Of a DNA stretch of 64,000 nucleotides, positions 1-64,000 are shown in pieces (within the stretch, counting starts at the first letter, position 1; each line of letters opens with the position of its first letter). The DNA is from Synechococcus sp. UW140 (GTDB lineage: Bacteria > Cyanobacteriota > Cyanobacteriia > PCC-6307 > Cyanobiaceae). The notes under the pieces were generated by a model. The model did no database searches, was not told the DNA's origin, and saw only the letters and a program-made list of their open reading frames with translations. The DNA lies in contig NZ_UCOB01000012.1 in NCBI RefSeq assembly GCF_900474295.1, forward strand, positions 1 through 64,000, given 5' to 3'. The position numbers and the translations under genes were made by a program.

Positions 1-1
1 G

Positions 2-217
2 AAGGGAGATCTGCGCGATCTGTTGGAGCAACTGCCGGAACTGCAGCGGAAGGTGCTGCGGATGCGCTATGGGATGACGGGTGAGGATCCGATGAGCCTC
101 ACCGGCATCGGCCGCATCATCGGCATTAGCCGAGACAGGGTTCGCAATCTTGAACGCGATGGTTTGGCCTGTCTACGTCGGCTCAGCCACCAAGTAGAGG
201 CCTACGTGGCTTGTTGA
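2..217 (+). CDS. RNA polymerase sigma-70 family factor, C-terminal end (partial)
   Basis: The reading frame is already open at base 2 and ends at 217, so only about the last 71 residues are present. They match sigma-70 region 4: LPELQRKVLRMRYGM followed by the helix-turn-helix core GIGRIIGISRDRVRNLE, which contacts the -35 element. Sequence and early stop fit the group 2 (non-essential, SigB/C/D-like) sigma factors of cyanobacteria better than the primary factor, but the diagnostic regions 1-2 lie outside the window. A TTG at 23 is an internal codon, not a start. The gene runs toward the leftward hydrolase/RND block; the two meet tail to tail. Confidence 0.85.
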   Translation, partial: KGDLRDLLEQLPELQRKVLRMRYGMTGEDPMSLTGIGRIIGISRDRVRNLERDGLACLRRLSHQVEAYVAC

Positions 218-242
218 AGCAGGGTTGTTTGCTGATTGTTGG

Positions 243-270
243 CTGATCAGTGCGGTTCTGCGCTGATCAG
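243..270. terminator. Inverted repeat between convergent genes, possible terminator
   Basis: CTGATCAGTGC at 243-253 can pair with GCGCTGATCAG at 260-270 (one G-T pair) around a six-base loop. It lies between the sigma gene stop and the end of the hydrolase gene and overlaps the latter's stop codon. Neither side has a clear T-run, so it is at best a weak or factor-assisted bidirectional terminator. Confidence 0.3.
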
Positions 271-1214
271 TCTGAAGACTTGTGGAGGCACTCCAGTAGC
301 AGAGTATTGACTTGATCAGGGCACTCGTCATGGGGGCAATGTCCTGCTGTGGCGATCACATGCAGGCTGCGTACCACCGAGAATCGCTCTGCCCAGCTCT
401 GGGCTTCACTGAGGGGCTCCCAGGGATCATGTTCTCCCCAGATCAGATCCACCGGTACGGTCAGTGTCTTGAGCAAATCGGGAGCCAGGTGATCGTCGAA
501 GAGGTTGATGAAACCTCGGAAGGCTTCGGCAGCACCTGGTCGTTGCGTTGGTCTGTAGAGCAGTTCCACAAGGGCGTCGTCCCGATTGCCGCCGCTTGGG
601 TACGCCTGACGAAGCACCCGTTGAATCACTCCAGGACGGGCGGCATTGCGGAACAGGGCTGAGCTCAACCATCGCTGCGCCACGAGGGTTTTCAGCAGCG
701 GTCTGATCCACGCCATCCAGGCCGGCTGGGTGGCGAGTTGTTTGTCATCCATCAGCCGTTGAGCACAGTCGATGAGCACCACGCTCCGGCAGGGACTATT
801 GCCGGGGGTCGCCTTCAGCAGTTGGCTGGCACGAAGTGCCACCACGCCCCCGATCGAATTGCCCACGAGTACCACTGGTTGCTGCACCACCTCACGGCAG
901 AAGTCTGCGACTTGTTCGCCCCAGAGATCGAAGCAGTAGCGCAAAGCTCCGTCTTGATGGACCTCCTGATCATCGTTCTGGAGCAGGGCTCGCGGCTGGC
1001 TACTGCTGCCGAATCCAATCAGGTCGAGGGCGTAGATGGTGGCATGGCGGCTGAGAGCCGGGATGGTGTGACGCCAGTGGTTGGTATTGGCCCCGAAGCC
1101 ATGGATCAGAACCAAGGCCGGACGACTTTGCTGACCGGACTCCTGGCAGCACCAACCCACTTCAAGCAGTTGGTGCTGGGCTCCTTGCCAGTGCCAGATC
1201 TGATCAGCTTGCAT
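267..1214 (-). CDS. Alpha/beta hydrolase fold protein
   Basis: A 315-residue alpha/beta hydrolase. The oxyanion motif HGFG is at residues 38-41, the nucleophile elbow GNSIGG puts Ser at 120, and the remaining triad fits Asp263 (WGEHDPW) and His292 (AGHCPHDE). No signal peptide, so probably cytoplasmic. The family includes esterases, lipases and C-C hydrolases; the substrate cannot be read from the sequence. It starts inside the 3' end of the RND pump gene (11-base overlap), so it is translated from the same message as the pump and adaptor. A clear paralogue is encoded at 61459-62490 with the same HGFGA, HWRH and GHCPHDE motifs. Confidence 0.85.
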   Translation of the reverse strand: MQADQIWHWQGAQHQLLEVGWCCQESGQQSRPALVLIHGFGANTNHWRHTIPALSRHATIYALDLIGFGSSSQPRALLQNDDQEVHQDGALRYCFDLWGEQVADFCREVVQQPVVLVGNSIGGVVALRASQLLKATPGNSPCRSVVLIDCAQRLMDDKQLATQPAWMAWIRPLLKTLVAQRWLSSALFRNAARPGVIQRVLRQAYPSGGNRDDALVELLYRPTQRPGAAEAFRGFINLFDDHLAPDLLKTLTVPVDLIWGEHDPWEPLSEAQSWAERFSVVRSLHVIATAGHCPHDECPDQVNTLLLECLHKSSD

Positions 1215-4200
1215 CGTGCATGCTGTTGCTCGGTTTGTGGCCGAACCAGCGAGCTTCCAGGTCCTTGACCGTCACATAGAAAGGTGGCACCACCCCAAGA
1301 GAGAGGACCGTCGCCACCACGAGGCCGCCGAAGATCACTGTGCCCAGCGACTGCTGGCTGTTCGCACCTGCACCGTTGGCCACCACCAGGGGTAGGAAGC
1401 CTGCCAGTGCAGCGATGGCGGTCATCAGGATTGGTCGCAACCTGGATTCGGCTGATTCAACGGCGGCTTCGGTAATGCTTTTGCCCTGTGCCAGCTTCTG
1501 CTCGGCTACCTCCACGATCAGGATGCCGTTCTTGGCGGCCAGACCGATCAGGGTCACGAGACCGACCTGGGCGTAGATGTTCAGATCAATGGAACGAACA
1601 GCAAGGAAAGCAAGTGCCCCGAGCATGGCCAAAGGCACGGTGGCCAGGATGATTACCGGTGTGATGTAGCTCTCGTACTGGGCGGAAAGAACGAGGTAGA
1701 CGATGAGCACACCGAGCCCGAACACCAGCACACTTGCATTACCGGCAGAGAGTTGAAGTGCGGCAAGGCCTGTGAAGGCCGAACCGATGTTCGTGTAGTT
1801 CTGAGCCTTGAACAATTGTTGGATCTTGCTGAGAGCCTGACCGCTGCTCTTGCCAATAGCCTGTACACCCTGGATTAGAACAGTGCGGTTCAGGTTGTAA
1901 TGACTGATCACCGGTGGGGCGCTGCTCAGGTTTGCTTCGGCGAATTGGGAGACCTGTACCAGTTCGCCAACGCGATTCCGCACATAGAAGCTGAGAATGT
2001 CTTCGATGTTTTGGCGCTGGTCCGGAGTGCCTTGGAGATAGATGTTGCGAACCTGACCGCTCTCATATGTCAAGCCGGAGTAATTGCTTCCTGCCAGTGC
2101 CGCAATATTGTTCATCGCCTCTTGGTAGTCGATGTTGAGAGCTCCCATCACGTCCCGATTTACCTTGAGGCCGATGGCCGGTGAACTGGGGTTGAACTGG
2201 CTGTAGATGCTGGAGAAATCGCCGCTTGCAGTTGCTTCTTTAATCAGTTGGCCTGCTAGATCAGACAGATCGTTGAAGCTGTAAGTACCATTGCTGAGAT
2301 CATTAAATTGGAAATAGAAGCCACCCTGGGAGGAGAAACCTGGAACTGCAGGAGGTCCTGATGCGGCAGCAAGTCCATCGCTGAGCTCGATCAATTTTGC
2401 ATTGAGCCGAGTCACAATTGCCTTTGAACTATGCGCGGCTCCTTTACGTTCCTCCAAAGGCTTGAGGCCGAAGAAGAAGATGCCTTGATCGGGGCTGGAG
2501 CCATTGAAGCCGGAACCGTTGATGATTGAGGCGTTGTCTACGTCCTCCTCTTCGCTTAGGACCTTGGCGATCTGAGCGCCGAGCTTCTTGGTTTCAACCA
2601 AGGAGGCACCATTTTGCAGTTGGAAGATGCCGAGTCCATAGCCTTGGTCTTCATCAGGAATGAAGGCTTTTGGTAGAGCGGCAAACGAGAAGCAGGTGAG
2701 AACGATGCCTGCTGCCAGACCAATGAGGATGAATCTGCGCAGGGCAATTAGCTTGTTCAGCAAGCTTCCATAGGCTTGTTGCAGCCAGTCGAAGCCTTGA
2801 TTGAAGGTACGGAAGATCTGAGGCAGATTGGCACCAGCGATAGCGCCCACAGCGACACCGGCGAGATAGGTCCAACTGCCAAAAGCGGCGGCACTGAATT
2901 GTCCAAAGGCGAGGCCCACAATCACTCCAACCACGATCCAGTTGCGACCTCTGGGTTCGGGTGGTTTCTGTTTTTCGAGAATCAGGCCTGAGAGCATTGG
3001 CGAGAAGGTGAGGGCATTGAACGCTGAGATCGCAATCGAGAAGGCAATCGTGAGCGCAAACTGCTTGTAGATAATTCCGATGCCGCCGGGATAGAAGGCC
3101 ACTGGCACGAAAACTGCCATTAGGACAAGGGCTGTGGCCACCAGGGCGCCGAACAATTCACCCATGCAGGCCAAGGCTGCCTCGCGAGGTTTCATGCCTT
3201 TCTCGATATTGCTTGATACGGCTTCAATCACCACGATCGCGTCATCAACCACAAGGCCTGTGGCCAGCACCAGGCCTAGGAGCGTGAGTTGGTTGATTGA
3301 AAATCCGAAGACCTTCAGGAATGCAAAGCTTCCCACTAAAGAGATCGGGATCGCCAGACTGGGAACGACAGTGGCGCGCCAATTTTGGAGGAAGAGAAAC
3401 AGAATCACTAGCACCAAAACGATCGCCAGACCGAGGGCGTCGATCACCCCATCAACGGAGGCTTCGATGAATTGACCGATGTCATAAATCTGATCGACAC
3501 TCACCCCGGGAGGGACAATGGCATTGAACTGGTTGAGTTGTTCCACCACCGCATTGGAGACATCAAGGGCATTGCTGGATGGTGTTTGATAAACCGCGAG
3601 GGTTAGTGCTTCGTGGCCGTTTTTGTCAATTCCTTGAACTGAGAACGAGTTGGTCCCGTAGCGCACCTCGCCTACGTCCTGGAGTTTGAGCAGATTCCCT
3701 GAAGGAGAGCGATTGACGATCAGATTATTGAAGTCTTCGATTGAGATGAGATTGCCATTATTTTCAACTAAAATTGGGTAGGTATATGCCTGATTGCCTG
3801 ATGCTGGCGGACCGCCAACAAGCCCTCCAATGGCGACGCTATTTTGGGATTGGACTGCGTTGATGACATCCTCGGCAGTGAGCTGGTTGGCTGCAAGCTT
3901 TTCGGGATCGACAAAGAGCCAGTACGCAGGATTGGCTCCCCCGAAAACGGTGACCGTGGCGACCCCCTCAATCCGTGAGAGGGGGTAGTAAAGCTGTTCA
4001 TACACCAGTCCGTTTAAGTAAGCAGAATCAAATTGCCCCTCAGTTGAGCTGATCTCATAGGCAAGCAAAATGGAAGGGTTGCTCTGTTTGACCGAAACTC
4101 CGGTGGCTGCAACCTGCCTAGGTAGCTGTGGCTGGGCCAGGGAAACCCTGTTCTGCACATTCACCTGGTCAATGTCGATATCAGTTGTCTGGTCGAAATA

Positions 4201-4482
4201 GACATTGATCGTGCTGCTGCCGGTCATGTCGCTGTTCGACGAGATGTAATTGATTCCAGGAACGCCGTTGATCTGCTGCTCTAGAGGATTGGTGACGGCT
4301 TGTTCGGTAACCTCGGCATTCGCTCCGCCATACACCGCAGTGACTTGGATTAGCGGATTGGCGATATTCGGCAGGTTGGCGATTGGCAGGGTGGGAATCG
4401 CGATCACGCCGAGCAGCACAATCAAAATGCTGCAAACCGTTGTCAGGACGGGGCGCTTGATGAAGTTGTCAGAGAAGGACAT
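1204..4482 (-). CDS. RND family multidrug efflux pump, inner membrane subunit (HAE-1/AcrB type)
   Basis: A 1092-residue proton-driven RND transporter, the usual length for AcrB-like pumps (about 1030-1060) plus about 40 residues. TM1 is at about 12-30; TM4 holds the proton relay pair Asp413-Asp414 in GLVVDDAIVV; TM10 holds the partner Lys at about 984 in GLAAKNGILIVE. The two large periplasmic loops are present. Between TM6 and TM7 (about residues 513-553) there is an extra pair of hydrophobic stretches that AcrB does not have in this form. It follows its adaptor gene by 6 bases, and its 3' end overlaps the hydrolase gene. It would take substrates from the periplasm or membrane and pass them to a TolC channel; no TolC gene is in this operon, but two TolC-like genes lie at 7.5 and 17.9 kb. 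Confidence 0.95.
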   Translation of the reverse strand: MSFSDNFIKRPVLTTVCSILIVLLGVIAIPTLPIANLPNIANPLIQVTAVYGGANAEVTEQAVTNPLEQQINGVPGINYISSNSDMTGSSTINVYFDQTTDIDIDQVNVQNRVSLAQPQLPRQVAATGVSVKQSNPSILLAYEISSTEGQFDSAYLNGLVYEQLYYPLSRIEGVATVTVFGGANPAYWLFVDPEKLAANQLTAEDVINAVQSQNSVAIGGLVGGPPASGNQAYTYPILVENNGNLISIEDFNNLIVNRSPSGNLLKLQDVGEVRYGTNSFSVQGIDKNGHEALTLAVYQTPSSNALDVSNAVVEQLNQFNAIVPPGVSVDQIYDIGQFIEASVDGVIDALGLAIVLVLVILFLFLQNWRATVVPSLAIPISLVGSFAFLKVFGFSINQLTLLGLVLATGLVVDDAIVVIEAVSSNIEKGMKPREAALACMGELFGALVATALVLMAVFVPVAFYPGGIGIIYKQFALTIAFSIAISAFNALTFSPMLSGLILEKQKPPEPRGRNWIVVGVIVGLAFGQFSAAAFGSWTYLAGVAVGAIAGANLPQIFRTFNQGFDWLQQAYGSLLNKLIALRRFILIGLAAGIVLTCFSFAALPKAFIPDEDQGYGLGIFQLQNGASLVETKKLGAQIAKVLSEEEDVDNASIINGSGFNGSSPDQGIFFFGLKPLEERKGAAHSSKAIVTRLNAKLIELSDGLAAASGPPAVPGFSSQGGFYFQFNDLSNGTYSFNDLSDLAGQLIKEATASGDFSSIYSQFNPSSPAIGLKVNRDVMGALNIDYQEAMNNIAALAGSNYSGLTYESGQVRNIYLQGTPDQRQNIEDILSFYVRNRVGELVQVSQFAEANLSSAPPVISHYNLNRTVLIQGVQAIGKSSGQALSKIQQLFKAQNYTNIGSAFTGLAALQLSAGNASVLVFGLGVLIVYLVLSAQYESYITPVIILATVPLAMLGALAFLAVRSIDLNIYAQVGLVTLIGLAAKNGILIVEVAEQKLAQGKSITEAAVESAESRLRPILMTAIAALAGFLPLVVANGAGANSQQSLGTVIFGGLVVATVLSLGVVPPFYVTVKDLEARWFGHKPSNSMHDAS

Positions 4483-4488
4483 TTGTAC

Positions 4489-5622
4489 TCAGTTCGTTCT
4501 CTTGTTGACCTTCACCGGCATGCCATTGCGAAGTCGGCTGGTGTTGCTAACTGCCACTTGATCCCCGGACTGAAGACCCGACTTCACGGGGTAGTGGTTG
4601 TTTTGTAGACCCCCTAGTTCAACCTTGGTCTGGATCACGATTGGTGTGTCTCCAGGTAGCTGCTCCAGCATTGTTAGTGCTTGCTTGGAGGCATGCGCTG
4701 ACGCTTTGATCGCCGGCAACGCTTGCTTGACTGGAACCAGTCGATACACAAAAGGCTGCTGGGCCTGCATCATCACGGCCTGCACCGGCACCGCCAGTTG
4801 TTCCTGTTCGCCAGTAATGATTTCGCTCTTGACGTACTGGCCTGTTTTCAGCTGTCCGGTGAGGTTGGGAAAGGTGGCTTTCACCATCACCGTGTTAGGT
4901 GCGTTCTTGCTGCCGGGAAGACCGAAGTAGGGGGAGATGAAGGTGACCTCACCCCTACCTGTCACGGGGGGATCGGTTTGGGACGCCACTTTTACGGTCT
5001 GGCCAGCTTTGACAGCATCGGCCTGTGATGCTGGAATTTGCATCAGCGTCCAGAGCGTGGTGTTTTCGACGATTCCTGTGATGGACTGGCCAGTTTTGAC
5101 GTAATCCCCAAGCTTCACGGTGTCGAGATCGCCGACGATTCCATCGATGGGTGATCGCACATATTTGTATCCAAGTGTGGCCGCATCGGCGAGGGCCTTA
5201 TCCCGCGAGGCGATTGCCTGGGTGACATAGCGATCCCGTTGTTTTGCGGAGGCGGCTCCTTGTTGGTAGAGGAACTCGTAGCGCTCTGCATTTAGCCGGT
5301 CAGTGCGGGCTTGAGCCTTGGAGGCGTTGAGGGATGCACTTTGCTGCACGTTATCGAGCACCAAGATCGTTTCGCCCGCTTTGACGCGCTGGCCTTCGCG
5401 GGCCATGATCTTCACTACGCGGCCTTCGCTTTCCGGTTTAAGTACCACGTTGCTAGTGGATTCCAGCAGGCTGATGGCCTGAAGTCTTGGTTGGAAGTTG
5501 GCCGTTTTGATCCGGGCGGTATTGACAGACAGGAACGTTGATTCGTGCTGGTGATGACTGCAGCTCGCAAGCAGGATCACGGATGGCAGCAGGGCCAAGA
5601 CCGGGATTTGGCGATGCATCAT
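4489..5622 (-). CDS. RND efflux periplasmic adaptor lipoprotein (AcrA/MexA-like)
   Basis: Membrane fusion protein of the pump encoded just downstream. It has a lipoprotein signal with lipobox LLASC (Cys21 from the ATG at 5622), so it is anchored in the membrane by lipid. Typical barrel-sandwich halves flank a short hairpin: EGRVVKIMAREGQRVKAGE before it and RSPIDGIVGDL after it. About 377 residues is normal for the family. A GTG one codon upstream and an ATG one codon downstream are alternative starts. First gene of the three-gene leftward operon adaptor, pump, hydrolase. The ligand range is unknown. Confidence 0.93.
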   Translation of the reverse strand: MMHRQIPVLALLPSVILLASCSHHQHESTFLSVNTARIKTANFQPRLQAISLLESTSNVVLKPESEGRVVKIMAREGQRVKAGETILVLDNVQQSASLNASKAQARTDRLNAERYEFLYQQGAASAKQRDRYVTQAIASRDKALADAATLGYKYVRSPIDGIVGDLDTVKLGDYVKTGQSITGIVENTTLWTLMQIPASQADAVKAGQTVKVASQTDPPVTGRGEVTFISPYFGLPGSKNAPNTVMVKATFPNLTGQLKTGQYVKSEIITGEQEQLAVPVQAVMMQAQQPFVYRLVPVKQALPAIKASAHASKQALTMLEQLPGDTPIVIQTKVELGGLQNNHYPVKSGLQSGDQVAVSNTSRLRNGMPVKVNKRTN

Positions 5623-5693
5623 CACTTGTTTTTTCTGACCCTAGCTGGGGTTTGGGCTTCCAGTCTTTTTGGTTAAGGTCACCTTACCCAGCC

Positions 5694-6971
5694 TCACCGG
5701 TCTGAGTAGAGCTTGGTAATGCCATTGTCGATGGCGGAATAGCACTTCTGCAGCTGCATGTCGCTGATGCAGAGCGGTGGCAGAAGGTACACCACGTTGC
5801 CAAGGGGCCGGATGTAGACGCCATCCGCAAGGCAGAGACTCTGCAGTTGGCGCCCTACTGGGTTGAGATAGCTCGTGCTGCCGCAGTCGAGCTCGAATGC
5901 GGCCATGGTGCCGAGGCAGCGGACTTGTTTCACCATGCTTTGGGCCGCGAGTGCTTGTAGGTGAGGTCTGTGTCGGCTTTCAAAGTCGCTGAAGCGCTCG
6001 GGGTGTTGTTCCAGCAGATCGAGGCTGGCGAGCGCAGCCGCACAGCCCAGCGGGTTGGCGGTGAAGCTGTGGCCATGGAAAAAGGTTTTTAGGGGTTCTT
6101 CGCTGATAAACCCGGCAAAGACCCGTTCGCTCGCCAGGGTGCCTCCCATGGGTAGGAAGCCGCCGGTGAGTCCTTTGGAGAGGGCCATCAGATCCGGCTG
6201 AATTCCCGCGAGTTGGGATGCGAACAGGTCGCCTGTACGGCCGAAGCCCGTCATCACTTCATCAGCGATTAGCAGAGTGCCTCGGTCGCGCACGCGAGCT
6301 TCCACTGCCCTTAAAAATTCAGGCCGAACCATTCGCATCCCTGAGGCGCCTTGGATCAGCGGCTCAAGAATCACGCCGGCAGTGGGAACGGCCAGGGCTT
6401 CCTCTAGCTCGTTGAGAGCTTGTGCCTCACGCGTTTCAATATCGGTGTCTCCCCAGTGGGTATGGGGCCAGCTAATGCGGGCCACATCAAACAGCAGTTC
6501 GTCGTATGCCTTGGTGAAGACGGAGCGCTCCCCTACGGCCATAGCTCCGAAGGTGTCACCGTGATAAGCCCCTTCGAAGGCCACCAGACGACGTCGGTCA
6601 CTGCCTTGATTTCGCCACCATTGCCAGGCCATTTTCAGCGCCACTTCCACTGCAGTGGATCCGTTGTCTGAAAAGAAGAGACGGTCCAGGCCGCTGAGGG
6701 CTGCCAATCGGGTGGCGAGTTGCTCGGCAGGTTCGTGGCTGAAGTTGGCGAAGATCACTTGCTCCATCATCTGGGCCTGACGCCCGATGGCCGATGCGAT
6801 CGATGGCTCGCTGTGGCCGTGCAAGGTCACCCACCAGCTGCTGATCGCGTCAATCAGTTTGCGTCCATCATCGAGTTGCAGCTCACAGCCGGCGGCGCCA
6901 TTCACCCGAAGCGGCTCCGGATGCAGGGCGACTTGGGTCGTGGGGTGCCAGAGGTGCGGGTGCCAGGGCAT
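5694..6971 (-). CDS. bioA: Adenosylmethionine-8-amino-7-oxononanoate aminotransferase (BioA)
   Basis: A class III PLP aminotransferase that makes 7,8-diaminopelargonate from KAPA using S-adenosylmethionine as amino donor, a late step in biotin synthesis. Length 425 is typical. The start reads HPHLWHPTTQ, a BioA hallmark; SSWWVTLHGH lies at about 44-53; Asp237 in IADEV should hold the pyridine nitrogen and Lys266 in ALSKGLTGG should bind PLP. Transcribed leftward toward the RND operon, with 71 bases between. No other bio gene is in the window. Its 5' side directly borders the AT-rich export island. Confidence 0.95.
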   Translation of the reverse strand: MPWHPHLWHPTTQVALHPEPLRVNGAAGCELQLDDGRKLIDAISSWWVTLHGHSEPSIASAIGRQAQMMEQVIFANFSHEPAEQLATRLAALSGLDRLFFSDNGSTAVEVALKMAWQWWRNQGSDRRRLVAFEGAYHGDTFGAMAVGERSVFTKAYDELLFDVARISWPHTHWGDTDIETREAQALNELEEALAVPTAGVILEPLIQGASGMRMVRPEFLRAVEARVRDRGTLLIADEVMTGFGRTGDLFASQLAGIQPDLMALSKGLTGGFLPMGGTLASERVFAGFISEEPLKTFFHGHSFTANPLGCAAALASLDLLEQHPERFSDFESRHRPHLQALAAQSMVKQVRCLGTMAAFELDCGSTSYLNPVGRQLQSLCLADGVYIRPLGNVVYLLPPLCISDMQLQKCYSAIDNGITKLYSDR

Positions 6972-7511
6972 CCAGGTTAATTAGATTGTAGATATATAGA
7001 ATCTATGGTGGCATGTTGCTTAGAGCATGCGTTTGCATGGCTGCAATTAATTCAGATAGCCTTTGCCGTCATTGCAAGTTGATATCGATGAAAACCAATA
7101 ATATTTAGAATGAGTTGATTTGCCTTCAAGGGCCGCTAGTCTACCTGGCCGCCATCAATTGGTTTGCTGCCAAATATCAATTTTTTTGGAGTTCCTAATT
7201 GGTTGTCTGGTAGGTCAATGTTGTGGGATGATATAAAGTTTGATGAGGATTAATCAAGCGACGTTTGTAGGCATCTATGGACTGGTGCTTTGCGCGCGTC
7301 TGGCTCATCCACATAATACGCGCTTGAGCGTATGCTTGCTCATTTTGCCAATTCTGGCGTCCAGGCTAATTATATTGTTCAAGACCTACTCTCGAGCGAT
7401 AGTTGCACTCTGCTGTCTGGGCTTGGTTTGTTGGCTGCTTGATTCATGGCTTAAAGCTTATTCGCTGACGCCTTGTCGGATCTTCTTCTTCTATTAGGAT
7501 GTTTATCGTAT
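6972..7511. other. AT-rich spacer between bioA and the export island
   Basis: 540 bases between divergent bioA and the TolC-like gene, much more AT-rich than the DNA to the left. It must hold promoters in both directions. An open frame of 84 codons from ATG 7243 to 7497 would encode a hydrophobic, Cys-containing peptide, but it has no recognised family and overlaps the frame upstream of the TolC gene, so I do not call it a gene. Nothing else recognisable. Confidence 0.6.
7229..7237 (+). promoter_or_regulatory. Possible extended -10 promoter for the export operon
   Basis: TGATATAAA fits an extended -10 (TG-N-TATAAT with one mismatch) about 275 bases before the TolC start. No convincing -35 stands at 16-18 bases upstream, so this is a weak candidate only. 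Confidence 0.25.
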
Positions 7512-9014
7512 ATGGGAATTTGCTTGTCTCCGGTTAGCGGCACTTCTGTAGTTAGACTTCTGGTCTGCATCTCCACTGCTTTGGCCAGCTTTGGTGGAGT
7601 TGTTCATGCCTTTTCTAGTGACCAATCGCTGCTGCCGGATCAGCTGCAGGAGGCCCGTGACCTTCTTGAGTTGTCTCAGCGTGCCGATTTGGATGGAGTG
7701 ATTGAGGCCGCCCTTCTTCGCAATCCGAGGCTCCTCTCTGCATCCCAAAGGATCGAAGCACGACGTTCTCAGCTTTCCTCTTCTGAGCGTCGATGGCTCC
7801 CTAAGGCTCTATTTAATACTTCTGGCGATCAACCTTTGCTTGGCCAATATTTTGAGACTGATATTGCAAGGGATCCAAAAAATGATCTCGCATCCTCTCA
7901 CACATTTGATAACTATGGTATTGGCTCACTGAATTTGCAAGTCTCCTGGAATTTCTGGGAGCCTAGTCGTCAGCCTGCTATTAACGTTTCTTCTTTTCAG
8001 CTTGATGCAGAGAAGTTGACCTTTGATGTGATCGCACGCAGTATCGTTCTTGATGCTCAATTGGCCTACTATGAGCTGCAGGAGAACCAGCATCTAATAG
8101 ATATTTATGAGGGTATTTACCATCGCAATCGCCAGCTTTTGGAGATTGTCGAGTCCCAGTTCAAAGGTGGTCTAGTTCATATCGGTGATGTGAGTCAGCA
8201 GAAGACTCTTTTGCTAAGTCAATTGATCACCCTGGATGGGTTGTATAGAGTGCAGCTTCAGGTTGCTTCAGACTTGGCTCGCATTATGGGGCTACCGTCA
8301 GGGTCTGCTGTGCTTCCTATTGGATTAGGGACTGACCGCCTGACGACTTGGGACCTGGATTTGAATCAATCCATACAAGATGGTCTCGCTTTGCGTGAAG
8401 AAATTCGTATTGCTTTGGCTGATGCAAATGCTCAAGATTGGGAGGCTCAGCGCTTGGTAAACCTTTATTTGCCAGTCATGGGCCTGAGCGCTAATGGCTA
8501 CAAGAGTTATTCTCGGGGAGTTTTTGATGGAGACATCAATGGCAATAATAATTCTTACCGAGCAACTAATTCTTATGCCGAATTGACTTTAGGACTCGGT
8601 TTTAATTGGAATTTTTATGATGGTGGCGTTCGCGCTGCCCAGGCTGCTGCAAGCCGTAATCTTGCTGCTGCTCAGCGACACGATGCAGATGGAGAGCGGA
8701 ATAGGGTGGGTAATCAGATTCGTAGTAGTTATGCCGCTTACCTGACAGCAAAACATGCTTTGCCTGATTCGGAAGAAGCCATCCGAACCGCAAAATTAGC
8801 AGTGGATGTGGCCTCGCAACGTTATGGCGCTGGCATTGGTGATATCACAACTGTTGTTCAAGCGACACAGCTACTCGGCGAAGCATCTAGGCAACGTAAG
8901 GCTGTAAGGCTGACTTATCGAAATGCAGTTGCAGAGCTTTATCGCTACTCTGGACTATGGCCGAAACCCTACCGAAGCCAAATTCGTACGTTGCTTAAAC
9001 TAGACAATCCTTGA
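7512..9014 (+). CDS. TolC-like outer membrane efflux/secretion protein
   Basis: A 500-residue outer membrane factor that would form the trimeric channel of the export machine encoded downstream. The ATG at 7512 is chosen over the upstream TTG at 7473 because it begins a good Sec signal peptide with a hydrophobic core and a VHA-type cleavage site near residue 34. TolC-family features follow: the first repeat begins DLDGVIEAALLRNPRLLSASQRIEA, and the second half has LGLGFNWNFYDGGVRAAQAAASR and the ITTVVQATQLLGEA region near the C-terminus. It is followed after 3 bases by the HlyD-like gene and shares its AT-rich composition. Probably the first gene of a four-gene operon. Confidence 0.9.
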   Translation: MGICLSPVSGTSVVRLLVCISTALASFGGVVHAFSSDQSLLPDQLQEARDLLELSQRADLDGVIEAALLRNPRLLSASQRIEARRSQLSSSERRWLPKALFNTSGDQPLLGQYFETDIARDPKNDLASSHTFDNYGIGSLNLQVSWNFWEPSRQPAINVSSFQLDAEKLTFDVIARSIVLDAQLAYYELQENQHLIDIYEGIYHRNRQLLEIVESQFKGGLVHIGDVSQQKTLLLSQLITLDGLYRVQLQVASDLARIMGLPSGSAVLPIGLGTDRLTTWDLDLNQSIQDGLALREEIRIALADANAQDWEAQRLVNLYLPVMGLSANGYKSYSRGVFDGDINGNNNSYRATNSYAELTLGLGFNWNFYDGGVRAAQAAASRNLAAAQRHDADGERNRVGNQIRSSYAAYLTAKHALPDSEEAIRTAKLAVDVASQRYGAGIGDITTVVQATQLLGEASRQRKAVRLTYRNAVAELYRYSGLWPKPYRSQIRTLLKLDNP

Positions 9015-9017
9015 CTA

Positions 9018-10382
9018 ATGAATCATTCTAAACATCAAATAAATTCGTCGGTTCGCTTGATTTCTTCCCCGCTTAGGGCCGCTATCGCTATTACGATTTT
9101 CATTAGTGTAGGTGGCCTTCTTTGGGCATGCTTTGCAAAGATACCTATTTATGTTGATGGCTTTGCAATATTATTACGTAGTGGAAATAATCGCCGCTTG
9201 CATAGTCATGCAGAGGGTGAGTTGAATCATAATTTTAATGCTGATGGTGTTACCCCTAGTCAGCTCGATAAGGATCTGTATGCGATTAGCCATCTTGGTC
9301 AAAAGATGGATTCCAGTAAGAGTGCTCGCCTTGCCGAACAAGTCTTAGTCATGACTTCACAGCGGGAGCGATCGCAAGCTGGAACGGATACGGACAAGTT
9401 GCTACCCCGTGGAACATTGCTGAGCTGGATCGACTCTCCTTCTGAACGAGCAAATTTAAGTGACAGTCTTAATTACTATAGGCTGACAGAAAAGGCAAGA
9501 ATCTCGACAGCTAAAGAGTTAAGTACAATTGATCTTAGGCTTCAGCAAAAAATTACTTTGCTTGGTCGAGAACTACAAACTCAGACGGATTTTCTTGAGA
9601 CAATTAAGACACTTGGTTCTCGTGGTTATGCGAGCAAGGTCAAGGTTCTAGATCAGCAAACTAAAGTCGACGCTATTCTTAGTGAGATCCTCTCCCATCA
9701 AGAGAGACTTGCTGCAAACAAAGCACAGCTTCTGCAAGCTGAGATTGCGGCCGAGACGGCCAGTACTGACCTTGTTAAGGAGCTTAGAACGTATGCAGGT
9801 CATAATTTAATATTTGCGGAGCATGATCTTTATATATCAGGTATTTTGGCTCCCAACCTTACTCAGGTGAGGTCAAAGGACCCTGTTCTTCGTGTTTCTC
9901 GTGAGTCTGCTCTACGTCTTCCTGAGGTTATTCCTGGTTTTCTTACTCAGCAGGCGGCTCAACAGGTGCGTCCTGGCATGAAGGTGCTTGCTACTCCAAT
10001 AGGTATGAGCCGTGCTCAATATGGTGGCATGCTTGCAGAAGTGGTCCATGTGAAAAGGCTACCTTCATCGATCACTCAAATTCGTGAGAATGTGGGCAGT
10101 GAAGGAGTTGCTAATGAATTGACAACATTGATTCCTCAGCCCACTCATATAGTTATTGAGTTAGAGGCTGATTCTTCTACTCAAGATTCTACGAAGGAAG
10201 GAATTAAGTGGTCTTCCTCTGGCCAAATTCCTTACCCTATCCGTCAAGGTGATTTGTTGAGTATTCAGATTACAACACAAAGAGTTCGCCCTATTAGCTT
10301 ATTGATACCTTGGCTTAGGAAGTTCTCTGGCACTAGTGCTCCAATGCTCACTCCAGAGAGTAGTGGTGCTGTAAGTAGATGA
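9018..10382 (+). CDS. HlyD/NHLM-type membrane fusion protein
   Basis: A 454-residue periplasmic adaptor with one N-terminal membrane anchor (about residues 20-42) and no lipobox. A helical region rich in Gln, Leu and Glu (about 150-250) is likely the coiled-coil hairpin that meets TolC. The membrane-proximal part after about 370 is Ser- and Thr-rich. Layout and the neighbouring pair of ABC subunits resemble the secretion protein of NHLM bacteriocin systems (TIGR03794-like), by gene order and general form rather than by a diagnostic motif. Its stop overlaps the start of the next gene (ATGA), so the two are translationally coupled. It would bridge the ABC transporter and the TolC channel. Confidence 0.82.
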   Translation: MNHSKHQINSSVRLISSPLRAAIAITIFISVGGLLWACFAKIPIYVDGFAILLRSGNNRRLHSHAEGELNHNFNADGVTPSQLDKDLYAISHLGQKMDSSKSARLAEQVLVMTSQRERSQAGTDTDKLLPRGTLLSWIDSPSERANLSDSLNYYRLTEKARISTAKELSTIDLRLQQKITLLGRELQTQTDFLETIKTLGSRGYASKVKVLDQQTKVDAILSEILSHQERLAANKAQLLQAEIAAETASTDLVKELRTYAGHNLIFAEHDLYISGILAPNLTQVRSKDPVLRVSRESALRLPEVIPGFLTQQAAQQVRPGMKVLATPIGMSRAQYGGMLAEVVHVKRLPSSITQIRENVGSEGVANELTTLIPQPTHIVIELEADSSTQDSTKEGIKWSSSGQIPYPIRQGDLLSIQITTQRVRPISLLIPWLRKFSGTSAPMLTPESSGAVSR

Positions 10383-12484
10383 GCCAGATGTCATTTCAGC
10401 CAGAAACAAAACTACCTCAGCTTCTACAAAGTGTGCAGGCTGAGTCTGGTGCTGTAGCTTTGGGTATTGTTTTAGCGTTATATGGGAAGTCATGTTGTTT
10501 GAGTGAATTATGTATTGCTAGTGGCGTCACACGAGATGGCACTAATCCTAAGAAATTGTTGCATGCGGCCGAGCACTTTGGCCTGACTGGCGATTGGAAG
10601 ATATCCAACAACAGGTTGGACATCAAGAATATGATTGAAGATCAATGTATGCCATTAATCTGTGTCGATGAATCTAATTGCTATTTTGTAGTCCTTAATA
10701 TTAAGGCCACTACGGTTGAAATCTATGACACACGTCTTGGTCGCCTTCAGAAAAGTCTCGATCAGATAGTCGCCAACCAGATATTGGTACTGAGTCCTTC
10801 AAGGGACTTTCATACATCTGATGCACTGCCTTATTGGCGGAGTTGTTTGCAATTAGCTTTGCCTCTGAAGTGGGAGTTTATTGCTTTAGTGCTATTGGCC
10901 ACAGTATCTGTTATACCAATTTTGATGATTGCAGCATGTTCGTCGCAGTTCATAGATCAGTTTCTCGAGCAGAGACGCCTATCCTTCGGAGTACCTATTG
11001 TTTGGCTAGCACTCATCGCTCTTTCTCTGAAAGTAGCGATGAGCTTAACCAGTGATGTTCTACTTAGGCGCATGAGCTATGTCCTGGAGAGACGGATGGC
11101 AGATGATGTTTTCGAAACATTATTTACACGCTCATCTTCTTTTTTGGAAAGGCGAGATTCTGGAGATATGGCATCTCGTTTAATGTATCCATATCTTGTA
11201 CCTGGGAGTGCAATCTTTGCATTTCTTTCTCCCGCTCTTGGTCTGTGGACAAGCACTCTAATTGTCATATTTTCAGCCTTCATTTCGATCCCACTATTTC
11301 TGTTTGTTTTGACAGGCTTTATTGCAATCTTGATCGCTTCTTACCGGGTAACAGTCAGCACAAGTGATAATTTAACAATTCTCCAAAAAAGCAATAGCTC
11401 TCGTTTTTCAATCGCTTTTCAGATGATTAATAACCTGGAATCCCTCAAGTCAGACGGAATAGAGTTTAATATTCTGAACAAGTGGCACTCTTTTTTCGCT
11501 GAGGGTGTTCAACAGAATCTATCTATTGGAAAGCAAAAAGTAATTCGCAATGTGAGCATTGATGGGTCTATATTTGTTACCCAAGCCCTTCTTTTGGGTG
11601 TTGGGGGGATACTGATTATCCAAGGCAGTGTATCGCTAGGAAGTTTGTTGGCTTTTTTATTCATTCAGGATCAGATTGCAGAGTCCCTTTTTTCTATTCC
11701 TGCTATTAGTAATGGATGGCAGTCTCTGCAGGGAAAATTGTTGTTGCATGATGACCTCAAGCAAGCTGAGGTTGATGTTTGGCATAAGCCCTTTGAGCGT
11801 ACTCGCTCTGACGAATCTGATGAATATTCGGATTCATTTGAGATTGAGCTTGTTGATGTTGCTTACCGCTTTAGTCACCTAGATCAACCTGTTCTTTCTG
11901 ACATTAACTGCACGATAAAAAATGGAATGCATGTTTTACTTCGTGGTGAGAGTGGATCAGGTAAAACACTTTTCATGCAGTTGCTTTCCGGACTACGCCA
12001 TCCTTCTGAAGGCACGCAAATGTTGAATGGCACGTCAATTAGCGAAATCGATAGTAATTATTGGCATCGAAATGTTGTTTACTTGGGAGAAGATATACCT
12101 TTGTTTGATGGCACTATACTAGAAAATATTACTTGTTGGCGCAGCAATTGTAGCACTGTAGATGTAATCAAGGTGTCTTCTGTTGTTGGCCTAACACATT
12201 GGATCCGTCGTTTTGAACGTGGTTTTGAGCATCATCTAGTCAATCCTAATCAGATATTATGTAATAGTCAAAAAATTCAGTTGGGTATTGCTCGGATCTT
12301 GTGTGGTAAACCTCGGATTGCGCTGATAGATGTTAATACAGCCGAGCTTCGAAGTGAGGATGAGAAGCGAATTTACAACTTTTGTCGCGATGAGGGCATC
12401 TCGCTCGTCAGTCTTTCTGAACGAAGTGCTCATCATGCTCTATATGATCAAATATTATTTCTTCAGAGAGGCAAGCTGTTGTGA
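10379..12484 (+). CDS. ABC exporter subunit with inactive C39-like domain and degenerate ATPase domain
   Basis: 701 residues: an N-terminal C39 peptidase-like domain (about 10-145), a six-helix transmembrane domain (about 155-450) and an ATPase domain (about 490-701), the layout of peptidase-containing exporters such as the NHLM first subunit. In the C39 part the catalytic Cys is Ser23 (AESGAV where active members have ECGAA) and the catalytic His position is Tyr102 (CYFVVL for HFVVL); the third-position Asp117 remains. In the ATPase, Walker A (GESGSGKT, 523-530) and the Walker B Asp651 are kept, but the signature reads CNSQK (about 628), the catalytic Glu is Val652, the Q-loop position is Glu571 and the switch His position is Glu681. 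It probably recognises cargo without cutting it and needs the next gene's product for ATP hydrolysis. Coupled to both neighbours by ATGA/GTGA overlaps. Confidence 0.88.
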   Translation: MSQMSFQPETKLPQLLQSVQAESGAVALGIVLALYGKSCCLSELCIASGVTRDGTNPKKLLHAAEHFGLTGDWKISNNRLDIKNMIEDQCMPLICVDESNCYFVVLNIKATTVEIYDTRLGRLQKSLDQIVANQILVLSPSRDFHTSDALPYWRSCLQLALPLKWEFIALVLLATVSVIPILMIAACSSQFIDQFLEQRRLSFGVPIVWLALIALSLKVAMSLTSDVLLRRMSYVLERRMADDVFETLFTRSSSFLERRDSGDMASRLMYPYLVPGSAIFAFLSPALGLWTSTLIVIFSAFISIPLFLFVLTGFIAILIASYRVTVSTSDNLTILQKSNSSRFSIAFQMINNLESLKSDGIEFNILNKWHSFFAEGVQQNLSIGKQKVIRNVSIDGSIFVTQALLLGVGGILIIQGSVSLGSLLAFLFIQDQIAESLFSIPAISNGWQSLQGKLLLHDDLKQAEVDVWHKPFERTRSDESDEYSDSFEIELVDVAYRFSHLDQPVLSDINCTIKNGMHVLLRGESGSGKTLFMQLLSGLRHPSEGTQMLNGTSISEIDSNYWHRNVVYLGEDIPLFDGTILENITCWRSNCSTVDVIKVSSVVGLTHWIRRFERGFEHHLVNPNQILCNSQKIQLGIARILCGKPRIALIDVNTAELRSEDEKRIYNFCRDEGISLVSLSERSAHHALYDQILFLQRGKLL

Positions 12485-14619
12485 ATAGCCGAGACGCTGA
12501 ATATCTCTCTAGTCTGGATAAAGATATTTACTCTCTTAGGCCAGGTCGCAGTGAGATTGGCCCTGCTGATCCATCATTATTGTTAATTAGTACGGCTCTG
12601 AGGCTTCTAGATATTAAAAGTAAACGTCTTGATCCTGTTGGTGCCAAGGGTGATATCTTTTCCAATCTCGAGTTCAATCATATCTATCATCGGCGTGTTT
12701 CACTTCCTTGTGATCTTGAGAATGGAGAATATCCTCTTCTATTGCTTTTGAATGCGTCCAACGCAACTCCCTATTTGCTTAAACGCAATGGCCGACTGAA
12801 TCAGCTCTTGGCGATTCGTAATGGTCAAGTTTGCATCTTGCCGAAGAGTCAATGGCCTGACTTTGCTGATAATGCTTACGAGCTGCATGCTTGCTTTCGT
12901 GACAGCATTGCTGGGATCGGTGAGCTGTTGCGGCTTGCCTATAAGCCAGAGCTCAGGGCGATCGGCTTGCTGCTGTTGATATCTGCTCTTGTCCTTGCAG
13001 TTAGTCTTTGTATACCTATTCTCACGAATACGCTGGTCACAACTGTTCTCCCAGAGACCAATTTGAGATTTCTTGCTGAGTGCCTGTTTGTTGTTGCACT
13101 CATTGTGGTTGCTTCTATCACCAGTCAGTACTTACAACAGATAATGATTCTGCGATTGGAAACGATTGGCAACCAACGTTTGCAGCTTGGCATGTGGCAG
13201 CATTTTCTTAAATTGCCGATTTCTTTCGTCGCCAATAGAAATAGTGGTGATATATATGCTGGTGTTAGTGCAATATCAAAGATACGAAGCTACGTGGGTG
13301 CTGGTGCACTTACCTCTGGGCTTTCGGCTTTGTTTTCATTTGCTTTTCTCGCTTTGATGATTAAATATAGCCCAAGCCTTGCCATTTGGATGATAATGGT
13401 TGTTGCCCTTGTTTTATTAGTTGTTTTCTTGATTGCACGCAGGGCCATCTCCCTGAATGAACAGGCGTTTAATATAAAAAGTCGTCTTAATGGCATCAGT
13501 GATGAACTGAGTTCAAGTGTTCTCCCTATTCGTGCTCTGGGTGCAGAGATCCCTTTTCTGCGTCGTTGGATGCATGATTACACAAACATGGCCAAGATCT
13601 CGATGCAACTTGATTTGCATGAGCAGTGCATTGATGTAATTCTCAGCTCCCTTAGTCCACTCGGGTCGGTACTGCTATTTGCTGTTGCTGTTTGGCAAGT
13701 CCTTGATGAGCCAGAAACTATCGGTGATCCTCGGCTTGTTGGCAGCTTTATTGCTTTCTACTCGGCTTTCATAGCATTTAGTTCATCAATTGCTGATGCC
13801 GCTGCCAATCTTACAGACGTTTTCGCCAATGTATCTGTTCTCTGGCGTAAGGCAAAAGTCATTCTAGAGGCTCGTATTGAGCCTGGCTGGAAGGCTACTG
13901 TTGCTAATCATTTTTTTCTTGGCCACATCACTTTAAATGAGGTTGTTATTCGGCCAGATGGCCTAAGAGAGCCGCTGCTTCAAGACATTTCTATTGATAT
14001 TTCTCCTGGCAGTATTGTCGCAATCCTTGGAAAGAAGGCTTCGGGAAAGTCTCTGCTGCTCAAGACTGTTCTGGGTTTGGTTGTTCCTGAGAGTGGGGAT
14101 GCTTTGGTAGATGGTATCCCAGTGGCCAAAGTGTCTTCTCGTGGCCTACGTGGACAAGTTGGATATGTTCAACAGCGAGTAGTTCTTGAAGAGGTTTCAA
14201 TTCGTACTTTATTGTCTGGTCAATATCAGTACCCAGATTCTCTTATTTGGCACACTCTTGAGTTGCTTGGCTTGGAGGAGCGTGTTCGTTCCATTCCGAA
14301 GCAATTAGATGCAGAGCTGGTCGATGGTGGTGTTCCATTCTCTCGAGGGGAGAGGAAGCTTCTAGCGCTTGCCCGCGCCCTACTTAGGAAGCCTGCAGCT
14401 CTTTTGCTTGACGAAGTATTGGTTGGATTGCCACACAGGGATCACGCTCGGTTGATTGATATTATTCGCTCTCAGGATTCCACCATTTTAATGATTCCGA
14501 GTCATTGGTCAGAGCTTGAAATAGTTGACCATGTTGTTGTGCTTGATGAAGGGCGGATCTGTTTCTCTGGTCGAATTGGTGACTCTAGTTTTGACCAGTC
14601 CTTGATTGATCTTGCCTGA
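12481..14619 (+). CDS. ABC exporter subunit, permease plus ATPase (NHLM second-subunit type)
   Basis: 712 residues with a GTG start that overlaps the previous stop (GTGA). About 150 N-terminal residues form a cytoplasmic domain with RRVSLP and LLLLNASNATPYLL, resembling the pre-membrane domain of NHLM ATP-binding subunits (TIGR03797-like, judged by eye). A transmembrane domain (about 155-440) and ATPase follow. The ATPase keeps Walker A GKKASGKS (517-524), Q-loop Gln565, signature FSRGE (about 620), Walker B with Asp644-Glu645 and the switch His675. It is therefore the catalytically more complete partner of the preceding subunit. Last recognisable gene of the AT-rich operon; no cargo gene follows. 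Confidence 0.88.
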   Translation: MNSRDAEYLSSLDKDIYSLRPGRSEIGPADPSLLLISTALRLLDIKSKRLDPVGAKGDIFSNLEFNHIYHRRVSLPCDLENGEYPLLLLLNASNATPYLLKRNGRLNQLLAIRNGQVCILPKSQWPDFADNAYELHACFRDSIAGIGELLRLAYKPELRAIGLLLLISALVLAVSLCIPILTNTLVTTVLPETNLRFLAECLFVVALIVVASITSQYLQQIMILRLETIGNQRLQLGMWQHFLKLPISFVANRNSGDIYAGVSAISKIRSYVGAGALTSGLSALFSFAFLALMIKYSPSLAIWMIMVVALVLLVVFLIARRAISLNEQAFNIKSRLNGISDELSSSVLPIRALGAEIPFLRRWMHDYTNMAKISMQLDLHEQCIDVILSSLSPLGSVLLFAVAVWQVLDEPETIGDPRLVGSFIAFYSAFIAFSSSIADAAANLTDVFANVSVLWRKAKVILEARIEPGWKATVANHFFLGHITLNEVVIRPDGLREPLLQDISIDISPGSIVAILGKKASGKSLLLKTVLGLVVPESGDALVDGIPVAKVSSRGLRGQVGYVQQRVVLEEVSIRTLLSGQYQYPDSLIWHTLELLGLEERVRSIPKQLDAELVDGGVPFSRGERKLLALARALLRKPAALLLDEVLVGLPHRDHARLIDIIRSQDSTILMIPSHWSELEIVDHVVVLDEGRICFSGRIGDSSFDQSLIDLA

Positions 14620-15041
14620 GGACTCTGGTGTTCTTGCAATTCTAATTTGGAGTACACTCTTTCCCCGTAAATGTGGATTGTTCATGTGCTTTCTTTCGCT
14701 GCATTAATTAGATATTTGTTGTGTGTCCAGTTGGAGGTGTTCTCGTTGGTATGTTTGTTCTTTCGGCTTGATTTGTATTGTGAAGTCTGGTCTTACAGCG
14801 CTATTGAATTGATTGCTTCGTATTCTTTCTCGATTTTGCCCGTCGTGTCGAATCAGGATTTGAATAGTTTGCAGCTCTGCGCAATGCCAACGAAGTATTC
14901 ACGCTTCAGCGGTCGCGAACTGTTGGAGAACGTGTCGGCAGGTGCTGGACTGCGTTGACCGCAGCTCTAGCTACCAACTTGCGAAGCTGTCACAGCACTT
15001 CAGATTTGTGAGTGTCCATTTGGGATGGCCCAGGGCTGTAA
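14620..15041. other. Non-coding looking junction between AT-rich and GC-rich islands
   Basis: About 420 bases after the export operon with no gene I can support. The first 300 bases are AT-rich like the operon; from about 14,990 the composition turns GC-rich. A frame of 95 codons at 14671-14958 shows no family features, and I saw no Gly-Gly leader, Nif11-like or nitrile hydratase-like leader peptide in it. I saw no direct repeat or integrase. Confidence 0.55.
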
Positions 15042-15287
15042 GGCCTTAGAGGGCGAGAAGCTGAAGGGTTGGAGACCCTGGCCGACCTGCGCCGCTACTG
15101 GGTCGACATCTTCACGATCGGCCAGTCACTGTCTCCTGGCCCCAACCACCTGGCGGCTGTTCTTTTCGTGCCACCCAGTCAGTTCGACACCTACAGCCGC
15201 ATCGGCGAGGAGGAGCTCCGCTTTTTGCAGGTGGTGAGCACTCCCCTCACCCGCAGCAGCTACCCCGCTGGCGAGTGCAGCGACTAA
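15042..15287 (+). pseudogene. Possible gene remnant, function unknown
   Basis: The frame is open from 15042 (after a TAA) to the stop at 15287, and could start at TTG 15069 giving 72 residues. The translation is globular looking ([37 protein letters not shown]) with protein-like codon use, yet no good start or RBS, which suggests the 3' part of a once longer gene. The FLQVV...PLT stretch is faintly like suppressor-of-fused type domains; I would not rely on that. It sits at the boundary where base composition changes. Confidence 0.3.
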
Positions 15288-15307
15288 TGGCGATCCATCC
15301 GCGCTGA

Positions 15308-16417
15308 TCAGGGCGGAGTAGGCAACCGCTGGCCCAGCCAGGAGGCCTCCTCCCTGGCCGCGGGATAGAGCCTGGCGAGTTCCTCGCGGGCACTGGGATC
15401 CGAGCGCTCCAAGAGCTGCCGATAGCGACTTAGGGCGGAATCTGGAAACAGCAACAGTCCCGATAGCAGCGCCAGCGCACAGCCGAGCAGGTAATCAATC
15501 CAGCGGTTGGGGATGTACCAGGACACCAGCGGTCCATAACCGGCAAAGGCGACACCGCTTGAGATCAGGGCGGTGCGCAGATAAGGACCGAGATTGAGGG
15601 CGGCCACAAAGGCGGCGGTGCCACCCATGGCCAGGGCGACAGCGACACTATTGAGACCGATGGTGTTGAACACGAGCAGGGGCATCAGCACCCCCAGGCT
15701 CATGCCCACCATCCGATCCCGCACCCGGGCGAGGGTGGCTCCGATGCTGTCGTTGAGCAACAGCACCACGCCGAAATAGAGGTATTTGGGTGTCTGGGTT
15801 CCCAGCCCCACCCCGATCGTCAAAGCGAAGGCCGTCAACACCAGCTTGCGCCAGAAACTCCAGCTGCTCAGCGCAAGCCGGTAGCGCTGCGGCATGGGCA
15901 GATCGTCACCCTCCGGCCCACTCGGTGGTGCTGGCGCGCCATAGCCAGATGGCGTGAGGCCCCATTGCAGGGCGGTGCCGATGGCGAGGCCGATGGCCAC
16001 GGCCTCCAGCTGATGCCCCCAATCCGTCCAGGTGGCGGCGGGATCGAGCAGGGGCAGCACCCCGGCTGCCGCCACCACATTGGTCAGCAGGGCCAACTTC
16101 GCTGGCAAGGCCACCGCCAGCAGCTGCATCAACACGCCCACCACCCCAAACCACCACACCTCGGGACCGGCGGGGAACATCAGGCGCACGCTGAGGCCGA
16201 TGACCATCGACAGACCGGCGATCACCATCAACACCGGATAGATCAACACTGGCCAGCGGCAGAAATCGGGTCGCACCACGAGCACTCCCACCACAACGCC
16301 ATAGGCGGCGGGAATGTCACCCAGTCCCAGGGTGAGGCAGACCTGATGGGTGAGGCTGGCAGCCAGACCGATCGCCAGGGCTGCTCGCAATCCCAGCCAC
16401 TGCTGTTCAGTCGCCAT
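15308..16417 (-). CDS. FUSC-type integral membrane protein (aromatic acid exporter-like)
   Basis: 369 residues with two clusters of hydrophobic helices: about 8-150 and again about 195-330, separated by a hydrophilic loop rich in Pro and Gly. This duplicated layout and stretches such as GDIPAAYGVVVGVLVVRPD and YLYFGVVLLLNDSIGATLARVRDR match the FUSC/AaeB/YccS-like group, whose members export aromatic acids or similar solutes. It is shorter than AaeB (about 655). Its start overlaps the end of the small membrane protein gene by 11 bases. With the upstream adaptor gene and the divergent TolC gene it would form a tripartite export system. The substrate is unknown. Strongly GC-rich. Confidence 0.75.
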   Translation of the reverse strand: MATEQQWLGLRAALAIGLAASLTHQVCLTLGLGDIPAAYGVVVGVLVVRPDFCRWPVLIYPVLMVIAGLSMVIGLSVRLMFPAGPEVWWFGVVGVLMQLLAVALPAKLALLTNVVAAAGVLPLLDPAATWTDWGHQLEAVAIGLAIGTALQWGLTPSGYGAPAPPSGPEGDDLPMPQRYRLALSSWSFWRKLVLTAFALTIGVGLGTQTPKYLYFGVVLLLNDSIGATLARVRDRMVGMSLGVLMPLLVFNTIGLNSVAVALAMGGTAAFVAALNLGPYLRTALISSGVAFAGYGPLVSWYIPNRWIDYLLGCALALLSGLLLFPDSALSRYRQLLERSDPSAREELARLYPAAREEASWLGQRLPTPP

Positions 16418-16610
16418 GGGGCTTAGACGGCTCCTGCTTGAGGGCTTGGACCAAGCCCACCAGCAGCACGATCAGCAGAAGCGCAAACCAGAACCAGAGC
16501 CTTGGTGCCGTGCTCGACACGGTGATCGCCAGCAGCACTAGGGCAATCCAGGGGGCTGGCTGGCGAAGGGCAGCCAACCAGCTGGAAGAAGCGAGGCGAT
16601 GGCGCGGCAT
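16407..16610 (-). CDS. Small membrane protein (67 aa), AaeX-like position
   Basis: 67 residues with one long or two short hydrophobic segments (about 20-54) and basic N- and polar C-terminal ends. No family recognised from sequence. It stands between the adaptor gene (24 bases upstream) and the FUSC gene (overlapping), the same place and the same length as AaeX in the enterobacterial aaeXAB export operon, although I see no clear AaeX sequence signature. It is inferred to be an accessory of the same exporter. Confidence 0.65.
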   Translation of the reverse strand: MPRHRLASSSWLAALRQPAPWIALVLLAITVSSTAPRLWFWFALLLIVLLVGLVQALKQEPSKPHGD

Positions 16611-16633
16611 GAGGTCAGAGCGGTACAGGAGGG

Positions 16634-17869
16634 TCAGCGGGTGATTCCGGCGATCCAGCGCAGGAACGGCAGGGCATAGCTGAGCAGCGAGCGCCGTTCC
16701 ACCACTGCCTTGGCTTCGGCGGGCTGGCCGGACTCAAAGCGAAGGCTTGGTCCGCGGCCAGCGCTCCAACGCAGACCGGAGGGAGTCTCGGCGGATTCCA
16801 GTGTCACGCGCACCAGCATGACCGGCGCCGTCGCCTTGGCGGGGAGGATCGCGAGGGGGTCGCCGCCCTCTCCAAAAGCCTCCTGACGGGCACGGGCCAC
16901 GAGCGACGCGGCAAGATCCACCTCACCTACTGCGCTCGCAAGGGAGGCTGCATCCAGCGAGGTGGGGGAAATGGCAGCGATCGTGCCCTCCACACCGCCG
17001 TAACGCTGGGCCGTGCCGCCGTATTGGTTTCGGCTCTGAAGAATCGGTTCGATCTCGATCGCAGATCCCACCCTCAAGCGCGTGGAATCCGCCTCCGTGA
17101 ACAGCGCCATCGCCTGACGCGACGACGTTTTAGGCCGCTCCAGCGCCAGGGTGCCCAGCCGTGCTCCCGGGAGAACGGGCTGACCGGCCTCCACAGCCCA
17201 ACTCACCAGGCGGCCCGGCTCCGGAGCCCGCACCTCCAGGGAACGGGTCTGGGCCTCCAGTTCCGCCCGAGTGGCCCGCAGCTGGGCCTGCTCGGCCTGC
17301 AATAGGCCCCGGTTGGCCTGCAGCTGGGCGATCTTCGCCTCCAGGGAGCGGATGGCGGCCTTGTTGCCGAGATACAGATTCTGGGCCGCGACCCAAAGGG
17401 GGCTGTAGGTGGGAATTACCTTCTCCTGGCGCAGTTGCTCCAGGGCCGTGAGCTGCTGGCCAACAGGCTGGTTGCTGACCTCCAGGGTGCTGATCTGCTG
17501 GCGTAGAGCGCCAACCTCGGCACTGTTGGCCTGCAGTTGCTCCGCCAGTCCCCGCTGCTTGGCGGCATTCGCCTCCAATTGACGGGCGAGCGCCTGGGGC
17601 TGGCCAGCGGGAGCGCTGCCACCGGCGGCCGCCTGATCGATGCGGTCGAGGCTGGCCACCACCTGATCACGGCTGACCCGCGCTCCCACGGGAATGCTGA
17701 GATCCAGAACCTGGCCGGCGGAGCGGCTGTAAAGCCCGCGTCGATCGCCCGGCGCCAGCAGAACAGCCGCGCCAAACACCTCAACCTCGATCAAGGGGAG
17801 CACGGACCAGACGGCCGTGGCTCCTGTGACCAGAGCGATTGGCCAACACCTCTTCAGCAGGGCGCTCAT
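16634..17869 (-). CDS. HlyD-like membrane fusion protein of the FUSC export operon
   Basis: About 411 residues from the ATG at 17869; an upstream start at 17923 would add 18 residues but reach into the divergent promoter. One N-terminal membrane anchor (WPIALVTGATAVWSVLPLI), a biotinyl-lipoyl-like half (SAGQVLDLSIPVGARVSRDQ), a long Gln/Leu/Ala-rich coiled coil (about 85-220), then the second half (LEVRAPEPGRLVSWAVEAGQPV). The form is that of HlyD/EmrA and NHLM-type adaptors. First gene of a leftward three-gene operon and divergent, across 75 bases, from the TolC-like gene. Very GC-rich. Confidence 0.82.
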   Translation of the reverse strand: MSALLKRCWPIALVTGATAVWSVLPLIEVEVFGAAVLLAPGDRRGLYSRSAGQVLDLSIPVGARVSRDQVVASLDRIDQAAAGGSAPAGQPQALARQLEANAAKQRGLAEQLQANSAEVGALRQQISTLEVSNQPVGQQLTALEQLRQEKVIPTYSPLWVAAQNLYLGNKAAIRSLEAKIAQLQANRGLLQAEQAQLRATRAELEAQTRSLEVRAPEPGRLVSWAVEAGQPVLPGARLGTLALERPKTSSRQAMALFTEADSTRLRVGSAIEIEPILQSRNQYGGTAQRYGGVEGTIAAISPTSLDAASLASAVGEVDLAASLVARARQEAFGEGGDPLAILPAKATAPVMLVRVTLESAETPSGLRWSAGRGPSLRFESGQPAEAKAVVERRSLLSYALPFLRWIAGITR

Positions 17870-17944
17870 CACACTCAGGAACCGCGCGTAGGGTAACGCC
17901 GTTTTTGGGTGGCTCCGCCCCATCTCCCTGACAGCTGCAACGGC

Positions 17945-19363
17945 ATGCTCCGACGACGGTTTCTGGTTTCCCTGCTACTAGCTGCAGTCGCCGCGCTGCC
18001 GGCCCGGGCGGAACCACTCGCCCTCAGCCTGGAGCAAGCGCTCGAGCGCGGCATGGAAGCCTCCCTGGCTCTGAAGCAGACAGATGCCCACAAAGCCGGC
18101 ACCGCTGCAGACGTGGGGATCAGCCGCAGCCTCTTTCTGCCCAAGCTCGATGTGGTGGGGCTGGGCAGCTGGGCCCAGGTGGGCAGCTCGATCGGGTTCA
18201 TCTCCAACCTGCCCACCATTGGTGATCTCAACGTCAATCTCCGCGGCGACGGCTATGCCGTGATCCAGAACAGCTTCGGCAACATCGGCCTGGCCCTTAG
18301 CTATCCGCTGATTAATTTCGAGCGTGGACCTCTGTTGGCGGCCGCCCAGGCCCTGGATCAGGCCGCGGACGTGCGGGTGCAGGAACAGCGGCGACAAAGC
18401 CGTTTCGCAATCACAAACGCCTATCTCAATCTGCAGCTCACAGAAGCGCTGATCCCCGTGTGGCAGCGCTCGATCGCCCTGTCGACAACCCTGCTCAAGG
18501 ATGCAGAGGCCCTGCTTGACGGCGGTCTTGGCGCGCGCATCGATGTGTTCAGGGCCCAGGCGCTGCTCGCCTCGGATCAGAGCGGCCTGAGCGCTGCCCG
18601 CTCGGAGCAGGCGATCGCCGCCAGTGCCCTGGCCAGGCTGCTGGATCTTCCCGCCGAACAGACGCTGGAAGCCAGCGCTCCCCTGCTGGCCGCAGCCCCC
18701 TGGCCGCTCGACCTGCAGGCCTCGGTGGAGGCTGCCACCAGCAACCGCCCCGCCCTGGATGTGATCCGCCAGGAGAGGGCGGCTGCGGAAGCGAAGGTGC
18801 GCGCCGCTCGCGGCACCATGCTGCCGCGCGTTGGGCTGCTCGTTGGTGGAGGCATCAATGGCGACAACCTCAGCCTGCCGGTACTTAACGGCAGCAACAG
18901 CATCGGCAACGTGCCCGTGGCCGGTGAGGTGTCGCTGCCTGGGGTGAGCAGCAGCGGCAGTGCTAGCGGCAGCTTTTACGACTACGGCGTGCTGCTCACC
19001 CTGCGCCAACCGCTCTTCGACGGTGGCCTGTCGGCCCAGAGTGCAGCCCTGGCCGAGAGCCAGGTGCAGGAGCAGCGTCTGCTGTTGAAGCAACGTGAGC
19101 AGGTCATCATTCTGGCCGTGGAAAGCTTCTGGCACACCCATCGCAGTGCCGCTGAAACGATGCAGGCCTCGCGCAAAGCCGTGGTCGCCAGCGAGGAAGC
19201 AGTCCGCGATGCCCAGCTGCGCTACCGGGCCGGCATCGCTCCGGTCACGGAGCTGCTGCTGGCGCAGCGGGATCTGCAGGCCGCCCGCAGCGCTGAAGCA
19301 ACCGCCATTCAGCAGTGGAATCTCAGCCGGGCTGGCCTGGAGCTGGAGACGGGGCAACGCTGA
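17945..19363 (+). CDS. TolC-like outer membrane efflux protein (second copy)
   Basis: 472 residues. The ATG at 17945 is preferred over an in-frame start at 17909, which would overlap the divergent gene, because it begins a clean signal peptide (LRRRFLVSLLLAAVAALPARA). TolC-family repeats are visible: LSLEQALERGMEASLALKQTDAHKA, GLALSYPLINFERGPLLAAAQAL, then TLRQPLFDGGLSAQSAALAES and the terminal APVTELLLAQRDLQAARSA. It would provide the outer membrane channel for the divergent adaptor/FUSC system. Little sequence likeness to the 7.5 kb TolC beyond family features, and opposite base composition (one 60-base line at 18001 is 73% GC). Confidence 0.88.
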   Translation: MLRRRFLVSLLLAAVAALPARAEPLALSLEQALERGMEASLALKQTDAHKAGTAADVGISRSLFLPKLDVVGLGSWAQVGSSIGFISNLPTIGDLNVNLRGDGYAVIQNSFGNIGLALSYPLINFERGPLLAAAQALDQAADVRVQEQRRQSRFAITNAYLNLQLTEALIPVWQRSIALSTTLLKDAEALLDGGLGARIDVFRAQALLASDQSGLSAARSEQAIAASALARLLDLPAEQTLEASAPLLAAAPWPLDLQASVEAATSNRPALDVIRQERAAAEAKVRAARGTMLPRVGLLVGGGINGDNLSLPVLNGSNSIGNVPVAGEVSLPGVSSSGSASGSFYDYGVLLTLRQPLFDGGLSAQSAALAESQVQEQRLLLKQREQVIILAVESFWHTHRSAAETMQASRKAVVASEEAVRDAQLRYRAGIAPVTELLLAQRDLQAARSAEATAIQQWNLSRAGLELETGQR

Positions 19364-19535
19364 ACAGCCTGGTCGTCACGACAAAGTGGCTTTGAAGCTT
19401 TAGGCCGATCGTGCAGTCAGAGCAGCCACAACATCAACACCCCCGACTACCGCCGGCACAGATTGGTCGGATCCTCCAGAGCTTGGGTTTGTCGGCCAAG
19501 CTTCTGGGCAGTGACCGGGCTTGGGTTGCTGCCTG

Positions 19536-20744
19536 ATGGGTCAACGAAGCAGCGCCGAGCATCGCGACCTCAGCGCGCTAGCGCCTGAGCTCAGTCAATC
19601 CCTATTGGCCTGGTGGGAGCTTCACGGCCGGAAGGACCCTGCGCTGAAGCCTTGGATGTTCACAAAGGACGGCAGGTGGCCCGAACCCCATGAACACCTC
19701 AATGTCCTGGAGTGCTGGATCGCCGAGGTGATGCTGCAGCAGACCCAGCTACAGGTGGTGCTTCCTTACTGGACGGCCTGGATGGAGGCCTTCCCGAGGC
19801 TCGAGGTCTTGGCTGGAGCGGATGAACAGGCGGTGCTGTTGCGCTGGCAGGGGCTGGGCTATTACTCCAGGGCTCGTCGTTTGCTTGCAGCAGCTCGGCA
19901 GTTGCTCACAGAGTTGAGGCCTGTTGGTGAGGCAGACCCTCAGAGTTGGCCTCAGGAGCTGGATCGCTGGCTTCTCCTGCCTGGGATCGGTCGAAGCACT
20001 GCCGGTGGCATCCTCTCCTCCGCGTTTAATAGTCCCCTGGCGATTCTGGATGGCAATGTGCGCCGGGTGCTGGCCAGGGTGATGGCCTATCCACATCCAC
20101 CGATGTGGCATCAAGGGCTGTTCTGGAGTTGGAGCCAGTCCCTGATCGCTGCCGCGCCGGAGCGGGCCAGGGATCTCAATCAGGCTTTCATGGATTTGGG
20201 TGCGACTCTTTGCACGCCTCGCAATCCGGCCTGTGCTTCATGTCCGTGGCAATCGGCTTGCGCTGCGTACGCTTCGGGCAGCCCTGATCGTTACCCCGTG
20301 AAAGAAGCTCCCCGCGATGTGCCCTTTCAGGTGATCGGTGTGGGTGTGGTGCTCAATCAAGCTGGCCAGGTGCTGATCGATCAGCGTCTTAACGAGGGCT
20401 TGCTGGGCGGGATGTGGGAATTTCCCGGCGGCAAACAGGAGCCAGGTGAGCTGATTGAGGCCACGATTGCTCGCGAGTTGAGGGAGGAGCTGGCGATCGA
20501 GGTCACGGTGGATCAGGCGCTCATTTGCGTTGATCATGCCTACAGCCATAAAAAGCTGCGTTTTGAGGTGTACCTCTGCACTTGGTGCTCTGGTGAGCCG
20601 CAGCCCTTGGCTAGTCAACAGGTGCGATGGGTGCAGCCCCAAGAGCTCGGGGCCTATCCCTTCCCTGCTGCCAATGCCCGCATCATCGCGGCGCTGATGA
20701 CCCATCTGGGTCTGCCTGCGTTGGATCAGTCCGTCTCGGGTTGA
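19536..20744 (+). CDS. mutY: A/G-specific adenine DNA glycosylase with C-terminal Nudix-like domain
   Basis: Removes adenine mispaired with 8-oxoguanine. The helix-hairpin-helix glycosylase part shows EVMLQQTQLQVV (catalytic Glu), LPGIGRSTAGGIL, the catalytic Asp in ILDGNVRRVLAR and the 4Fe-4S ligands C-x6-C-x2-C-x5-C in CTPRNPACASCPWQSAC. The C-terminal part has a recognisable Nudix box (GGKQEPGELIEATIARELRE), used in MutY for 8-oxoG recognition rather than hydrolysis. The ATG at 19536 is used; TTG 19521 is in frame upstream. 402 residues is normal. Followed by the sugar kinase gene. Confidence 0.94.
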   Translation: MGQRSSAEHRDLSALAPELSQSLLAWWELHGRKDPALKPWMFTKDGRWPEPHEHLNVLECWIAEVMLQQTQLQVVLPYWTAWMEAFPRLEVLAGADEQAVLLRWQGLGYYSRARRLLAAARQLLTELRPVGEADPQSWPQELDRWLLLPGIGRSTAGGILSSAFNSPLAILDGNVRRVLARVMAYPHPPMWHQGLFWSWSQSLIAAAPERARDLNQAFMDLGATLCTPRNPACASCPWQSACAAYASGSPDRYPVKEAPRDVPFQVIGVGVVLNQAGQVLIDQRLNEGLLGGMWEFPGGKQEPGELIEATIARELREELAIEVTVDQALICVDHAYSHKKLRFEVYLCTWCSGEPQPLASQQVRWVQPQELGAYPFPAANARIIAALMTHLGLPALDQSVSG

Positions 20745-20808
20745 GTGGTTTGCGCAGTTGGCAGTTGCCAGCCTGCTAGCCAGGCTGCGGGAAGTTAGAT
20801 GCCAGCTG

Positions 20809-21870
20809 ATGGCCAATCGTGCGGTGTGTGCCCCATGGGTGCTGTGTTTGGGGGAAGCACTGGTTGATCGTCTGGGGCCTTTGGGCGGTGATCCGGCGAC
20901 CGCTTCACTATCTGACTGCGATGATCGCCTCGGCGGTGCCCCGGCCAATGTGGCCTGTGCTCTGGCCCGTCTCGGCACCCCTGTGGGCTTCCTTGGCCGG
21001 CTTGGCGAGGACGACATCGGTGCCAGTTTTAACGAGTTGCTGCGGGATCGTGGCGTTGATCTGAGGGGTGTTCAGGTCGATACCGTGCGCCCCAGTCGGG
21101 TGGTGCTGGTGCGCCGGGATGCGACCGGGGAGAGGGTGTTTCAGGGCTTTGCCGGTGACCAGGGCGAGGGTTTCGCTGATCAGGGTCTTGATTGCCAGCA
21201 GCTGTCTTTGTCCTGGCCTGCGTTGGCGTCAGCTGCTCGCTGGTTATTGGTCGGCACGATTCCGCTGGCGACGCCCGAGTCAGCGGAAACCCTCCAGTGG
21301 GCCATTGAGCAAGTTGATCAGTCGGATCTGCGTTTGGCCTTGGACGTCAACTGGCGGCCCACGTTCTGGGATCCAGCCGCCGATCCCTCTGCAGGACCTT
21401 CACCTCAGGCGTTGGCCTCAATGGCGCCTTTGCTCGATCGGGCTTCGTTGATCAAGCTGGCACGGGAGGAAGCGATCTGGGTCTTCAACAGCGACAACCC
21501 TGAGGCGATCAGCAAGTGCTTGCCTACCCACCCCGATGTGGTGGTCACTGATGGCGGTCATCCCGTGCAGTGGTGCATCGCTGGCCATGTTGGTGCGATG
21601 GATGTTCTGGCCCCGCCAAGGGTGGTGGATACCACCGGTGCTGGGGATGCATTCACGGCAGGGCTGCTGCATCAGCTTCTCGCTCTAACACCCTCGGGCG
21701 GTGCCCCTCTGGTTCTTTCTGCAGCTGTGGTGGAGGAAGTGATTCGCTATGCCGCTGCCTGTGGTGCTTTGGTCTGCGCTGGTGCCGGTGGTATTGATCC
21801 TCAGCCGTCCGCGGCTGACGTGGAGCATTTCCTCCTGCAAAGTGCAGCGATGGTCTCTGGACTGCGCTGA
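20809..21870 (+). CDS. PfkB family carbohydrate kinase (fructokinase-like)
   Basis: About 353 residues from ATG 20809; a TTG at 20758 would add 17. PfkB motif 1 region is present (GGAPANVACALARLGTPVGFLGRLGEDDIG) and the C-terminal motif DTTGAGDAFTAG holds the catalytic base Asp. The N-terminal CLGEALVDRLG is typical of fructokinases, so a fructose or related sugar phosphorylating role in sucrose turnover is likely but not proven. Follows mutY by 64 bases on the same strand. Confidence 0.85.
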   Translation: MANRAVCAPWVLCLGEALVDRLGPLGGDPATASLSDCDDRLGGAPANVACALARLGTPVGFLGRLGEDDIGASFNELLRDRGVDLRGVQVDTVRPSRVVLVRRDATGERVFQGFAGDQGEGFADQGLDCQQLSLSWPALASAARWLLVGTIPLATPESAETLQWAIEQVDQSDLRLALDVNWRPTFWDPAADPSAGPSPQALASMAPLLDRASLIKLAREEAIWVFNSDNPEAISKCLPTHPDVVVTDGGHPVQWCIAGHVGAMDVLAPPRVVDTTGAGDAFTAGLLHQLLALTPSGGAPLVLSAAVVEEVIRYAAACGALVCAGAGGIDPQPSAADVEHFLLQSAAMVSGLR

Positions 21871-21888
21871 ATCAATCCATCAAGGACT

Positions 21889-22380
21889 TCATGTCGTGGG
21901 CGGGTGAAGGACGGCAGTCCTTCCTTCCCCTGGCCCATGCTCCAATTGGAGCGTCCAAGCGTCCTGACAGTTCAGCTTGAGACGCTCTGGCCACTCCACG
22001 ACAAGTAAGGCTCCCATCGCTAGAGCTTCCTCTTCTTCCTGCAGAAATAGATCATCGGCCGATTCAGGGCGTTCAAGCCTGTAGAGGTCGAGATGCACCA
22101 GGGGGGGCTGACCTTGGGGGTAGTGCTGGGCCAGGGCGAAGGTGGGGCTTGTGATCGGTTCGTTGATGCCAAGAGCGAGAGCGATGCCTTGCACCAGTGA
22201 GGTCTTGCCGGCACCGAGTTGGCCCTGAAGCAGCAGCACCGTTCCTGCCGAAAGCTGGCCGGCAAGATCCCGCCCCAGGCGGTGGGTGGCCTCTAGGTCG
22301 TCGAGGATCCAGCGGTTGTCTGTAGATTGGTGATCTGGCGAGCCCGAAGCCTCGGCGACTCTGCAGAGATTTCCGTTCAC
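21889..22380 (-). CDS. tsaE: tRNA threonylcarbamoyladenosine biosynthesis ATPase TsaE
   Basis: P-loop ATPase that assists TsaB/TsaD in making t6A37 on ANN-decoding tRNAs. Walker [14 protein letters not shown], then [15 protein letters not shown] and VHLDLYRLE, the family signature, are all present; a C-terminal VVEWPERL follows. The frame is open from 22422, but an ATG there would overlap the divergent ahcY start; a GTG at 22380 gives 163 residues, near the usual 150-160. The upstream extension (22381-22422) cannot be excluded. Confidence 0.88.
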
Positions 22381-22405
22381 GTTCTCCCCAGGGAGCTTTA
22401 TAACC

Positions 22406-23836
<1,431 letters not shown>

Positions 23837-23843
23837 TCACTGC

Positions 23844-23871
23844 AGCCCAAAGCGGTTTGCTTTGGGCTTTT
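23844..23871 (+). terminator. Intrinsic terminator of ahcY
   Basis: AGCCCAAAGC at 23844-23853 pairs perfectly with GCTTTGGGCT at 23859-23868 around a five-base loop, followed by a T-run. It starts 8 bases after the ahcY stop codon. Confidence 0.9.
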
Positions 23872-24116
23872 TGTTTGGCCAGGTCGCTTGAGCGGCCTGG
23901 CTTTTTTGATCTCTCAGGGTCACATCCATCGCCCATGTGCTGATCTGGCGGGAATCGATTGGGCCAGCAGGCTTTGAGCCCTCGCTGGATGCGATCTGCT
24001 CGTCGGAGTTTTCGCTCCAGCGGGTCGCTGATGACACTTTTGTGCTCCAAATTGCCCCGGAGCGGTCGGCTCTCTAGGCCAGCTGTGAAACACTGACGAC
24101 GCCTTCACACCTCTTC

Positions 24117-24776
24117 ATGGGACTGTCGGAACTGATCACCCAGCTGCCTGAGCTGATTAAGCAGGCGGTGGCGGTCAACCCCTTGGCTGGATATGGGGCG
24201 ATTTTCGCGGCGATGTTTCTCGAGAATCTGTTTCCGCCGATTCCTTCTGAGCTGATCATGCCCCTAGGGGGATTTCTGGTGCAGCAAGGCCAGCTGCAGT
24301 TTGTACCAGTGGTGTTCGCCGGTCTGCTGGGAACGGTGCTTGGTGCCCTCCCCTGGTACGGCATCGGCCGAGTGATCAATGAAGAGCGGATTGAGCACTG
24401 GTTGGAGCGGCATGGTCGCTGGATCGGCATCAGTCCTGCTGAGCTGGCCCGCAGTCGCCGCTGGTTCAATCGCTTTGGTACCGCCCTTGTGTTTTGGGGT
24501 CGCCTGGTGCCTGGCATCCGCACTCTGATTTCAGTGCCGGCAGGGATCGAGATGATGCCGATGGCGCCATTCCTGATCTGGACGACTGCCGGCAGCTTGA
24601 TCTGGACCTTGCTGCTCACCCTCGCTGGATTCTTGCTGGGAGAGAGCTATAGCAACGTCGAGCTTTGGATCGAGCCTGTCTCCAAGCTGATCAAGGTTGG
24701 CCTGGTGATCGTTGTTGTGGCTGGAGGCATCTGGCTGGGTCTGCGCATCTGGCGCCGTCGTCGCTCTGCCGATTGA
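24117..24776 (+). CDS. DedA family membrane protein
   Basis: 219 residues with the DedA/SNARE-associated fold: an N-terminal hydrophobic stretch with FLENLFPPIPSELIMPLGG, the central FGTALVFWGRLVPGIRTLISVPAG motif whose Arg residues are typical of the family, and C-terminal membrane helices. DedA proteins are linked to lipid flipping (undecaprenyl phosphate or other phospholipids) and membrane potential in other bacteria; the role here is inferred. About 280 bases upstream separate it from ahcY. Converges with ssb. Confidence 0.9.
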   Translation: MGLSELITQLPELIKQAVAVNPLAGYGAIFAAMFLENLFPPIPSELIMPLGGFLVQQGQLQFVPVVFAGLLGTVLGALPWYGIGRVINEERIEHWLERHGRWIGISPAELARSRRWFNRFGTALVFWGRLVPGIRTLISVPAGIEMMPMAPFLIWTTAGSLIWTLLLTLAGFLLGESYSNVELWIEPVSKLIKVGLVIVVVAGGIWLGLRIWRRRRSAD

Positions 24777-24802
24777 CCCAAGGGGACAATCCCCCTTGGG
24801 TC
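24775..24802. terminator. Bidirectional terminator between dedA and ssb
   Basis: GACCCAAGGGG at 24775-24785 pairs with CCCCTTGGGTC at 24792-24802. It begins within the dedA stop codon and serves convergent dedA and ssb. There is no long T-run on either side, but the stem is perfect over 11 base pairs. Confidence 0.7.
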
Positions 24803-24838
24803 AATCCAGAAGCGCCGGCAGCTGGATCGCGGTGCTGG

Positions 24839-25231
24839 TCAGAACGGAACTTCTTCGTCGCTGGGGCTGCCACCACCGAAGCCGCCGCCGCCGTAGTTTC
24901 CCCCACCTTCATTTTCGCGTTTCGATCCCAGCAGCTCAAGCCTGTCGACCCGCACCACGGGCTTGCTGCGCTCCTCTCCGCTGGTGCGATCGGTCCAGCG
25001 GTCAAGTTTGACGCTGCCGATGATGCCAAGCAGAGAACCTTTCCTGACATAGTCGGCGGCTACCTGGGCTTGCTTCCCCCAAATCTCGAGGTTGAACCAG
25101 TCCGGTTCGTCGTCGCGACTGCGGCGGTTGACGGCCATGGTCAGGTTGGCAACCATGCTTCCCGACTCGAAGTAACGCACTTCGGGGTCGCGGCCTGCAC
25201 GGCCCACAAGGGTGACTGAATTGACGCCCAT
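24839..25231 (-). CDS. ssb: Single-stranded DNA-binding protein
   Basis: 130 residues: an OB-fold starting MGVNSVTLVGRAGRDPEVRYFESG, typical of cyanobacterial SSB, then a Gly-rich linker and the acidic tail ending DEEVPF that recruits replication and repair partners. A strong Shine-Dalgarno (GAGGAGG) stands upstream of the ATG at 25231. Shorter than E. coli SSB (178), normal for cyanobacteria. Divergent from mreB. Confidence 0.96.
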   Translation of the reverse strand: MGVNSVTLVGRAGRDPEVRYFESGSMVANLTMAVNRRSRDDEPDWFNLEIWGKQAQVAADYVRKGSLLGIIGSVKLDRWTDRTSGEERSKPVVRVDRLELLGSKRENEGGGNYGGGGFGGGSPSDEEVPF

Positions 25232-25377
25232 GGATTCCTCCTCTTCGTTGGTTCATGATGCGCCACGGTTTTCGTGGCTGCCTTCAAGGAGTTCCACCCT
25301 CCTGTCCGGATGTCTCAAAACGTCCCAGAAAGGTTGGGGAAACGCCCCTATGATTCGCCGAACCTGAGCCTTGTTCC

Positions 25378-26430
25378 GTGCTTTTTCGTCGCTTCCAGCT
25401 GTCCCGCGACATCGGCATCGACCTTGGCACCGCCAATACTCTTATTTACGTTTCCGGCCGCGGCATTGTGCTGCAGGAACCCTCTGTGGTGGCCCTGGAT
25501 CTGGAACGGGGAGTGCCGCTGGCCGTGGGCGATGAGGCCAAGCTGATGCTCGGCCGCACCCCAGGCAATATCAAGGCCGTCCGGCCCCTGCGCGACGGGG
25601 TGATCGCTGATTTCGATGCGGCTGAGCAGATGCTCAAGACCTTTATCCACAAAGGCAATGAAGGCCGAGGCATTGTGGCCCCCCGTTTGGTGGTTGGTAT
25701 CCCTAGTGGGGTGACCGGTGTGGAGCGCCGCGCTGTCCGGGAGGCGGGCCTGGCCGGTGCGAGGGAAGTGCATCTGATCGATGAGCCTGTGGCCGCTGCC
25801 ATTGGAGCCGGGCTGCCCGTGACTGAGCCGGTGGGCACGATGATTGTGGACATCGGTGGCGGCACCACCGAGGTGGCCGTGCTCAGCCTCGGCGGCACCG
25901 TGCTGAGTGAGTCAGTCCGCGTCGCGGGTGATGAGATCAGCGATTCGATCGGTGTTTACCTGAAGAAGGTGCACAACCTGGTCGTTGGCGAACGCACGGC
26001 GGAGGAGATCAAGATCCGAATTGGTTCTGCCTTCCCTGACAACGAGTTCGACCAGACGGTGATGGACGTGCGCGGCTTGCACCTGCTCTCGGGCTTGCCC
26101 CGCACAATTCAGCTTCAGGCTGGTGACCTGCGCGAAGCAATCGCTGAGCCCCTCAACGTGATCGTTGAGGCCGTGAAGCGCACCCTGGAGCGCACGCCAC
26201 CCGAGCTGGCTGCTGACATCGTTGACCGCGGCATCATGCTGGCCGGTGGAGGTGCGCTTGTGCGTGGCATCAGTGATCTCATCAGCCATGAGACCGGGAT
26301 TTTCACGCACATCGCTGAAGACCCCTTGCTGTGTGTGGTGAACGGATGCGGCCAGGTGCTTGAGGACTACAAGCGTCTTCAGCGGGTGCTCGATACTCCC
26401 GAATACGTGCGCAATACCGTGACGGCCTGA
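25378..26430 (+). CDS. mreB: Rod shape-determining protein MreB
   Basis: Actin-like cytoskeletal ATPase that guides lateral wall synthesis. GTG start at 25378 giving 350 residues; the N-terminus reads SRDIGIDLGTANTLIYV (phosphate 1 loop), with IVDIGGGTTEVAVLSLGG (phosphate 2) and LAGGGALVRGISDLI (adenosine loop). It starts the mreB-mreC-mreD run (4-base gap to mreC). Confidence 0.97.
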   Translation: MLFRRFQLSRDIGIDLGTANTLIYVSGRGIVLQEPSVVALDLERGVPLAVGDEAKLMLGRTPGNIKAVRPLRDGVIADFDAAEQMLKTFIHKGNEGRGIVAPRLVVGIPSGVTGVERRAVREAGLAGAREVHLIDEPVAAAIGAGLPVTEPVGTMIVDIGGGTTEVAVLSLGGTVLSESVRVAGDEISDSIGVYLKKVHNLVVGERTAEEIKIRIGSAFPDNEFDQTVMDVRGLHLLSGLPRTIQLQAGDLREAIAEPLNVIVEAVKRTLERTPPELAADIVDRGIMLAGGGALVRGISDLISHETGIFTHIAEDPLLCVVNGCGQVLEDYKRLQRVLDTPEYVRNTVTA

Positions 26431-26434
26431 TCGG

Positions 26435-27178
26435 ATGGCGGCCTCTCAGTGGCCAGCCGGTCCCCGTTGGCGTGGAGGGCGTCGGCTCTGGCCATGGCTA
26501 GCCCTCCTGGTTGTTTTGGCACTTGTTCGCTGGAGCAAGGGTGCTGGTTTTGTTGATGCTTATGCCTTGCTGAGTCGGCCGTTCTGGCCGGGTTCAGCTC
26601 AGAAGGAGTGGTTGCAGTCAGCGGGAACACTGGAGCAGAAGGCCCAGCTTGAGTTACTTCGTCAGGACAACGCCCGCTTGCGCGATTTGCTTGAGCTCAA
26701 CCGTGGTTCGGGGGCTGGTCAGGTGGCGGCGCCGGTGATCTCCCGCAACGCAGCCGCTTGGTGGCAGCAGCTGGAACTGGGGCAAGGCGCTAGCGCTGGC
26801 CTCGCGACTGGTGATGCGGTCATTGGCCCCGGAGGTTTGATTGGCCGCGTTCAGAGCGTCACCCCCACCACCGCCAGGGTCAAGTTGTTGACAGCACCTG
26901 GCAGCAAAGTGGGTGTTTGGGTACCTCGCACGCGCCAGCACGCCTTGTTGGTAGGGGTTGGTACCGCCCGGCCGCAGCTGCGTTTCATCGACAAGGACAT
27001 CAAGGCGCGTCCCGGTGATCTGGTCAGCACGTCTCCAGCGAGCACCCTGCTTCCCCCCAACCTTCCTGTCGCTGTGATCCAGTCGCTCAACAGCCGCGCC
27101 GTGCCAGCACCGAAAGGGGTGGTGCAGCTAATCGCTGCTCCTGAGGCAGTGGACTGGGTGCAGGTGCAGACCCGCTGA
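26435..27178 (+). CDS. mreC: Rod shape-determining protein MreC
   Basis: 247 residues with one N-terminal membrane helix (LWPWLALLVVLALVRWS), a coiled coil (LEQKAQLELLRQDNARLRDLLEL) and two beta domains, the bitopic MreC layout; the periplasmic part organises wall synthases. Position between mreB and mreD confirms the call. Its last base is shared with the mreD start (TGATG). Confidence 0.92.
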   Translation: MAASQWPAGPRWRGGRRLWPWLALLVVLALVRWSKGAGFVDAYALLSRPFWPGSAQKEWLQSAGTLEQKAQLELLRQDNARLRDLLELNRGSGAGQVAAPVISRNAAAWWQQLELGQGASAGLATGDAVIGPGGLIGRVQSVTPTTARVKLLTAPGSKVGVWVPRTRQHALLVGVGTARPQLRFIDKDIKARPGDLVSTSPASTLLPPNLPVAVIQSLNSRAVPAPKGVVQLIAAPEAVDWVQVQTR

Positions 27179-27684
27179 TGGCTCGTTTGCATGCCCAGCC
27201 GATCTGTGTGGCCTCGGCTTTGGCTATCCCCATGCTTGTCCTCGCCCAGCCGGCTTGGCTCACTCTGTCTGGAGTGGGGCCGAGTTGGGCGGTGTTGTGG
27301 TTGCTGCCTTGGGCCCTGGTGGATGGACCCGTTTCAGGATCGATTGCCGGTGCCGCCATCGCCCTGGTGCTTGATGGCCTTGGGGTTGATGGCCTGACCC
27401 AACTGCCGGCTCTGGTCTTATTGGGGTGGTGGTGGGGCCGATTGGGGCGTCGGGGACGACCGATTCAACGCAGCCTCAATCTTGGCCTGCTGGCCTGGAT
27501 CGGGGCCATGGTGGTTGGCGTCAGTCTCTGGCTGCAGTTGCGTTTAGTTCAGGGACTTGATGCGCCACTGCTGCAGCACTGGGCCTGGCATCTCTGTCTC
27601 ACCCAGGCGGTGATCACTGGCTTGCTCGCACCGATGCTCTCCTCGTGGCAGCTGCTGGTTTGGCGGCGGCGTTCTCGGGCATGA
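27178..27684 (+). CDS. mreD: Rod shape-determining protein MreD
   Basis: 168 residues, almost wholly hydrophobic with about five membrane helices, typical of MreD. Starts on the last base of mreC, and its stop overlaps the ATG of the next gene, so the run is translationally coupled. Sequence conservation in MreD is low; the call leans on gene order and membrane profile. Confidence 0.85.
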   Translation: MARLHAQPICVASALAIPMLVLAQPAWLTLSGVGPSWAVLWLLPWALVDGPVSGSIAGAAIALVLDGLGVDGLTQLPALVLLGWWWGRLGRRGRPIQRSLNLGLLAWIGAMVVGVSLWLQLRLVQGLDAPLLQHWAWHLCLTQAVITGLLAPMLSSWQLLVWRRRSRA

Positions 27685-29033
27685 GCGGTCACCATGACGG
27701 CATGCAAACGCTGAGGACGATGCACTGGGATCGGCGACTTCGGATGACGTTGATCGCCGCTGCTCTGGCCGGATCCTCGCTGCTGGCAATCGGTTGTCGA
27801 CCCCAGCCGCGAGCAGACCAACCACTCCAGCTGTGGACATTGCAACTGGCGCCGAAATTCAATGCCTATATGGATGGCGTGATCAAGGCCTGGACGTCCG
27901 ATCACCCCGATGCGCCGGTGCGTTGGACTGATCTGCCGTGGGGTTCGGTGGAGCGCAAGCTGCTGGCGGCTGTATTTGCTCGGACAGCGCCTGATGTCGT
28001 GAATCTCAATCCTCCTTTCGCGGCCAATCTCGCCAGCAAAGGGGGACTCACTGACCTCACCCCGTTGTTACCGGAGGGTGCTGCAGATCGCTATCTGCCA
28101 TCTGTGTGGAGAGCGGCTCGCGATCCCCAGGCAGGACAGATCGCGGTGCCTTGGTATCTCACAGTGCGGCTGAATCTCGTCAACCAGGGTTTGTTGCAGC
28201 AGGCGGGGCTCAAGCAACCGCCGCAGCGTTGGCAGGATGTGCCCGCTTTCGCCCGCGCGATTCGAGAGACAACCGGGCGCTATGCCCTGTTTGTCACCGT
28301 GGTTCCGGATGACTCTGCCGAGTTACTCGAATCGCTTGTGCAGATGGGAGTGACCTTGCTGGATGATCGGCAACGCGCCGCCTTTGCAACGCCGGAGGGG
28401 AGGCAGGCCTTTGCCTTCTGGGTGGATCTCTACCGCCAGGGGCTGCTACCCCGTGAAGTCGTCAGTCAGGGCCAAAGCCGCGCTGTTGAGCTTTATCAAA
28501 GTGGCGCATTGGCGTTGTTGGCCAAGGGTCCGGAGTTCTTGCGCAGCATTCAGACCAACGCACCCCAGGTGGCCGCTGCGACGAGAGCTCATCCACCCCT
28601 TACCGGAGCTGATGGCACTGCCAATGTGGCCCTGATGACTCTGGCGGTTCCCCGCCAGAGTGCCCGGCCCCGTGAGGCCCTGGCCCTGGCGCTTTTCCTT
28701 ACCAATGGGCCCAATCAGGCCCGTTTTGTGCAGGAGGCTCCAGTGTTGCCGTCGTCGCTGGAGGCCCTTGCTCAGGTGCGCGCTCAGTTGGAGGCGGCCC
28801 GTCCGGAGGGTTCTCAGCAGGCCCAGTTGCGTGAAGCTCGCCTGTTATCTCTCGCCACTCTGGAGCGGGCTCGGGTGCTGGTGCCGTCTTCGCCAGGGAT
28901 CAAGCGCCTGCAGAGCATCATCTACACCCAGTTGCAGCGGGCGATGTTGGGCCAGATTAGTAGTGATCAGGCCGTGGAACAGGCTGCGCTGGAATGGAAT
29001 CGCTACGCCGAAGCCCGCTGGCCAGAACATTAA
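27681..29033 (+). CDS. Extracellular solute-binding lipoprotein (sugar ABC transporter type)
   Basis: About 450 residues. ATG 27681 overlaps the mreD stop (ATGA); ATGs at 27702 and 27720 are possible. The N-terminus carries a lipobox (LLAIGC), so it is a periplasmic lipoprotein. The rest fits family 1 solute-binding proteins: VRWTDLPWGSVERKLLAAVFARTAPDVVNLNP, IAVPWYLTVRLNLVNQGLLQQAG, and GRQAFAFWVDLYRQG. The family binds sugars, glucosylglycerol or similar solutes for ABC import. No permease or ATPase gene is next to it; instead it is coupled to mreBCD and followed by rpaB. Confidence 0.85.
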   Translation: MSGHHDGMQTLRTMHWDRRLRMTLIAAALAGSSLLAIGCRPQPRADQPLQLWTLQLAPKFNAYMDGVIKAWTSDHPDAPVRWTDLPWGSVERKLLAAVFARTAPDVVNLNPPFAANLASKGGLTDLTPLLPEGAADRYLPSVWRAARDPQAGQIAVPWYLTVRLNLVNQGLLQQAGLKQPPQRWQDVPAFARAIRETTGRYALFVTVVPDDSAELLESLVQMGVTLLDDRQRAAFATPEGRQAFAFWVDLYRQGLLPREVVSQGQSRAVELYQSGALALLAKGPEFLRSIQTNAPQVAAATRAHPPLTGADGTANVALMTLAVPRQSARPREALALALFLTNGPNQARFVQEAPVLPSSLEALAQVRAQLEAARPEGSQQAQLREARLLSLATLERARVLVPSSPGIKRLQSIIYTQLQRAMLGQISSDQAVEQAALEWNRYAEARWPEH

Positions 29034-29124
29034 GAGAACCGAAAGTCTGACGGTCTCTCGGCGATTACTCCCGGTTTTGTCTTCGCGGAAGGGTAGGGTT
29101 GCGATTCTTCATGGCGGCGGTCGC

Positions 29125-29937
29125 ATGGCCGAGAGCGGGTCCTCCAACCCGAAAAGCAGCGAAGCAGCGAAATCCCACGCTCCTGAATCGCCGCAAGCCA
29201 CGATCCTTGTGGTCGACGACGAGCCCGCGGTTCGTCGCGTCCTGGTGATGCGTCTCCAGTTAGCGGGTTATCGAGTGATCTGCGCCGAAGACGGCGAGCA
29301 GGCCCTGGAGATGTTCCACAACGAGTCGCCAGATTTGGTGGTGCTCGACGTGATGCTGCCCAAGATGGATGGCTTTGCGGTTTGCCGGCGTCTGCGAGCC
29401 GAGTCTTGTGTGCCGATCATCTTTCTCTCAGCTCTTGAAGCGATATCTGAGCGCGTAGCTGGTCTTGACCTTGGCGCCGACGACTATCTGCCCAAACCTT
29501 TCAGTCCCAAGGAGCTCGAAGCTCGAATTGCCTGCATCCTGCGCCGGGTCGGACGCGGTTCGGCCACAGCAGAGCCCCGGGAAATTCCTGTGGGCCAGGG
29601 CGTGCTCCGGGTGGGTGATCTGGTTGTTGACACCAATCGCCGCCAGGTCAGTCGCGGCAGTGATCGCATCTCGCTCACCTATACAGAATTCAGCCTGTTG
29701 GAGCTGCTGTTTCGCGAGCCTGGCAGGGTTGTTCCCAGGGCTGAGATTCTGGAGCAGCTCTGGGGTTATCCGCCTCGTCGGGCGGCAGATCTCCGCGTTG
29801 TTGACGTCTACGTCGCCCGTTTGCGCGGCAAGCTTGAGCCTGATCCGCGCAATCCCGAACTGATTCTCACGGTTCGAGGCATTGGCTATGCCTCCCAACG
29901 CATGGGTGAACTGCCTCAGGTTGCCGTCAACGCCTAG
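29125..29937 (+). CDS. rpaB: OmpR-type response regulator RpaB
   Basis: 270 residues: a receiver domain with the acidic pocket in VVDDEP, phospho-Asp in [13 protein letters not shown] and the conserved Lys in [15 protein letters not shown], followed by a winged-helix DNA-binding domain ([13 protein letters not shown] ... [14 protein letters not shown] ... GIGYAS). The near-invariant stretch [19 protein letters not shown] identifies RpaB, the essential cyanobacterial regulator of photosystem I and high-light genes that binds HLR1 sites. ATG 29125 is used because upstream in-frame sequence overlaps the previous gene. Its kinase partner is not in the window. Confidence 0.93.
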
Positions 29938-29996
29938 CGATTGTCTTCGCTTGGGCCCCTGCTCGGGCAGGATGGCGCCCGACTGACTGCTTCGTT

Positions 29997-31496
29997 GTGT
30001 CCGATCTGCGCGAGACCCGTCTTGAGAAGGCGAATGCCCTACGCGAGATGGGTCAGGGGCCCTATGCCCTGCGCTTTGCACCCAGCCATCGCACCATTCA
30101 GTTGCAGAAGGATCACGCGGATCTCCCCAAAGGAGAAGAGCGTGCGGTTGAGGTGGCTGTCGCCGGTCGGGTGATGACCCGAAGGGTGATGGGCAAGTTG
30201 GCCTTTTTCACCCTCGCCGATGAAACCGGAACGATCCAGCTTTTCCTAGAGAAATCATCCCTTGGCGATGCTTTTGCTCAGATCACCAGCTTGGTGGATG
30301 CTGGTGATCTGATCGGTGTGGAGGGCATCTTGCGCCGCACTGATCGGGGTGAGCTTTCGGTGAAGGTGAGCGGCTGGCAGATGCTCACCAAGGCGCTGCA
30401 GCCCCTGCCGGACAAGTGGCATGGCCTGGCGGATGTGGAGAAGCGTTACCGCCAGCGTTATCTCGATTTGATCGTCAGCCCCCAGTCGCGTGAAACCTTT
30501 CGGCGACGTGCCCTGCTGGTGAGCGGCATCCGGCGTTGGCTGGATGAGCGATCGTTTCTGGAGATCGAAACGCCGGTGTTGCAGTCGGAGGCGGGTGGTG
30601 CGGATGCACGCCCCTTCATCACTCACCACAACACGCTTGATCTTCCCCTTTACCTCCGCATCGCCACTGAGCTGCATCTCAAGCGACTGGTCGTGGGTGG
30701 CTTCGAGCGCGTTTACGAACTCGGGCGCATCTTTCGCAATGAGGGAGTTAGCACGCGTCACAACCCTGAATTCACCACGGTGGAGGTGTATCAGGCCTAT
30801 GCCGATTACAACGACATGATCGAGCTCACCGAGGCGATGATCGCCTCGGTGTGTGAGCAGGTGTGCGGAGACACCAAGATCAACTACCAGGGCACGGAAA
30901 TCGACCTCACTCCGCCTTGGCGCCGCGCCACCATGCATGAGTTGGTGCAGCAGGCCACGGGGCTCGATTTCAACACCTTTTCCGACCGGGCTGCGGCCGC
31001 AGCGGCAATGGAATCGATCGGCTTGGTTGTGCCTGAGCAGGCCGACACTGTCGGAAGGCTGCTGAATGAGGCATTTGAGCAGAAGGTGGAAGCGACGCTG
31101 ATCCAACCCACCTTTGTGACGGACTATCCGATCGAGATCTCTCCGCTTGCGCGCAAGCACCGCAGCAAGCCTGGTTTGGTGGAGCGTTTTGAGCTTTTCA
31201 TTGTTGGTCGTGAAACGGCCAATGCATTCAGTGAGTTGACCGATCCACTGGATCAGCGTGAACGTTTGGAGGCCCAGCAAGCGCGCAAGGCGGCTGGAGA
31301 TCTGGAAGCCCAGGGCCTGGATGAGGACTTTGTGAATGCGCTTGAGATCGGCATGCCCCCCACCGGAGGCCTGGGGATCGGGATTGATCGCCTCGTGATG
31401 TTGCTCACGGATAGCCCCTCGATTCGGGATGTGATCGCCTTCCCTCTGCTTCGTCCGGAGAGCCGTACTGACGTTTCATCCCCTCAGCATGGATAA
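29997..31496 (+). CDS. lysS: Lysyl-tRNA synthetase (class II)
   Basis: 499 residues from a GTG start. An N-terminal OB-fold anticodon-binding domain ([24 protein letters not shown]) precedes the class II catalytic core: motif 1 around [21 protein letters not shown], motif 2 [15 protein letters not shown], motif 3 [14 protein letters not shown]. Charges tRNA-Lys. Follows rpaB by 59 bases. Confidence 0.97.
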
Positions 31497-31525
31497 TTAA
31501 GGTTCAGTGGCAGGGTCCTCTTCCA

Positions 31526-31789
31526 ATGAGTGGTGAGCGCGTAGGTTTCCGCTTCAAGCACGCCGATGCGGTGGTCAAGCGCAATCCCCAGGGGCGGTCG
31601 CGCCGGGGTTGGGTGATGGAGCCGGTTGAGCAGACCACCAGTCGTGGCACCAAGATGCCCGCCTATCGCATCCGCTGGCGCGATAGCGAGCGCCCTGAGA
31701 TCGTGCTTCAGCACATGCTGATTGCCGATCCGGATCCCACTCCGCCGCCCGAGAATGTGAGCCTCGAGCCCCCCGCTCCCAAGGCCTGA
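31526..31789 (+). CDS. Small conserved-looking hypothetical protein (87 aa)
   Basis: No membrane helix or signal. A basic, SH3-like N-terminal part (GERVGFRFKHADAVVKRNPQGRSRRGWV) and a Pro-rich acidic tail. I do not recognise a named family; the style is that of short cyanobacterial conserved proteins. Thirty bases after lysS on the same strand, so probably in its transcription unit, and 7 bases from the convergent egt operon. Confidence 0.7.
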   Translation: MSGERVGFRFKHADAVVKRNPQGRSRRGWVMEPVEQTTSRGTKMPAYRIRWRDSERPEIVLQHMLIADPDPTPPPENVSLEPPAPKA

Positions 31790-31795
31790 GCACGG

Positions 31796-32281
31796 TCAGG
31801 TGAGGCCGTTCTTACGCCTCAGCTCCGCGAGTTCTTGTTCCGCTTCAAACAATGCCCAGTCCTCATTGAGTGATCGATCAGGGCTGGCTTTTTGATCGTC
31901 GGCCCTCAGTTGGCTGAGTTGGTGTTCCACCGTTCGGAAGTTGGCTCCAAGCGTATCCAGTTCACCCCAGAGCTCACGGCCCTGTGCCATCAGGGTCTGA
32001 ACGTGTTGATCGGCTCGCTCTGCTAGGGGCTGGGCTCCGGCATCACGGGCTCTTTGGCTGCGTGCGTTCCAGTCACGAACGTCGCTGGCCAGGGCTAAAA
32101 GTTGGCGGCGCAGGTCTCTTGCTTGATCCTGAAGTTGTTTGAGGCGGGTCTGCAGGCCACGCTGGCGGTCCTGCAGATGTTGCTGCTGCAGTAAGACGTT
32201 CTGGTGAGGATTGGCGCGCAGAAAGGCATCCAATCGTTGCTCGAGGCTGCGCTCGAGTTCATCAAGCCAGGAGGGTGCCAT
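31796..32281 (-). CDS. Coiled-coil protein of the egt operon (hercynine metabolism protein type)
   Basis: 161 residues, mostly alpha-helical coiled coil rich in Gln, Leu and Arg (about 25-105), starting MAPSWLDELERSLEQRLDAF. It matches what I recall of the cyanobacterial TIGR04376-like protein found with EgtB/EgtD. The molecular role is not known. Its ATG overlaps the stop of the preceding small gene (ATGA), and it is the last gene of a four-gene leftward operon. Confidence 0.7.
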   Translation of the reverse strand: MAPSWLDELERSLEQRLDAFLRANPHQNVLLQQQHLQDRQRGLQTRLKQLQDQARDLRRQLLALASDVRDWNARSQRARDAGAQPLAERADQHVQTLMAQGRELWGELDTLGANFRTVEHQLSQLRADDQKASPDRSLNEDWALFEAEQELAELRRKNGLT

Positions 32282-32526
32282 CAGTCGACGGAGTCGGGGC
32301 TGGCGTCGGGGGCTCGTGTGATCAGCGGTGCTTCGATCTCCTGCCGCAGTGGGGTGATTGCTGCATCACGGGAGCGCAGCAGCAACTGGGTCAGTCGGGC
32401 GACAGAGCCTTCACCCAGTTCCAGTCCGCCCAGGCGTTCAAACGCCTGGGCATAAAGGAGCTCAAGGTCTTCGATCAGCGTCTCGCGTTGGCTCCGGATC
32501 GTTTGGCGCTGTTCTTCTCTGCTCAT
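32281..32526 (-). CDS. Small protein of the egt operon (hercynine metabolism small protein type)
   Basis: 81 residues, helical and charged, starting MSREEQRQTIRSQRETLIEDLE. Resembles the small partner protein of cyanobacterial EgtB/EgtD clusters (TIGR04375-like, from memory). Function unknown. Four bases after egtD and overlapping the next gene, so co-translated with both. Confidence 0.68.
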   Translation of the reverse strand: MSREEQRQTIRSQRETLIEDLELLYAQAFERLGGLELGEGSVARLTQLLLRSRDAAITPLRQEIEAPLITRAPDASPDSVD

Positions 32527-32530
32527 AACG

Positions 32531-33538
32531 TCATTCTGCTGCTGTCAGCAGATACAAGGACAGGCTTTCGTCCGGATCATGCCAGCGATCCAGCATGCGC
32601 CAACCTGCTGCAGCCGTCAGCGTCTTGGTCATGGCGGGGTTGTACTTCAGGCTGTATTCGGTCACCAAGGGTTCCCTGGCCCTGAACGACCAGGATTGGT
32701 TGGCAATGGTCACACTCTGTTCACAGCGGCTCACCAAGGCCATTTCGACCCGATTGTGTTCCGGTTGCCATTGAGCTCGGTAGATGAACTGGTCGGGTTG
32801 GAAGTCTGCGTTGAGGTCGCGATTGAGGCGATGCAGGAGGTTGCGGGCGAAGGCGGCGGATACTCCCGCTGCATCGTCGTACGCCGCTTCCACGATCGAG
32901 GCTGGTTTGGGGTGATCGAGGCCCAGCAGCAGTGGACCGCCGTCCAGGATGTGGCGAAAGCGGGTGAGCAGTTGCACAGCCTCTGTGCGGTTGAAATTGC
33001 CGAGGGAACTGCCCGGGAAAAAGCCGAGTCTGCGTTGGTTGTTGAGGAGCGGATCGGGGGGAAGCGCCTTGAGTTGGCTGTGGTCGCAGCAGATCCCGAG
33101 CATTGGAACCTGGGGGTGGAGCTGCTGCAGGGCCTGAGTCGCCTGGCTGAGATGGTTGGCGCTGATGTCGAGGGCGACATAGGCCGCTGGTTGAAGGGCC
33201 GTGAGCAGGGGGCCCACCTTGCGGGCGCTGCCCGCACCGAATTCCACAATCACGCCGGGTCCAAGGGCTGCGGCAATCGCATCCGCGTGCTGTTCAAGCA
33301 GAGCGATTTCCGTCCGAGTGAGTCGGTATTCGGGCTGTTCACAGATCTGGTCAAACAGCCGGGATCCTTCCGCGTCGTAAAGGAGCCAGGCCGGTAGTTG
33401 CTTGGGGTGGCAGCCCAATCCCGCCTGCACCAGCTTCAGCATGTCGGTGGCGGGGGGATGCAGGTCGATCAGCGTGATCGGTGCTGTTGTGAGGGCGTTC
33501 GTCGCCTTCGTGCTGCCACAAGTAGCGGAGCTGGTCAT
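32531..33538 (-). CDS. egtD: L-histidine N-alpha-methyltransferase EgtD
   Basis: Trimethylates histidine to hercynine with S-adenosylmethionine, the first step of ergothioneine synthesis. 335 residues (family about 320). SAM site VEFGAGSARKVGPLL, plus FDQICEQPEYRLTRTEIALL and FFPGSSLGNF, which are typical of EgtD. Two bases downstream of egtB in the same operon. Fits the ergothioneine-type gene pair known from cyanobacteria. Confidence 0.93.
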   Translation of the reverse strand: MTSSATCGSTKATNALTTAPITLIDLHPPATDMLKLVQAGLGCHPKQLPAWLLYDAEGSRLFDQICEQPEYRLTRTEIALLEQHADAIAAALGPGVIVEFGAGSARKVGPLLTALQPAAYVALDISANHLSQATQALQQLHPQVPMLGICCDHSQLKALPPDPLLNNQRRLGFFPGSSLGNFNRTEAVQLLTRFRHILDGGPLLLGLDHPKPASIVEAAYDDAAGVSAAFARNLLHRLNRDLNADFQPDQFIYRAQWQPEHNRVEMALVSRCEQSVTIANQSWSFRAREPLVTEYSLKYNPAMTKTLTAAAGWRMLDRWHDPDESLSLYLLTAAE

Positions 33539-33540
33539 GG

Positions 33541-34743
33541 TTATCGGGCGAGGCGAATGCCAGCTGCCATCCAGCGGCTCGCCGGGGCAAAGAAATTGCG
33601 ATAGGTCAGACGGGCATGGCTCGCTGGGGTGAGCTGGCTACTGCCGCGAAGCACGAATTGGGAGGTCATGAATTTGCCGTTGTATTCCCCCACTGCACCT
33701 GCTGCTGGTTGAAAGCCGGGATAGGGACGATATGGGCTGGATGTCCATTGCCAGAGCGTGTCGTGGCTTTCTTCCAGGGCATCTCCATGACTGTGGGCCG
33801 CTATTTCCCATTCCGCTTCGCTGGCAAGCCGCAAGCCAGCCCAGCGGGCGAAGGCATCCGCTTCAAACCAGCTGAGATGGCGGACCGGTTGGTGGGGATC
33901 CAGCGGTCGGCGACCAGCGAGGGTGAATTCTGAGCTCCAGGCTGTGTCGGGGTGGTCCTGGCGCCAGTAGCGGGGCGCTTGCCAGCCACGCTGCTGGCAG
34001 ACCGCCCAGCCCTCACTCATCCAGAGTTCAGGTCGTCTATAGCCGTCATCGGCAATGAAGTGTTGGTAGGCCTCGTTGCGCACCAGCTGGCTGGAGATCG
34101 CGAACGGTTCCAGCCAGACACGATGACGGGGGGCCTCATTGTCGAAATGGAAGCCCTTAGGTTCGATTGCGTCGCAGCTGGCACCGATTTCGACTAGTCC
34201 ACCTGGATGCTCGAGCCAGCGGCACGGCCTTGAGCTGGTGGCTGATGCAGGTGCCCAGCAGGGGTTGTAGCTGGGTTCCAGGGGCTGACGGCTGAAGCCG
34301 TCGAGCAGATCCATCAGCAGCAGTTCTTGATGTTGTTGTTCGTGCTGCAACCCGAGTTCGATCAGCTCGCAGTAACGAGGATCGTCTCCCTGGTTGAGAA
34401 GTGCTTCAAGGGACGCATTCACCCGCTGGCGCCAGCGGCTGATGTCCTTCATCGGTGGTCGGCTGAGTAAACCGCGATCAGGCCGGGGTTGACGCGGTCC
34501 GACGGTCTCGTAATAGGAATTGAACAGATACCCCCAGCGCGGATCCGCACTGCGGTGCTCCGGCTGGAACGGTTTCAGGACGAAGGTCTCGAAGAACCAT
34601 GTTGTGTGCGCCAAGTGCCATTTGGGTGGACTGGCATCTGCCATTCCTTGCAGGCAGAGATCCTCTGGCTCCAAGGGGGCGATCAGTGCTTCGCTCTGAT
34701 GGCGCACCGTCAGCAACCGTTGCAGCAGGGTGCTGGAGGGCAT
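33541..34743 (-). CDS. egtB: EgtB-type iron-dependent hercynine oxygenase / sulfoxide synthase
   Basis: 400 residues: an N-terminal DinB-like helical domain and a C-terminal formylglycine-generating-enzyme-like domain. Iron ligands are visible as the motif H-x3-H-x-E at 134-140 (HEQQHQE) and an upstream His in KWHLAHTTWFFE (about 43-46). The C-terminal part has HLSWFEADAFARWAGLRLASEAEWE, typical of the FGE fold. It joins hercynine to cysteine (or gamma-Glu-Cys) as a sulfoxide; which thiol cannot be read here. First gene of the leftward operon egtB-egtD-small-coiled coil. Confidence 0.93.
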   Translation of the reverse strand: MPSSTLLQRLLTVRHQSEALIAPLEPEDLCLQGMADASPPKWHLAHTTWFFETFVLKPFQPEHRSADPRWGYLFNSYYETVGPRQPRPDRGLLSRPPMKDISRWRQRVNASLEALLNQGDDPRYCELIELGLQHEQQHQELLLMDLLDGFSRQPLEPSYNPCWAPASATSSRPCRWLEHPGGLVEIGASCDAIEPKGFHFDNEAPRHRVWLEPFAISSQLVRNEAYQHFIADDGYRRPELWMSEGWAVCQQRGWQAPRYWRQDHPDTAWSSEFTLAGRRPLDPHQPVRHLSWFEADAFARWAGLRLASEAEWEIAAHSHGDALEESHDTLWQWTSSPYRPYPGFQPAAGAVGEYNGKFMTSQFVLRGSSQLTPASHARLTYRNFFAPASRWMAAGIRLAR

Positions 34744-34858
34744 GGACTGAGGTGTGTTGGGGCAGACCCTAGGGAGATCTAGCCAGCCCTGCAGACACCC
34801 ACAGATGGCGGTGAACCCATGACACTGCCCCTAGCATCGGCCCACTGCTTGGGAGGCG

Positions 34859-36925
34859 ATGGTGATCGGGTCTGTGCTCGCGGAGCGCTACCGCATCGAT
34901 CAGCAGCTCACGTCGGTTGATGCGGCCGATCACCCCACACCACAGGGTCTGCTTTGGCGAGGTGCCGATCTCTTGGCTGCAGAAGCACCTGTGGCCTTGC
35001 GGCAGTTGTTGTCGCTCTCCTCCCAGCAGCGATTCCGCCAGCTCTGGCCAGCGATGCAACAAGTTCTGCATCCCCAGATCCCTCGTTTCGGTGGCTTGCT
35101 CGAAGAGGGAGGTTCCCTCTGGCTCGTGCGTGAGTGGCAGCAGGGAACTACCTTCGATCACATTCAGAAGCAACGCGCAGACCGTCAACTGGTGTTCGGT
35201 CCTGGTGAAGTGCTGCTGTTGCTGAGGCAGCTACTTCCAGCTCTTGCGGTCCTCCATGCCACGGATCTGGTGCATGGTGATATCAATCCCAGCAACCTGC
35301 TGCGTCGGGATCAGGACGGCATGCCAGTGCTGCTCGATTTTGGTCTGCTGCAGAGCCAGCGAGACCAGCCAATGTCTGGAGCAACGGCTGCTTTTGCACC
35401 CCAGGCCCAGGGCCGCGGCGAGCCTGCAGCGGCCTGGATGGATTTGCACGCCCTTGGGGTCACGGCCTTGGCTTTGCTCACTGGTCGTAGGCCTGAGGAG
35501 CTGCTGGATCCCGTTGGTCAGGCCTGGAGCATTCCCGATGGTCTCGCTTTGGATTCGAACTTTCGCGAGGTTTTACATCGCCTGTTGAGCGAGCGTTCGG
35601 GTGAGCGCTTCGAGCAAGCGACAGAAGCTCTGCGGGCTCTGCAGGCGGTCGTGATGCCCGAGTCCACCGGGCCAATCGCGCGGGCTGAGCGCACCTTGGT
35701 GTTGGCTCCAGCCACTGTGCCGGAGCGCGATAGGCCTGTCACATCACCTGATCTGCCGCGGTTGGATCGAGGCACGCCTGAGGAAGACCGTGATTCGTCA
35801 GTTGCAGCAGCCCCTGATGGGGGCCGGCGTGCCCGCCCCCGTGAGCATGAACGTCAGCAGGCGGCCGAAGGTCGGCTCTGGCCTGTGGTGGCGGCTTTGC
35901 TTCTGTCGGCAGTGGTGGGAACGGCGATCGGCTGGTTTCTGCTGACCCGGGGCACGACACCTGGTGCCGCTCCCTCCACCGATCGGGATCTGATCGGTCG
36001 GGCACCGCAGGCCAGTCTTCCGCCTGCGGAAGTGGATCAGCGCCAGCAGCTGCTCAGTCGTCTTCGGGCTTTGCAGGTGGATCGCAGTTGGTTCTTGAAG
36101 TTGGTGGATGACAGCCTGCTGGCTCGCTATCCCGAGCGCAACGGTCGTCTGCCTGGGGATGCCCTTGAGGATGCGCCGCTGCGTCGCGTCTGGAATGAGT
36201 TGGCGGAGGAATGGCTGGCCAGAGTCGAGCAGTTGCCCCCTGTTCTGCGGGCTCGCCTTGGACGCCTTAAGGCGGTTGACTGGCGCAAGCAGCGAGATCT
36301 GCTCACTGAGCAGGGGGTGGATGCCCAGGTGGTGGAGCAGTTGGTGACGGCTTCGGCACAGAATCTCCTGCCCGGGGTGGCGATCGGAACCAAGCCCCCA
36401 GAGCCCTATCGCCAGTTGTGGTTTGCCGCGGCGATGCGCAGTCTCGATAATGTGCGCATCGAAACCCTCACGGCCCGGCCACGGCAGCCCACTGTGCTCT
36501 CCAGCCGAGTGAAGGCCGGGGGAGCTCGGTTGATCTCGATCAAGGTGCCGAAGGGCCGACGGTTAGTGCTGGGCATTAACGGCACGCCGCTGATGCAGAT
36601 GACTGTGTATGGAGCCAATGGTGATGTGGCAGCGCAACGGGGCCCGCTTCGGGTGGTGACGCTCCCGCCGGATGCGGGATCGCCCGTTCAGGTGCTGGTG
36701 ACCAATGAAGGGGTGTCATCCGGTGTGCTCACCCTTTCTTGTCGTGCGGATTGGCCTGCGCCCAAACCCTTGCCGGCTGTCGATCCTGATCCCATTCCTG
36801 ATTCAGCTACCGGTGTTAGCGGCAGCATCGATGCGGCGCCTCAAGCTCCGGGCCCGCGTCCTGCCGTAGCTCCACCGGTTGATCCCGTTGAGCCTGCTCC
36901 TCCCGTCGACACGACTCAGCCTTGA
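34859..36925 (+). CDS. Membrane-anchored Ser/Thr protein kinase-like protein, degenerate
   Basis: 688 residues. An N-terminal kinase-like domain (about 8-270), a basic/acidic linker, one membrane helix (about 340-362) and a long outer domain ending in a Pro-rich tail. Catalytic-loop Asp141 (HGDINPSN) and DFG Asp160 are kept and Asn146 is kept, but the HRD Arg is Gly, the catalytic-loop Lys is Asn, the glycine-rich loop is not recognisable, the beta-3 Lys is Arg48, and the APE region reads FAPQAQG. It may be a pseudokinase or an atypical kinase. The extracytoplasmic part has a beta-rich stretch (ISIKVPKGRRLVLGING). Divergent from egtB across 115 bases. Confidence 0.82.
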   Translation: MVIGSVLAERYRIDQQLTSVDAADHPTPQGLLWRGADLLAAEAPVALRQLLSLSSQQRFRQLWPAMQQVLHPQIPRFGGLLEEGGSLWLVREWQQGTTFDHIQKQRADRQLVFGPGEVLLLLRQLLPALAVLHATDLVHGDINPSNLLRRDQDGMPVLLDFGLLQSQRDQPMSGATAAFAPQAQGRGEPAAAWMDLHALGVTALALLTGRRPEELLDPVGQAWSIPDGLALDSNFREVLHRLLSERSGERFEQATEALRALQAVVMPESTGPIARAERTLVLAPATVPERDRPVTSPDLPRLDRGTPEEDRDSSVAAAPDGGRRARPREHERQQAAEGRLWPVVAALLLSAVVGTAIGWFLLTRGTTPGAAPSTDRDLIGRAPQASLPPAEVDQRQQLLSRLRALQVDRSWFLKLVDDSLLARYPERNGRLPGDALEDAPLRRVWNELAEEWLARVEQLPPVLRARLGRLKAVDWRKQRDLLTEQGVDAQVVEQLVTASAQNLLPGVAIGTKPPEPYRQLWFAAAMRSLDNVRIETLTARPRQPTVLSSRVKAGGARLISIKVPKGRRLVLGINGTPLMQMTVYGANGDVAAQRGPLRVVTLPPDAGSPVQVLVTNEGVSSGVLTLSCRADWPAPKPLPAVDPDPIPDSATGVSGSIDAAPQAPGPRPAVAPPVDPVEPAPPVDTTQP

Positions 36926-36968
36926 GAAAGGGCGGGGGAGCACTATTTCGTGTGATGAATGGGTTGAA

Positions 36969-37469
36969 TTAGTAACGCGATAGTGCTGCTTTTGTTTCTT
37001 TCTTGGTCTGTTTCTCTTTCTCAAAGGCCCGCTTGTCGTGCAGTTTGCGTCCTTTGCCGAGGCCGATGGTGAGCTTGATCCAGGACCCTTTCAAATGCAG
37101 GTTGAGTGGGATCAGGGTGAGGCCCTTTTGGTCCAGTTGAATGCGTAGTTTGTCGATCTCACGCCGATGGGCGAGAAGTCGGCGCACGCGCAGGGGGTCG
37201 TGGTTGAAATAGCTGCTTGCGTGGGTGTGCGGAGAGATGTGCACGTTGTGCAGTTGCATCTGGCCATTGCGGATCAGACAGAAGCCATCTCGCAGGTTGC
37301 TCTGTCCGGCCCGTACCGATTTCACTTCGGTGCCCAGTAGTTCGATCCCGGTTTCCAGAGTTTCAAGGATCTCGTACTGATGCCGTGCAAAGCGGTTGTC
37401 CGCCAGGATCCTTGGCTTGTCGTTGGCATCCTTCCCGCTGTTTCCCCTGCGGCCCGGGCCTTTTGCCAT
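36969..37469 (-). CDS. smpB: SsrA-binding protein SmpB
   Basis: 166 residues. Brings tmRNA to stalled ribosomes for trans-translation. Family motifs [31 protein letters not shown] are present in broken form here, with [25 protein letters not shown] later and a basic tail ([21 protein letters not shown]). Converges with the kinase gene, 43 bases away; an 8-bp inverted repeat (AGCACTAT 36939-36946 / ATAGTGCT 36980-36987) spans that gap. The ssrA gene is not in the window. Confidence 0.96.
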
Positions 37470-37553
37470 AACGCTGCGCTGCTGCCGCTCCTAATCACGA
37501 GCCTAGAGGGATCCTGACTCCCATCCAACCTCTGGGCTCGGTACGCTCGTGCC

Positions 37554-38705
37554 ATGGCGATCGAGTCTTCAGCTGCCAGATCCAAGCGACCGCGACGGGA
37601 GTTGAAGGATCCGTCGCCGCTTCTGTCACCGGAACGCTCTGCCCAGGAGAGTGCTCCTGGCAGGGAAGACAGCCTGCGGCCCCGCCGCCTGAACGACTAC
37701 ATCGGCCAAGCGGAGCTCAAGCAGGTGCTTGGCATCGCTGTGCAGGCGGCGAGTGCCCGCGGCGATGCCCTCGACCATGTGCTGCTCTACGGCCCCCCTG
37801 GCCTGGGCAAGACCACCATGGCTCTTGTGCTGGCTGAAGAGCTTGGCGTCCCCTGTCGGATCACCAGCGCCCCGGCTTTGGAGCGACCTCGCGACATTGT
37901 GGGTCTGCTGGTCAATCTGCAACCAAGGGAGTTGCTGTTTATTGACGAGATCCACCGGCTCACCCGAGTGGCGGAGGAGCTGCTCTATCCGGCGATGGAG
38001 GATCGCCGCCTCGATCTCACGGTTGGAAAGGGCAGTACTGCCCGCACGCGAACCCTCGATTTGCCTCCCTTCACCCTTGTCGGGGCGACCACCAAGGCGG
38101 GTTCTCTCAGTTCCCCCTTGCGGGATCGCTTTGGGCTGTTGCAGCGGCTTGAGTTTTATGGGCAGGAGGATCTGGAGGCGATCGTTGACCGGGCTGCCGG
38201 GCTGCTTGGCCTGAGCTTGTCGGCCCATGGCTGCACCGAAATCGCCCGCCGCTGCCGGGGAACGCCGCGGATTGCGAACCGTCTGCTGCGACGTGTGCGC
38301 GACGTGGCCAGTGTGCGAGCAGCATCTGTCAACGGTGGCTCAACCCCGCTCGATGGCTCTGTGTTGATCGACGCCGATCTGGTGGACGAAGCCCTGAGCT
38401 TGCACCGGGTTGATGGTCGAGGCCTTGATGCTAGTGATCGTCGCCTGTTGGAGCTGTTGCTGCAGTCCCATGGCGGAGGTCCGGTGGGGCTCGATACCCT
38501 TGCGGCTGCTCTGGGGGAAGACGCCACCACCTTGGAAACGGTTGTGGAGCCCTATCTGCTCCAACTCGGATTTTTGCAGCGCACCCCTCGTGGCAGGGTC
38601 GTGACGATGGCCGGTCGGCGCCATCTCGGCTGGCCAGCGGTGGGGGAGCCCACTGTGAATGATCCCGCTGTGAAGGAGCCCGCTGTGGAGGATCCCGCTG
38701 CATGA
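37554..38705 (+). CDS. ruvB: Holliday junction branch migration ATPase RuvB
   Basis: 383 residues, longer than E. coli RuvB (336), because of an extended, charged N-terminus (about 40 residues) and a repetitive tail. Walker [12 protein letters not shown], Walker [11 protein letters not shown], sensor [11 protein letters not shown] and the Arg finger region LRDRFG are intact; the C-terminal winged helix ends LQRTPRGRV. The tail is built of pentapeptides (E/D)P(A/T)V(N/K/E) encoded by a 15-base tandem repeat. First gene of a five-gene chain joined by ATGA overlaps. Confidence 0.96.
38646..38705 (+). repeat. 15-base tandem repeat at the end of ruvB
   Basis: Four units: 38646-38660, 38661-38675, 38676-38690 and 38691-38705, with the core GA(G/T)CCCGCTGTG. 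The last unit diverges and contains the ATG of the next gene and the ruvB stop. The unit is a multiple of three, so gain or loss would keep the frame. Confidence 0.85.
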
Positions 38706-39496
38706 GCCGGCTTCCCTTCGTGCTGTTGGTGCTGATGGCTTGTTGGTTTTCCCCGATGGCCTTGCCAGTGGCCGCTTTATCGGCCACCTCAACAGATCAG
38801 GCCCTGTTCAATCAGGCGTTGGTTGCGAGTCGCAATGGGGACGCATCGCAGGCCTTGTCGCTTTGGGACCGCTTTCTCACAGACCATCCGGAGGATGCGG
38901 CGGCTCTGAGCAATCGCGGCAACGTCCGCCTTTTGCTGGGCGATGCCGAGGGTGCGATTGCGGACCAGACCCGGTCTATGCAGCTATCCCCCGAGGCGAT
39001 GGATCCCCATCTCAACCGCGGCACTGCAGAAGAAGCGCTTCGGCAGTGGGACGCCGCGGCAGCTGACTATCGCTGGATCCTTGCGCGAGATCCTGCTGAA
39101 GCATCCGCCCTCTACAACCTTGGCAATGTGCTCGGCTCCCAGGCGGTTTGGGACGATGCGGCCGAGCTGTACAGCCAAGCATCCTTGGCGAGACCAGGTT
39201 TTGCCATGGCCCGGTCCAGTGAGGCGCTGGCTCGGTACCAATTGGAGCAGTTCGATTCGGCTGAGCGGGAGTTGCGCAATCTGATCCGCCGTTACCCACT
39301 GTTTGCGGATGCTCGTGCCGGCCTCAGCGCTTTGCTCTGGCGACGCGGCCAGCGAGGTGAGGCTGAGAGCCACTGGGCAGCCGCGGCAGGTCTGGATCCC
39401 CGCTACCGCCAGGCGGACTGGCTGCTTGAGATTCGGCGCTGGCCGCCACAACCGACTGCTGATCTGATGGCCTTTCTCAGATTGGAGGTCCCATGA
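38702..39496 (+). CDS. Secreted or lumenal TPR-repeat protein
   Basis: 264 residues. An N-terminal signal-like hydrophobic stretch ([24 protein letters not shown]) then TPR units: [67 protein letters not shown] and [23 protein letters not shown] scaffold for protein-protein contacts outside the cytoplasm; partner unknown. Starts in the ruvB stop (ATGA) and ends in the start of the amidohydrolase gene. Confidence 0.85.
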
Positions 39497-40686
39497 GCGA
39501 ACTGGCCAGCACGGCCTGGAGCCAGGCCCTCGCCCAGCATCTTCCCGACTTGCTGGAGTTGCGTCGCCACTTGCATGCCCATCCTGAGCTCAGTGGTGAG
39601 GAGCATCAGACCGCTGCCCTTGTGGCAGGTGATCTGCGCGATCATGGCTGGAACGTGCGTGAAGGTGTGGGCCGCACCGGTGTTGTGGCGGAACTCGGAC
39701 CCTCCGATGGGCCAAGGATTGGCTTGCGGGTGGATATGGACGCGTTGCCAGTGGAGGAACGCACCGAACTCCCCTACGCCTCCCTCCGCCAGGGCGTGAT
39801 GCATGCCTGCGGCCATGACCTGCACACTTGCATCGGTCTTGGGGTGGCTCGCCTGCTTGCGGCTTGTCAGGAGGATCAGCCCCTTCCTCGCGGGGTGCGT
39901 CTTTTGTTTCAGCCAGCGGAAGAGCTAGCCGAGGGTGCTCGATGGATGCGTGATGACGGGGCCCTTGAGGGGCTTTCAGCCCTCTATGGCGTGCATGTGT
40001 TCCCCACCCTTGCCGTTGGTTCGATTGGTGTTCGCAGTGGGAGTCTCACCGCCGCCGCCGGTGAGCTGGAGATCACGGTGTTGGGCGAGGGTGGTCATGG
40101 TGCCAGGCCTCACCAGTCCGTGGATGCGATTTGGATTGCCTCGCGGGTGGTGACTGGCTTGCAGGAGGCCATCAGCCGTCGTCTTGATGCCTTGCATCCT
40201 GTGGTGGTCAGCTTTGGCAAGATCGAGGGCGGTAAAGCCTTCAACGTGATTGCCGATCGGGTCCGATTGCTCGGTACCGTGCGTTGTCTCGATGTTGATC
40301 TCCATAACCGCCTGCCCGCTTGGATTCAAGAGACGGTGCAGGCGATCTGTTCCAGTTTCGGCGCCTCAGCCGAGGTCACCTATCGCTGCATTGCTCCGCC
40401 AGTGCACAACGATCCCGGCCTCACCGATTTGCTGGAACGTTGTGCCATTGATCAGCTTGGTCGGGCCCAGGTGATGCGTCTGGATCAACCATCCCTTGGT
40501 GCGGAGGATTTTGCGGAACTGTTGAAAGATCTTCCCGGCAGCATGTTCCGGCTTGGAGTGGCGGGTCCTGATGGCTGCGCCCCGCTGCATCACGGCCGCT
40601 TCCGCCCAGAGGAGGGCAGTTTGGAAGTTGGTATTCGTGTGCTCACTGCCACGCTGTTGGCCTGGATGACGGACCTGAACCCATGA
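39493..40686 (+). CDS. M20 family amidohydrolase (N-acyl-amino acid / IAA-amino acid hydrolase type)
   Basis: 397 residues, a di-metal peptidase-like enzyme that removes acyl groups from amino acids. Motifs: LHAHPELSGEEHQT, RVDMDALPVEERT, MHACGHDLHTCIGLG (metal ligands including Cys and His), LFQPAEELAEGARWM (catalytic Glu-Glu), and LGAEDFAELLKDLPGSMFRLG near the end. No signal peptide. Substrate not determinable by eye. Linked by ATGA overlaps on both sides. Confidence 0.92.
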   Translation: MSELASTAWSQALAQHLPDLLELRRHLHAHPELSGEEHQTAALVAGDLRDHGWNVREGVGRTGVVAELGPSDGPRIGLRVDMDALPVEERTELPYASLRQGVMHACGHDLHTCIGLGVARLLAACQEDQPLPRGVRLLFQPAEELAEGARWMRDDGALEGLSALYGVHVFPTLAVGSIGVRSGSLTAAAGELEITVLGEGGHGARPHQSVDAIWIASRVVTGLQEAISRRLDALHPVVVSFGKIEGGKAFNVIADRVRLLGTVRCLDVDLHNRLPAWIQETVQAICSSFGASAEVTYRCIAPPVHNDPGLTDLLERCAIDQLGRAQVMRLDQPSLGAEDFAELLKDLPGSMFRLGVAGPDGCAPLHHGRFRPEEGSLEVGIRVLTATLLAWMTDLNP

Positions 40687-40931
40687 CCCTTCGTCAGGCC
40701 AATCCCGCACATATCTGGCTATCTCTGGCAGCCCCGTTGTTGGTGTTGCTTGGCATCGTGGCTCTGATCCAGCGTCAAGGTACCGACCGTCTGCAGGCGC
40801 TTCCTGCCATCCTGGTGGGTATCGGTCTTGTCATCAGCGCAGTGGTCGGACGGCGTCGCCGGCGCTATCGCCTGTTGATGGCCCTGCGCAGCACGCGAAC
40901 CGATCGCCTTGATTCAGACGATGCGCAATGA
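40683..40931 (+). CDS. Small membrane protein (82 aa), picocyanobacterial type
   Basis: Two hydrophobic segments (about 10-27 and 38-55) followed by a very basic stretch GRRRRRYRLL, suggesting a hairpin with cytoplasmic tail. May belong to a small cyanobacterial domain of unknown function (DUF3188-like; uncertain). No function can be given. Translationally coupled to both neighbours. Confidence 0.72.
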   Translation: MTLRQANPAHIWLSLAAPLLVLLGIVALIQRQGTDRLQALPAILVGIGLVISAVVGRRRRRYRLLMALRSTRTDRLDSDDAQ

Positions 40932-41554
40932 CCTCCACACCGGATGAGCCCCAGCCTCTCCCCGATCCGCAGGCTCTGCGCCAAGCGATCGCTTCTGGGG
41001 ATCCGATGCGAGCGCTGCCTGCGCTGGCTCGATTGAGGGCGATGCCTGATGAAGCAACGGAGTCGGTGGTGGTTCCCCTGTTGGTGTTGGGTTCGGAGCA
41101 AGCGGCGTTTGTGGTGCGATCGCTGAGTTGCAGCGGGCTTGGTCTTCGACGCAGTGAGCAGGGCTGGCAGGTGCTCTCTCGCCTGGTTCGAGATGACGAG
41201 GATGCCAACGTGCGCGCAGAGGCTGCGAATTCACTGGTCAGTTATGGCGTCGAACGGTCCTGGCCACTGCTGCGCGACAGGTTTGTCGCCGATGATGCCT
41301 GGTTGGTGCGTTGCAGCATCCTGTCGGCCTTTGCTGAGCAGCCGCAGATTGATCCCGCCTGGTTGCTGGAGCTGGCTCAGCTTGCGATTGAGGATGCCGA
41401 CGGCACTGTTCGCGTCGGCGGCGCCGAAATCCTTGGCCGGCTTGTCCATGACGGAGTTGCCCAGGCGTCCACGGCCCGTCCGTGGCTTCAGTCGCTCCAG
41501 CAGGACGGCGATCATCGCGTGGTGGCTGCTGCGCTGAATGGGCTGCAGCCCTGA
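40928..41554 (+). CDS. HEAT-repeat protein (phycobilisome lyase-like fold)
   Basis: 208 residues of alpha-alpha repeats: AIASGDPMRALPALARLRAM, VVPLLVLGSEQAAFVVRSLSC, DEDANVRAEAANSLVSYG, DAWLVRCSILSAF and DGTVRVGGAEILGRLV. This is the repeat type shared by NblB and CpcE-type proteins, but the lyase-specific features are not obvious, so a phycobilisome role is only suggested. Last gene of the ruvB chain; the TPP riboswitch follows 33 bases later. Confidence 0.82.
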   Translation: MTSTPDEPQPLPDPQALRQAIASGDPMRALPALARLRAMPDEATESVVVPLLVLGSEQAAFVVRSLSCSGLGLRRSEQGWQVLSRLVRDDEDANVRAEAANSLVSYGVERSWPLLRDRFVADDAWLVRCSILSAFAEQPQIDPAWLLELAQLAIEDADGTVRVGGAEILGRLVHDGVAQASTARPWLQSLQQDGDHRVVAAALNGLQP

Positions 41555-41587
41555 ATCGAATGTCCTTGCTAGCTTTCGAGTAACACT

Positions 41588-43125
<1,538 letters not shown>

Positions 43126-43176
43126 CCGGACTGGTGCCTTAGGACGGACGACTGCTTTGCGCTGATGGTCTTTCTG

Positions 43177-43202
43177 CCCCGGTGGTGACACCGGGGTTTT
43201 TT
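43177..43202 (+). terminator. Intrinsic terminator of thiC
   Basis: CCCCGGTG (43177-43184) pairs with CACCGGGG (43189-43196) around a four-base loop GTGA, followed by six T. Fifty-one bases after the thiC stop. Confidence 0.9.
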
Positions 43203-43292
43203 GTGTTGTGGACTGCTTCTTTTGGGTGTGCTGGCTGACCAGTTCAGCCTTGCTGCGCATGCGATGCGTCGTGCTCCAGGGGCAATGCCATG

Positions 43293-43315
43293 AAAAAGCC
43301 CCCCGTTCGGAGGGC
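43293..43315 (-). terminator. Intrinsic terminator of tkt
   Basis: Read on the minus strand: GCCCTCC, loop GAAC, GGGGGGC (one G-T pair), then TTTTT. It lies about 50 bases after the tkt stop and faces the thiC terminator across about 90 bases. Confidence 0.85.
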
Positions 43316-43366
43316 TCGGATGCTTGGTTGAATGGACCCGAAGGTCATTCCTTTCTCAGTCGAGGA

Positions 43367-45376
43367 TCAGCCCAGCAGAGCTTTCGACTTGGTCACCACG
43401 TTGTCCACGGTGAAACCGAATTCCTTCATGCAGGTTCCGCCGGGTGCCGAAGCACCGAAGCGGTGCATGGTGACGCTGTCGCCATCGAGACCGATGAAGC
43501 GATGCCAGCCGAAGGTTTCGGCGGCTTCCACCACGATCCGTTTGCGCACGGCAGAGGGAAGCACCTGCTCCTTATAGGCGTCGCTCTGTTCGTCGAACAG
43601 TTCCACACAGGGCATGGAAACCACGCGTACTTTGCGGCCCTCGCTGCTGAGCTGTTTGGCGGCCTGAACGCAGAGGTCCAGTTCGGAGCCTGTGCCGATC
43701 AGGATCAGCTCGGGGGTGCCGTCACAGTCCTCGAGGATGTAGCCACCGAAGGCCACTTTGTCGATCGAGGAGTTGGCCTGGTTGGCCATGTTCTGGCGGC
43801 TGAGGCACAGGGCGCTGGGGCGTTTGCGGTTTTCGATCGCCAGCTTGTAGGCACCGCTGGTCTCGTTGCCGTCGCCTGGACGGAACACCAGCATGTTCGG
43901 AATCGCTCGCAGCGAGGGGATGGTCTCAATCGGTTGGTGGGTAGGACCGTCTTCGCCCACACCGATGGAATCGTGGGTGAGCACGTAGATCACACCCAGC
44001 TCACTCAGGGCTGACAGGCGCATGGAGCCGCGCATGTAGTCGGCAAACACCAGGAATGTGCCGCCGTAGGGGATCAGGCCACTGTTGTGGTACGCAATGC
44101 CGTTCAGGATCGCGGCCATGGCGTGCTCGCGCACACCGAAGTGGAGGTAGCGCTTCTCGGGGCTCTCGGGTTGGAAGGAGCCGGTTTCGCCCTTGATGTC
44201 GGTGTAGTTGGAGTGGGTGAGGTCGGCCGAGCCACCAATCAGCTCAGGCAGGTTGGGGCCGAGGGCACCAAGGCAGATCTGAGAGTGCTTGCGGGTTGCC
44301 AGTCCACCGTCCTCAGGGGTGTAGGTGGGCAGATCCTTATCCCAACCCTCGGGGAGTTCGCCCCGGAGCATCCGCTCGAAGACAGCGGCCTCAGCTGGAT
44401 ATTGGCTGCGGTAGGTGGCCAGGGTTTGGTTCCATTCGGCTTCGAGGCTGGCGCCGCGCTCGATGGCCTGGCGGAACTGGTCATAGGCCTCTTGGGGGAC
44501 TTCAAAGGCGCCGTAGTCCCAGTTCAGCTGCTGACGGGTGAGGGCTGTTTCGTCTTCTCCCAGAGGGGCACCGTGCACACCCGCGGTGTCGCTTTTGTTG
44601 GGTGAGCCGTAGCCAATGGTGGTGGTGACCTTGATGATCGAAGGCTTGTCGGTGACCGCCTTAGCGGCTTCGATCGCCTTGGTGATGGCATCCACATCGG
44701 TATTGCCTTCGGCCACATGCTGCACATGCCAGCCGTAGGCCTCGTAGCGCTTGAGAACGTCTTCGGTGAAGGACACGTCGGTGCGTCCGTCGATCGTGAT
44801 GCTGTTGTCGTCGTAAAGAGCGATCAGCTTGCCCAGTTTCAAATGTCCGGCCAAGGACGCGGCTTCCGATGCGACGCCTTCCTGGTTGCAGCCGTCACCC
44901 ATCACCACATAGGTGTAATGGTCGACAAGGGTTGAACCGGGTTTGTTGAATTTGGCAGCGAGATGGGTTTCGGCGATCGCCAGGCCCACAGCGTTGGAGA
45001 TGCCCGCACCAAGAGGCCCGGTGGTGACTTCTACACCCGGGGTTTCGAAGGTTTCCGGGTGTCCTGGGGTCTTGGATCCCCACTGGCGGAAGTTTTTGAT
45101 GTCTTCAATCGACACCGAGTCGTAGCCGGTGAGGTGCAGCAGCGCATAGAGCAACATGCAGCCGTGACCCGCGGAGAGCACGAAGCGGTCGCGGTTGAAC
45201 CATTTGGGGTTCTTGGGGTTGTGCTTCAGGAACTTGTCCCACAGCGCATAGCCCATCGGAGCGCAGCCCATGGGAAGGCCGGGGTGACCGCTCTTGGATT
45301 TGTTGATGGCGTCAACGGCCAGCATGCGGATGCTGTTGACGCAGAGCGTGTCGATAGAAGCGGGCGCGGCGACCAT
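43367..45376 (-). CDS. tkt: Transketolase
   Basis: 669 residues, thiamine-diphosphate enzyme that moves two-carbon units in the Calvin cycle and pentose phosphate pathway. TPP motif region [20 protein letters not shown], early [18 protein letters not shown], and [25 protein letters not shown] of the pyrimidine domain are present. Very conserved codon use suggests high expression. Lies 86 bases after fabF on the same strand; a neighbour, thiC, makes the precursor of its cofactor. Confidence 0.97.
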
Positions 45377-45462
45377 GGCGTACGAGTGGAGAAGCGGTAA
45401 AGAATGCCGTCAGTCTGAAACAACGGGTCGGTGGCTCGAAAGTGTGCCACCTATCGGCTGGT

Positions 45463-46710
45463 TCAGCGCATGCGACGGAAGGCAAGGCAGACGTTGTGGC
45501 CGCCGAAGCCGAAGGAGTTGGAGAGCACGGTTCCCAGTGTGTGCTCACGGGCCGTGTTGGGCACGACATCCAGATCACAGTCGGGATCGGGATTGGCGTA
45601 GTTGATGGTGGGAGGCACCACGCCGTTGCGGATTGCCAGCACGCTGGCCACCGCTTCGATGCCGCCCGATCCTCCTAGGAGGTGGCCTGTCATCGACTTA
45701 GTGGAGCTCACTGGAATTGCGAGAGCACGAGAGCCAAGGGCGCTCTTGATCGCAGCGGTCTCGTTGCTGTCGTTGGCTGGGGTGCTGGTGCCGTGGGCAT
45801 TGATGTAATCCACGGATTCCGCACTGATCTCTCCGTCCTCAAGGGCGAGGCGGATTGCTGCTGCACCACCAACGCCACCGGGGGTGGGCGCGGTGATGTG
45901 ATGGGCATCGCATGTGGTGCCATAACCCACCACTTCGGCCAGTACCGTGGCGCCTCGAGCCTCCGCGTGGGCCAGGGTCTCAAGGACAAGCACGCCGGCT
46001 CCCTCGCCAATCACGAAGCCGTCGCGTTCTTTGTCGAAGGGTCGGCTTGCTGTGGCTGGGTCATCGTTGCGGAAGGACAATGCCTTGGCGCTGGCGAAAC
46101 CGGCCACTCCCAGTGGGGTGATGGCGGATTCAGCACCACCGCAGATCATGGCGTCGGCCTTACCCAGCTGGAGCAGCCGGAAGGCATCGCCAACTGAGTT
46201 GGAGCCAGCTGCACAGGCGGTAGCTACAGCCGAACTGGGACCTTTGGCGCCAAGGGCGATCGCCGCCAGGCCAGTGGCCATGTTCGGAATCATCATCGGC
46301 ACTGTGAACGGACTGACCCGTCCAGGGCCCTTGCCGTCAAGCACATGGGCCTGGGTCTCCATCGTGAGTAGGCCACCCACGCCCGATCCGATGCTGACAC
46401 CGATTCGATCAGCATTGGCCTCGGTGATCTCGAGGCCGGCATCGGCAACAGCTTGTTTGGCTGCCACCACACCGAACTTGCAGAATCGATCCCAGCGCTT
46501 CGCTTCCTTGGCTTCAAGGAATCCAGTGGGGTCGAAGTCCTTGACCTCTGCAGCGAACCGACAGGCATGAGCTGAGGCATCGAACAGGGTGATGCCTGCG
46601 ACGCCATTGCAGCCCGAAGAGAGACCGTTCCAATAGTCGGAAACGGTATTGCCAATCGGTGTCACCGCGCCGAGGCCGGTGACCACAACGCGTTGAAGAC
46701 CCTTCACCAT
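45463..46710 (-). CDS. fabF: 3-oxoacyl-[ACP] synthase II
   Basis: 415 residues, the condensing enzyme of fatty acid elongation. RVVVTGLGAVTPIG at the start, the active-site Cys in ATACAAGSNSVGDAF, and the two catalytic His in NAHGTSTPANDSNE and STKSMTGHLLGGSG. Eight bases downstream of acpP, which supplies its substrate carrier. Confidence 0.97.
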   Translation of the reverse strand: MVKGLQRVVVTGLGAVTPIGNTVSDYWNGLSSGCNGVAGITLFDASAHACRFAAEVKDFDPTGFLEAKEAKRWDRFCKFGVVAAKQAVADAGLEITEANADRIGVSIGSGVGGLLTMETQAHVLDGKGPGRVSPFTVPMMIPNMATGLAAIALGAKGPSSAVATACAAGSNSVGDAFRLLQLGKADAMICGGAESAITPLGVAGFASAKALSFRNDDPATASRPFDKERDGFVIGEGAGVLVLETLAHAEARGATVLAEVVGYGTTCDAHHITAPTPGGVGGAAAIRLALEDGEISAESVDYINAHGTSTPANDSNETAAIKSALGSRALAIPVSSTKSMTGHLLGGSGGIEAVASVLAIRNGVVPPTINYANPDPDCDLDVVPNTAREHTLGTVLSNSFGFGGHNVCLAFRRMR

Positions 46711-46718
46711 GCCGATCC

Positions 46719-46961
46719 TCAGGCCTGCTTGTCTTCGATGTACTTGACGGCGTCACCGACGGTGGTGATGCCCTCAGCTGCTTCATCGGGGATTTCGATG
46801 TCGAAGGCCTCTTCCAGGGCCATCACCAGTTCAACGGTGTCGAGGGAGTCGGCGCCCAGATCGTTCTGGAAATTCGACTCCGGCTTGACCTCGCCGGCAT
46901 CGACGCTGAGCTGCTCCGCCACGATCGAACGGACTTTTTCGAGGATCGCTTCCTGGGACAT
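46719..46961 (-). CDS. acpP: Acyl carrier protein
   Basis: 80 residues from the ATG at 46961; the frame is open to 46985 but the extra eight residues are not ACP-like. Acidic four-helix protein with the phosphopantetheine attachment Ser39 in [10 protein letters not shown]. Start of the leftward acpP-fabF-tkt run, divergent from psaC across 174 bases, which must hold both promoters. Confidence 0.97.
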
Positions 46962-47057
46962 AGCCGTGAAGACGGGACGACGCATCTTACGGGCTGGCCT
47001 TAGTGCCCCCTACTTTTGGCCCCCTCTTCAAGCCCCCACTGTCGTTAACAACGGTGA

Positions 47058-47381
<324 letters not shown>

Positions 47382-47405
47382 TCACCTCTTAAAAGCAATA
47401 AGCTC

Positions 47406-47432
47406 AGCCCGGCTTCAGCCGGGCTTTTTTTT
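47406..47432 (+). terminator. Intrinsic terminator of psaC, flush with glmS
   Basis: AGCCCGGC (47406-47413), loop TTCA, GCCGGGCT (47418-47425), then a run of eight T to 47432. The glmS ATG is at 47435, so the T-run occupies the place of its ribosome binding site. Confidence 0.92.
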
Positions 47433-47434
47433 GT

Positions 47435-49321
<1,887 letters not shown>

Positions 49322-49333
49322 TCCAAAGCGGGT

Positions 49334-50836
49334 TCAGGCGGCCTTCTCGCTTGGATCACGCTGTTGATCACTGCGCCCGTACACGTCGTCGAAGCGCACG
49401 ATGTCGTCTTCGCCGAGGTATTCGCCGCTCTGCACCTCGATCATCTCCACAGGAATGCGTCCGGGGTTGCTGAGGCGATGGTGGCAGCCCATCGGGATAT
49501 AGGTGCTCTGGTTTTCGCCTACAAGTTGCTCATCGCCGTCGCGCTCCACCAAAGCGGTACCGCGTACCACAACCCAGTGCTCCGCCCGATGATGGTGCAT
49601 TTGCAGTGACAGGCTCTCGCCTGGCTTGACGGAGATGCGTTTGACTTGCCAGCGGCTGCCCTCCATCACGCCGGTGTAATGGCCCCAGGGGCGGTAGATC
49701 TTGCGGTGGGCCTTGCCCTCGGGGCTGCCGTCAGCCTCCAGTTGGCTGACGACCTTCTTGACGTTCTGGGCCTGATCACGGTCGGCGATCAGCACGGCGT
49801 CATCGGTTTCGACCACCACCAGGTTCTCGACCCCTAGGCCCACTACCAGGCGGTGTTCGCTGCGCAGGTAGCAGTTGCGGCTGTTTTCACTGATGACGCG
49901 GCCGCGAAGCACGTTGCCATCAGCGTCCTTCTCGGAGGTGTCCCAGAGGGCACTCCAACTCCCCACATCACTCCATCCAGCATCGAGGGGGAGCACGCTG
50001 CCCATTTGGGTCTGCTCCATCACTGCCACATCGATGGCCACTTCGGGGCAACGGGCGAAGGCATGGTGGTCGAGGCGACGGAAGTCAAGGTCGGGGTGAT
50101 CTTGTTCCAGTGCTGCCCTGCAGCAGCTCACCACCTCGGGGGCGAGTCGCTCCAGTTCCGCCAGCATGGCGCTGGCCCGGAATAGGAACATGCCGCTGTT
50201 CCAGGTGAAGCGGCCAGTGGTGAGAAACTGCTCAGCGGTGGCTAGATCTGGCTTTTCTACGAAGCGTGCGATCGGAGCTGGGCTCAGTGTTCCTGCCTGA
50301 AGGGGTTCAGTGGCTTCGATATAGCCGTAGCCGGTTTCAGGTGCCGTGGGCACGATCCCAAAGGTCACCAATCGGCCGGCCTCCGCTGCGCTTCGACCGG
50401 CTTGAACTGTGGCGCGAAAGCGCTCGCCATCACGGATGACGTGGTCGGCAGCGAGCACCAGCAGCAGTGGGTCCTCTCCCTTCACCGTCGCCTGCAGGGC
50501 GGCGATGGCGACGGCGGGTGCTGTGTTGCGACCCATCGGTTCCAGCAGGATCGCGCCAGGTTTGACACCGATTTGGCGCATCTGCTCGGCCACAATGAAG
50601 CGGTGGTCTTCATTGCAGATCAGCAGGGGATCCTGTAGAGCATCTAGCCCCTCCAGGCGTTGCTGGGTCTGTTGCAGCAGGGTCTCCTCACCGCTGCCCC
50701 CCAGCGGCCAGTATTGCTTTGGGTAGCTGGCGCGTGAGAGAGGCCAGAGACGGGTTCCTGTGCCTCCACAGAGAATCACAGGGATTAAGGGGGTGCTCAC
50801 CGAAGCTGGACGCGTGATGGCTCGATCCTGCCCCAC
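49334..50836 (-). CDS. Mannose-1-phosphate guanylyltransferase / mannose-6-phosphate isomerase
   Basis: Up to 500 residues; GTG at 50800 (488 residues, starting STPLIPVILCGG) is an equally good start. Nucleotidyltransferase signature GGTGTRLWPLSRASYPKQ at the N-terminus, FVEKPDLATAEQFL in the middle, and a C-terminal cupin of the type II isomerase (WQVKRISVKPGESLSLQMHHHRAEHW). Makes GDP-mannose for surface polysaccharides (ManC/CpsB/AlgA type). Downstream of rimM by about 27-63 bases; converges with glmS. Confidence 0.93.
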   Translation of the reverse strand: MGQDRAITRPASVSTPLIPVILCGGTGTRLWPLSRASYPKQYWPLGGSGEETLLQQTQQRLEGLDALQDPLLICNEDHRFIVAEQMRQIGVKPGAILLEPMGRNTAPAVAIAALQATVKGEDPLLLVLAADHVIRDGERFRATVQAGRSAAEAGRLVTFGIVPTAPETGYGYIEATEPLQAGTLSPAPIARFVEKPDLATAEQFLTTGRFTWNSGMFLFRASAMLAELERLAPEVVSCCRAALEQDHPDLDFRRLDHHAFARCPEVAIDVAVMEQTQMGSVLPLDAGWSDVGSWSALWDTSEKDADGNVLRGRVISENSRNCYLRSEHRLVVGLGVENLVVVETDDAVLIADRDQAQNVKKVVSQLEADGSPEGKAHRKIYRPWGHYTGVMEGSRWQVKRISVKPGESLSLQMHHHRAEHWVVVRGTALVERDGDEQLVGENQSTYIPMGCHHRLSNPGRIPVEMIEVQSGEYLGEDDIVRFDDVYGRSDQQRDPSEKAA

Positions 50837-50863
50837 GTCCCTGGCGCTGTCAGCCCTTGAAGG

Positions 50864-51418
50864 TCACAGCTCCAGCAGTCCCGGTGGCGGTGTGAGCAGC
50901 AGCCAGCCCTCCTTGAGGTGCACCTCCGGCACAATCGCTTCCACGAAAGGGATCAGGAGGCGTCGTCCATCGTCCCGTTCAATTTCGAGCAGGTCGTTCC
51001 CGGCGCTGGTGAGGTCGGTGACGGTGCCGATCACTGTGCCTTCGGTGCCAAGACGGGCTTCCAGGCCCACCAGGTCGAGCAGGTGGAACTCACCCTCGGC
51101 CAGTTCGGGTCGGTCATCGGCTGGTACGACAAGGCTTTGCCCCACAAGGGCTTCGGCAGCGCTGCGGTCATTGATGCCTTCAAAACGCACCACGAACACG
51201 CTCTTTCCAGGCAGCTGACGGCCGCTTTTGAGCTCCACTGGCTTGGGCAGGTTGCCTTTGGCTTGCAGCCATCGAGCACCTGGTTCCGTGAAACGCTCCG
51301 GGAAATCGCTGGCGGGGTTGATGCGCAGCTCCCCTCGCAGACCTTGAACGCCTACCACCTTGCCAACTGTGAGCCATTCAGCCGGATCGCTTGGGGTGGT
51401 CGTGTCGTGGCCGGCCAT
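50864..51418 (-). CDS. rimM: Ribosome maturation factor RimM
   Basis: 184 residues. N-terminal RimM domain ([19 protein letters not shown]) and C-terminal PRC barrel ([20 protein letters not shown] ... [18 protein letters not shown]). Binds S19 and helps 30S assembly. Divergent from ndhS across 68 bases. Confidence 0.94.
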
Positions 51419-51486
51419 GGCCGCTTGTGCAGAAGTCTGTTGATCATGGCGTCACGCGATACTGATGCTCTGATCGTTTTCCTGTC

Positions 51487-51669
51487 ATGGCCACCAGTGC
51501 TCCGATCCTCCCCGGCGCCACGGTGAAGGTGGTGGATGTCACCTCGATCTACAACGGTTACACCGGGTTCGTGCAGCGAATTAGTGGAGATCGCGCTGCG
51601 GTGTTGTTTGAGGGCGGCAACTGGGACAAGCTCGTCACTCTTCGTCTGCGCGATCTCCAGGCCGGCTGA
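51487..51669 (+). CDS. ndhS: NAD(P)H dehydrogenase-like complex subunit NdhS
   Basis: 60 residues with an SH3-like fold: [21 protein letters not shown], then [19 protein letters not shown] and [11 protein letters not shown]. This matches the cyanobacterial NdhS/CRR31 family, the peripheral NDH-1 subunit that docks ferredoxin for cyclic electron flow. The last base of its stop is the first base of the next gene's start (TGATG). Confidence 0.87.
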
Positions 51670-52541
51670 TGGACAAGACCACCATCCGCGGGCGCCTGGC
51701 GCGGGTGGTGCTCGACTCCGACACAACGGCAGGTCGTCTTTACAACCTTGTGGTGTTCGGGGCCATCCTGCTCAGTGTTGTTGGCTTGATGTTCGAGCCC
51801 GCACCGCTCCTGCCTGGGTCTGTTCAGGTTGCTGTTCCCGCCTGGGTCGACCTGATCGATCGCATGGCCTTGGCGGTGTTTACGGCTGACTTAGTCCTGC
51901 ATCTGATGGCCAGTCCTAGGCCACTGGCCTACTTGCGAAGTTTCTACGGCCTGATCGATCTCTGCGCCGTGCTCTTCTTTGCGGTGCCCCAGATCAGCAG
52001 CGGTCTGCTGTTGTGGGTGTTCAAGTTCGGTCGCATTCTGCGGGTGTTCAAATTGCTGCGCTTCATGGATGAAGCGCGCGCTCTGGGCGCGGCACTTCGG
52101 GCCAGCGCCCGCCGTATCACTGTCTTCATCCTGTTCGTGTTGATCCTGCAGGTTGTTTTGGGTTACGTGATGGTCGTGGTGGAGAGTTTCCACCCCGAAA
52201 GTCAGTTCCGCAGCGTCGCCCAGGGGGTCTACTGGGCGATTGTGACCATGACCACAGTTGGTTATGGCGACATCGTGCCCCAGACGGCACTGGGCCGAAT
52301 ACTTGCGGCGGTGGTGATGCTGCTTGGCTTTGGGATCATCGCCATTCCCACGGGCATCATCACTGTGGAGGGTCTGCGCCGGTCCGGAGCTCGGGCAAGC
52401 TTGAGGTCCATACGCTGCATTGACTGCGGTCAGGTCAGTCATCGCAACCGTGCCCGCTTCTGCGATCGCTGTGGAACAGAGTTGCCGGCGTGTGAACGAG
52501 CAGAGGATCAACGCTCTACTCCGTCCCCCTCAACGTCCTGA
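51669..52541 (+). CDS. Voltage-gated-type potassium channel with C-terminal zinc ribbon
   Basis: 290 residues with six membrane segments. S4 carries spaced Arg (FGRILRVFKLLRF, about 120-132); the selectivity filter is TTVGYGD (about 195-201) between S5 and S6. After S6 a short tail holds a Cys4 zinc ribbon: C250-x2-C253 (CIDCGQ) and C265-x2-C268 (CDRCGT). Cyanobacterial Kv-like channels are known; the ribbon is a plausible regulatory or assembly element. Overlaps the ndhS stop by one base and the convergent rnc gene by 34 bases. Confidence 0.9.
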   Translation: MDKTTIRGRLARVVLDSDTTAGRLYNLVVFGAILLSVVGLMFEPAPLLPGSVQVAVPAWVDLIDRMALAVFTADLVLHLMASPRPLAYLRSFYGLIDLCAVLFFAVPQISSGLLLWVFKFGRILRVFKLLRFMDEARALGAALRASARRITVFILFVLILQVVLGYVMVVVESFHPESQFRSVAQGVYWAIVTMTTVGYGDIVPQTALGRILAAVVMLLGFGIIAIPTGIITVEGLRRSGARASLRSIRCIDCGQVSHRNRARFCDRCGTELPACERAEDQRSTPSPSTS

Positions 52542-53260
52542 AGTGCCGCCTGGGCCGCCCTCTGCTCTGCGTCCCTGCGGGATCCCCCCCATCCTTCAGC
52601 CAGCGTCTTTTCCTTAAGCTTGACCTGGCAGTGGAAGCGGCGTGGGTCGCCATGGCGGCGACTGGTTTCAAGGCTGTTGTAGACGGGTAGCCCCAGTTTG
52701 CGGGCCTGGCTCCACTCCTGCAGGGCGGATTTGGCATTGCCCTTGTGAGGGTCAGCCAGAACCGCAGCACTGGTGCGCTGCCAGTGCGGGGTGAGCCAGG
52801 TATGCACCGGTGCTAGAGACCCCCAGGCTTGATAGATCGCGCCGATCAGGGCTTCACTGGCCTCCGCTTGGAGGGTGGCGCGTCCGGCTGTATCTCCGCG
52901 TGCTTTGGCTCCGATCTCAAGCACGCGTTCGATTCCGATCGTTTCCCCTAGAGAGGCAAGCCAGCGGTCGCTCACCAACTGTGCGCGTAAGGCGGAGCGC
53001 TCTCCGACGGGCAGTTGTGGATGGTGCTGCTCAATGAACTCACTAGCAGCAAGCCGCAGCACAGCATCGCCAAGAAATTCAAGCCGCTCGTGGTTCAGCG
53101 GTCGACCGGCTGAGGTGTGAGTCAGTGCTTCATTCACCAGTGCCAATGTCGCCTCTTCTTTTGGGCTGTGGCCGGTGTCGAGGCCTAGCTCACCGCAGAA
53201 TTGCTGCAACTGTTCGGCCCGGTGGCGCTGCGCATCGGGGATCGGCTGATCGTTGGTCAC
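52508..53260 (-). CDS. rnc: Ribonuclease III
   Basis: 250 residues from a GTG. Catalytic signature NHERLEFLGDAVLRLAASEF and the second acidic site EASEALIGAIYQAWG; a C-terminal dsRNA-binding domain (AKSALQEWSQARKLGLPVYN ... ). Processes rRNA and other double-stranded RNA. Its 3' end overlaps the K+ channel gene tail to tail by 34 bases. Confidence 0.95.
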   Translation of the reverse strand: MTNDQPIPDAQRHRAEQLQQFCGELGLDTGHSPKEEATLALVNEALTHTSAGRPLNHERLEFLGDAVLRLAASEFIEQHHPQLPVGERSALRAQLVSDRWLASLGETIGIERVLEIGAKARGDTAGRATLQAEASEALIGAIYQAWGSLAPVHTWLTPHWQRTSAAVLADPHKGNAKSALQEWSQARKLGLPVYNSLETSRRHGDPRRFHCQVKLKEKTLAEGWGGSRRDAEQRAAQAALQDVEGDGVER

Positions 53261-53299
53261 AGTTTGACCATGGGTGAATGGGGGGCCAAGTCAGGCACG

Positions 53300-53953
53300 T
53301 TATTGGCAGATCCAAGCACCATTCGAAAATTTGATGCCCGAACCTTGTTGTGAACATCCAGCTTTGATGGCGGCAGGATCAAATGGAGTGGATTGATCCA
53401 CTTTTTTGTTATCGCTGCAATACCAACCTGCACCTAAAGAGCCATTGCTCGCGAAACCAGGGGTCTTAGAGCAACCCTTGTGAATGAACGCTTTTTCAAG
53501 GCATATCCAGCCTTCATTGTTGGCTAGAAAGCCAACGTAATGGATGTCACTTGTGCAGCCTTTCTGGATTTTGCATGGATCGAAATTTGTATTCTTATTG
53601 ACTAGTTTTCCGTCTTTGCAATACCAGCCTGGCCCCATAGTGTTACTTCTGTCATTGCTGTAGGCAACGCCTGCTTTGCAGTCAGGATGAATGAAGCATG
53701 GGTCATAACCATCGTCATTCAAAGTGGGACTCTGAGTTTTATCGCTGTTTCTCCCGGTTTTTTTGGTGTCAATCGTGCTGTCTGAGTCCCCTTCGTGAAG
53801 ATCGATTCCGATTCCGGAGGAGTCTCCCCCTTTGATTTCCAGGTCAACCCCAAGCTCCGCTAAAGCCTGAGGTGGCGCCAAAAGGCTAAGGGCGGCAAGG
53901 GTGCAGCCGCCTGCCAGTGCTATCGGTTGAATTGCATTATTCAGATTTAGCAT
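53300..53953 (-). CDS. Secreted Cys-rich repeat protein, unknown function
   Basis: 217 residues. Sec signal peptide with cleavage after PPQALA (about residue 32), an acidic Gly/Asp/Ser/Thr linker (33-80), then four imperfect repeats of the form D-P-C-x-I-x3-C, 12-20 residues, G-W-(Y/I)-C: beginning YDPCFIHPDC, FDPCKIQKGC, FIHKGCSKTP (short) and FDPAAIKAGC; each ends in GWYC, GWIC, GWYC or AWIC. The spacing suggests disulfide-linked small domains. No family recognised. AT-rich relative to its neighbours, like the next gene; rnc, 39 bases downstream, is core genome. Confidence 0.75.
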   Translation of the reverse strand: MLNLNNAIQPIALAGGCTLAALSLLAPPQALAELGVDLEIKGGDSSGIGIDLHEGDSDSTIDTKKTGRNSDKTQSPTLNDDGYDPCFIHPDCKAGVAYSNDRSNTMGPGWYCKDGKLVNKNTNFDPCKIQKGCTSDIHYVGFLANNEGWICLEKAFIHKGCSKTPGFASNGSLGAGWYCSDNKKVDQSTPFDPAAIKAGCSQQGSGIKFSNGAWICQ

Positions 53954-54128
53954 TGCTAGGGCTTTGACTATTACAAATATAGCTAGTCGTTATGGTAATG
54001 GATCAAGAGATCTGGAGGTCATGTATCGACTCCAAAGGCTGATTGGCTTTAGTTTGAGCCCCGACTGGCCATTGATTTTGTATTTTGCCTGAGGGTAAAA
54101 TGAAAAGTAAGTTTTGCATTTTGATGGG

Positions 54129-55181
54129 CTACCATGGGCATTTGTCATTAGAATTGCATGGGTAAATTTTGTATCCTCCCTTGCCCATTTTTGCTGGAGT
54201 ATCGCTGTCGTTTACCATCCATTTATCAAGACGAATTGTATAAGTATTACCCTCTTTGTATAGGCCTGCTAACCATATCTCAATATAAGGCGGCCAGCCT
54301 TTGTACGGCGTCCCGGGTTCGTTGTCGGCATAACATTTCCAACCAGTTGTGGTGTTCCATTTTGACATCGTGGGCCATGTGAAATTGTTGCCTACCATGT
54401 TTGAATCAGCTTCACAAACCCATGGAAAAAGCATAAAGCTAAAGGCTTTGACAACATTTTTATCGTTTTTATATGGATTCTCGATTGCCGCAATTTTCTG
54501 GCATACATTTCCCCCCCAAGGTCCAGATGCTTGTGAGCCGCACTGTTTTTCATTTATTTCACCATTTACGCCATACCATCCTGCCCAGTATTTGAATTGT
54601 CCGAATGTTGTGCCTGAATCTGGATGGGTGAATGTGCAGTGATTTCTGCCGTGGCTGCCTTTTGTGCAACTTGGCTCGGTATTGGTGCCTTCGAATCGCT
54701 CGATGTATTTAATATCACCTGCGCAGTCAGGTTGGATGCCTGCCCCGTCACAATTGTGAAAGACCCAATAATCTTTAACGATGTTATTGCCATTTCCATC
54801 AAATGCGCCCCAGGCTCTTGCTCCCTGGCCGTTTTGGGCGCCAGCGACAATTTCCTCATAGGGGGAGCCCCCGCAAGGATCTTGAGTCCGGTTCAAAATG
54901 TTGAACAGAAAGGGTCGATAGTTGAAGGGGGAGCAGCTGATGTCGTGACTGCCGGTCTTTGGATTACCCCCGCAAAAGTTTGTTAGTTTTTCACTGCTAC
55001 TGGCCCAGCAGAACCCGCCATTTAGATTCCGATTATCCGCGATTTCAAAGGGCCTTGGAGTGGCTGCTTGGAACATCCGTGTGCTTTGTGTGTGGTGGAG
55101 TTCTGCCGCATGGCTCTCCGGAGTTGAGAAGGGGGTATGGGCTGCAAAGATGAGTCCGATTGATGCAAGCCACCAGCTCAT
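54129..55181 (-). CDS. Secreted protein of unknown function (350 aa)
   Basis: ATG 55181 (MSWWLASIGLIFAAH) begins a signal-like sequence with a possible SHA-A cleavage near residue 26; an upstream TTG at 55196 is less likely. The mature part is rich in Gly, Asn, Trp and Cys, with about 16 Cys, suggesting a disulfide-stabilised extracytoplasmic protein. Motif-like parts: GGFCWASSSEKLTNFC, YWVFHNCDGAGIQPDC, HCTFTHPDSGTTFGQFKYW. I do not recognise a family; a secreted enzyme or lectin-like fold is only a guess. AT-rich and 175 bases upstream of the Cys-repeat gene on the same strand. Confidence 0.7.
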   Translation of the reverse strand: MSWWLASIGLIFAAHTPFSTPESHAAELHHTQSTRMFQAATPRPFEIADNRNLNGGFCWASSSEKLTNFCGGNPKTGSHDISCSPFNYRPFLFNILNRTQDPCGGSPYEEIVAGAQNGQGARAWGAFDGNGNNIVKDYWVFHNCDGAGIQPDCAGDIKYIERFEGTNTEPSCTKGSHGRNHCTFTHPDSGTTFGQFKYWAGWYGVNGEINEKQCGSQASGPWGGNVCQKIAAIENPYKNDKNVVKAFSFMLFPWVCEADSNMVGNNFTWPTMSKWNTTTGWKCYADNEPGTPYKGWPPYIEIWLAGLYKEGNTYTIRLDKWMVNDSDTPAKMGKGGYKIYPCNSNDKCPW

Positions 55182-55310
55182 CGCCACATAAAACAATTCA
55201 AACTAAATCTGGGTAACTTTTGTTGTTGAGGCTTAGTTTTTCCGTTTTGCTTTACGTTTGGCGCAGTGACTATGGACTTTGAAGATTGATTTGTTTGATC
55301 GCTCAATGAG

Positions 55311-55704
55311 GTGAAAGCAGGGCATAAGCCGGGTTCTGTTCTCCTTCCTTGGGAAGGGGGCGGTCATCTATCTGGGATCGCCGTTGCCGACGACCTCTAG
55401 CGGCGCACTAAAGCGGAACGGGGTAGATGGCCATCCGTCGTTCCTCGGCCTTGCTCCCAGCCGGGGTTTACCGAGCCAGCACCTCTCGATGCTGCTGGTG
55501 CGCTCTTACCGCACCTTTGCACCCTTACCTGTGCCGGCGAACCGGCCATCGGCGGTGTGTTTCTGTGGCACTCTCCTCACGGTCACCCGCACTGGGCGTT
55601 ACCCAGCAAGCCTGGCCATCGGGGAGCCCGGACTTTCCTCAACCAGGCCCATCTCTGCCCGAAGGCAGGCATGCCCTGATCGCGACCACCTCGCCTGCTT
55701 TCAA
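55311..55704 (-). ncRNA. rnpB: RNase P RNA
   Basis: On the minus strand the 5' conserved box GAGGAAAGTCCGGGCTC (55640-55624) and the 3' box ACAGAACCCGGCTTAT (55339-55324) stand in the right order about 285 bases apart. The ends pair as helix P1: GAAAGCAGG (55702-55694) with CCTGCTTTC (55321-55313). About 390 nucleotides, normal for cyanobacteria. Catalytic RNA for tRNA 5' processing. Ends are estimated from P1. Confidence 0.95.
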
Positions 55705-55724
55705 ACCCCATAATGGCTGTTGAT

Positions 55725-55798
<74 letters not shown>

Positions 55799-55893
55799 TG
55801 ATGATTGTCTTGTGATCCCGTAGCCGCCACTACATCTGGCGGGGTGGCGTTCCCTCACTCTGTCGCTAGCGTTGTTGCAGTGAATCCGGTTCC

Positions 55894-56259
55894 ATGACCC
55901 AGCTTCACGATCTGCGGCTCCGACTTTTGGTGCAGCAGGAAAGCGAGCGCATTGCTGATTCCCAGCCCACAGACCTCGATCTCTCAGTCGTTCAGGCCCG
56001 CTGCCTTTGTTGGTTGGCGCTTTTGGCCGAAGCCCATGAAGATCAGGCCAGTGATGCTGAACGGCGTGGTGATACCGAGCAGGCCATGGGATGGTTTGCC
56101 GATTCGATGCGCCTGCGTGACGTGATCCAGGTGGTGTCTTCGATTGAGATCCCTCTTCCGGCCATGTCTGATCTCAGAGATGAAGATGGTGGCGATGGTT
56201 TGACTGATTTCCCCTCTGATTCCGACGGATTTTCCGGAGAGCCACCTCTGGCTGCTTAA
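55894..56259 (+). CDS. Hypothetical protein (121 aa), acidic
   Basis: Starts MTQLHDLRLRLLVQQESERIA; helical first two thirds (RCLCWLALLAEAHEDQASDAERRGD) and an acidic Gly/Ser-rich tail. No membrane helix, no recognised domain. ATG is followed by protein-like codon use in line with neighbours, so it is likely real and picocyanobacterial. 38 bases before the next hypothetical gene. Confidence 0.72.
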   Translation: MTQLHDLRLRLLVQQESERIADSQPTDLDLSVVQARCLCWLALLAEAHEDQASDAERRGDTEQAMGWFADSMRLRDVIQVVSSIEIPLPAMSDLRDEDGGDGLTDFPSDSDGFSGEPPLAA

Positions 56260-56297
56260 CCAGATGTCATGATGGGGATTGATCTTGAGGGTCTGAC

Positions 56298-56753
56298 GTG
56301 CCTGAAGAGCCCTGTCAATGCCCTGACTGCCAGCGCTTCTACCGCGAGCACGATCGCCTGATTCGGGAGTCACCGACTCTGCGGCAGCAGCAGGAACTCA
56401 GTTGGGCTGCTCTTCAGGCCTTCCGCACGCTCTCCGGTCGTGTGCTTGAGGATCTTCAAAAACAGCATGGAGCTCGTCCTGCCGAAGCTCAGACCCATGC
56501 AACCCCTGTAGGCCCCACCGAGGAGCCAGCCGACGCCCTGCATCAAGCAATGGCTGATCTCGAGAACATCAACGCTCACCTGTTTTCGATCGAAGCGTTG
56601 ATGGAACGCATTTTTGATGTGCGCGTTCCTGAAACGATCGAACAGAAGTTCCGGGAACTCGCTGGCGAGCTCGCCCCGGATCCTCTCAATGCTGATCGTC
56701 TTCGCTTGAATCGTTTGCTGCACCAGACCCCGGATCTTCCTGATCGCAGCTGA
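56298..56753 (+). CDS. Hypothetical protein (151 aa) with N-terminal Cys cluster
   Basis: GTG start; begins PEEPCQCPDCQRFYREHDRLI, with C-x-C-x2-C that might bind metal, then two helical segments (LRQQQELSWAALQAFRTLS and ADALHQAMADLENINAHLF) with a Pro/Thr-rich linker between. No known family recognised. Probably in one unit with the gene before it. Confidence 0.72.
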   Translation: MPEEPCQCPDCQRFYREHDRLIRESPTLRQQQELSWAALQAFRTLSGRVLEDLQKQHGARPAEAQTHATPVGPTEEPADALHQAMADLENINAHLFSIEALMERIFDVRVPETIEQKFRELAGELAPDPLNADRLRLNRLLHQTPDLPDRS

Positions 56754-56938
56754 TCTGATCCCATCTGATCTGCGCAGTTCGAATTACAGAACGCTCTCAA
56801 TCAACGCAGTGCTGAAGCTGTGATCGATCGTTTCAGCTGAGCTAGATCTCTCGGAAGTCTTGAGCCTGGAACTGACGATGATGATCACCTTGCTGAGGTG
56901 CTCCCATCGCCAGCATTCCAGTTCGTTGAGGTGCTAGA

Positions 56939-59461
56939 TCAGCGAACGTCGCAGGTGATATCCACTTTCAGTGGCTTCACGTTCCAGATGTGATCACAGT
57001 ATTCCTGGATCGAACGATCGGAGGAAAAGAAGCCGCTCCGAGCAGCATTCAGTACTGACATGCGATTCCACTTGCTGCGATCACTCCATGCCTTGCTAAC
57101 AGCATCTTGGGCCCGTAGATAGTCAGCGAAGTCGGCCATCACGAAGAAGGGGTCGCTGTGGCTGAGGTTGTCGATCAGAGGCCGGAACAAGTCAGCGTCG
57201 CCGTTGCTGAAGTGGCCGGTCTGGATCAGATGAATCGCTTCTGAAAGCTCGGGGCTTGAGTCGATCACCTCCCACGGGCGATAGCCACTGCGTTTGAGTG
57301 CAGCGATGTCCTCCACCGTCTTACCGAACAGGAAGAAGTTGTCCTCACCGACTTGGTCGCGGATCTCGACGTTGGCGCCATCGAGGGTGCCGATGGTGAG
57401 TGCTCCATTCATTGCGAATTTCATATTGCCGGTGCCTGAAGCCTCCTTGCCGGCGGTTGAGATCTGCTCGGAAAGATCGGATCCTGGGTACACCTGCTCG
57501 CCCAGTTTCACGGTGTAGTTGGGAAGGAAAACCACGCGTAAACGACCATCCATGTCTGGATCAGCGTTGACCGTTTCGGCGATGCCGTTAATGAAGCGGA
57601 TGATCAGCTTGGCCATGTAATAGCCCGGAGCGGCTTTGCCTCCGAAGATCACGGTGCGAGGTGCCATGCCGTCGGCCTGGCCGTTCTTGATCCGCAGGTA
57701 CTGGGTGATGATCTGAAGCGCATTGAGATGCTGGCGCTTGTATTCGTGGATGCGCTTCACTTGCACGTCGAACAGGCTGGCGGGATCCACCAGGACGCCT
57801 GTATGGCGATGGATGTAGCTCGAGAGTTTGCGTTTCACCGTCAGCTTGGTGTTGCCCCACTGCTCGAGGAAGCCACTGTCGTGTTGATGGGCTTCCAGCT
57901 TGCGCAGGTTCTCCATGTTGGAGATCCAGTCGCTGCCCACGTGTTGCTCGAGTAGGGAGGACAGGGGGGGATTGGCCAATGCCACCCAGCGCCGTGGTGT
58001 GACGCCGTTGGTGACGTTGGTGAACTTCTCGGGCCAGAGGGCGGCGAACTCTGGCAACAGTTGGGTGCGCACCAGTTCGGAATGGAGCGCGGCCACCCCG
58101 TTCACATGGTGAGCACCAATCGTGGCCAGGTGGGCCATACGCACGGCCTTGCCGCCGTCCTCATCAATGATGGACAGCTTGCGGATGATGGCGTCATTGC
58201 CTGGGAAGCGCAGGCGCACTTGTTGCAAGAAGCGTCGGTTGATCTCGTAGATCAGCTCCAAGTGGCGAGGTAGGAGATTGGAGAACAGGCCCAGATCCCA
58301 CTTCTCAAGCGCTTCGGGCAGCAGAGTGTGATTGGTATAGGCCACTGAGCGGGTGGTGATCTCCCAGGCTTTTTCCCAGGTCAGGTGGCGATCGTCGATC
58401 AGCAGCCGCATGAGCTCGGCCACGGCGATAGCGGGGTGGGTGTCATTGAGCTGCACCGTCCAGTAGTCGGCGAAGTTCTCGACGGCCAGCCCGCGCTGAT
58501 CGAGGCTGCGCAGCATGTCCTGAAGGGAACAGCTCACGAAGAAGTGCTGCTGTTTCAGCCGCAGCCGGCGGCCTTCATCAGTTCCATCGTTCGGGTAGAG
58601 CACCTTGGAGAGGGTTTCGCTACCAACCTTCTCTTCCACGGCGCCGTAATAATCGCCGATGTTGAAGGCATAGAAGTCAAAGCTTTCCGTGGCATCAGCA
58701 CGCCAGAGACGGAGGCGGTCGCAGGTGTTGACCCGGTAGCCCAGCACTGGCACATCGTGGGGCACTCCAATCGCGTGCTCTGCCGGAATCCAGCGGGAGC
58801 GGTAGTTGCCCTTGTCGTCGGTGTAACTCTCGGTGCGGCCACCGAAGCCCACAAAGCAGGCCTCGTCCGGCTGGGGCAGTTCCCAGGGCCATCCGCCTTT
58901 CAGCCATTTGTCGGTGACTTCGACTTGCCAGCCATCGCGGATCAGTTGATCGAAGATCCCGAATTCGTAGCGAATCCCATAGCCCGTGGCGGGCACCTCG
59001 AGGCTGGCGAGGGACTCCATGTAACAGGCCGCCAGTCTGCCCAGCCCGCCATTGCCCAGTCCGGGCTCCTCCTCCACGTCCAGAATCTGCTGCAACGACT
59101 CAACCCCGAAGCGGCGCACGGCTTCCTCGGCTTCCTGCTGGATGCCCAAATTGAGCAGGTTGTTGTTGAGTTGTGGGCCGATGAGGAATTCCGCAGAGAG
59201 GTACGCCACCGTTTTTTGCGGTCTGGCCCTGATGGCCTCCTGGCTTGCCAGGTACCGCGTCATCAGTCGGTCGCGTACTGCGTAGCTCAGTGCCATGTAG
59301 AGGTCATGGCGGCTAGCGGTCGGCGCCAATTTCCCGAGCGTGAAGAACAGGTGCTCGGTCATGCCAGCGAAGACGGCATCGGCATCCAGGCCGGCACGTT
59401 CAGGGTCGGCGTAGCAACTTGGGGTCGGTAGGCGCAGATCGAGGGGCTCGGAGATCGTCAT
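56939..59461 (-). CDS. glgP: Glycogen phosphorylase
   Basis: 840 residues from ATG 59461 (MTISEPLDLRLPTPSC); an open extension to 59560 is not phosphorylase-like. PLP enzyme releasing glucose-1-phosphate from glycogen. AYLSAEFLIGPQLNNNL, the GNGGLGRLAACYMESLA loop and the PLP Lys in EASGTGNMKFAMNGAL are all present. Expected to work at night or under sugar demand. Divergent from the antiporter gene. Confidence 0.97.
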   Translation of the reverse strand: MTISEPLDLRLPTPSCYADPERAGLDADAVFAGMTEHLFFTLGKLAPTASRHDLYMALSYAVRDRLMTRYLASQEAIRARPQKTVAYLSAEFLIGPQLNNNLLNLGIQQEAEEAVRRFGVESLQQILDVEEEPGLGNGGLGRLAACYMESLASLEVPATGYGIRYEFGIFDQLIRDGWQVEVTDKWLKGGWPWELPQPDEACFVGFGGRTESYTDDKGNYRSRWIPAEHAIGVPHDVPVLGYRVNTCDRLRLWRADATESFDFYAFNIGDYYGAVEEKVGSETLSKVLYPNDGTDEGRRLRLKQQHFFVSCSLQDMLRSLDQRGLAVENFADYWTVQLNDTHPAIAVAELMRLLIDDRHLTWEKAWEITTRSVAYTNHTLLPEALEKWDLGLFSNLLPRHLELIYEINRRFLQQVRLRFPGNDAIIRKLSIIDEDGGKAVRMAHLATIGAHHVNGVAALHSELVRTQLLPEFAALWPEKFTNVTNGVTPRRWVALANPPLSSLLEQHVGSDWISNMENLRKLEAHQHDSGFLEQWGNTKLTVKRKLSSYIHRHTGVLVDPASLFDVQVKRIHEYKRQHLNALQIITQYLRIKNGQADGMAPRTVIFGGKAAPGYYMAKLIIRFINGIAETVNADPDMDGRLRVVFLPNYTVKLGEQVYPGSDLSEQISTAGKEASGTGNMKFAMNGALTIGTLDGANVEIRDQVGEDNFFLFGKTVEDIAALKRSGYRPWEVIDSSPELSEAIHLIQTGHFSNGDADLFRPLIDNLSHSDPFFVMADFADYLRAQDAVSKAWSDRSKWNRMSVLNAARSGFFSSDRSIQEYCDHIWNVKPLKVDITCDVR

Positions 59462-59674
59462 GGTGGGGGATATCACTTGGTCGAGAGTTGCCCCAAGTGT
59501 GAAGGCCCTGGGCGTTGGCTGCTTCAGACGGTGCAGGAACTGTGACCGAGTCGTGAGCATCCGGCCCAGGCAACTTGTCCACTGTGCGGAACGGAGCCAT
59601 GGTTGATCCGTCTCCCAGGGCTGCCCATCGAGAGCAGTTGGCGGCCTGGACTTCCCTTAATCTCCCAATCATTC

Positions 59675-59679
59675 AGGAG
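59675..59679 (+). promoter_or_regulatory. Shine-Dalgarno that fixes the antiporter start
   Basis: AGGAG stands 10 bases before the ATG at 59690 and supports that start over an in-frame codon at 59603. Confidence 0.7.
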
Positions 59680-59689
59680 TCTTTCATTG

Positions 59690-61084
59690 ATGTTGATCCC
59701 GCTTGAGCTGGCCCAGCTCTCGGCGCAGCTGAGCGATCTCAGCAGCCACGACCTCGAGGTCGCGGAGACATTGATCGGGGTGATCCGCTTTCTGCTCATC
59801 TTCGTGGCGGCCCGCACCCTGGCAGAGATCCTGGTGCGGTTTCAGTTGCCCACGATCCTGGGGGAACTAGTCGCAGGCGTGATTATTGGAGCTTCCGGAC
59901 TCCATTTGGTTGTGCCTCCGGAAACCCAGGTTCATCTCAGTGAGAGTTTCAATACTCTCATCGCTGGGTTGGCTTCGATCCCACCGGAAACGATCCCGGA
60001 GATCTACAACGAAACATTCCCATCGCTGGAGGCGGTGGCCACTCTCGGCCTCTATGCCTTGCTCTTCCTCACGGGCCTTGAAAGCGAGTTGGATGAATTG
60101 GTGGCAGTTGGAGGTCAGGCTTTCACTGTGGCTGTGGCCGGTGTGGTGTTGCCCTTCGCCTTAGGTACCGCCGGTCTGATGCTCTTCTTCGATGTCGATC
60201 TGATCCCGGCAGTGTTTGCCGGTGCGTCGATGACTGCCACCAGCATCGGGATCACGGCCAGTGTTTTCGGTGAGCTGGGCTACCTCAAGACGCGAGAGGG
60301 CCAGATCGTGATCGGTGCTGCTGTGCTCGATGACATCCTCGGCATCGTCATCCTGGCGGTGGTGGTATCGCTGGCGGCTGGTGGTTCCTTTTCAATTGCA
60401 CCGATCCTGAAGTTGGTGGCGGCGGCGATCATTTTTGTGGTGGCGGCCATCGGTCTCAGTCGCACCGCAGCTCCAGCCTTTGACTGGTTGATCGACAAGC
60501 TCAAAGCCCCAGGTGAGGTTCTGGTGGCTTCTTTTGTGATTCTCTCCTTCAGCTGCTTCGCCGCCACGGCGATTGGTTTGGAAGCGGCATTGGGAGCCTT
60601 CGCAGCCGGTCTGATCCTCAGTGGTTCGAAGCACAATCACGCGATTCAGCAGGCAGTGCTGCCGATCGTCACCCTGTTCGCCACCATTTTCTTCGTGTTG
60701 GTTGGTGCCGGAATGGATCTCTCAGTGATCAATCCGCTCGATCCCGCAAGTCGTTCGGCACTGGTCGTTGCAGGTTTCCTCCTCGTGATTGCCATCGTTG
60801 GCAAGATTGCGGCCGGCTGGGCCTTTGTGAGTGATCAGCCCACGAAGCGACTGGTGGTCGGCCTCGGGATGATGCCCCGGGGCGAGGTGGGCTTGATTTT
60901 CCTTGGCTTAGGCACCAGCGCTGGTCTGCTCTCCCCTTCGCTGGAGGCAGCCATCCTGTTGATGGTGATCGGCACCACCTTTTTGGCTCCGGTATTGCTG
61001 CGGCTGGTACTCGGTGGTGACAAGCCCGACGATGGCGACAAAGTCGATGACACGGTCGCCGTTGATCCCGTTGGCCTGGTCTAA
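59690..61084 (+). CDS. Cation/proton antiporter (CPA2, KefB/NapA-like)
   Basis: 464 residues with about 12 membrane segments. Characteristic stretches: PTILGELVAGVIIGASGLHLV, LFLTGLESELDELV, GASMTATSIGITASVFGELGYL (the conserved discontinuous helix region) and AAVLDDILGIVILAVV, in which the Asp pair of CPA2 exchangers lies. GMMPRGEVGLIFLGLG is typical of Na+/H+ antiporters. No TrkA-N domain is attached. Ion not determinable. Start chosen by the AGGAG upstream. Confidence 0.9.
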   Translation: MLIPLELAQLSAQLSDLSSHDLEVAETLIGVIRFLLIFVAARTLAEILVRFQLPTILGELVAGVIIGASGLHLVVPPETQVHLSESFNTLIAGLASIPPETIPEIYNETFPSLEAVATLGLYALLFLTGLESELDELVAVGGQAFTVAVAGVVLPFALGTAGLMLFFDVDLIPAVFAGASMTATSIGITASVFGELGYLKTREGQIVIGAAVLDDILGIVILAVVVSLAAGGSFSIAPILKLVAAAIIFVVAAIGLSRTAAPAFDWLIDKLKAPGEVLVASFVILSFSCFAATAIGLEAALGAFAAGLILSGSKHNHAIQQAVLPIVTLFATIFFVLVGAGMDLSVINPLDPASRSALVVAGFLLVIAIVGKIAAGWAFVSDQPTKRLVVGLGMMPRGEVGLIFLGLGTSAGLLSPSLEAAILLMVIGTTFLAPVLLRLVLGGDKPDDGDKVDDTVAVDPVGLV

Positions 61085-61087
61085 TCC

Positions 61088-61417
61088 TCAGCTCTCATCC
61101 TGCTGCTGGCTGCTCGCCACCAGCAGAAAAAGGCTCCAACCCACCGTGATCAGTGCCAGGCTGGAGCCCCACCCAGGACCCAGGGTCCAGCTGAGCAACA
61201 GCTGCACGCCCAGCCCGACAGCGAAAGCCAGCAGCAGGCTGCTTGCCACAAGTGCCACCTGCTGCCAGCGATTGCTGAGTGGACCATCAATCAGGCTGGC
61301 TTCAAAGCGACCGAGTGGCTTGCTTAGAGGGAGATAGAGAGATAAGGCCCAGAACAGCGAGCCTCGCAGGATGTCCGGATCCTCAAGGGGGCCATAGCCA
61401 AGGGTGAACGCGTCCAT
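61088..61417 (-). CDS. Small membrane protein (109 aa), unknown
   Basis: N-terminal part FTLGYGPLEDPDILRGSLFWALSLY, then two hydrophobic segments (about 52-72 and 85-102). Conserved-looking, no recognised family. Converges with the antiporter gene (3 bases apart) and is divergent from the hydrolase gene. Confidence 0.7.
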   Translation of the reverse strand: MDAFTLGYGPLEDPDILRGSLFWALSLYLPLSKPLGRFEASLIDGPLSNRWQQVALVASSLLLAFAVGLGVQLLLSWTLGPGWGSSLALITVGWSLFLLVASSQQQDES

Positions 61418-61458
61418 GGCACAAGTGCTGGAGAGGCTCTATAGCATCACTGCCCCAG

Positions 61459-62490
61459 ATGGGATCTGTCGTGACCATGGCTCCAGAAAGGGTTCCGGAT
61501 CGAGATCACGATGGTGCTGTCGATGGTCACCTTGAGGATTTGGTCAGCCTGCGCCTCCCGGATGTTCGCCGCGATCACTGGACTCACCTCGGCCATGCAG
61601 TGCATTGCCTGTGTTGTGGACCGAGGGATTCAGATCCTGCAACAGCGGCGGCACAGAATCCTGCTGTGCTGTTGGTGCATGGCTTCGGTGCCTCCACCGA
61701 CCATTGGCGCCATAACGTTCCCGTCCTTGCATGCAGCTATGAGGTGCATGCCCTTGATCTCCTTGGCTTTGGTCGCAGTGCCAAGCCGGCAGGTCTCACC
61801 TACGGCGGTGCGCTGTGGCGTGATCAGCTGATGGCCTACATCCGCGAGCGGATTGGTCGCCCCACCGTGATTGTGGGTAATTCTCTGGGGGGTTTTGCGG
61901 CTCTTGCCGCCGGTGCTGCTCTTGGTGACGACTGCGCTGGTGTGGTGCTGCTGAATGCCGCCGGCCCCTTCAGCGATGAACAGAGGCAGCCCGAGGGGTG
62001 GGGAGCGATTGCCCGTAAGACCATTGGCATGGCCTTACTGCGAAGTGCCTTGCTTCAGAGGGTGTTGTTTGAAAACATGCGTCGTCCAGCCACGATCCGG
62101 CGCACCCTGAATCAGGTGTATCTCGACCCCACCAATGTCGATGATGAGTTGGTCGAGGCGATCCGGGTGCCCTCCTGTGACCCTGGAGCGTTTGGGGTCT
62201 TCCGCACCGTCTTTGACATCCCTAAGGGTCAGCCGCTGGATGAATTGTTCTCCCAGCTGCAAGCACCGCTCTTGCTGCTTTGGGGCATTCGCGACCCCTG
62301 GATCAACGCCGCCGGGCGGCGAGCCAGTTTTCAACGCCATGCGCCCGCGGCCACCACTGAAGTGGTGCTGGAGGCTGGCCACTGCCCCCATGACGAGGTG
62401 CCAGAGCAGGTGAATCGGGCAATGCTGGATTGGTTGCAGGGTCTTTCGTTCGAACGAACGGCAGCGCCAAACTTGGATGTCCCAAGCTGA
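61459..62490 (+). CDS. Alpha/beta hydrolase fold protein (paralogue of 267-1214)
   Basis: 343 residues. HGFGASTDHWRHNVPVL, nucleophile elbow VGNSLGGFAAL, acid in WGIRDPWIN and His in EAGHCPHDE form the triad. Cytoplasmic; substrate unknown. Shares many positions with the hydrolase at 267-1214, so they are paralogues. Its stop overlaps the ATG of the next gene (TGATG). Confidence 0.85.
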   Translation: MGSVVTMAPERVPDRDHDGAVDGHLEDLVSLRLPDVRRDHWTHLGHAVHCLCCGPRDSDPATAAAQNPAVLLVHGFGASTDHWRHNVPVLACSYEVHALDLLGFGRSAKPAGLTYGGALWRDQLMAYIRERIGRPTVIVGNSLGGFAALAAGAALGDDCAGVVLLNAAGPFSDEQRQPEGWGAIARKTIGMALLRSALLQRVLFENMRRPATIRRTLNQVYLDPTNVDDELVEAIRVPSCDPGAFGVFRTVFDIPKGQPLDELFSQLQAPLLLLWGIRDPWINAAGRRASFQRHAPAATTEVVLEAGHCPHDEVPEQVNRAMLDWLQGLSFERTAAPNLDVPS

Positions 62491-63398
62491 TGGCCATGAC
62501 GCTCATCCAGCAGTCCGCTCCCTATCCCCATTGGGAGTTTGTTCATCCCAGTAGCGGAGATTGCCTGCGGATCGTGCCTGAACGGGGCGGGTTGGTGACC
62601 GCGTGGAGCTGCGACGGTCGGGAGATGCTCTATTTCGATCAGACCCGCTTCGCTGATCCTGCCAAGAGCATTCGGGGTGGCATTCCGGTGTTGTTTCCGA
62701 TTTGCGGCAATCTCCCCGGGGATGTGCTTCCGGTGGATGGTGTGAATCACATCCTGAAACAGCATGGCTTTGCCCGGGATTTGCCTTGGAAGCTCCAGTT
62801 GCTTGAGGATCAGAGCGGTCTTCAGCTCACGCTCACAGATACCGAGCAAACGCGAACGGCGTTTCCATTCCCGTTTCAGTTGGTGATGGCGCTTCGGCCG
62901 CTAGCTCAGGCCCTGGAGATCACGACCACGGTGACCCATATGGGCCATGGCTCGGGGGCCATGCCTTTTAGTTTCGGTCTTCATCCTTATTTCAAGGTGA
63001 GTGATCTCGGCCGCACCCGCCTTGAGGGCCTGCCTGCTCGCTGTCTGAATCATCTGGAGATGGCGGAGGCGGACACGGCCCCGCAGTTGGCCCGCCTGCC
63101 TGAGGGTGTGGATTTCCTCTGTCGTGAGGCAGAGGGCCCGGTGACCCTCATCGATCAACGGGCCGGCATCAAGGTGCAGCTCGATCAGCCTGCACCGATG
63201 GATCTCACCGTGATCTGGACTGAGCCACCTCGACCCATGGTCTGTCTGGAGCCTTGGACTGGACCGCGGCAGGCGCTGATTAGCGGTGACCACAAACTGC
63301 AGCTTGCAGTAGGCGAGAGCATCGAGCTTCGCTGCACATACAGGGTTAGTGAAGTTGGAGGCTCAAGCAATGGGGACAGGCTTGGCCACGCCGGGTAG
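62490..63398 (+). CDS. Aldose 1-epimerase-like protein (galactose mutarotase superfamily)
   Basis: 302 residues from ATG 62490, which shares a base with the hydrolase stop; upstream codons of the frame overlap that gene and are dropped. Mutarotase features: RGGIPVLFPICGNLPGD, KQHGFARDLPWKL, the catalytic His in FGLHPYFKVSD and the C-terminal CLEPWTGPRQ. This form resembles the glucose-6-phosphate 1-epimerase group. Probably co-translated with the hydrolase. Its 3' end overlaps the convergent oxidase gene by 36 bases. Confidence 0.85.
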   Translation: MAMTLIQQSAPYPHWEFVHPSSGDCLRIVPERGGLVTAWSCDGREMLYFDQTRFADPAKSIRGGIPVLFPICGNLPGDVLPVDGVNHILKQHGFARDLPWKLQLLEDQSGLQLTLTDTEQTRTAFPFPFQLVMALRPLAQALEITTTVTHMGHGSGAMPFSFGLHPYFKVSDLGRTRLEGLPARCLNHLEMAEADTAPQLARLPEGVDFLCREAEGPVTLIDQRAGIKVQLDQPAPMDLTVIWTEPPRPMVCLEPWTGPRQALISGDHKLQLAVGESIELRCTYRVSEVGGSSNGDRLGHAG

Positions 63399-64000
63399 GC
63401 GGCCGCGGCTGAGTTGCTGCAGCGGATCGAACTGGCGCTTCACCGCTTCGATCAGGGGTCGTGATGGGGCGTCTGTCCAGGCCGGCAGAGTCTCTTCTGA
63501 AGGTTGGCTGATGGGCTGGATCAAAACGCTGAGTCGGCCCCCCAGAGCTGTCACGCGACTGCGCAGGGCCTGCACCTGCGCCCTTGTGCTGGCTTGATCA
63601 CTCCAGGCATCGCCGCAACCAGCCCCTGCAGCTAGGTTCCAATGCCAATCTCTCAGGGCTTGGGCCTCTTGGCTGCTGAATAGGGCTTGCGCTTGGCTGG
63701 GAGGCAGGCTGATTCTCAGCAGCCACTGCTGAGAATCTTCGTCGTCTGGGTTCGTTGGTCGTGCTGCAGGCGGTGGCAGGGGTCCATCCCAGGGGTGTCG
63801 TTCCGCCTTCAATCCGTGGGTCTCTGCGAGCGACTCAAGGCGATTGAGCTGGTCTCTCACCGCCGCGTCGCTGACGCTCGCAATTCCCGCCTGGATGCCC
63901 AGCTCCTGCTTGGGATCTTGCTGCCAGTTGAGCAGTTCGAGGGTGAGAGTGCTCGCGACCACCTCCGCTCGCCAGGCTTCGAGGGCATCCAGGGCTCCCT
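63363..64000 (-). CDS. FAD-linked oxidase, GlcE-like (partial, N-terminus outside)
   Basis: About 212 C-terminal residues; the frame stays open to the window edge, so the gene begins beyond it. The end AVKRQFDPLQQLSRGRLPG fits the C-terminal part of glycolate oxidase-type FAD subunits (DP-x-x-x-(F/L)-x-x-G-R-(L/F)), here GlcE. The FAD-binding PP-loop domain is not visible. GlcE works with GlcD and GlcF in glycolate oxidation, useful for photorespiration; partners are not in view. Confidence 0.7.
   Translation of the reverse strand, partial: GALDALEAWRAEVVASTLTLELLNWQQDPKQELGIQAGIASVSDAAVRDQLNRLESLAETHGLKAERHPWDGPLPPPAARPTNPDDEDSQQWLLRISLPPSQAQALFSSQEAQALRDWHWNLAAGAGCGDAWSDQASTRAQVQALRSRVTALGGRLSVLIQPISQPSEETLPAWTDAPSRPLIEAVKRQFDPLQQLSRGRLPGVAKPVPIA

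Follow-up and report, generated by a model that had tools for sequence, protein, structure and literature searches.

A four-gene TolC-HlyD-ABC1-ABC2 operon with degenerate peptidase and ATPase motifs in Synechococcus sp. UW140

The operon and the segment that carries it

The window, by which we mean the whole 64,000-nucleotide stretch of Synechococcus sp. UW140 DNA that was analysed, contains a real, tightly packed and AT-rich operon of four genes, TolC-HlyD-ABC1-ABC2 (7473/7512–14619). It lies within a longer segment that is missing from the nearest relative. The features are the following:

6977..19610, no strand: segment missing from the nearest relative, G010 (blastn breakpoints and junction sequence)
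7473..9014, plus strand: TolC-like outer membrane factor (TTG start at 7473; the first ATG, at 7512, is about equally likely)
9018..10382, plus strand: HlyD-like periplasmic adaptor (TIGR03794, 82.3 bits, residues 4–435)
10379..12484, plus strand: ABC1, an inactive C39-like domain, a TMD and a degenerate NBD (TIGR03796, 311 bits)
12481..14619, plus strand: ABC2, an N-domain, a TMD and a partly degenerate NBD (TIGR03797, 320 bits)
15308..19363: FUSC permease (minus strand), HlyD-like adaptor (minus) and TolC-like protein (plus), by Pfam/HMM matches

All four open reading frames of the original prediction are present, although its start of the operon at 7229 is some 240–280 bp too early. The junctions are as it described them, with a 3-base gap between TolC and HlyD (TGA-CTA-ATG) followed by ATGA and GTGA overlaps, and the 60-base line at 11881 is indeed AT-rich (33.3% GC). 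The GC content of the island is 0.443 vs 0.613 in the remaining window (sd 0.005, 7-kb windows), and its GC3 is 0.35–0.40 vs 0.69–0.78 in the flanking genes. Within the island no riboswitch or other RNA control was found, and promoter and terminator patterns were at no more than chance level.

Between bioA and the gene at 19521 (MutY by eye), the 12.6 kb of the window correspond to 177 bp in G010 (about 95% DNA identity). The orthologous cassettes most similar to that of the window, in G008 and G029, sit at ruvB-TPR, not at bioA. Absence from the same place in relatives bears out the idea of a transferred module. The picture of a self-contained one is incomplete, as the same insertion also holds the FUSC-HlyD-TolC genes, which differ in composition (65–68% GC) and are probably a separate pump. 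Carriage by a mobile element was considered and set aside: the insert holds no integrase, and inspection of the breakpoints by eye showed no direct repeat common to them; viral carriage was likewise discarded, with no relative in the viral contigs searched.

Family assignment and relation to known exporters

The TolC of the operon matches Pfam OEP (8.5e-40) and TIGR01844 (66.9 bits). ABC1 carries the Pfam domains C39, ABC_membrane and ABC_tran, and ABC2 the last two; the HlyD-like adaptor matched no Pfam family and no PDB sequence. NHLP-type export had been proposed, and the HMM check agrees with it as far as TIGR03794, TIGR03796 and TIGR03797 are the best families for adaptor, ABC1 and ABC2, respectively, but the scores (82, 311 and 320 bits) all fall far under the curated cut-offs (156, 853 and 709 bits). 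The NHLP gene set, composed of a peptidase-type ABC, a second ABC and HlyD, is nevertheless recognizable by best-matching family, gene order and tree with canonical members. An initial scan of the collection, with ABC1 alone as query, gave no match. The nearest solved structures for the ABC subunits are PCAT1 and HlyB, which are also the best Foldseek hits of ABC2. Confidence in the structure models is modest (pLDDT 61 and 72); that of ABC1, an AlphaFold model, is weak (pLDDT 61, TMq ≤0.41) and was used for domain order alone.

A dedicated TolC had been taken as an unusual feature of the operon, and this view does not hold: the order tolC-hlyD-abc1-abc2 occurs in each of the examined family cassettes whose flanks were long enough, and LanM-associated lanthipeptide exporters likewise carry it. 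What is unusual, and had been overlooked, are the degenerate peptidase and ATPase motifs. In gene content and order, ABC domains, adaptor family and tolC, the operon resembles the NHLP/NHLM cassette (TIGR03794/03796/03797; PMC2887384) and the LanM cassettes of marine Synechococcus. It differs from both in lacking the C39 active site, in its degenerate NBD motifs, in having no precursor or LanM nearby, and in its scores below the cut-offs.

HlyB forms a homodimer, and its ATPase motifs are ordinary, whereas the pair in the window is a putative heterodimer with degenerate motifs, and its peptidase was lost independently within the NHLP group. In both systems an ABC exporter that goes with HlyD and TolC bears an inactive C39-like domain, as in hemolysin type 1 secretion (PMC8277102), and the corresponding gene set (ABC, MFP and TolC, with a non-catalytic C39-like domain) is present in the window by sequence. 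The RtxB/RtxE-RtxD-TolC system of MARTX loci is likewise a type 1 system whose four components include two ABC proteins (PMC3034196), but there tolC is outside the rtx locus, and the best HMM match places the window's proteins in a different subfamily.

Motif losses, phylogeny and selection

In the C39 domain of ABC1 the catalytic triad (Cys, His, Asp) is not preserved: its Cys has become Ser and its His has become Cys. The NBD shows LSGGQ changed to LCNSQ (LCSSQ in the orthologues), Walker B DE to DV, the Q-loop Gln to Glu and the H-loop His to Glu. The C39 Cys and His, LSGGQ, catalytic Glu, Q-loop Gln and H-loop His are gone from ABC1 in the window, G029 and G008 alike, and all three retain Walker A and the Walker B Asp. 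The C-terminus of ABC1 comes about 25 residues earlier than in the G193/G177 homologues.

The departures are fewer in ABC2, whose motifs were compared over 25 homologues: the signature is FSRGE, Walker A is GKKASGKS, with Ala instead of the fourth Gly, and the D-loop is lost, as it is in ABC1. The Walker A Lys, Q-loop Gln, catalytic Glu (DE) and probably the H-loop His are kept in all three members. In the ABC1/ABC2 pair, one composite site is without catalytic Glu (ABC1 DV vs ABC2 DE), the other faces no intact signature (ABC1 LCNSQ or LCSSQ), and both sites are off consensus in the three members.

Among 55 ABC1 homologues, the C39 Cys is missing in just 8, all in the clade of the window (SH-aLRT 100) and all without the His as well; the NBD motifs are missing in just 3, the window, G029 and G008, which form a clade (SH-aLRT 100) with a long stem of 2.1 changes per site. 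In the sister clade (G193/G177-type) the C39 is dead and the ATPase motifs are intact, so the motifs were lost stepwise, probably the peptidase first. One cassette type in one bacterial family offers a natural series: peptidase and ATPase active; peptidase dead with ATPase motifs intact; peptidase dead with ATPase motifs degenerate. This series allows tests of what a peptide exporter can do without, and of whether a two-membrane machine built on ABC proteins can work with a single non-consensus ATP site or with no ATP site at all.

These data bear on whether the operon is an ordinary, merely diverged NHLP/lanthipeptide exporter that cleaves double-glycine leaders. The best-matching families and the 14 Nif11-leader loci of the genome, all elsewhere than beside the cassette, would fit such an exporter, but it is already contradicted, and we give it hardly any credence, given the loss of Cys and His throughout the clade, the failure of all three proteins to reach the curated cut-offs, and a separate canonical cassette with intact C39 in the same genome. 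Annotation by best hit would label the operon a bacteriocin exporter, even though it is not expected to cleave leaders.

The operon genes are under purifying selection (dN/dS 0.09–0.15): for the G008-G029 pair, the values are 0.086–0.145 over the four genes and 0.11–0.12 for the NBDs alone. None of the four frames is broken in any of the three genomes, where identity is 58–63% and synonymous sites are saturated (identity to the G029/G008 orthologues is 60–61% for TolC and 62–63% for HlyD). A decaying operon, in which a peptide exporter acquired by transfer has been left without its substrate and drifts while its frames are still unbroken, could account for the degenerate motifs, for the absence of LanM from the genome and for the lack of a nearby substrate gene. 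It appears improbable to us in view of the unbroken frames, the low dN/dS, NBDs included, and motif losses common to all three genomes. A pseudogene was rejected on dN/dS.

Constraint is distributed unusually within the ABC proteins. Conservation of the NBDs lies about 20 points below that of the TMDs in the degenerate ABC1 and ABC2, whereas in canonical exporters the difference is +12 (ABC1) or about 0 (ABC2). The NBD-minus-TMD identity is −0.178 in ABC1, where 198 canonical pairs average +0.117 with a minimum of −0.084, and −0.206 in ABC2, where 35 canonical pairs average +0.006 with a minimum of −0.051. By ancestry the machine belongs to the peptide-antibiotic exporters of the NHLP/lanthipeptide kind, and the departure from them is the loss of the peptidase and of most ATPase motifs with well-conserved membrane parts; it would be expected either to use a single odd ATP site or not to be an ordinary pump.

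Proposed mechanism and possible cargo

The explanation that we favour, and to which we give about an even chance, is a peptidase-dead, asymmetric heterodimeric derivative of a cyanobacterial NHLP/lanthipeptide (PCAT-type) exporter, with at most one ATP site running, on ABC2. From the families we infer the ABC1/ABC2 heterodimer and the TolC conduit; which site works, and export itself, are predictions. The pair would lie in the inner membrane, joined by the HlyD-like adaptor to its own TolC in a conduit like that of type 1 secretion. The C39-like domain of ABC1 would no longer cleave a double-glycine leader and at most would dock the substrate, like the HlyB CLD.

Composite site 1 (Walker A/B of ABC1 with the ABC2 signature) would bind ATP at best. 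It is similar to the degenerate site in human ABCB11, with no catalytic Glu and a partner signature changed Gly to Arg and Gln to Glu, here FSRGE, and ABCB1 carrying ABCB11-like degenerate-site changes still transports (PMC7544095). Composite site 2 (Walker A/B, Q and H loops of ABC2 with the LCNSQ of ABC1) would be the sole candidate for hydrolysis, predicted to power export of a leader-uncleaved substrate encoded elsewhere. In ABCB11 and TM287/288-type exporters, too, one NBD lacks the catalytic Glu and faces an altered signature (PMC7544095), but in the window the second-site signature is altered as well, and both D-loops are lost. With these changes and the Walker A Ala of ABC2, site 2 might not hydrolyse ATP, and the faster divergence of both NBDs than of the TMDs counts against a one-site exporter, as do the modest structure models.

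These same features, off-consensus sites in three members and constraint shifted from NBD to TMD, suit NBDs without any ATP hydrolysis, in an ATP-binding-gated or constitutive conduit, an envelope sensor (cf. CFTR, SUR), or a silent partner co-assembling with an intact exporter encoded elsewhere. A canonical cassette of the family is found in all three genomes with the degenerate one, but canonical cassettes are common in the genus, and this co-occurrence means little. Moreover, an ATPase-free protein need not keep the Lys, Gln, Glu and probable His of ABC2. We hold this reading to be rather unlikely, and slightly more doubtful is its specific form, a two-ABC machine that no longer hydrolyses ATP at either composite site but that selection maintains, whether for a role as conduit, gate or sensor across the envelope or for a non-catalytic part in a mixed complex with the canonical lanthipeptide exporter.

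No small ORF or DNA was common to the flanks of different orthologue groups, and no substrate gene adjoins the operon in close orthologues, which again speaks against the one-site exporter. No NHLP/Nif11 precursor or modifying enzyme lies beside the operon, and none of the ORFs at 7240, 14671 and 15069 has a Pfam match. RTX repeats say little for or against a cargo of the RTX type, with its C-terminal signal: they occur in the window's genome and in most of the genus (26 of 31), with no link to the cassette.

A product of polyketide or lipid type is hinted at by a reducing type I PKS with thioester reductase and a sulfotransferase, which adjoin the related cassette in G177, L086 and L089. We consider such a cargo very improbable for the operon in the window: the genome has no match to the G177-type PKS, strong matches over most of the PKS are found in six genomes of the same genus, four of them without the cassette, and in G008 and G029 the PKS lies about 70–95 kb away from the cassette.

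Architecture and family of the cassette

The host genome (2.70 Mb, 99.98% complete) carries the window on contig C27, in which four open reading frames form the AT-rich cassette:

7473-9014, same strand as the other three, TolC-like protein
9018-10382, same strand as the other three, HlyD-like adaptor
10379-12484, same strand as the other three, ABC1
12481-14619, same strand as the other three, ABC2

A 3-base gap separates the TolC and HlyD genes, HlyD and ABC1 overlap by ATGA, and ABC1 and ABC2 by GTGA. The GC content of the island is 0.443, compared to 0.613 in other 7-kb windows, and GC3 is 0.35-0.40 in the cassette genes versus 0.69-0.78 in the flanks. The original prediction described frames, junctions and composition correctly, although it started the island 240-280 bp ahead of the first gene. 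The NCBIfam families that it proposed, TIGR03794, TIGR03796 and TIGR03797, ranked first in the profile search for the adaptor, ABC1 and ABC2, respectively, but their scores (82, 311 and 320 bits) all fall below the cut-offs of 156, 853 and 709 bits. PCAT1 is the nearest solved protein to ABC1 by sequence; by fold, HlyB and PCAT1 are the nearest to both ABC subunits, the model of ABC1 being poor.

Within the genus, orthologues of all four genes (57-63% identity) were found besides the window only in genomes G008 and G029, and the family members G193 and G177 hold relatives at 36-44% identity. Freshwater picocyanobacterial MAGs with a cassette of the same kind came to light in a second scan of the collection, and the relatives of the cassette whose hosts are named suggest a marine Synechococcus-type host for the window. 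A dedicated TolC, which had been thought uncommon in such operons, is the rule here, since the order tolC-hlyD-abc1-abc2 also occurs in more distant cassettes of the genus, one of them on contig C3 of the window's genome. LanM adjoins these more distant cassettes in three checked genomes. It is present in 13 of the 31 genomes of the genus, a search in which it was not found in the window's genome. This genome does hold a canonical four-gene cassette with an intact C39 peptidase domain and without LanM (locus L038, 7023-14534), an orphan exporter whose equivalent adjoins LanM in the three genomes checked. Another ABC pair (901 and 738 aa, with a HlyD-like protein between) lies on its contig C24 (L039, 2706-8756).

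Genomic location

The nearest relative by flanking DNA is G010 (92-96% identity), in which 177 bp correspond to 12.6 kb of the window (6977-19610). The inserted segment joins two parts that differ in composition, namely the AT-rich cassette and a GC-rich set of FUSC, HlyD and TolC genes. The latter (15308-19363, 65-68% GC) encodes a FUSC-type permease, a HlyD-like adaptor and a TolC-like protein. On the other side of bioA there are an RND permease and adaptor (1204-5625), giving three export systems within 18 kb. Genomes G005, G003, G019 and G020 have other content from bioA to the downstream genes. The orthologous cassettes are found at ruvB, not at bioA: those of G008 and G029 are flanked by ruvB and a TPR gene, which are contiguous in the window and in G010. 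In L087 the cassette lies between ruvB and smpB. The L087 record is titled Bifidobacterium breve, a bin name that looks wrong for this cyanobacterial region.

The cassette is therefore accessory and occupies at least three different places, because G010 is without the segment and the cassette lies at ruvB-TPR or ruvB-smpB elsewhere. The proposal of a transferred module holds in that the locus is accessory and gain by transfer is likely, but the segment may instead have been lost from G010.

Motif loss, constraint and proposed mechanism

In the alignment of ABC1 homologues, the C39 domain of the window, G008 and G029 has Cys replaced by Ser and His by Cys. The ATPase domain (NBD) of the same three proteins has Glu in place of the Q-loop Gln and the H-loop His, a signature of LCNSQ or LCSSQ, and Val in place of the catalytic Glu (DV); Walker A is kept, and so is the Asp of Walker B. 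ABC2 has FSRGE or LNSAE as signature, GKKASGKS or GQRASGKS as Walker A and no D-loop consensus; it keeps Lys, Gln and DE, and its His lies one column off the usual H-loop position. Members of the G193/G177 type combine a dead C39 with consensus NBDs. The ABC1 tree was built by a quick method, and the program flagged long branches in it. The eight sequences with a dead C39 group together in it (SH-aLRT 100), and within this clade the three degenerate ones are nested as a clade of their own (SH-aLRT 100) on a long stem of 2.1 changes per site. The simplest reading is that the peptidase was lost before the ATPase motifs.

Selection still acts on the cassette genes. In the G008-G029 pair, dN/dS is 0.086 for TolC, 0.145 for HlyD, 0.128 for ABC1 and 0.131 for ABC2 (neighbours: ruvB 0.061, TPR gene 0.035), and 0.114 and 0.124 for the NBDs alone. 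Between the window and G029, the identity of the membrane domain (TMD) and the NBD is 70% and 53% in ABC1, and 69% and 49% in ABC2. Among 198 canonical ABC1 pairs of similar overall identity the NBD is on average 12 points above the TMD and its deficit never exceeds 8.4 points, and in 35 canonical ABC2 pairs the difference (NBD minus TMD) spans -5 to +7 points; these pairs share ancestry and are non-independent, so that the ranges, rather than p-values, carry the argument.

From what is known of the family, ABC1 and ABC2 would form a heterodimer that the adaptor links to TolC. Site 1 (ABC1 Walker A/B with the ABC2 signature) is without catalytic Glu opposite a changed signature, as in ABCB11, and transport is possible with changes of that combination (PMC7544095). 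Site 2 (ABC2 Walker A/B with the ABC1 signature) keeps its cis residues, with LCNSQ opposite. We think that ATP would most likely still be bound at both sites and split slowly at site 2, exporting a substrate without leader cleavage. The main rival to this reading is a conduit or gate free of ATP hydrolysis.

The individual parts are of known kinds: a dead C39 domain has been described in HlyB (PMC8277102), two-ABC type 1 systems in RtxB/RtxE (PMC3034196), and one-sided degenerate ATP sites as well (PMC7544095). Their combination, with the second site altered as well and constraint shifted from NBD to TMD, did not turn up in searches of open-licence papers.

Cargo leads and other features

No gene was common to the flanks of cassettes from different orthologue groups in the neighbourhoods compared, and none of the PKS, RTX and Nif11 leads could be tied to the cassette as cargo. 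In genomes of the G177 type, the cassette with the dead C39 is adjoined by genes for a type I PKS with thioester reductase, for a metal-dependent hydrolase and for a sulfotransferase (L136 10925-18529, with L086 14566-22082). G018:C9 and G021:C61 each have one uninterrupted frame, of 13,954 and 14,499 residues respectively, that contains RTX repeats. With no more than 135 candidates scored, Nif11-leader matches number at least 135 in G008 and at least 117 in G029, both of which also have the degenerate cassette, and 4-53 in the other genomes of the genus.

Elsewhere in the window, a second AT-rich stretch (53300-55196, about 45% GC) encodes two Cys-containing proteins without assigned function, of 217 aa (with an apparent signal peptide) and 355 aa, and adjoins the RNase P RNA (55309-55702, - strand) and tRNA-Arg (55724-55799). 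A TPP riboswitch (41578-41686, 70.4 bits) lies directly upstream of the gene at 41671.
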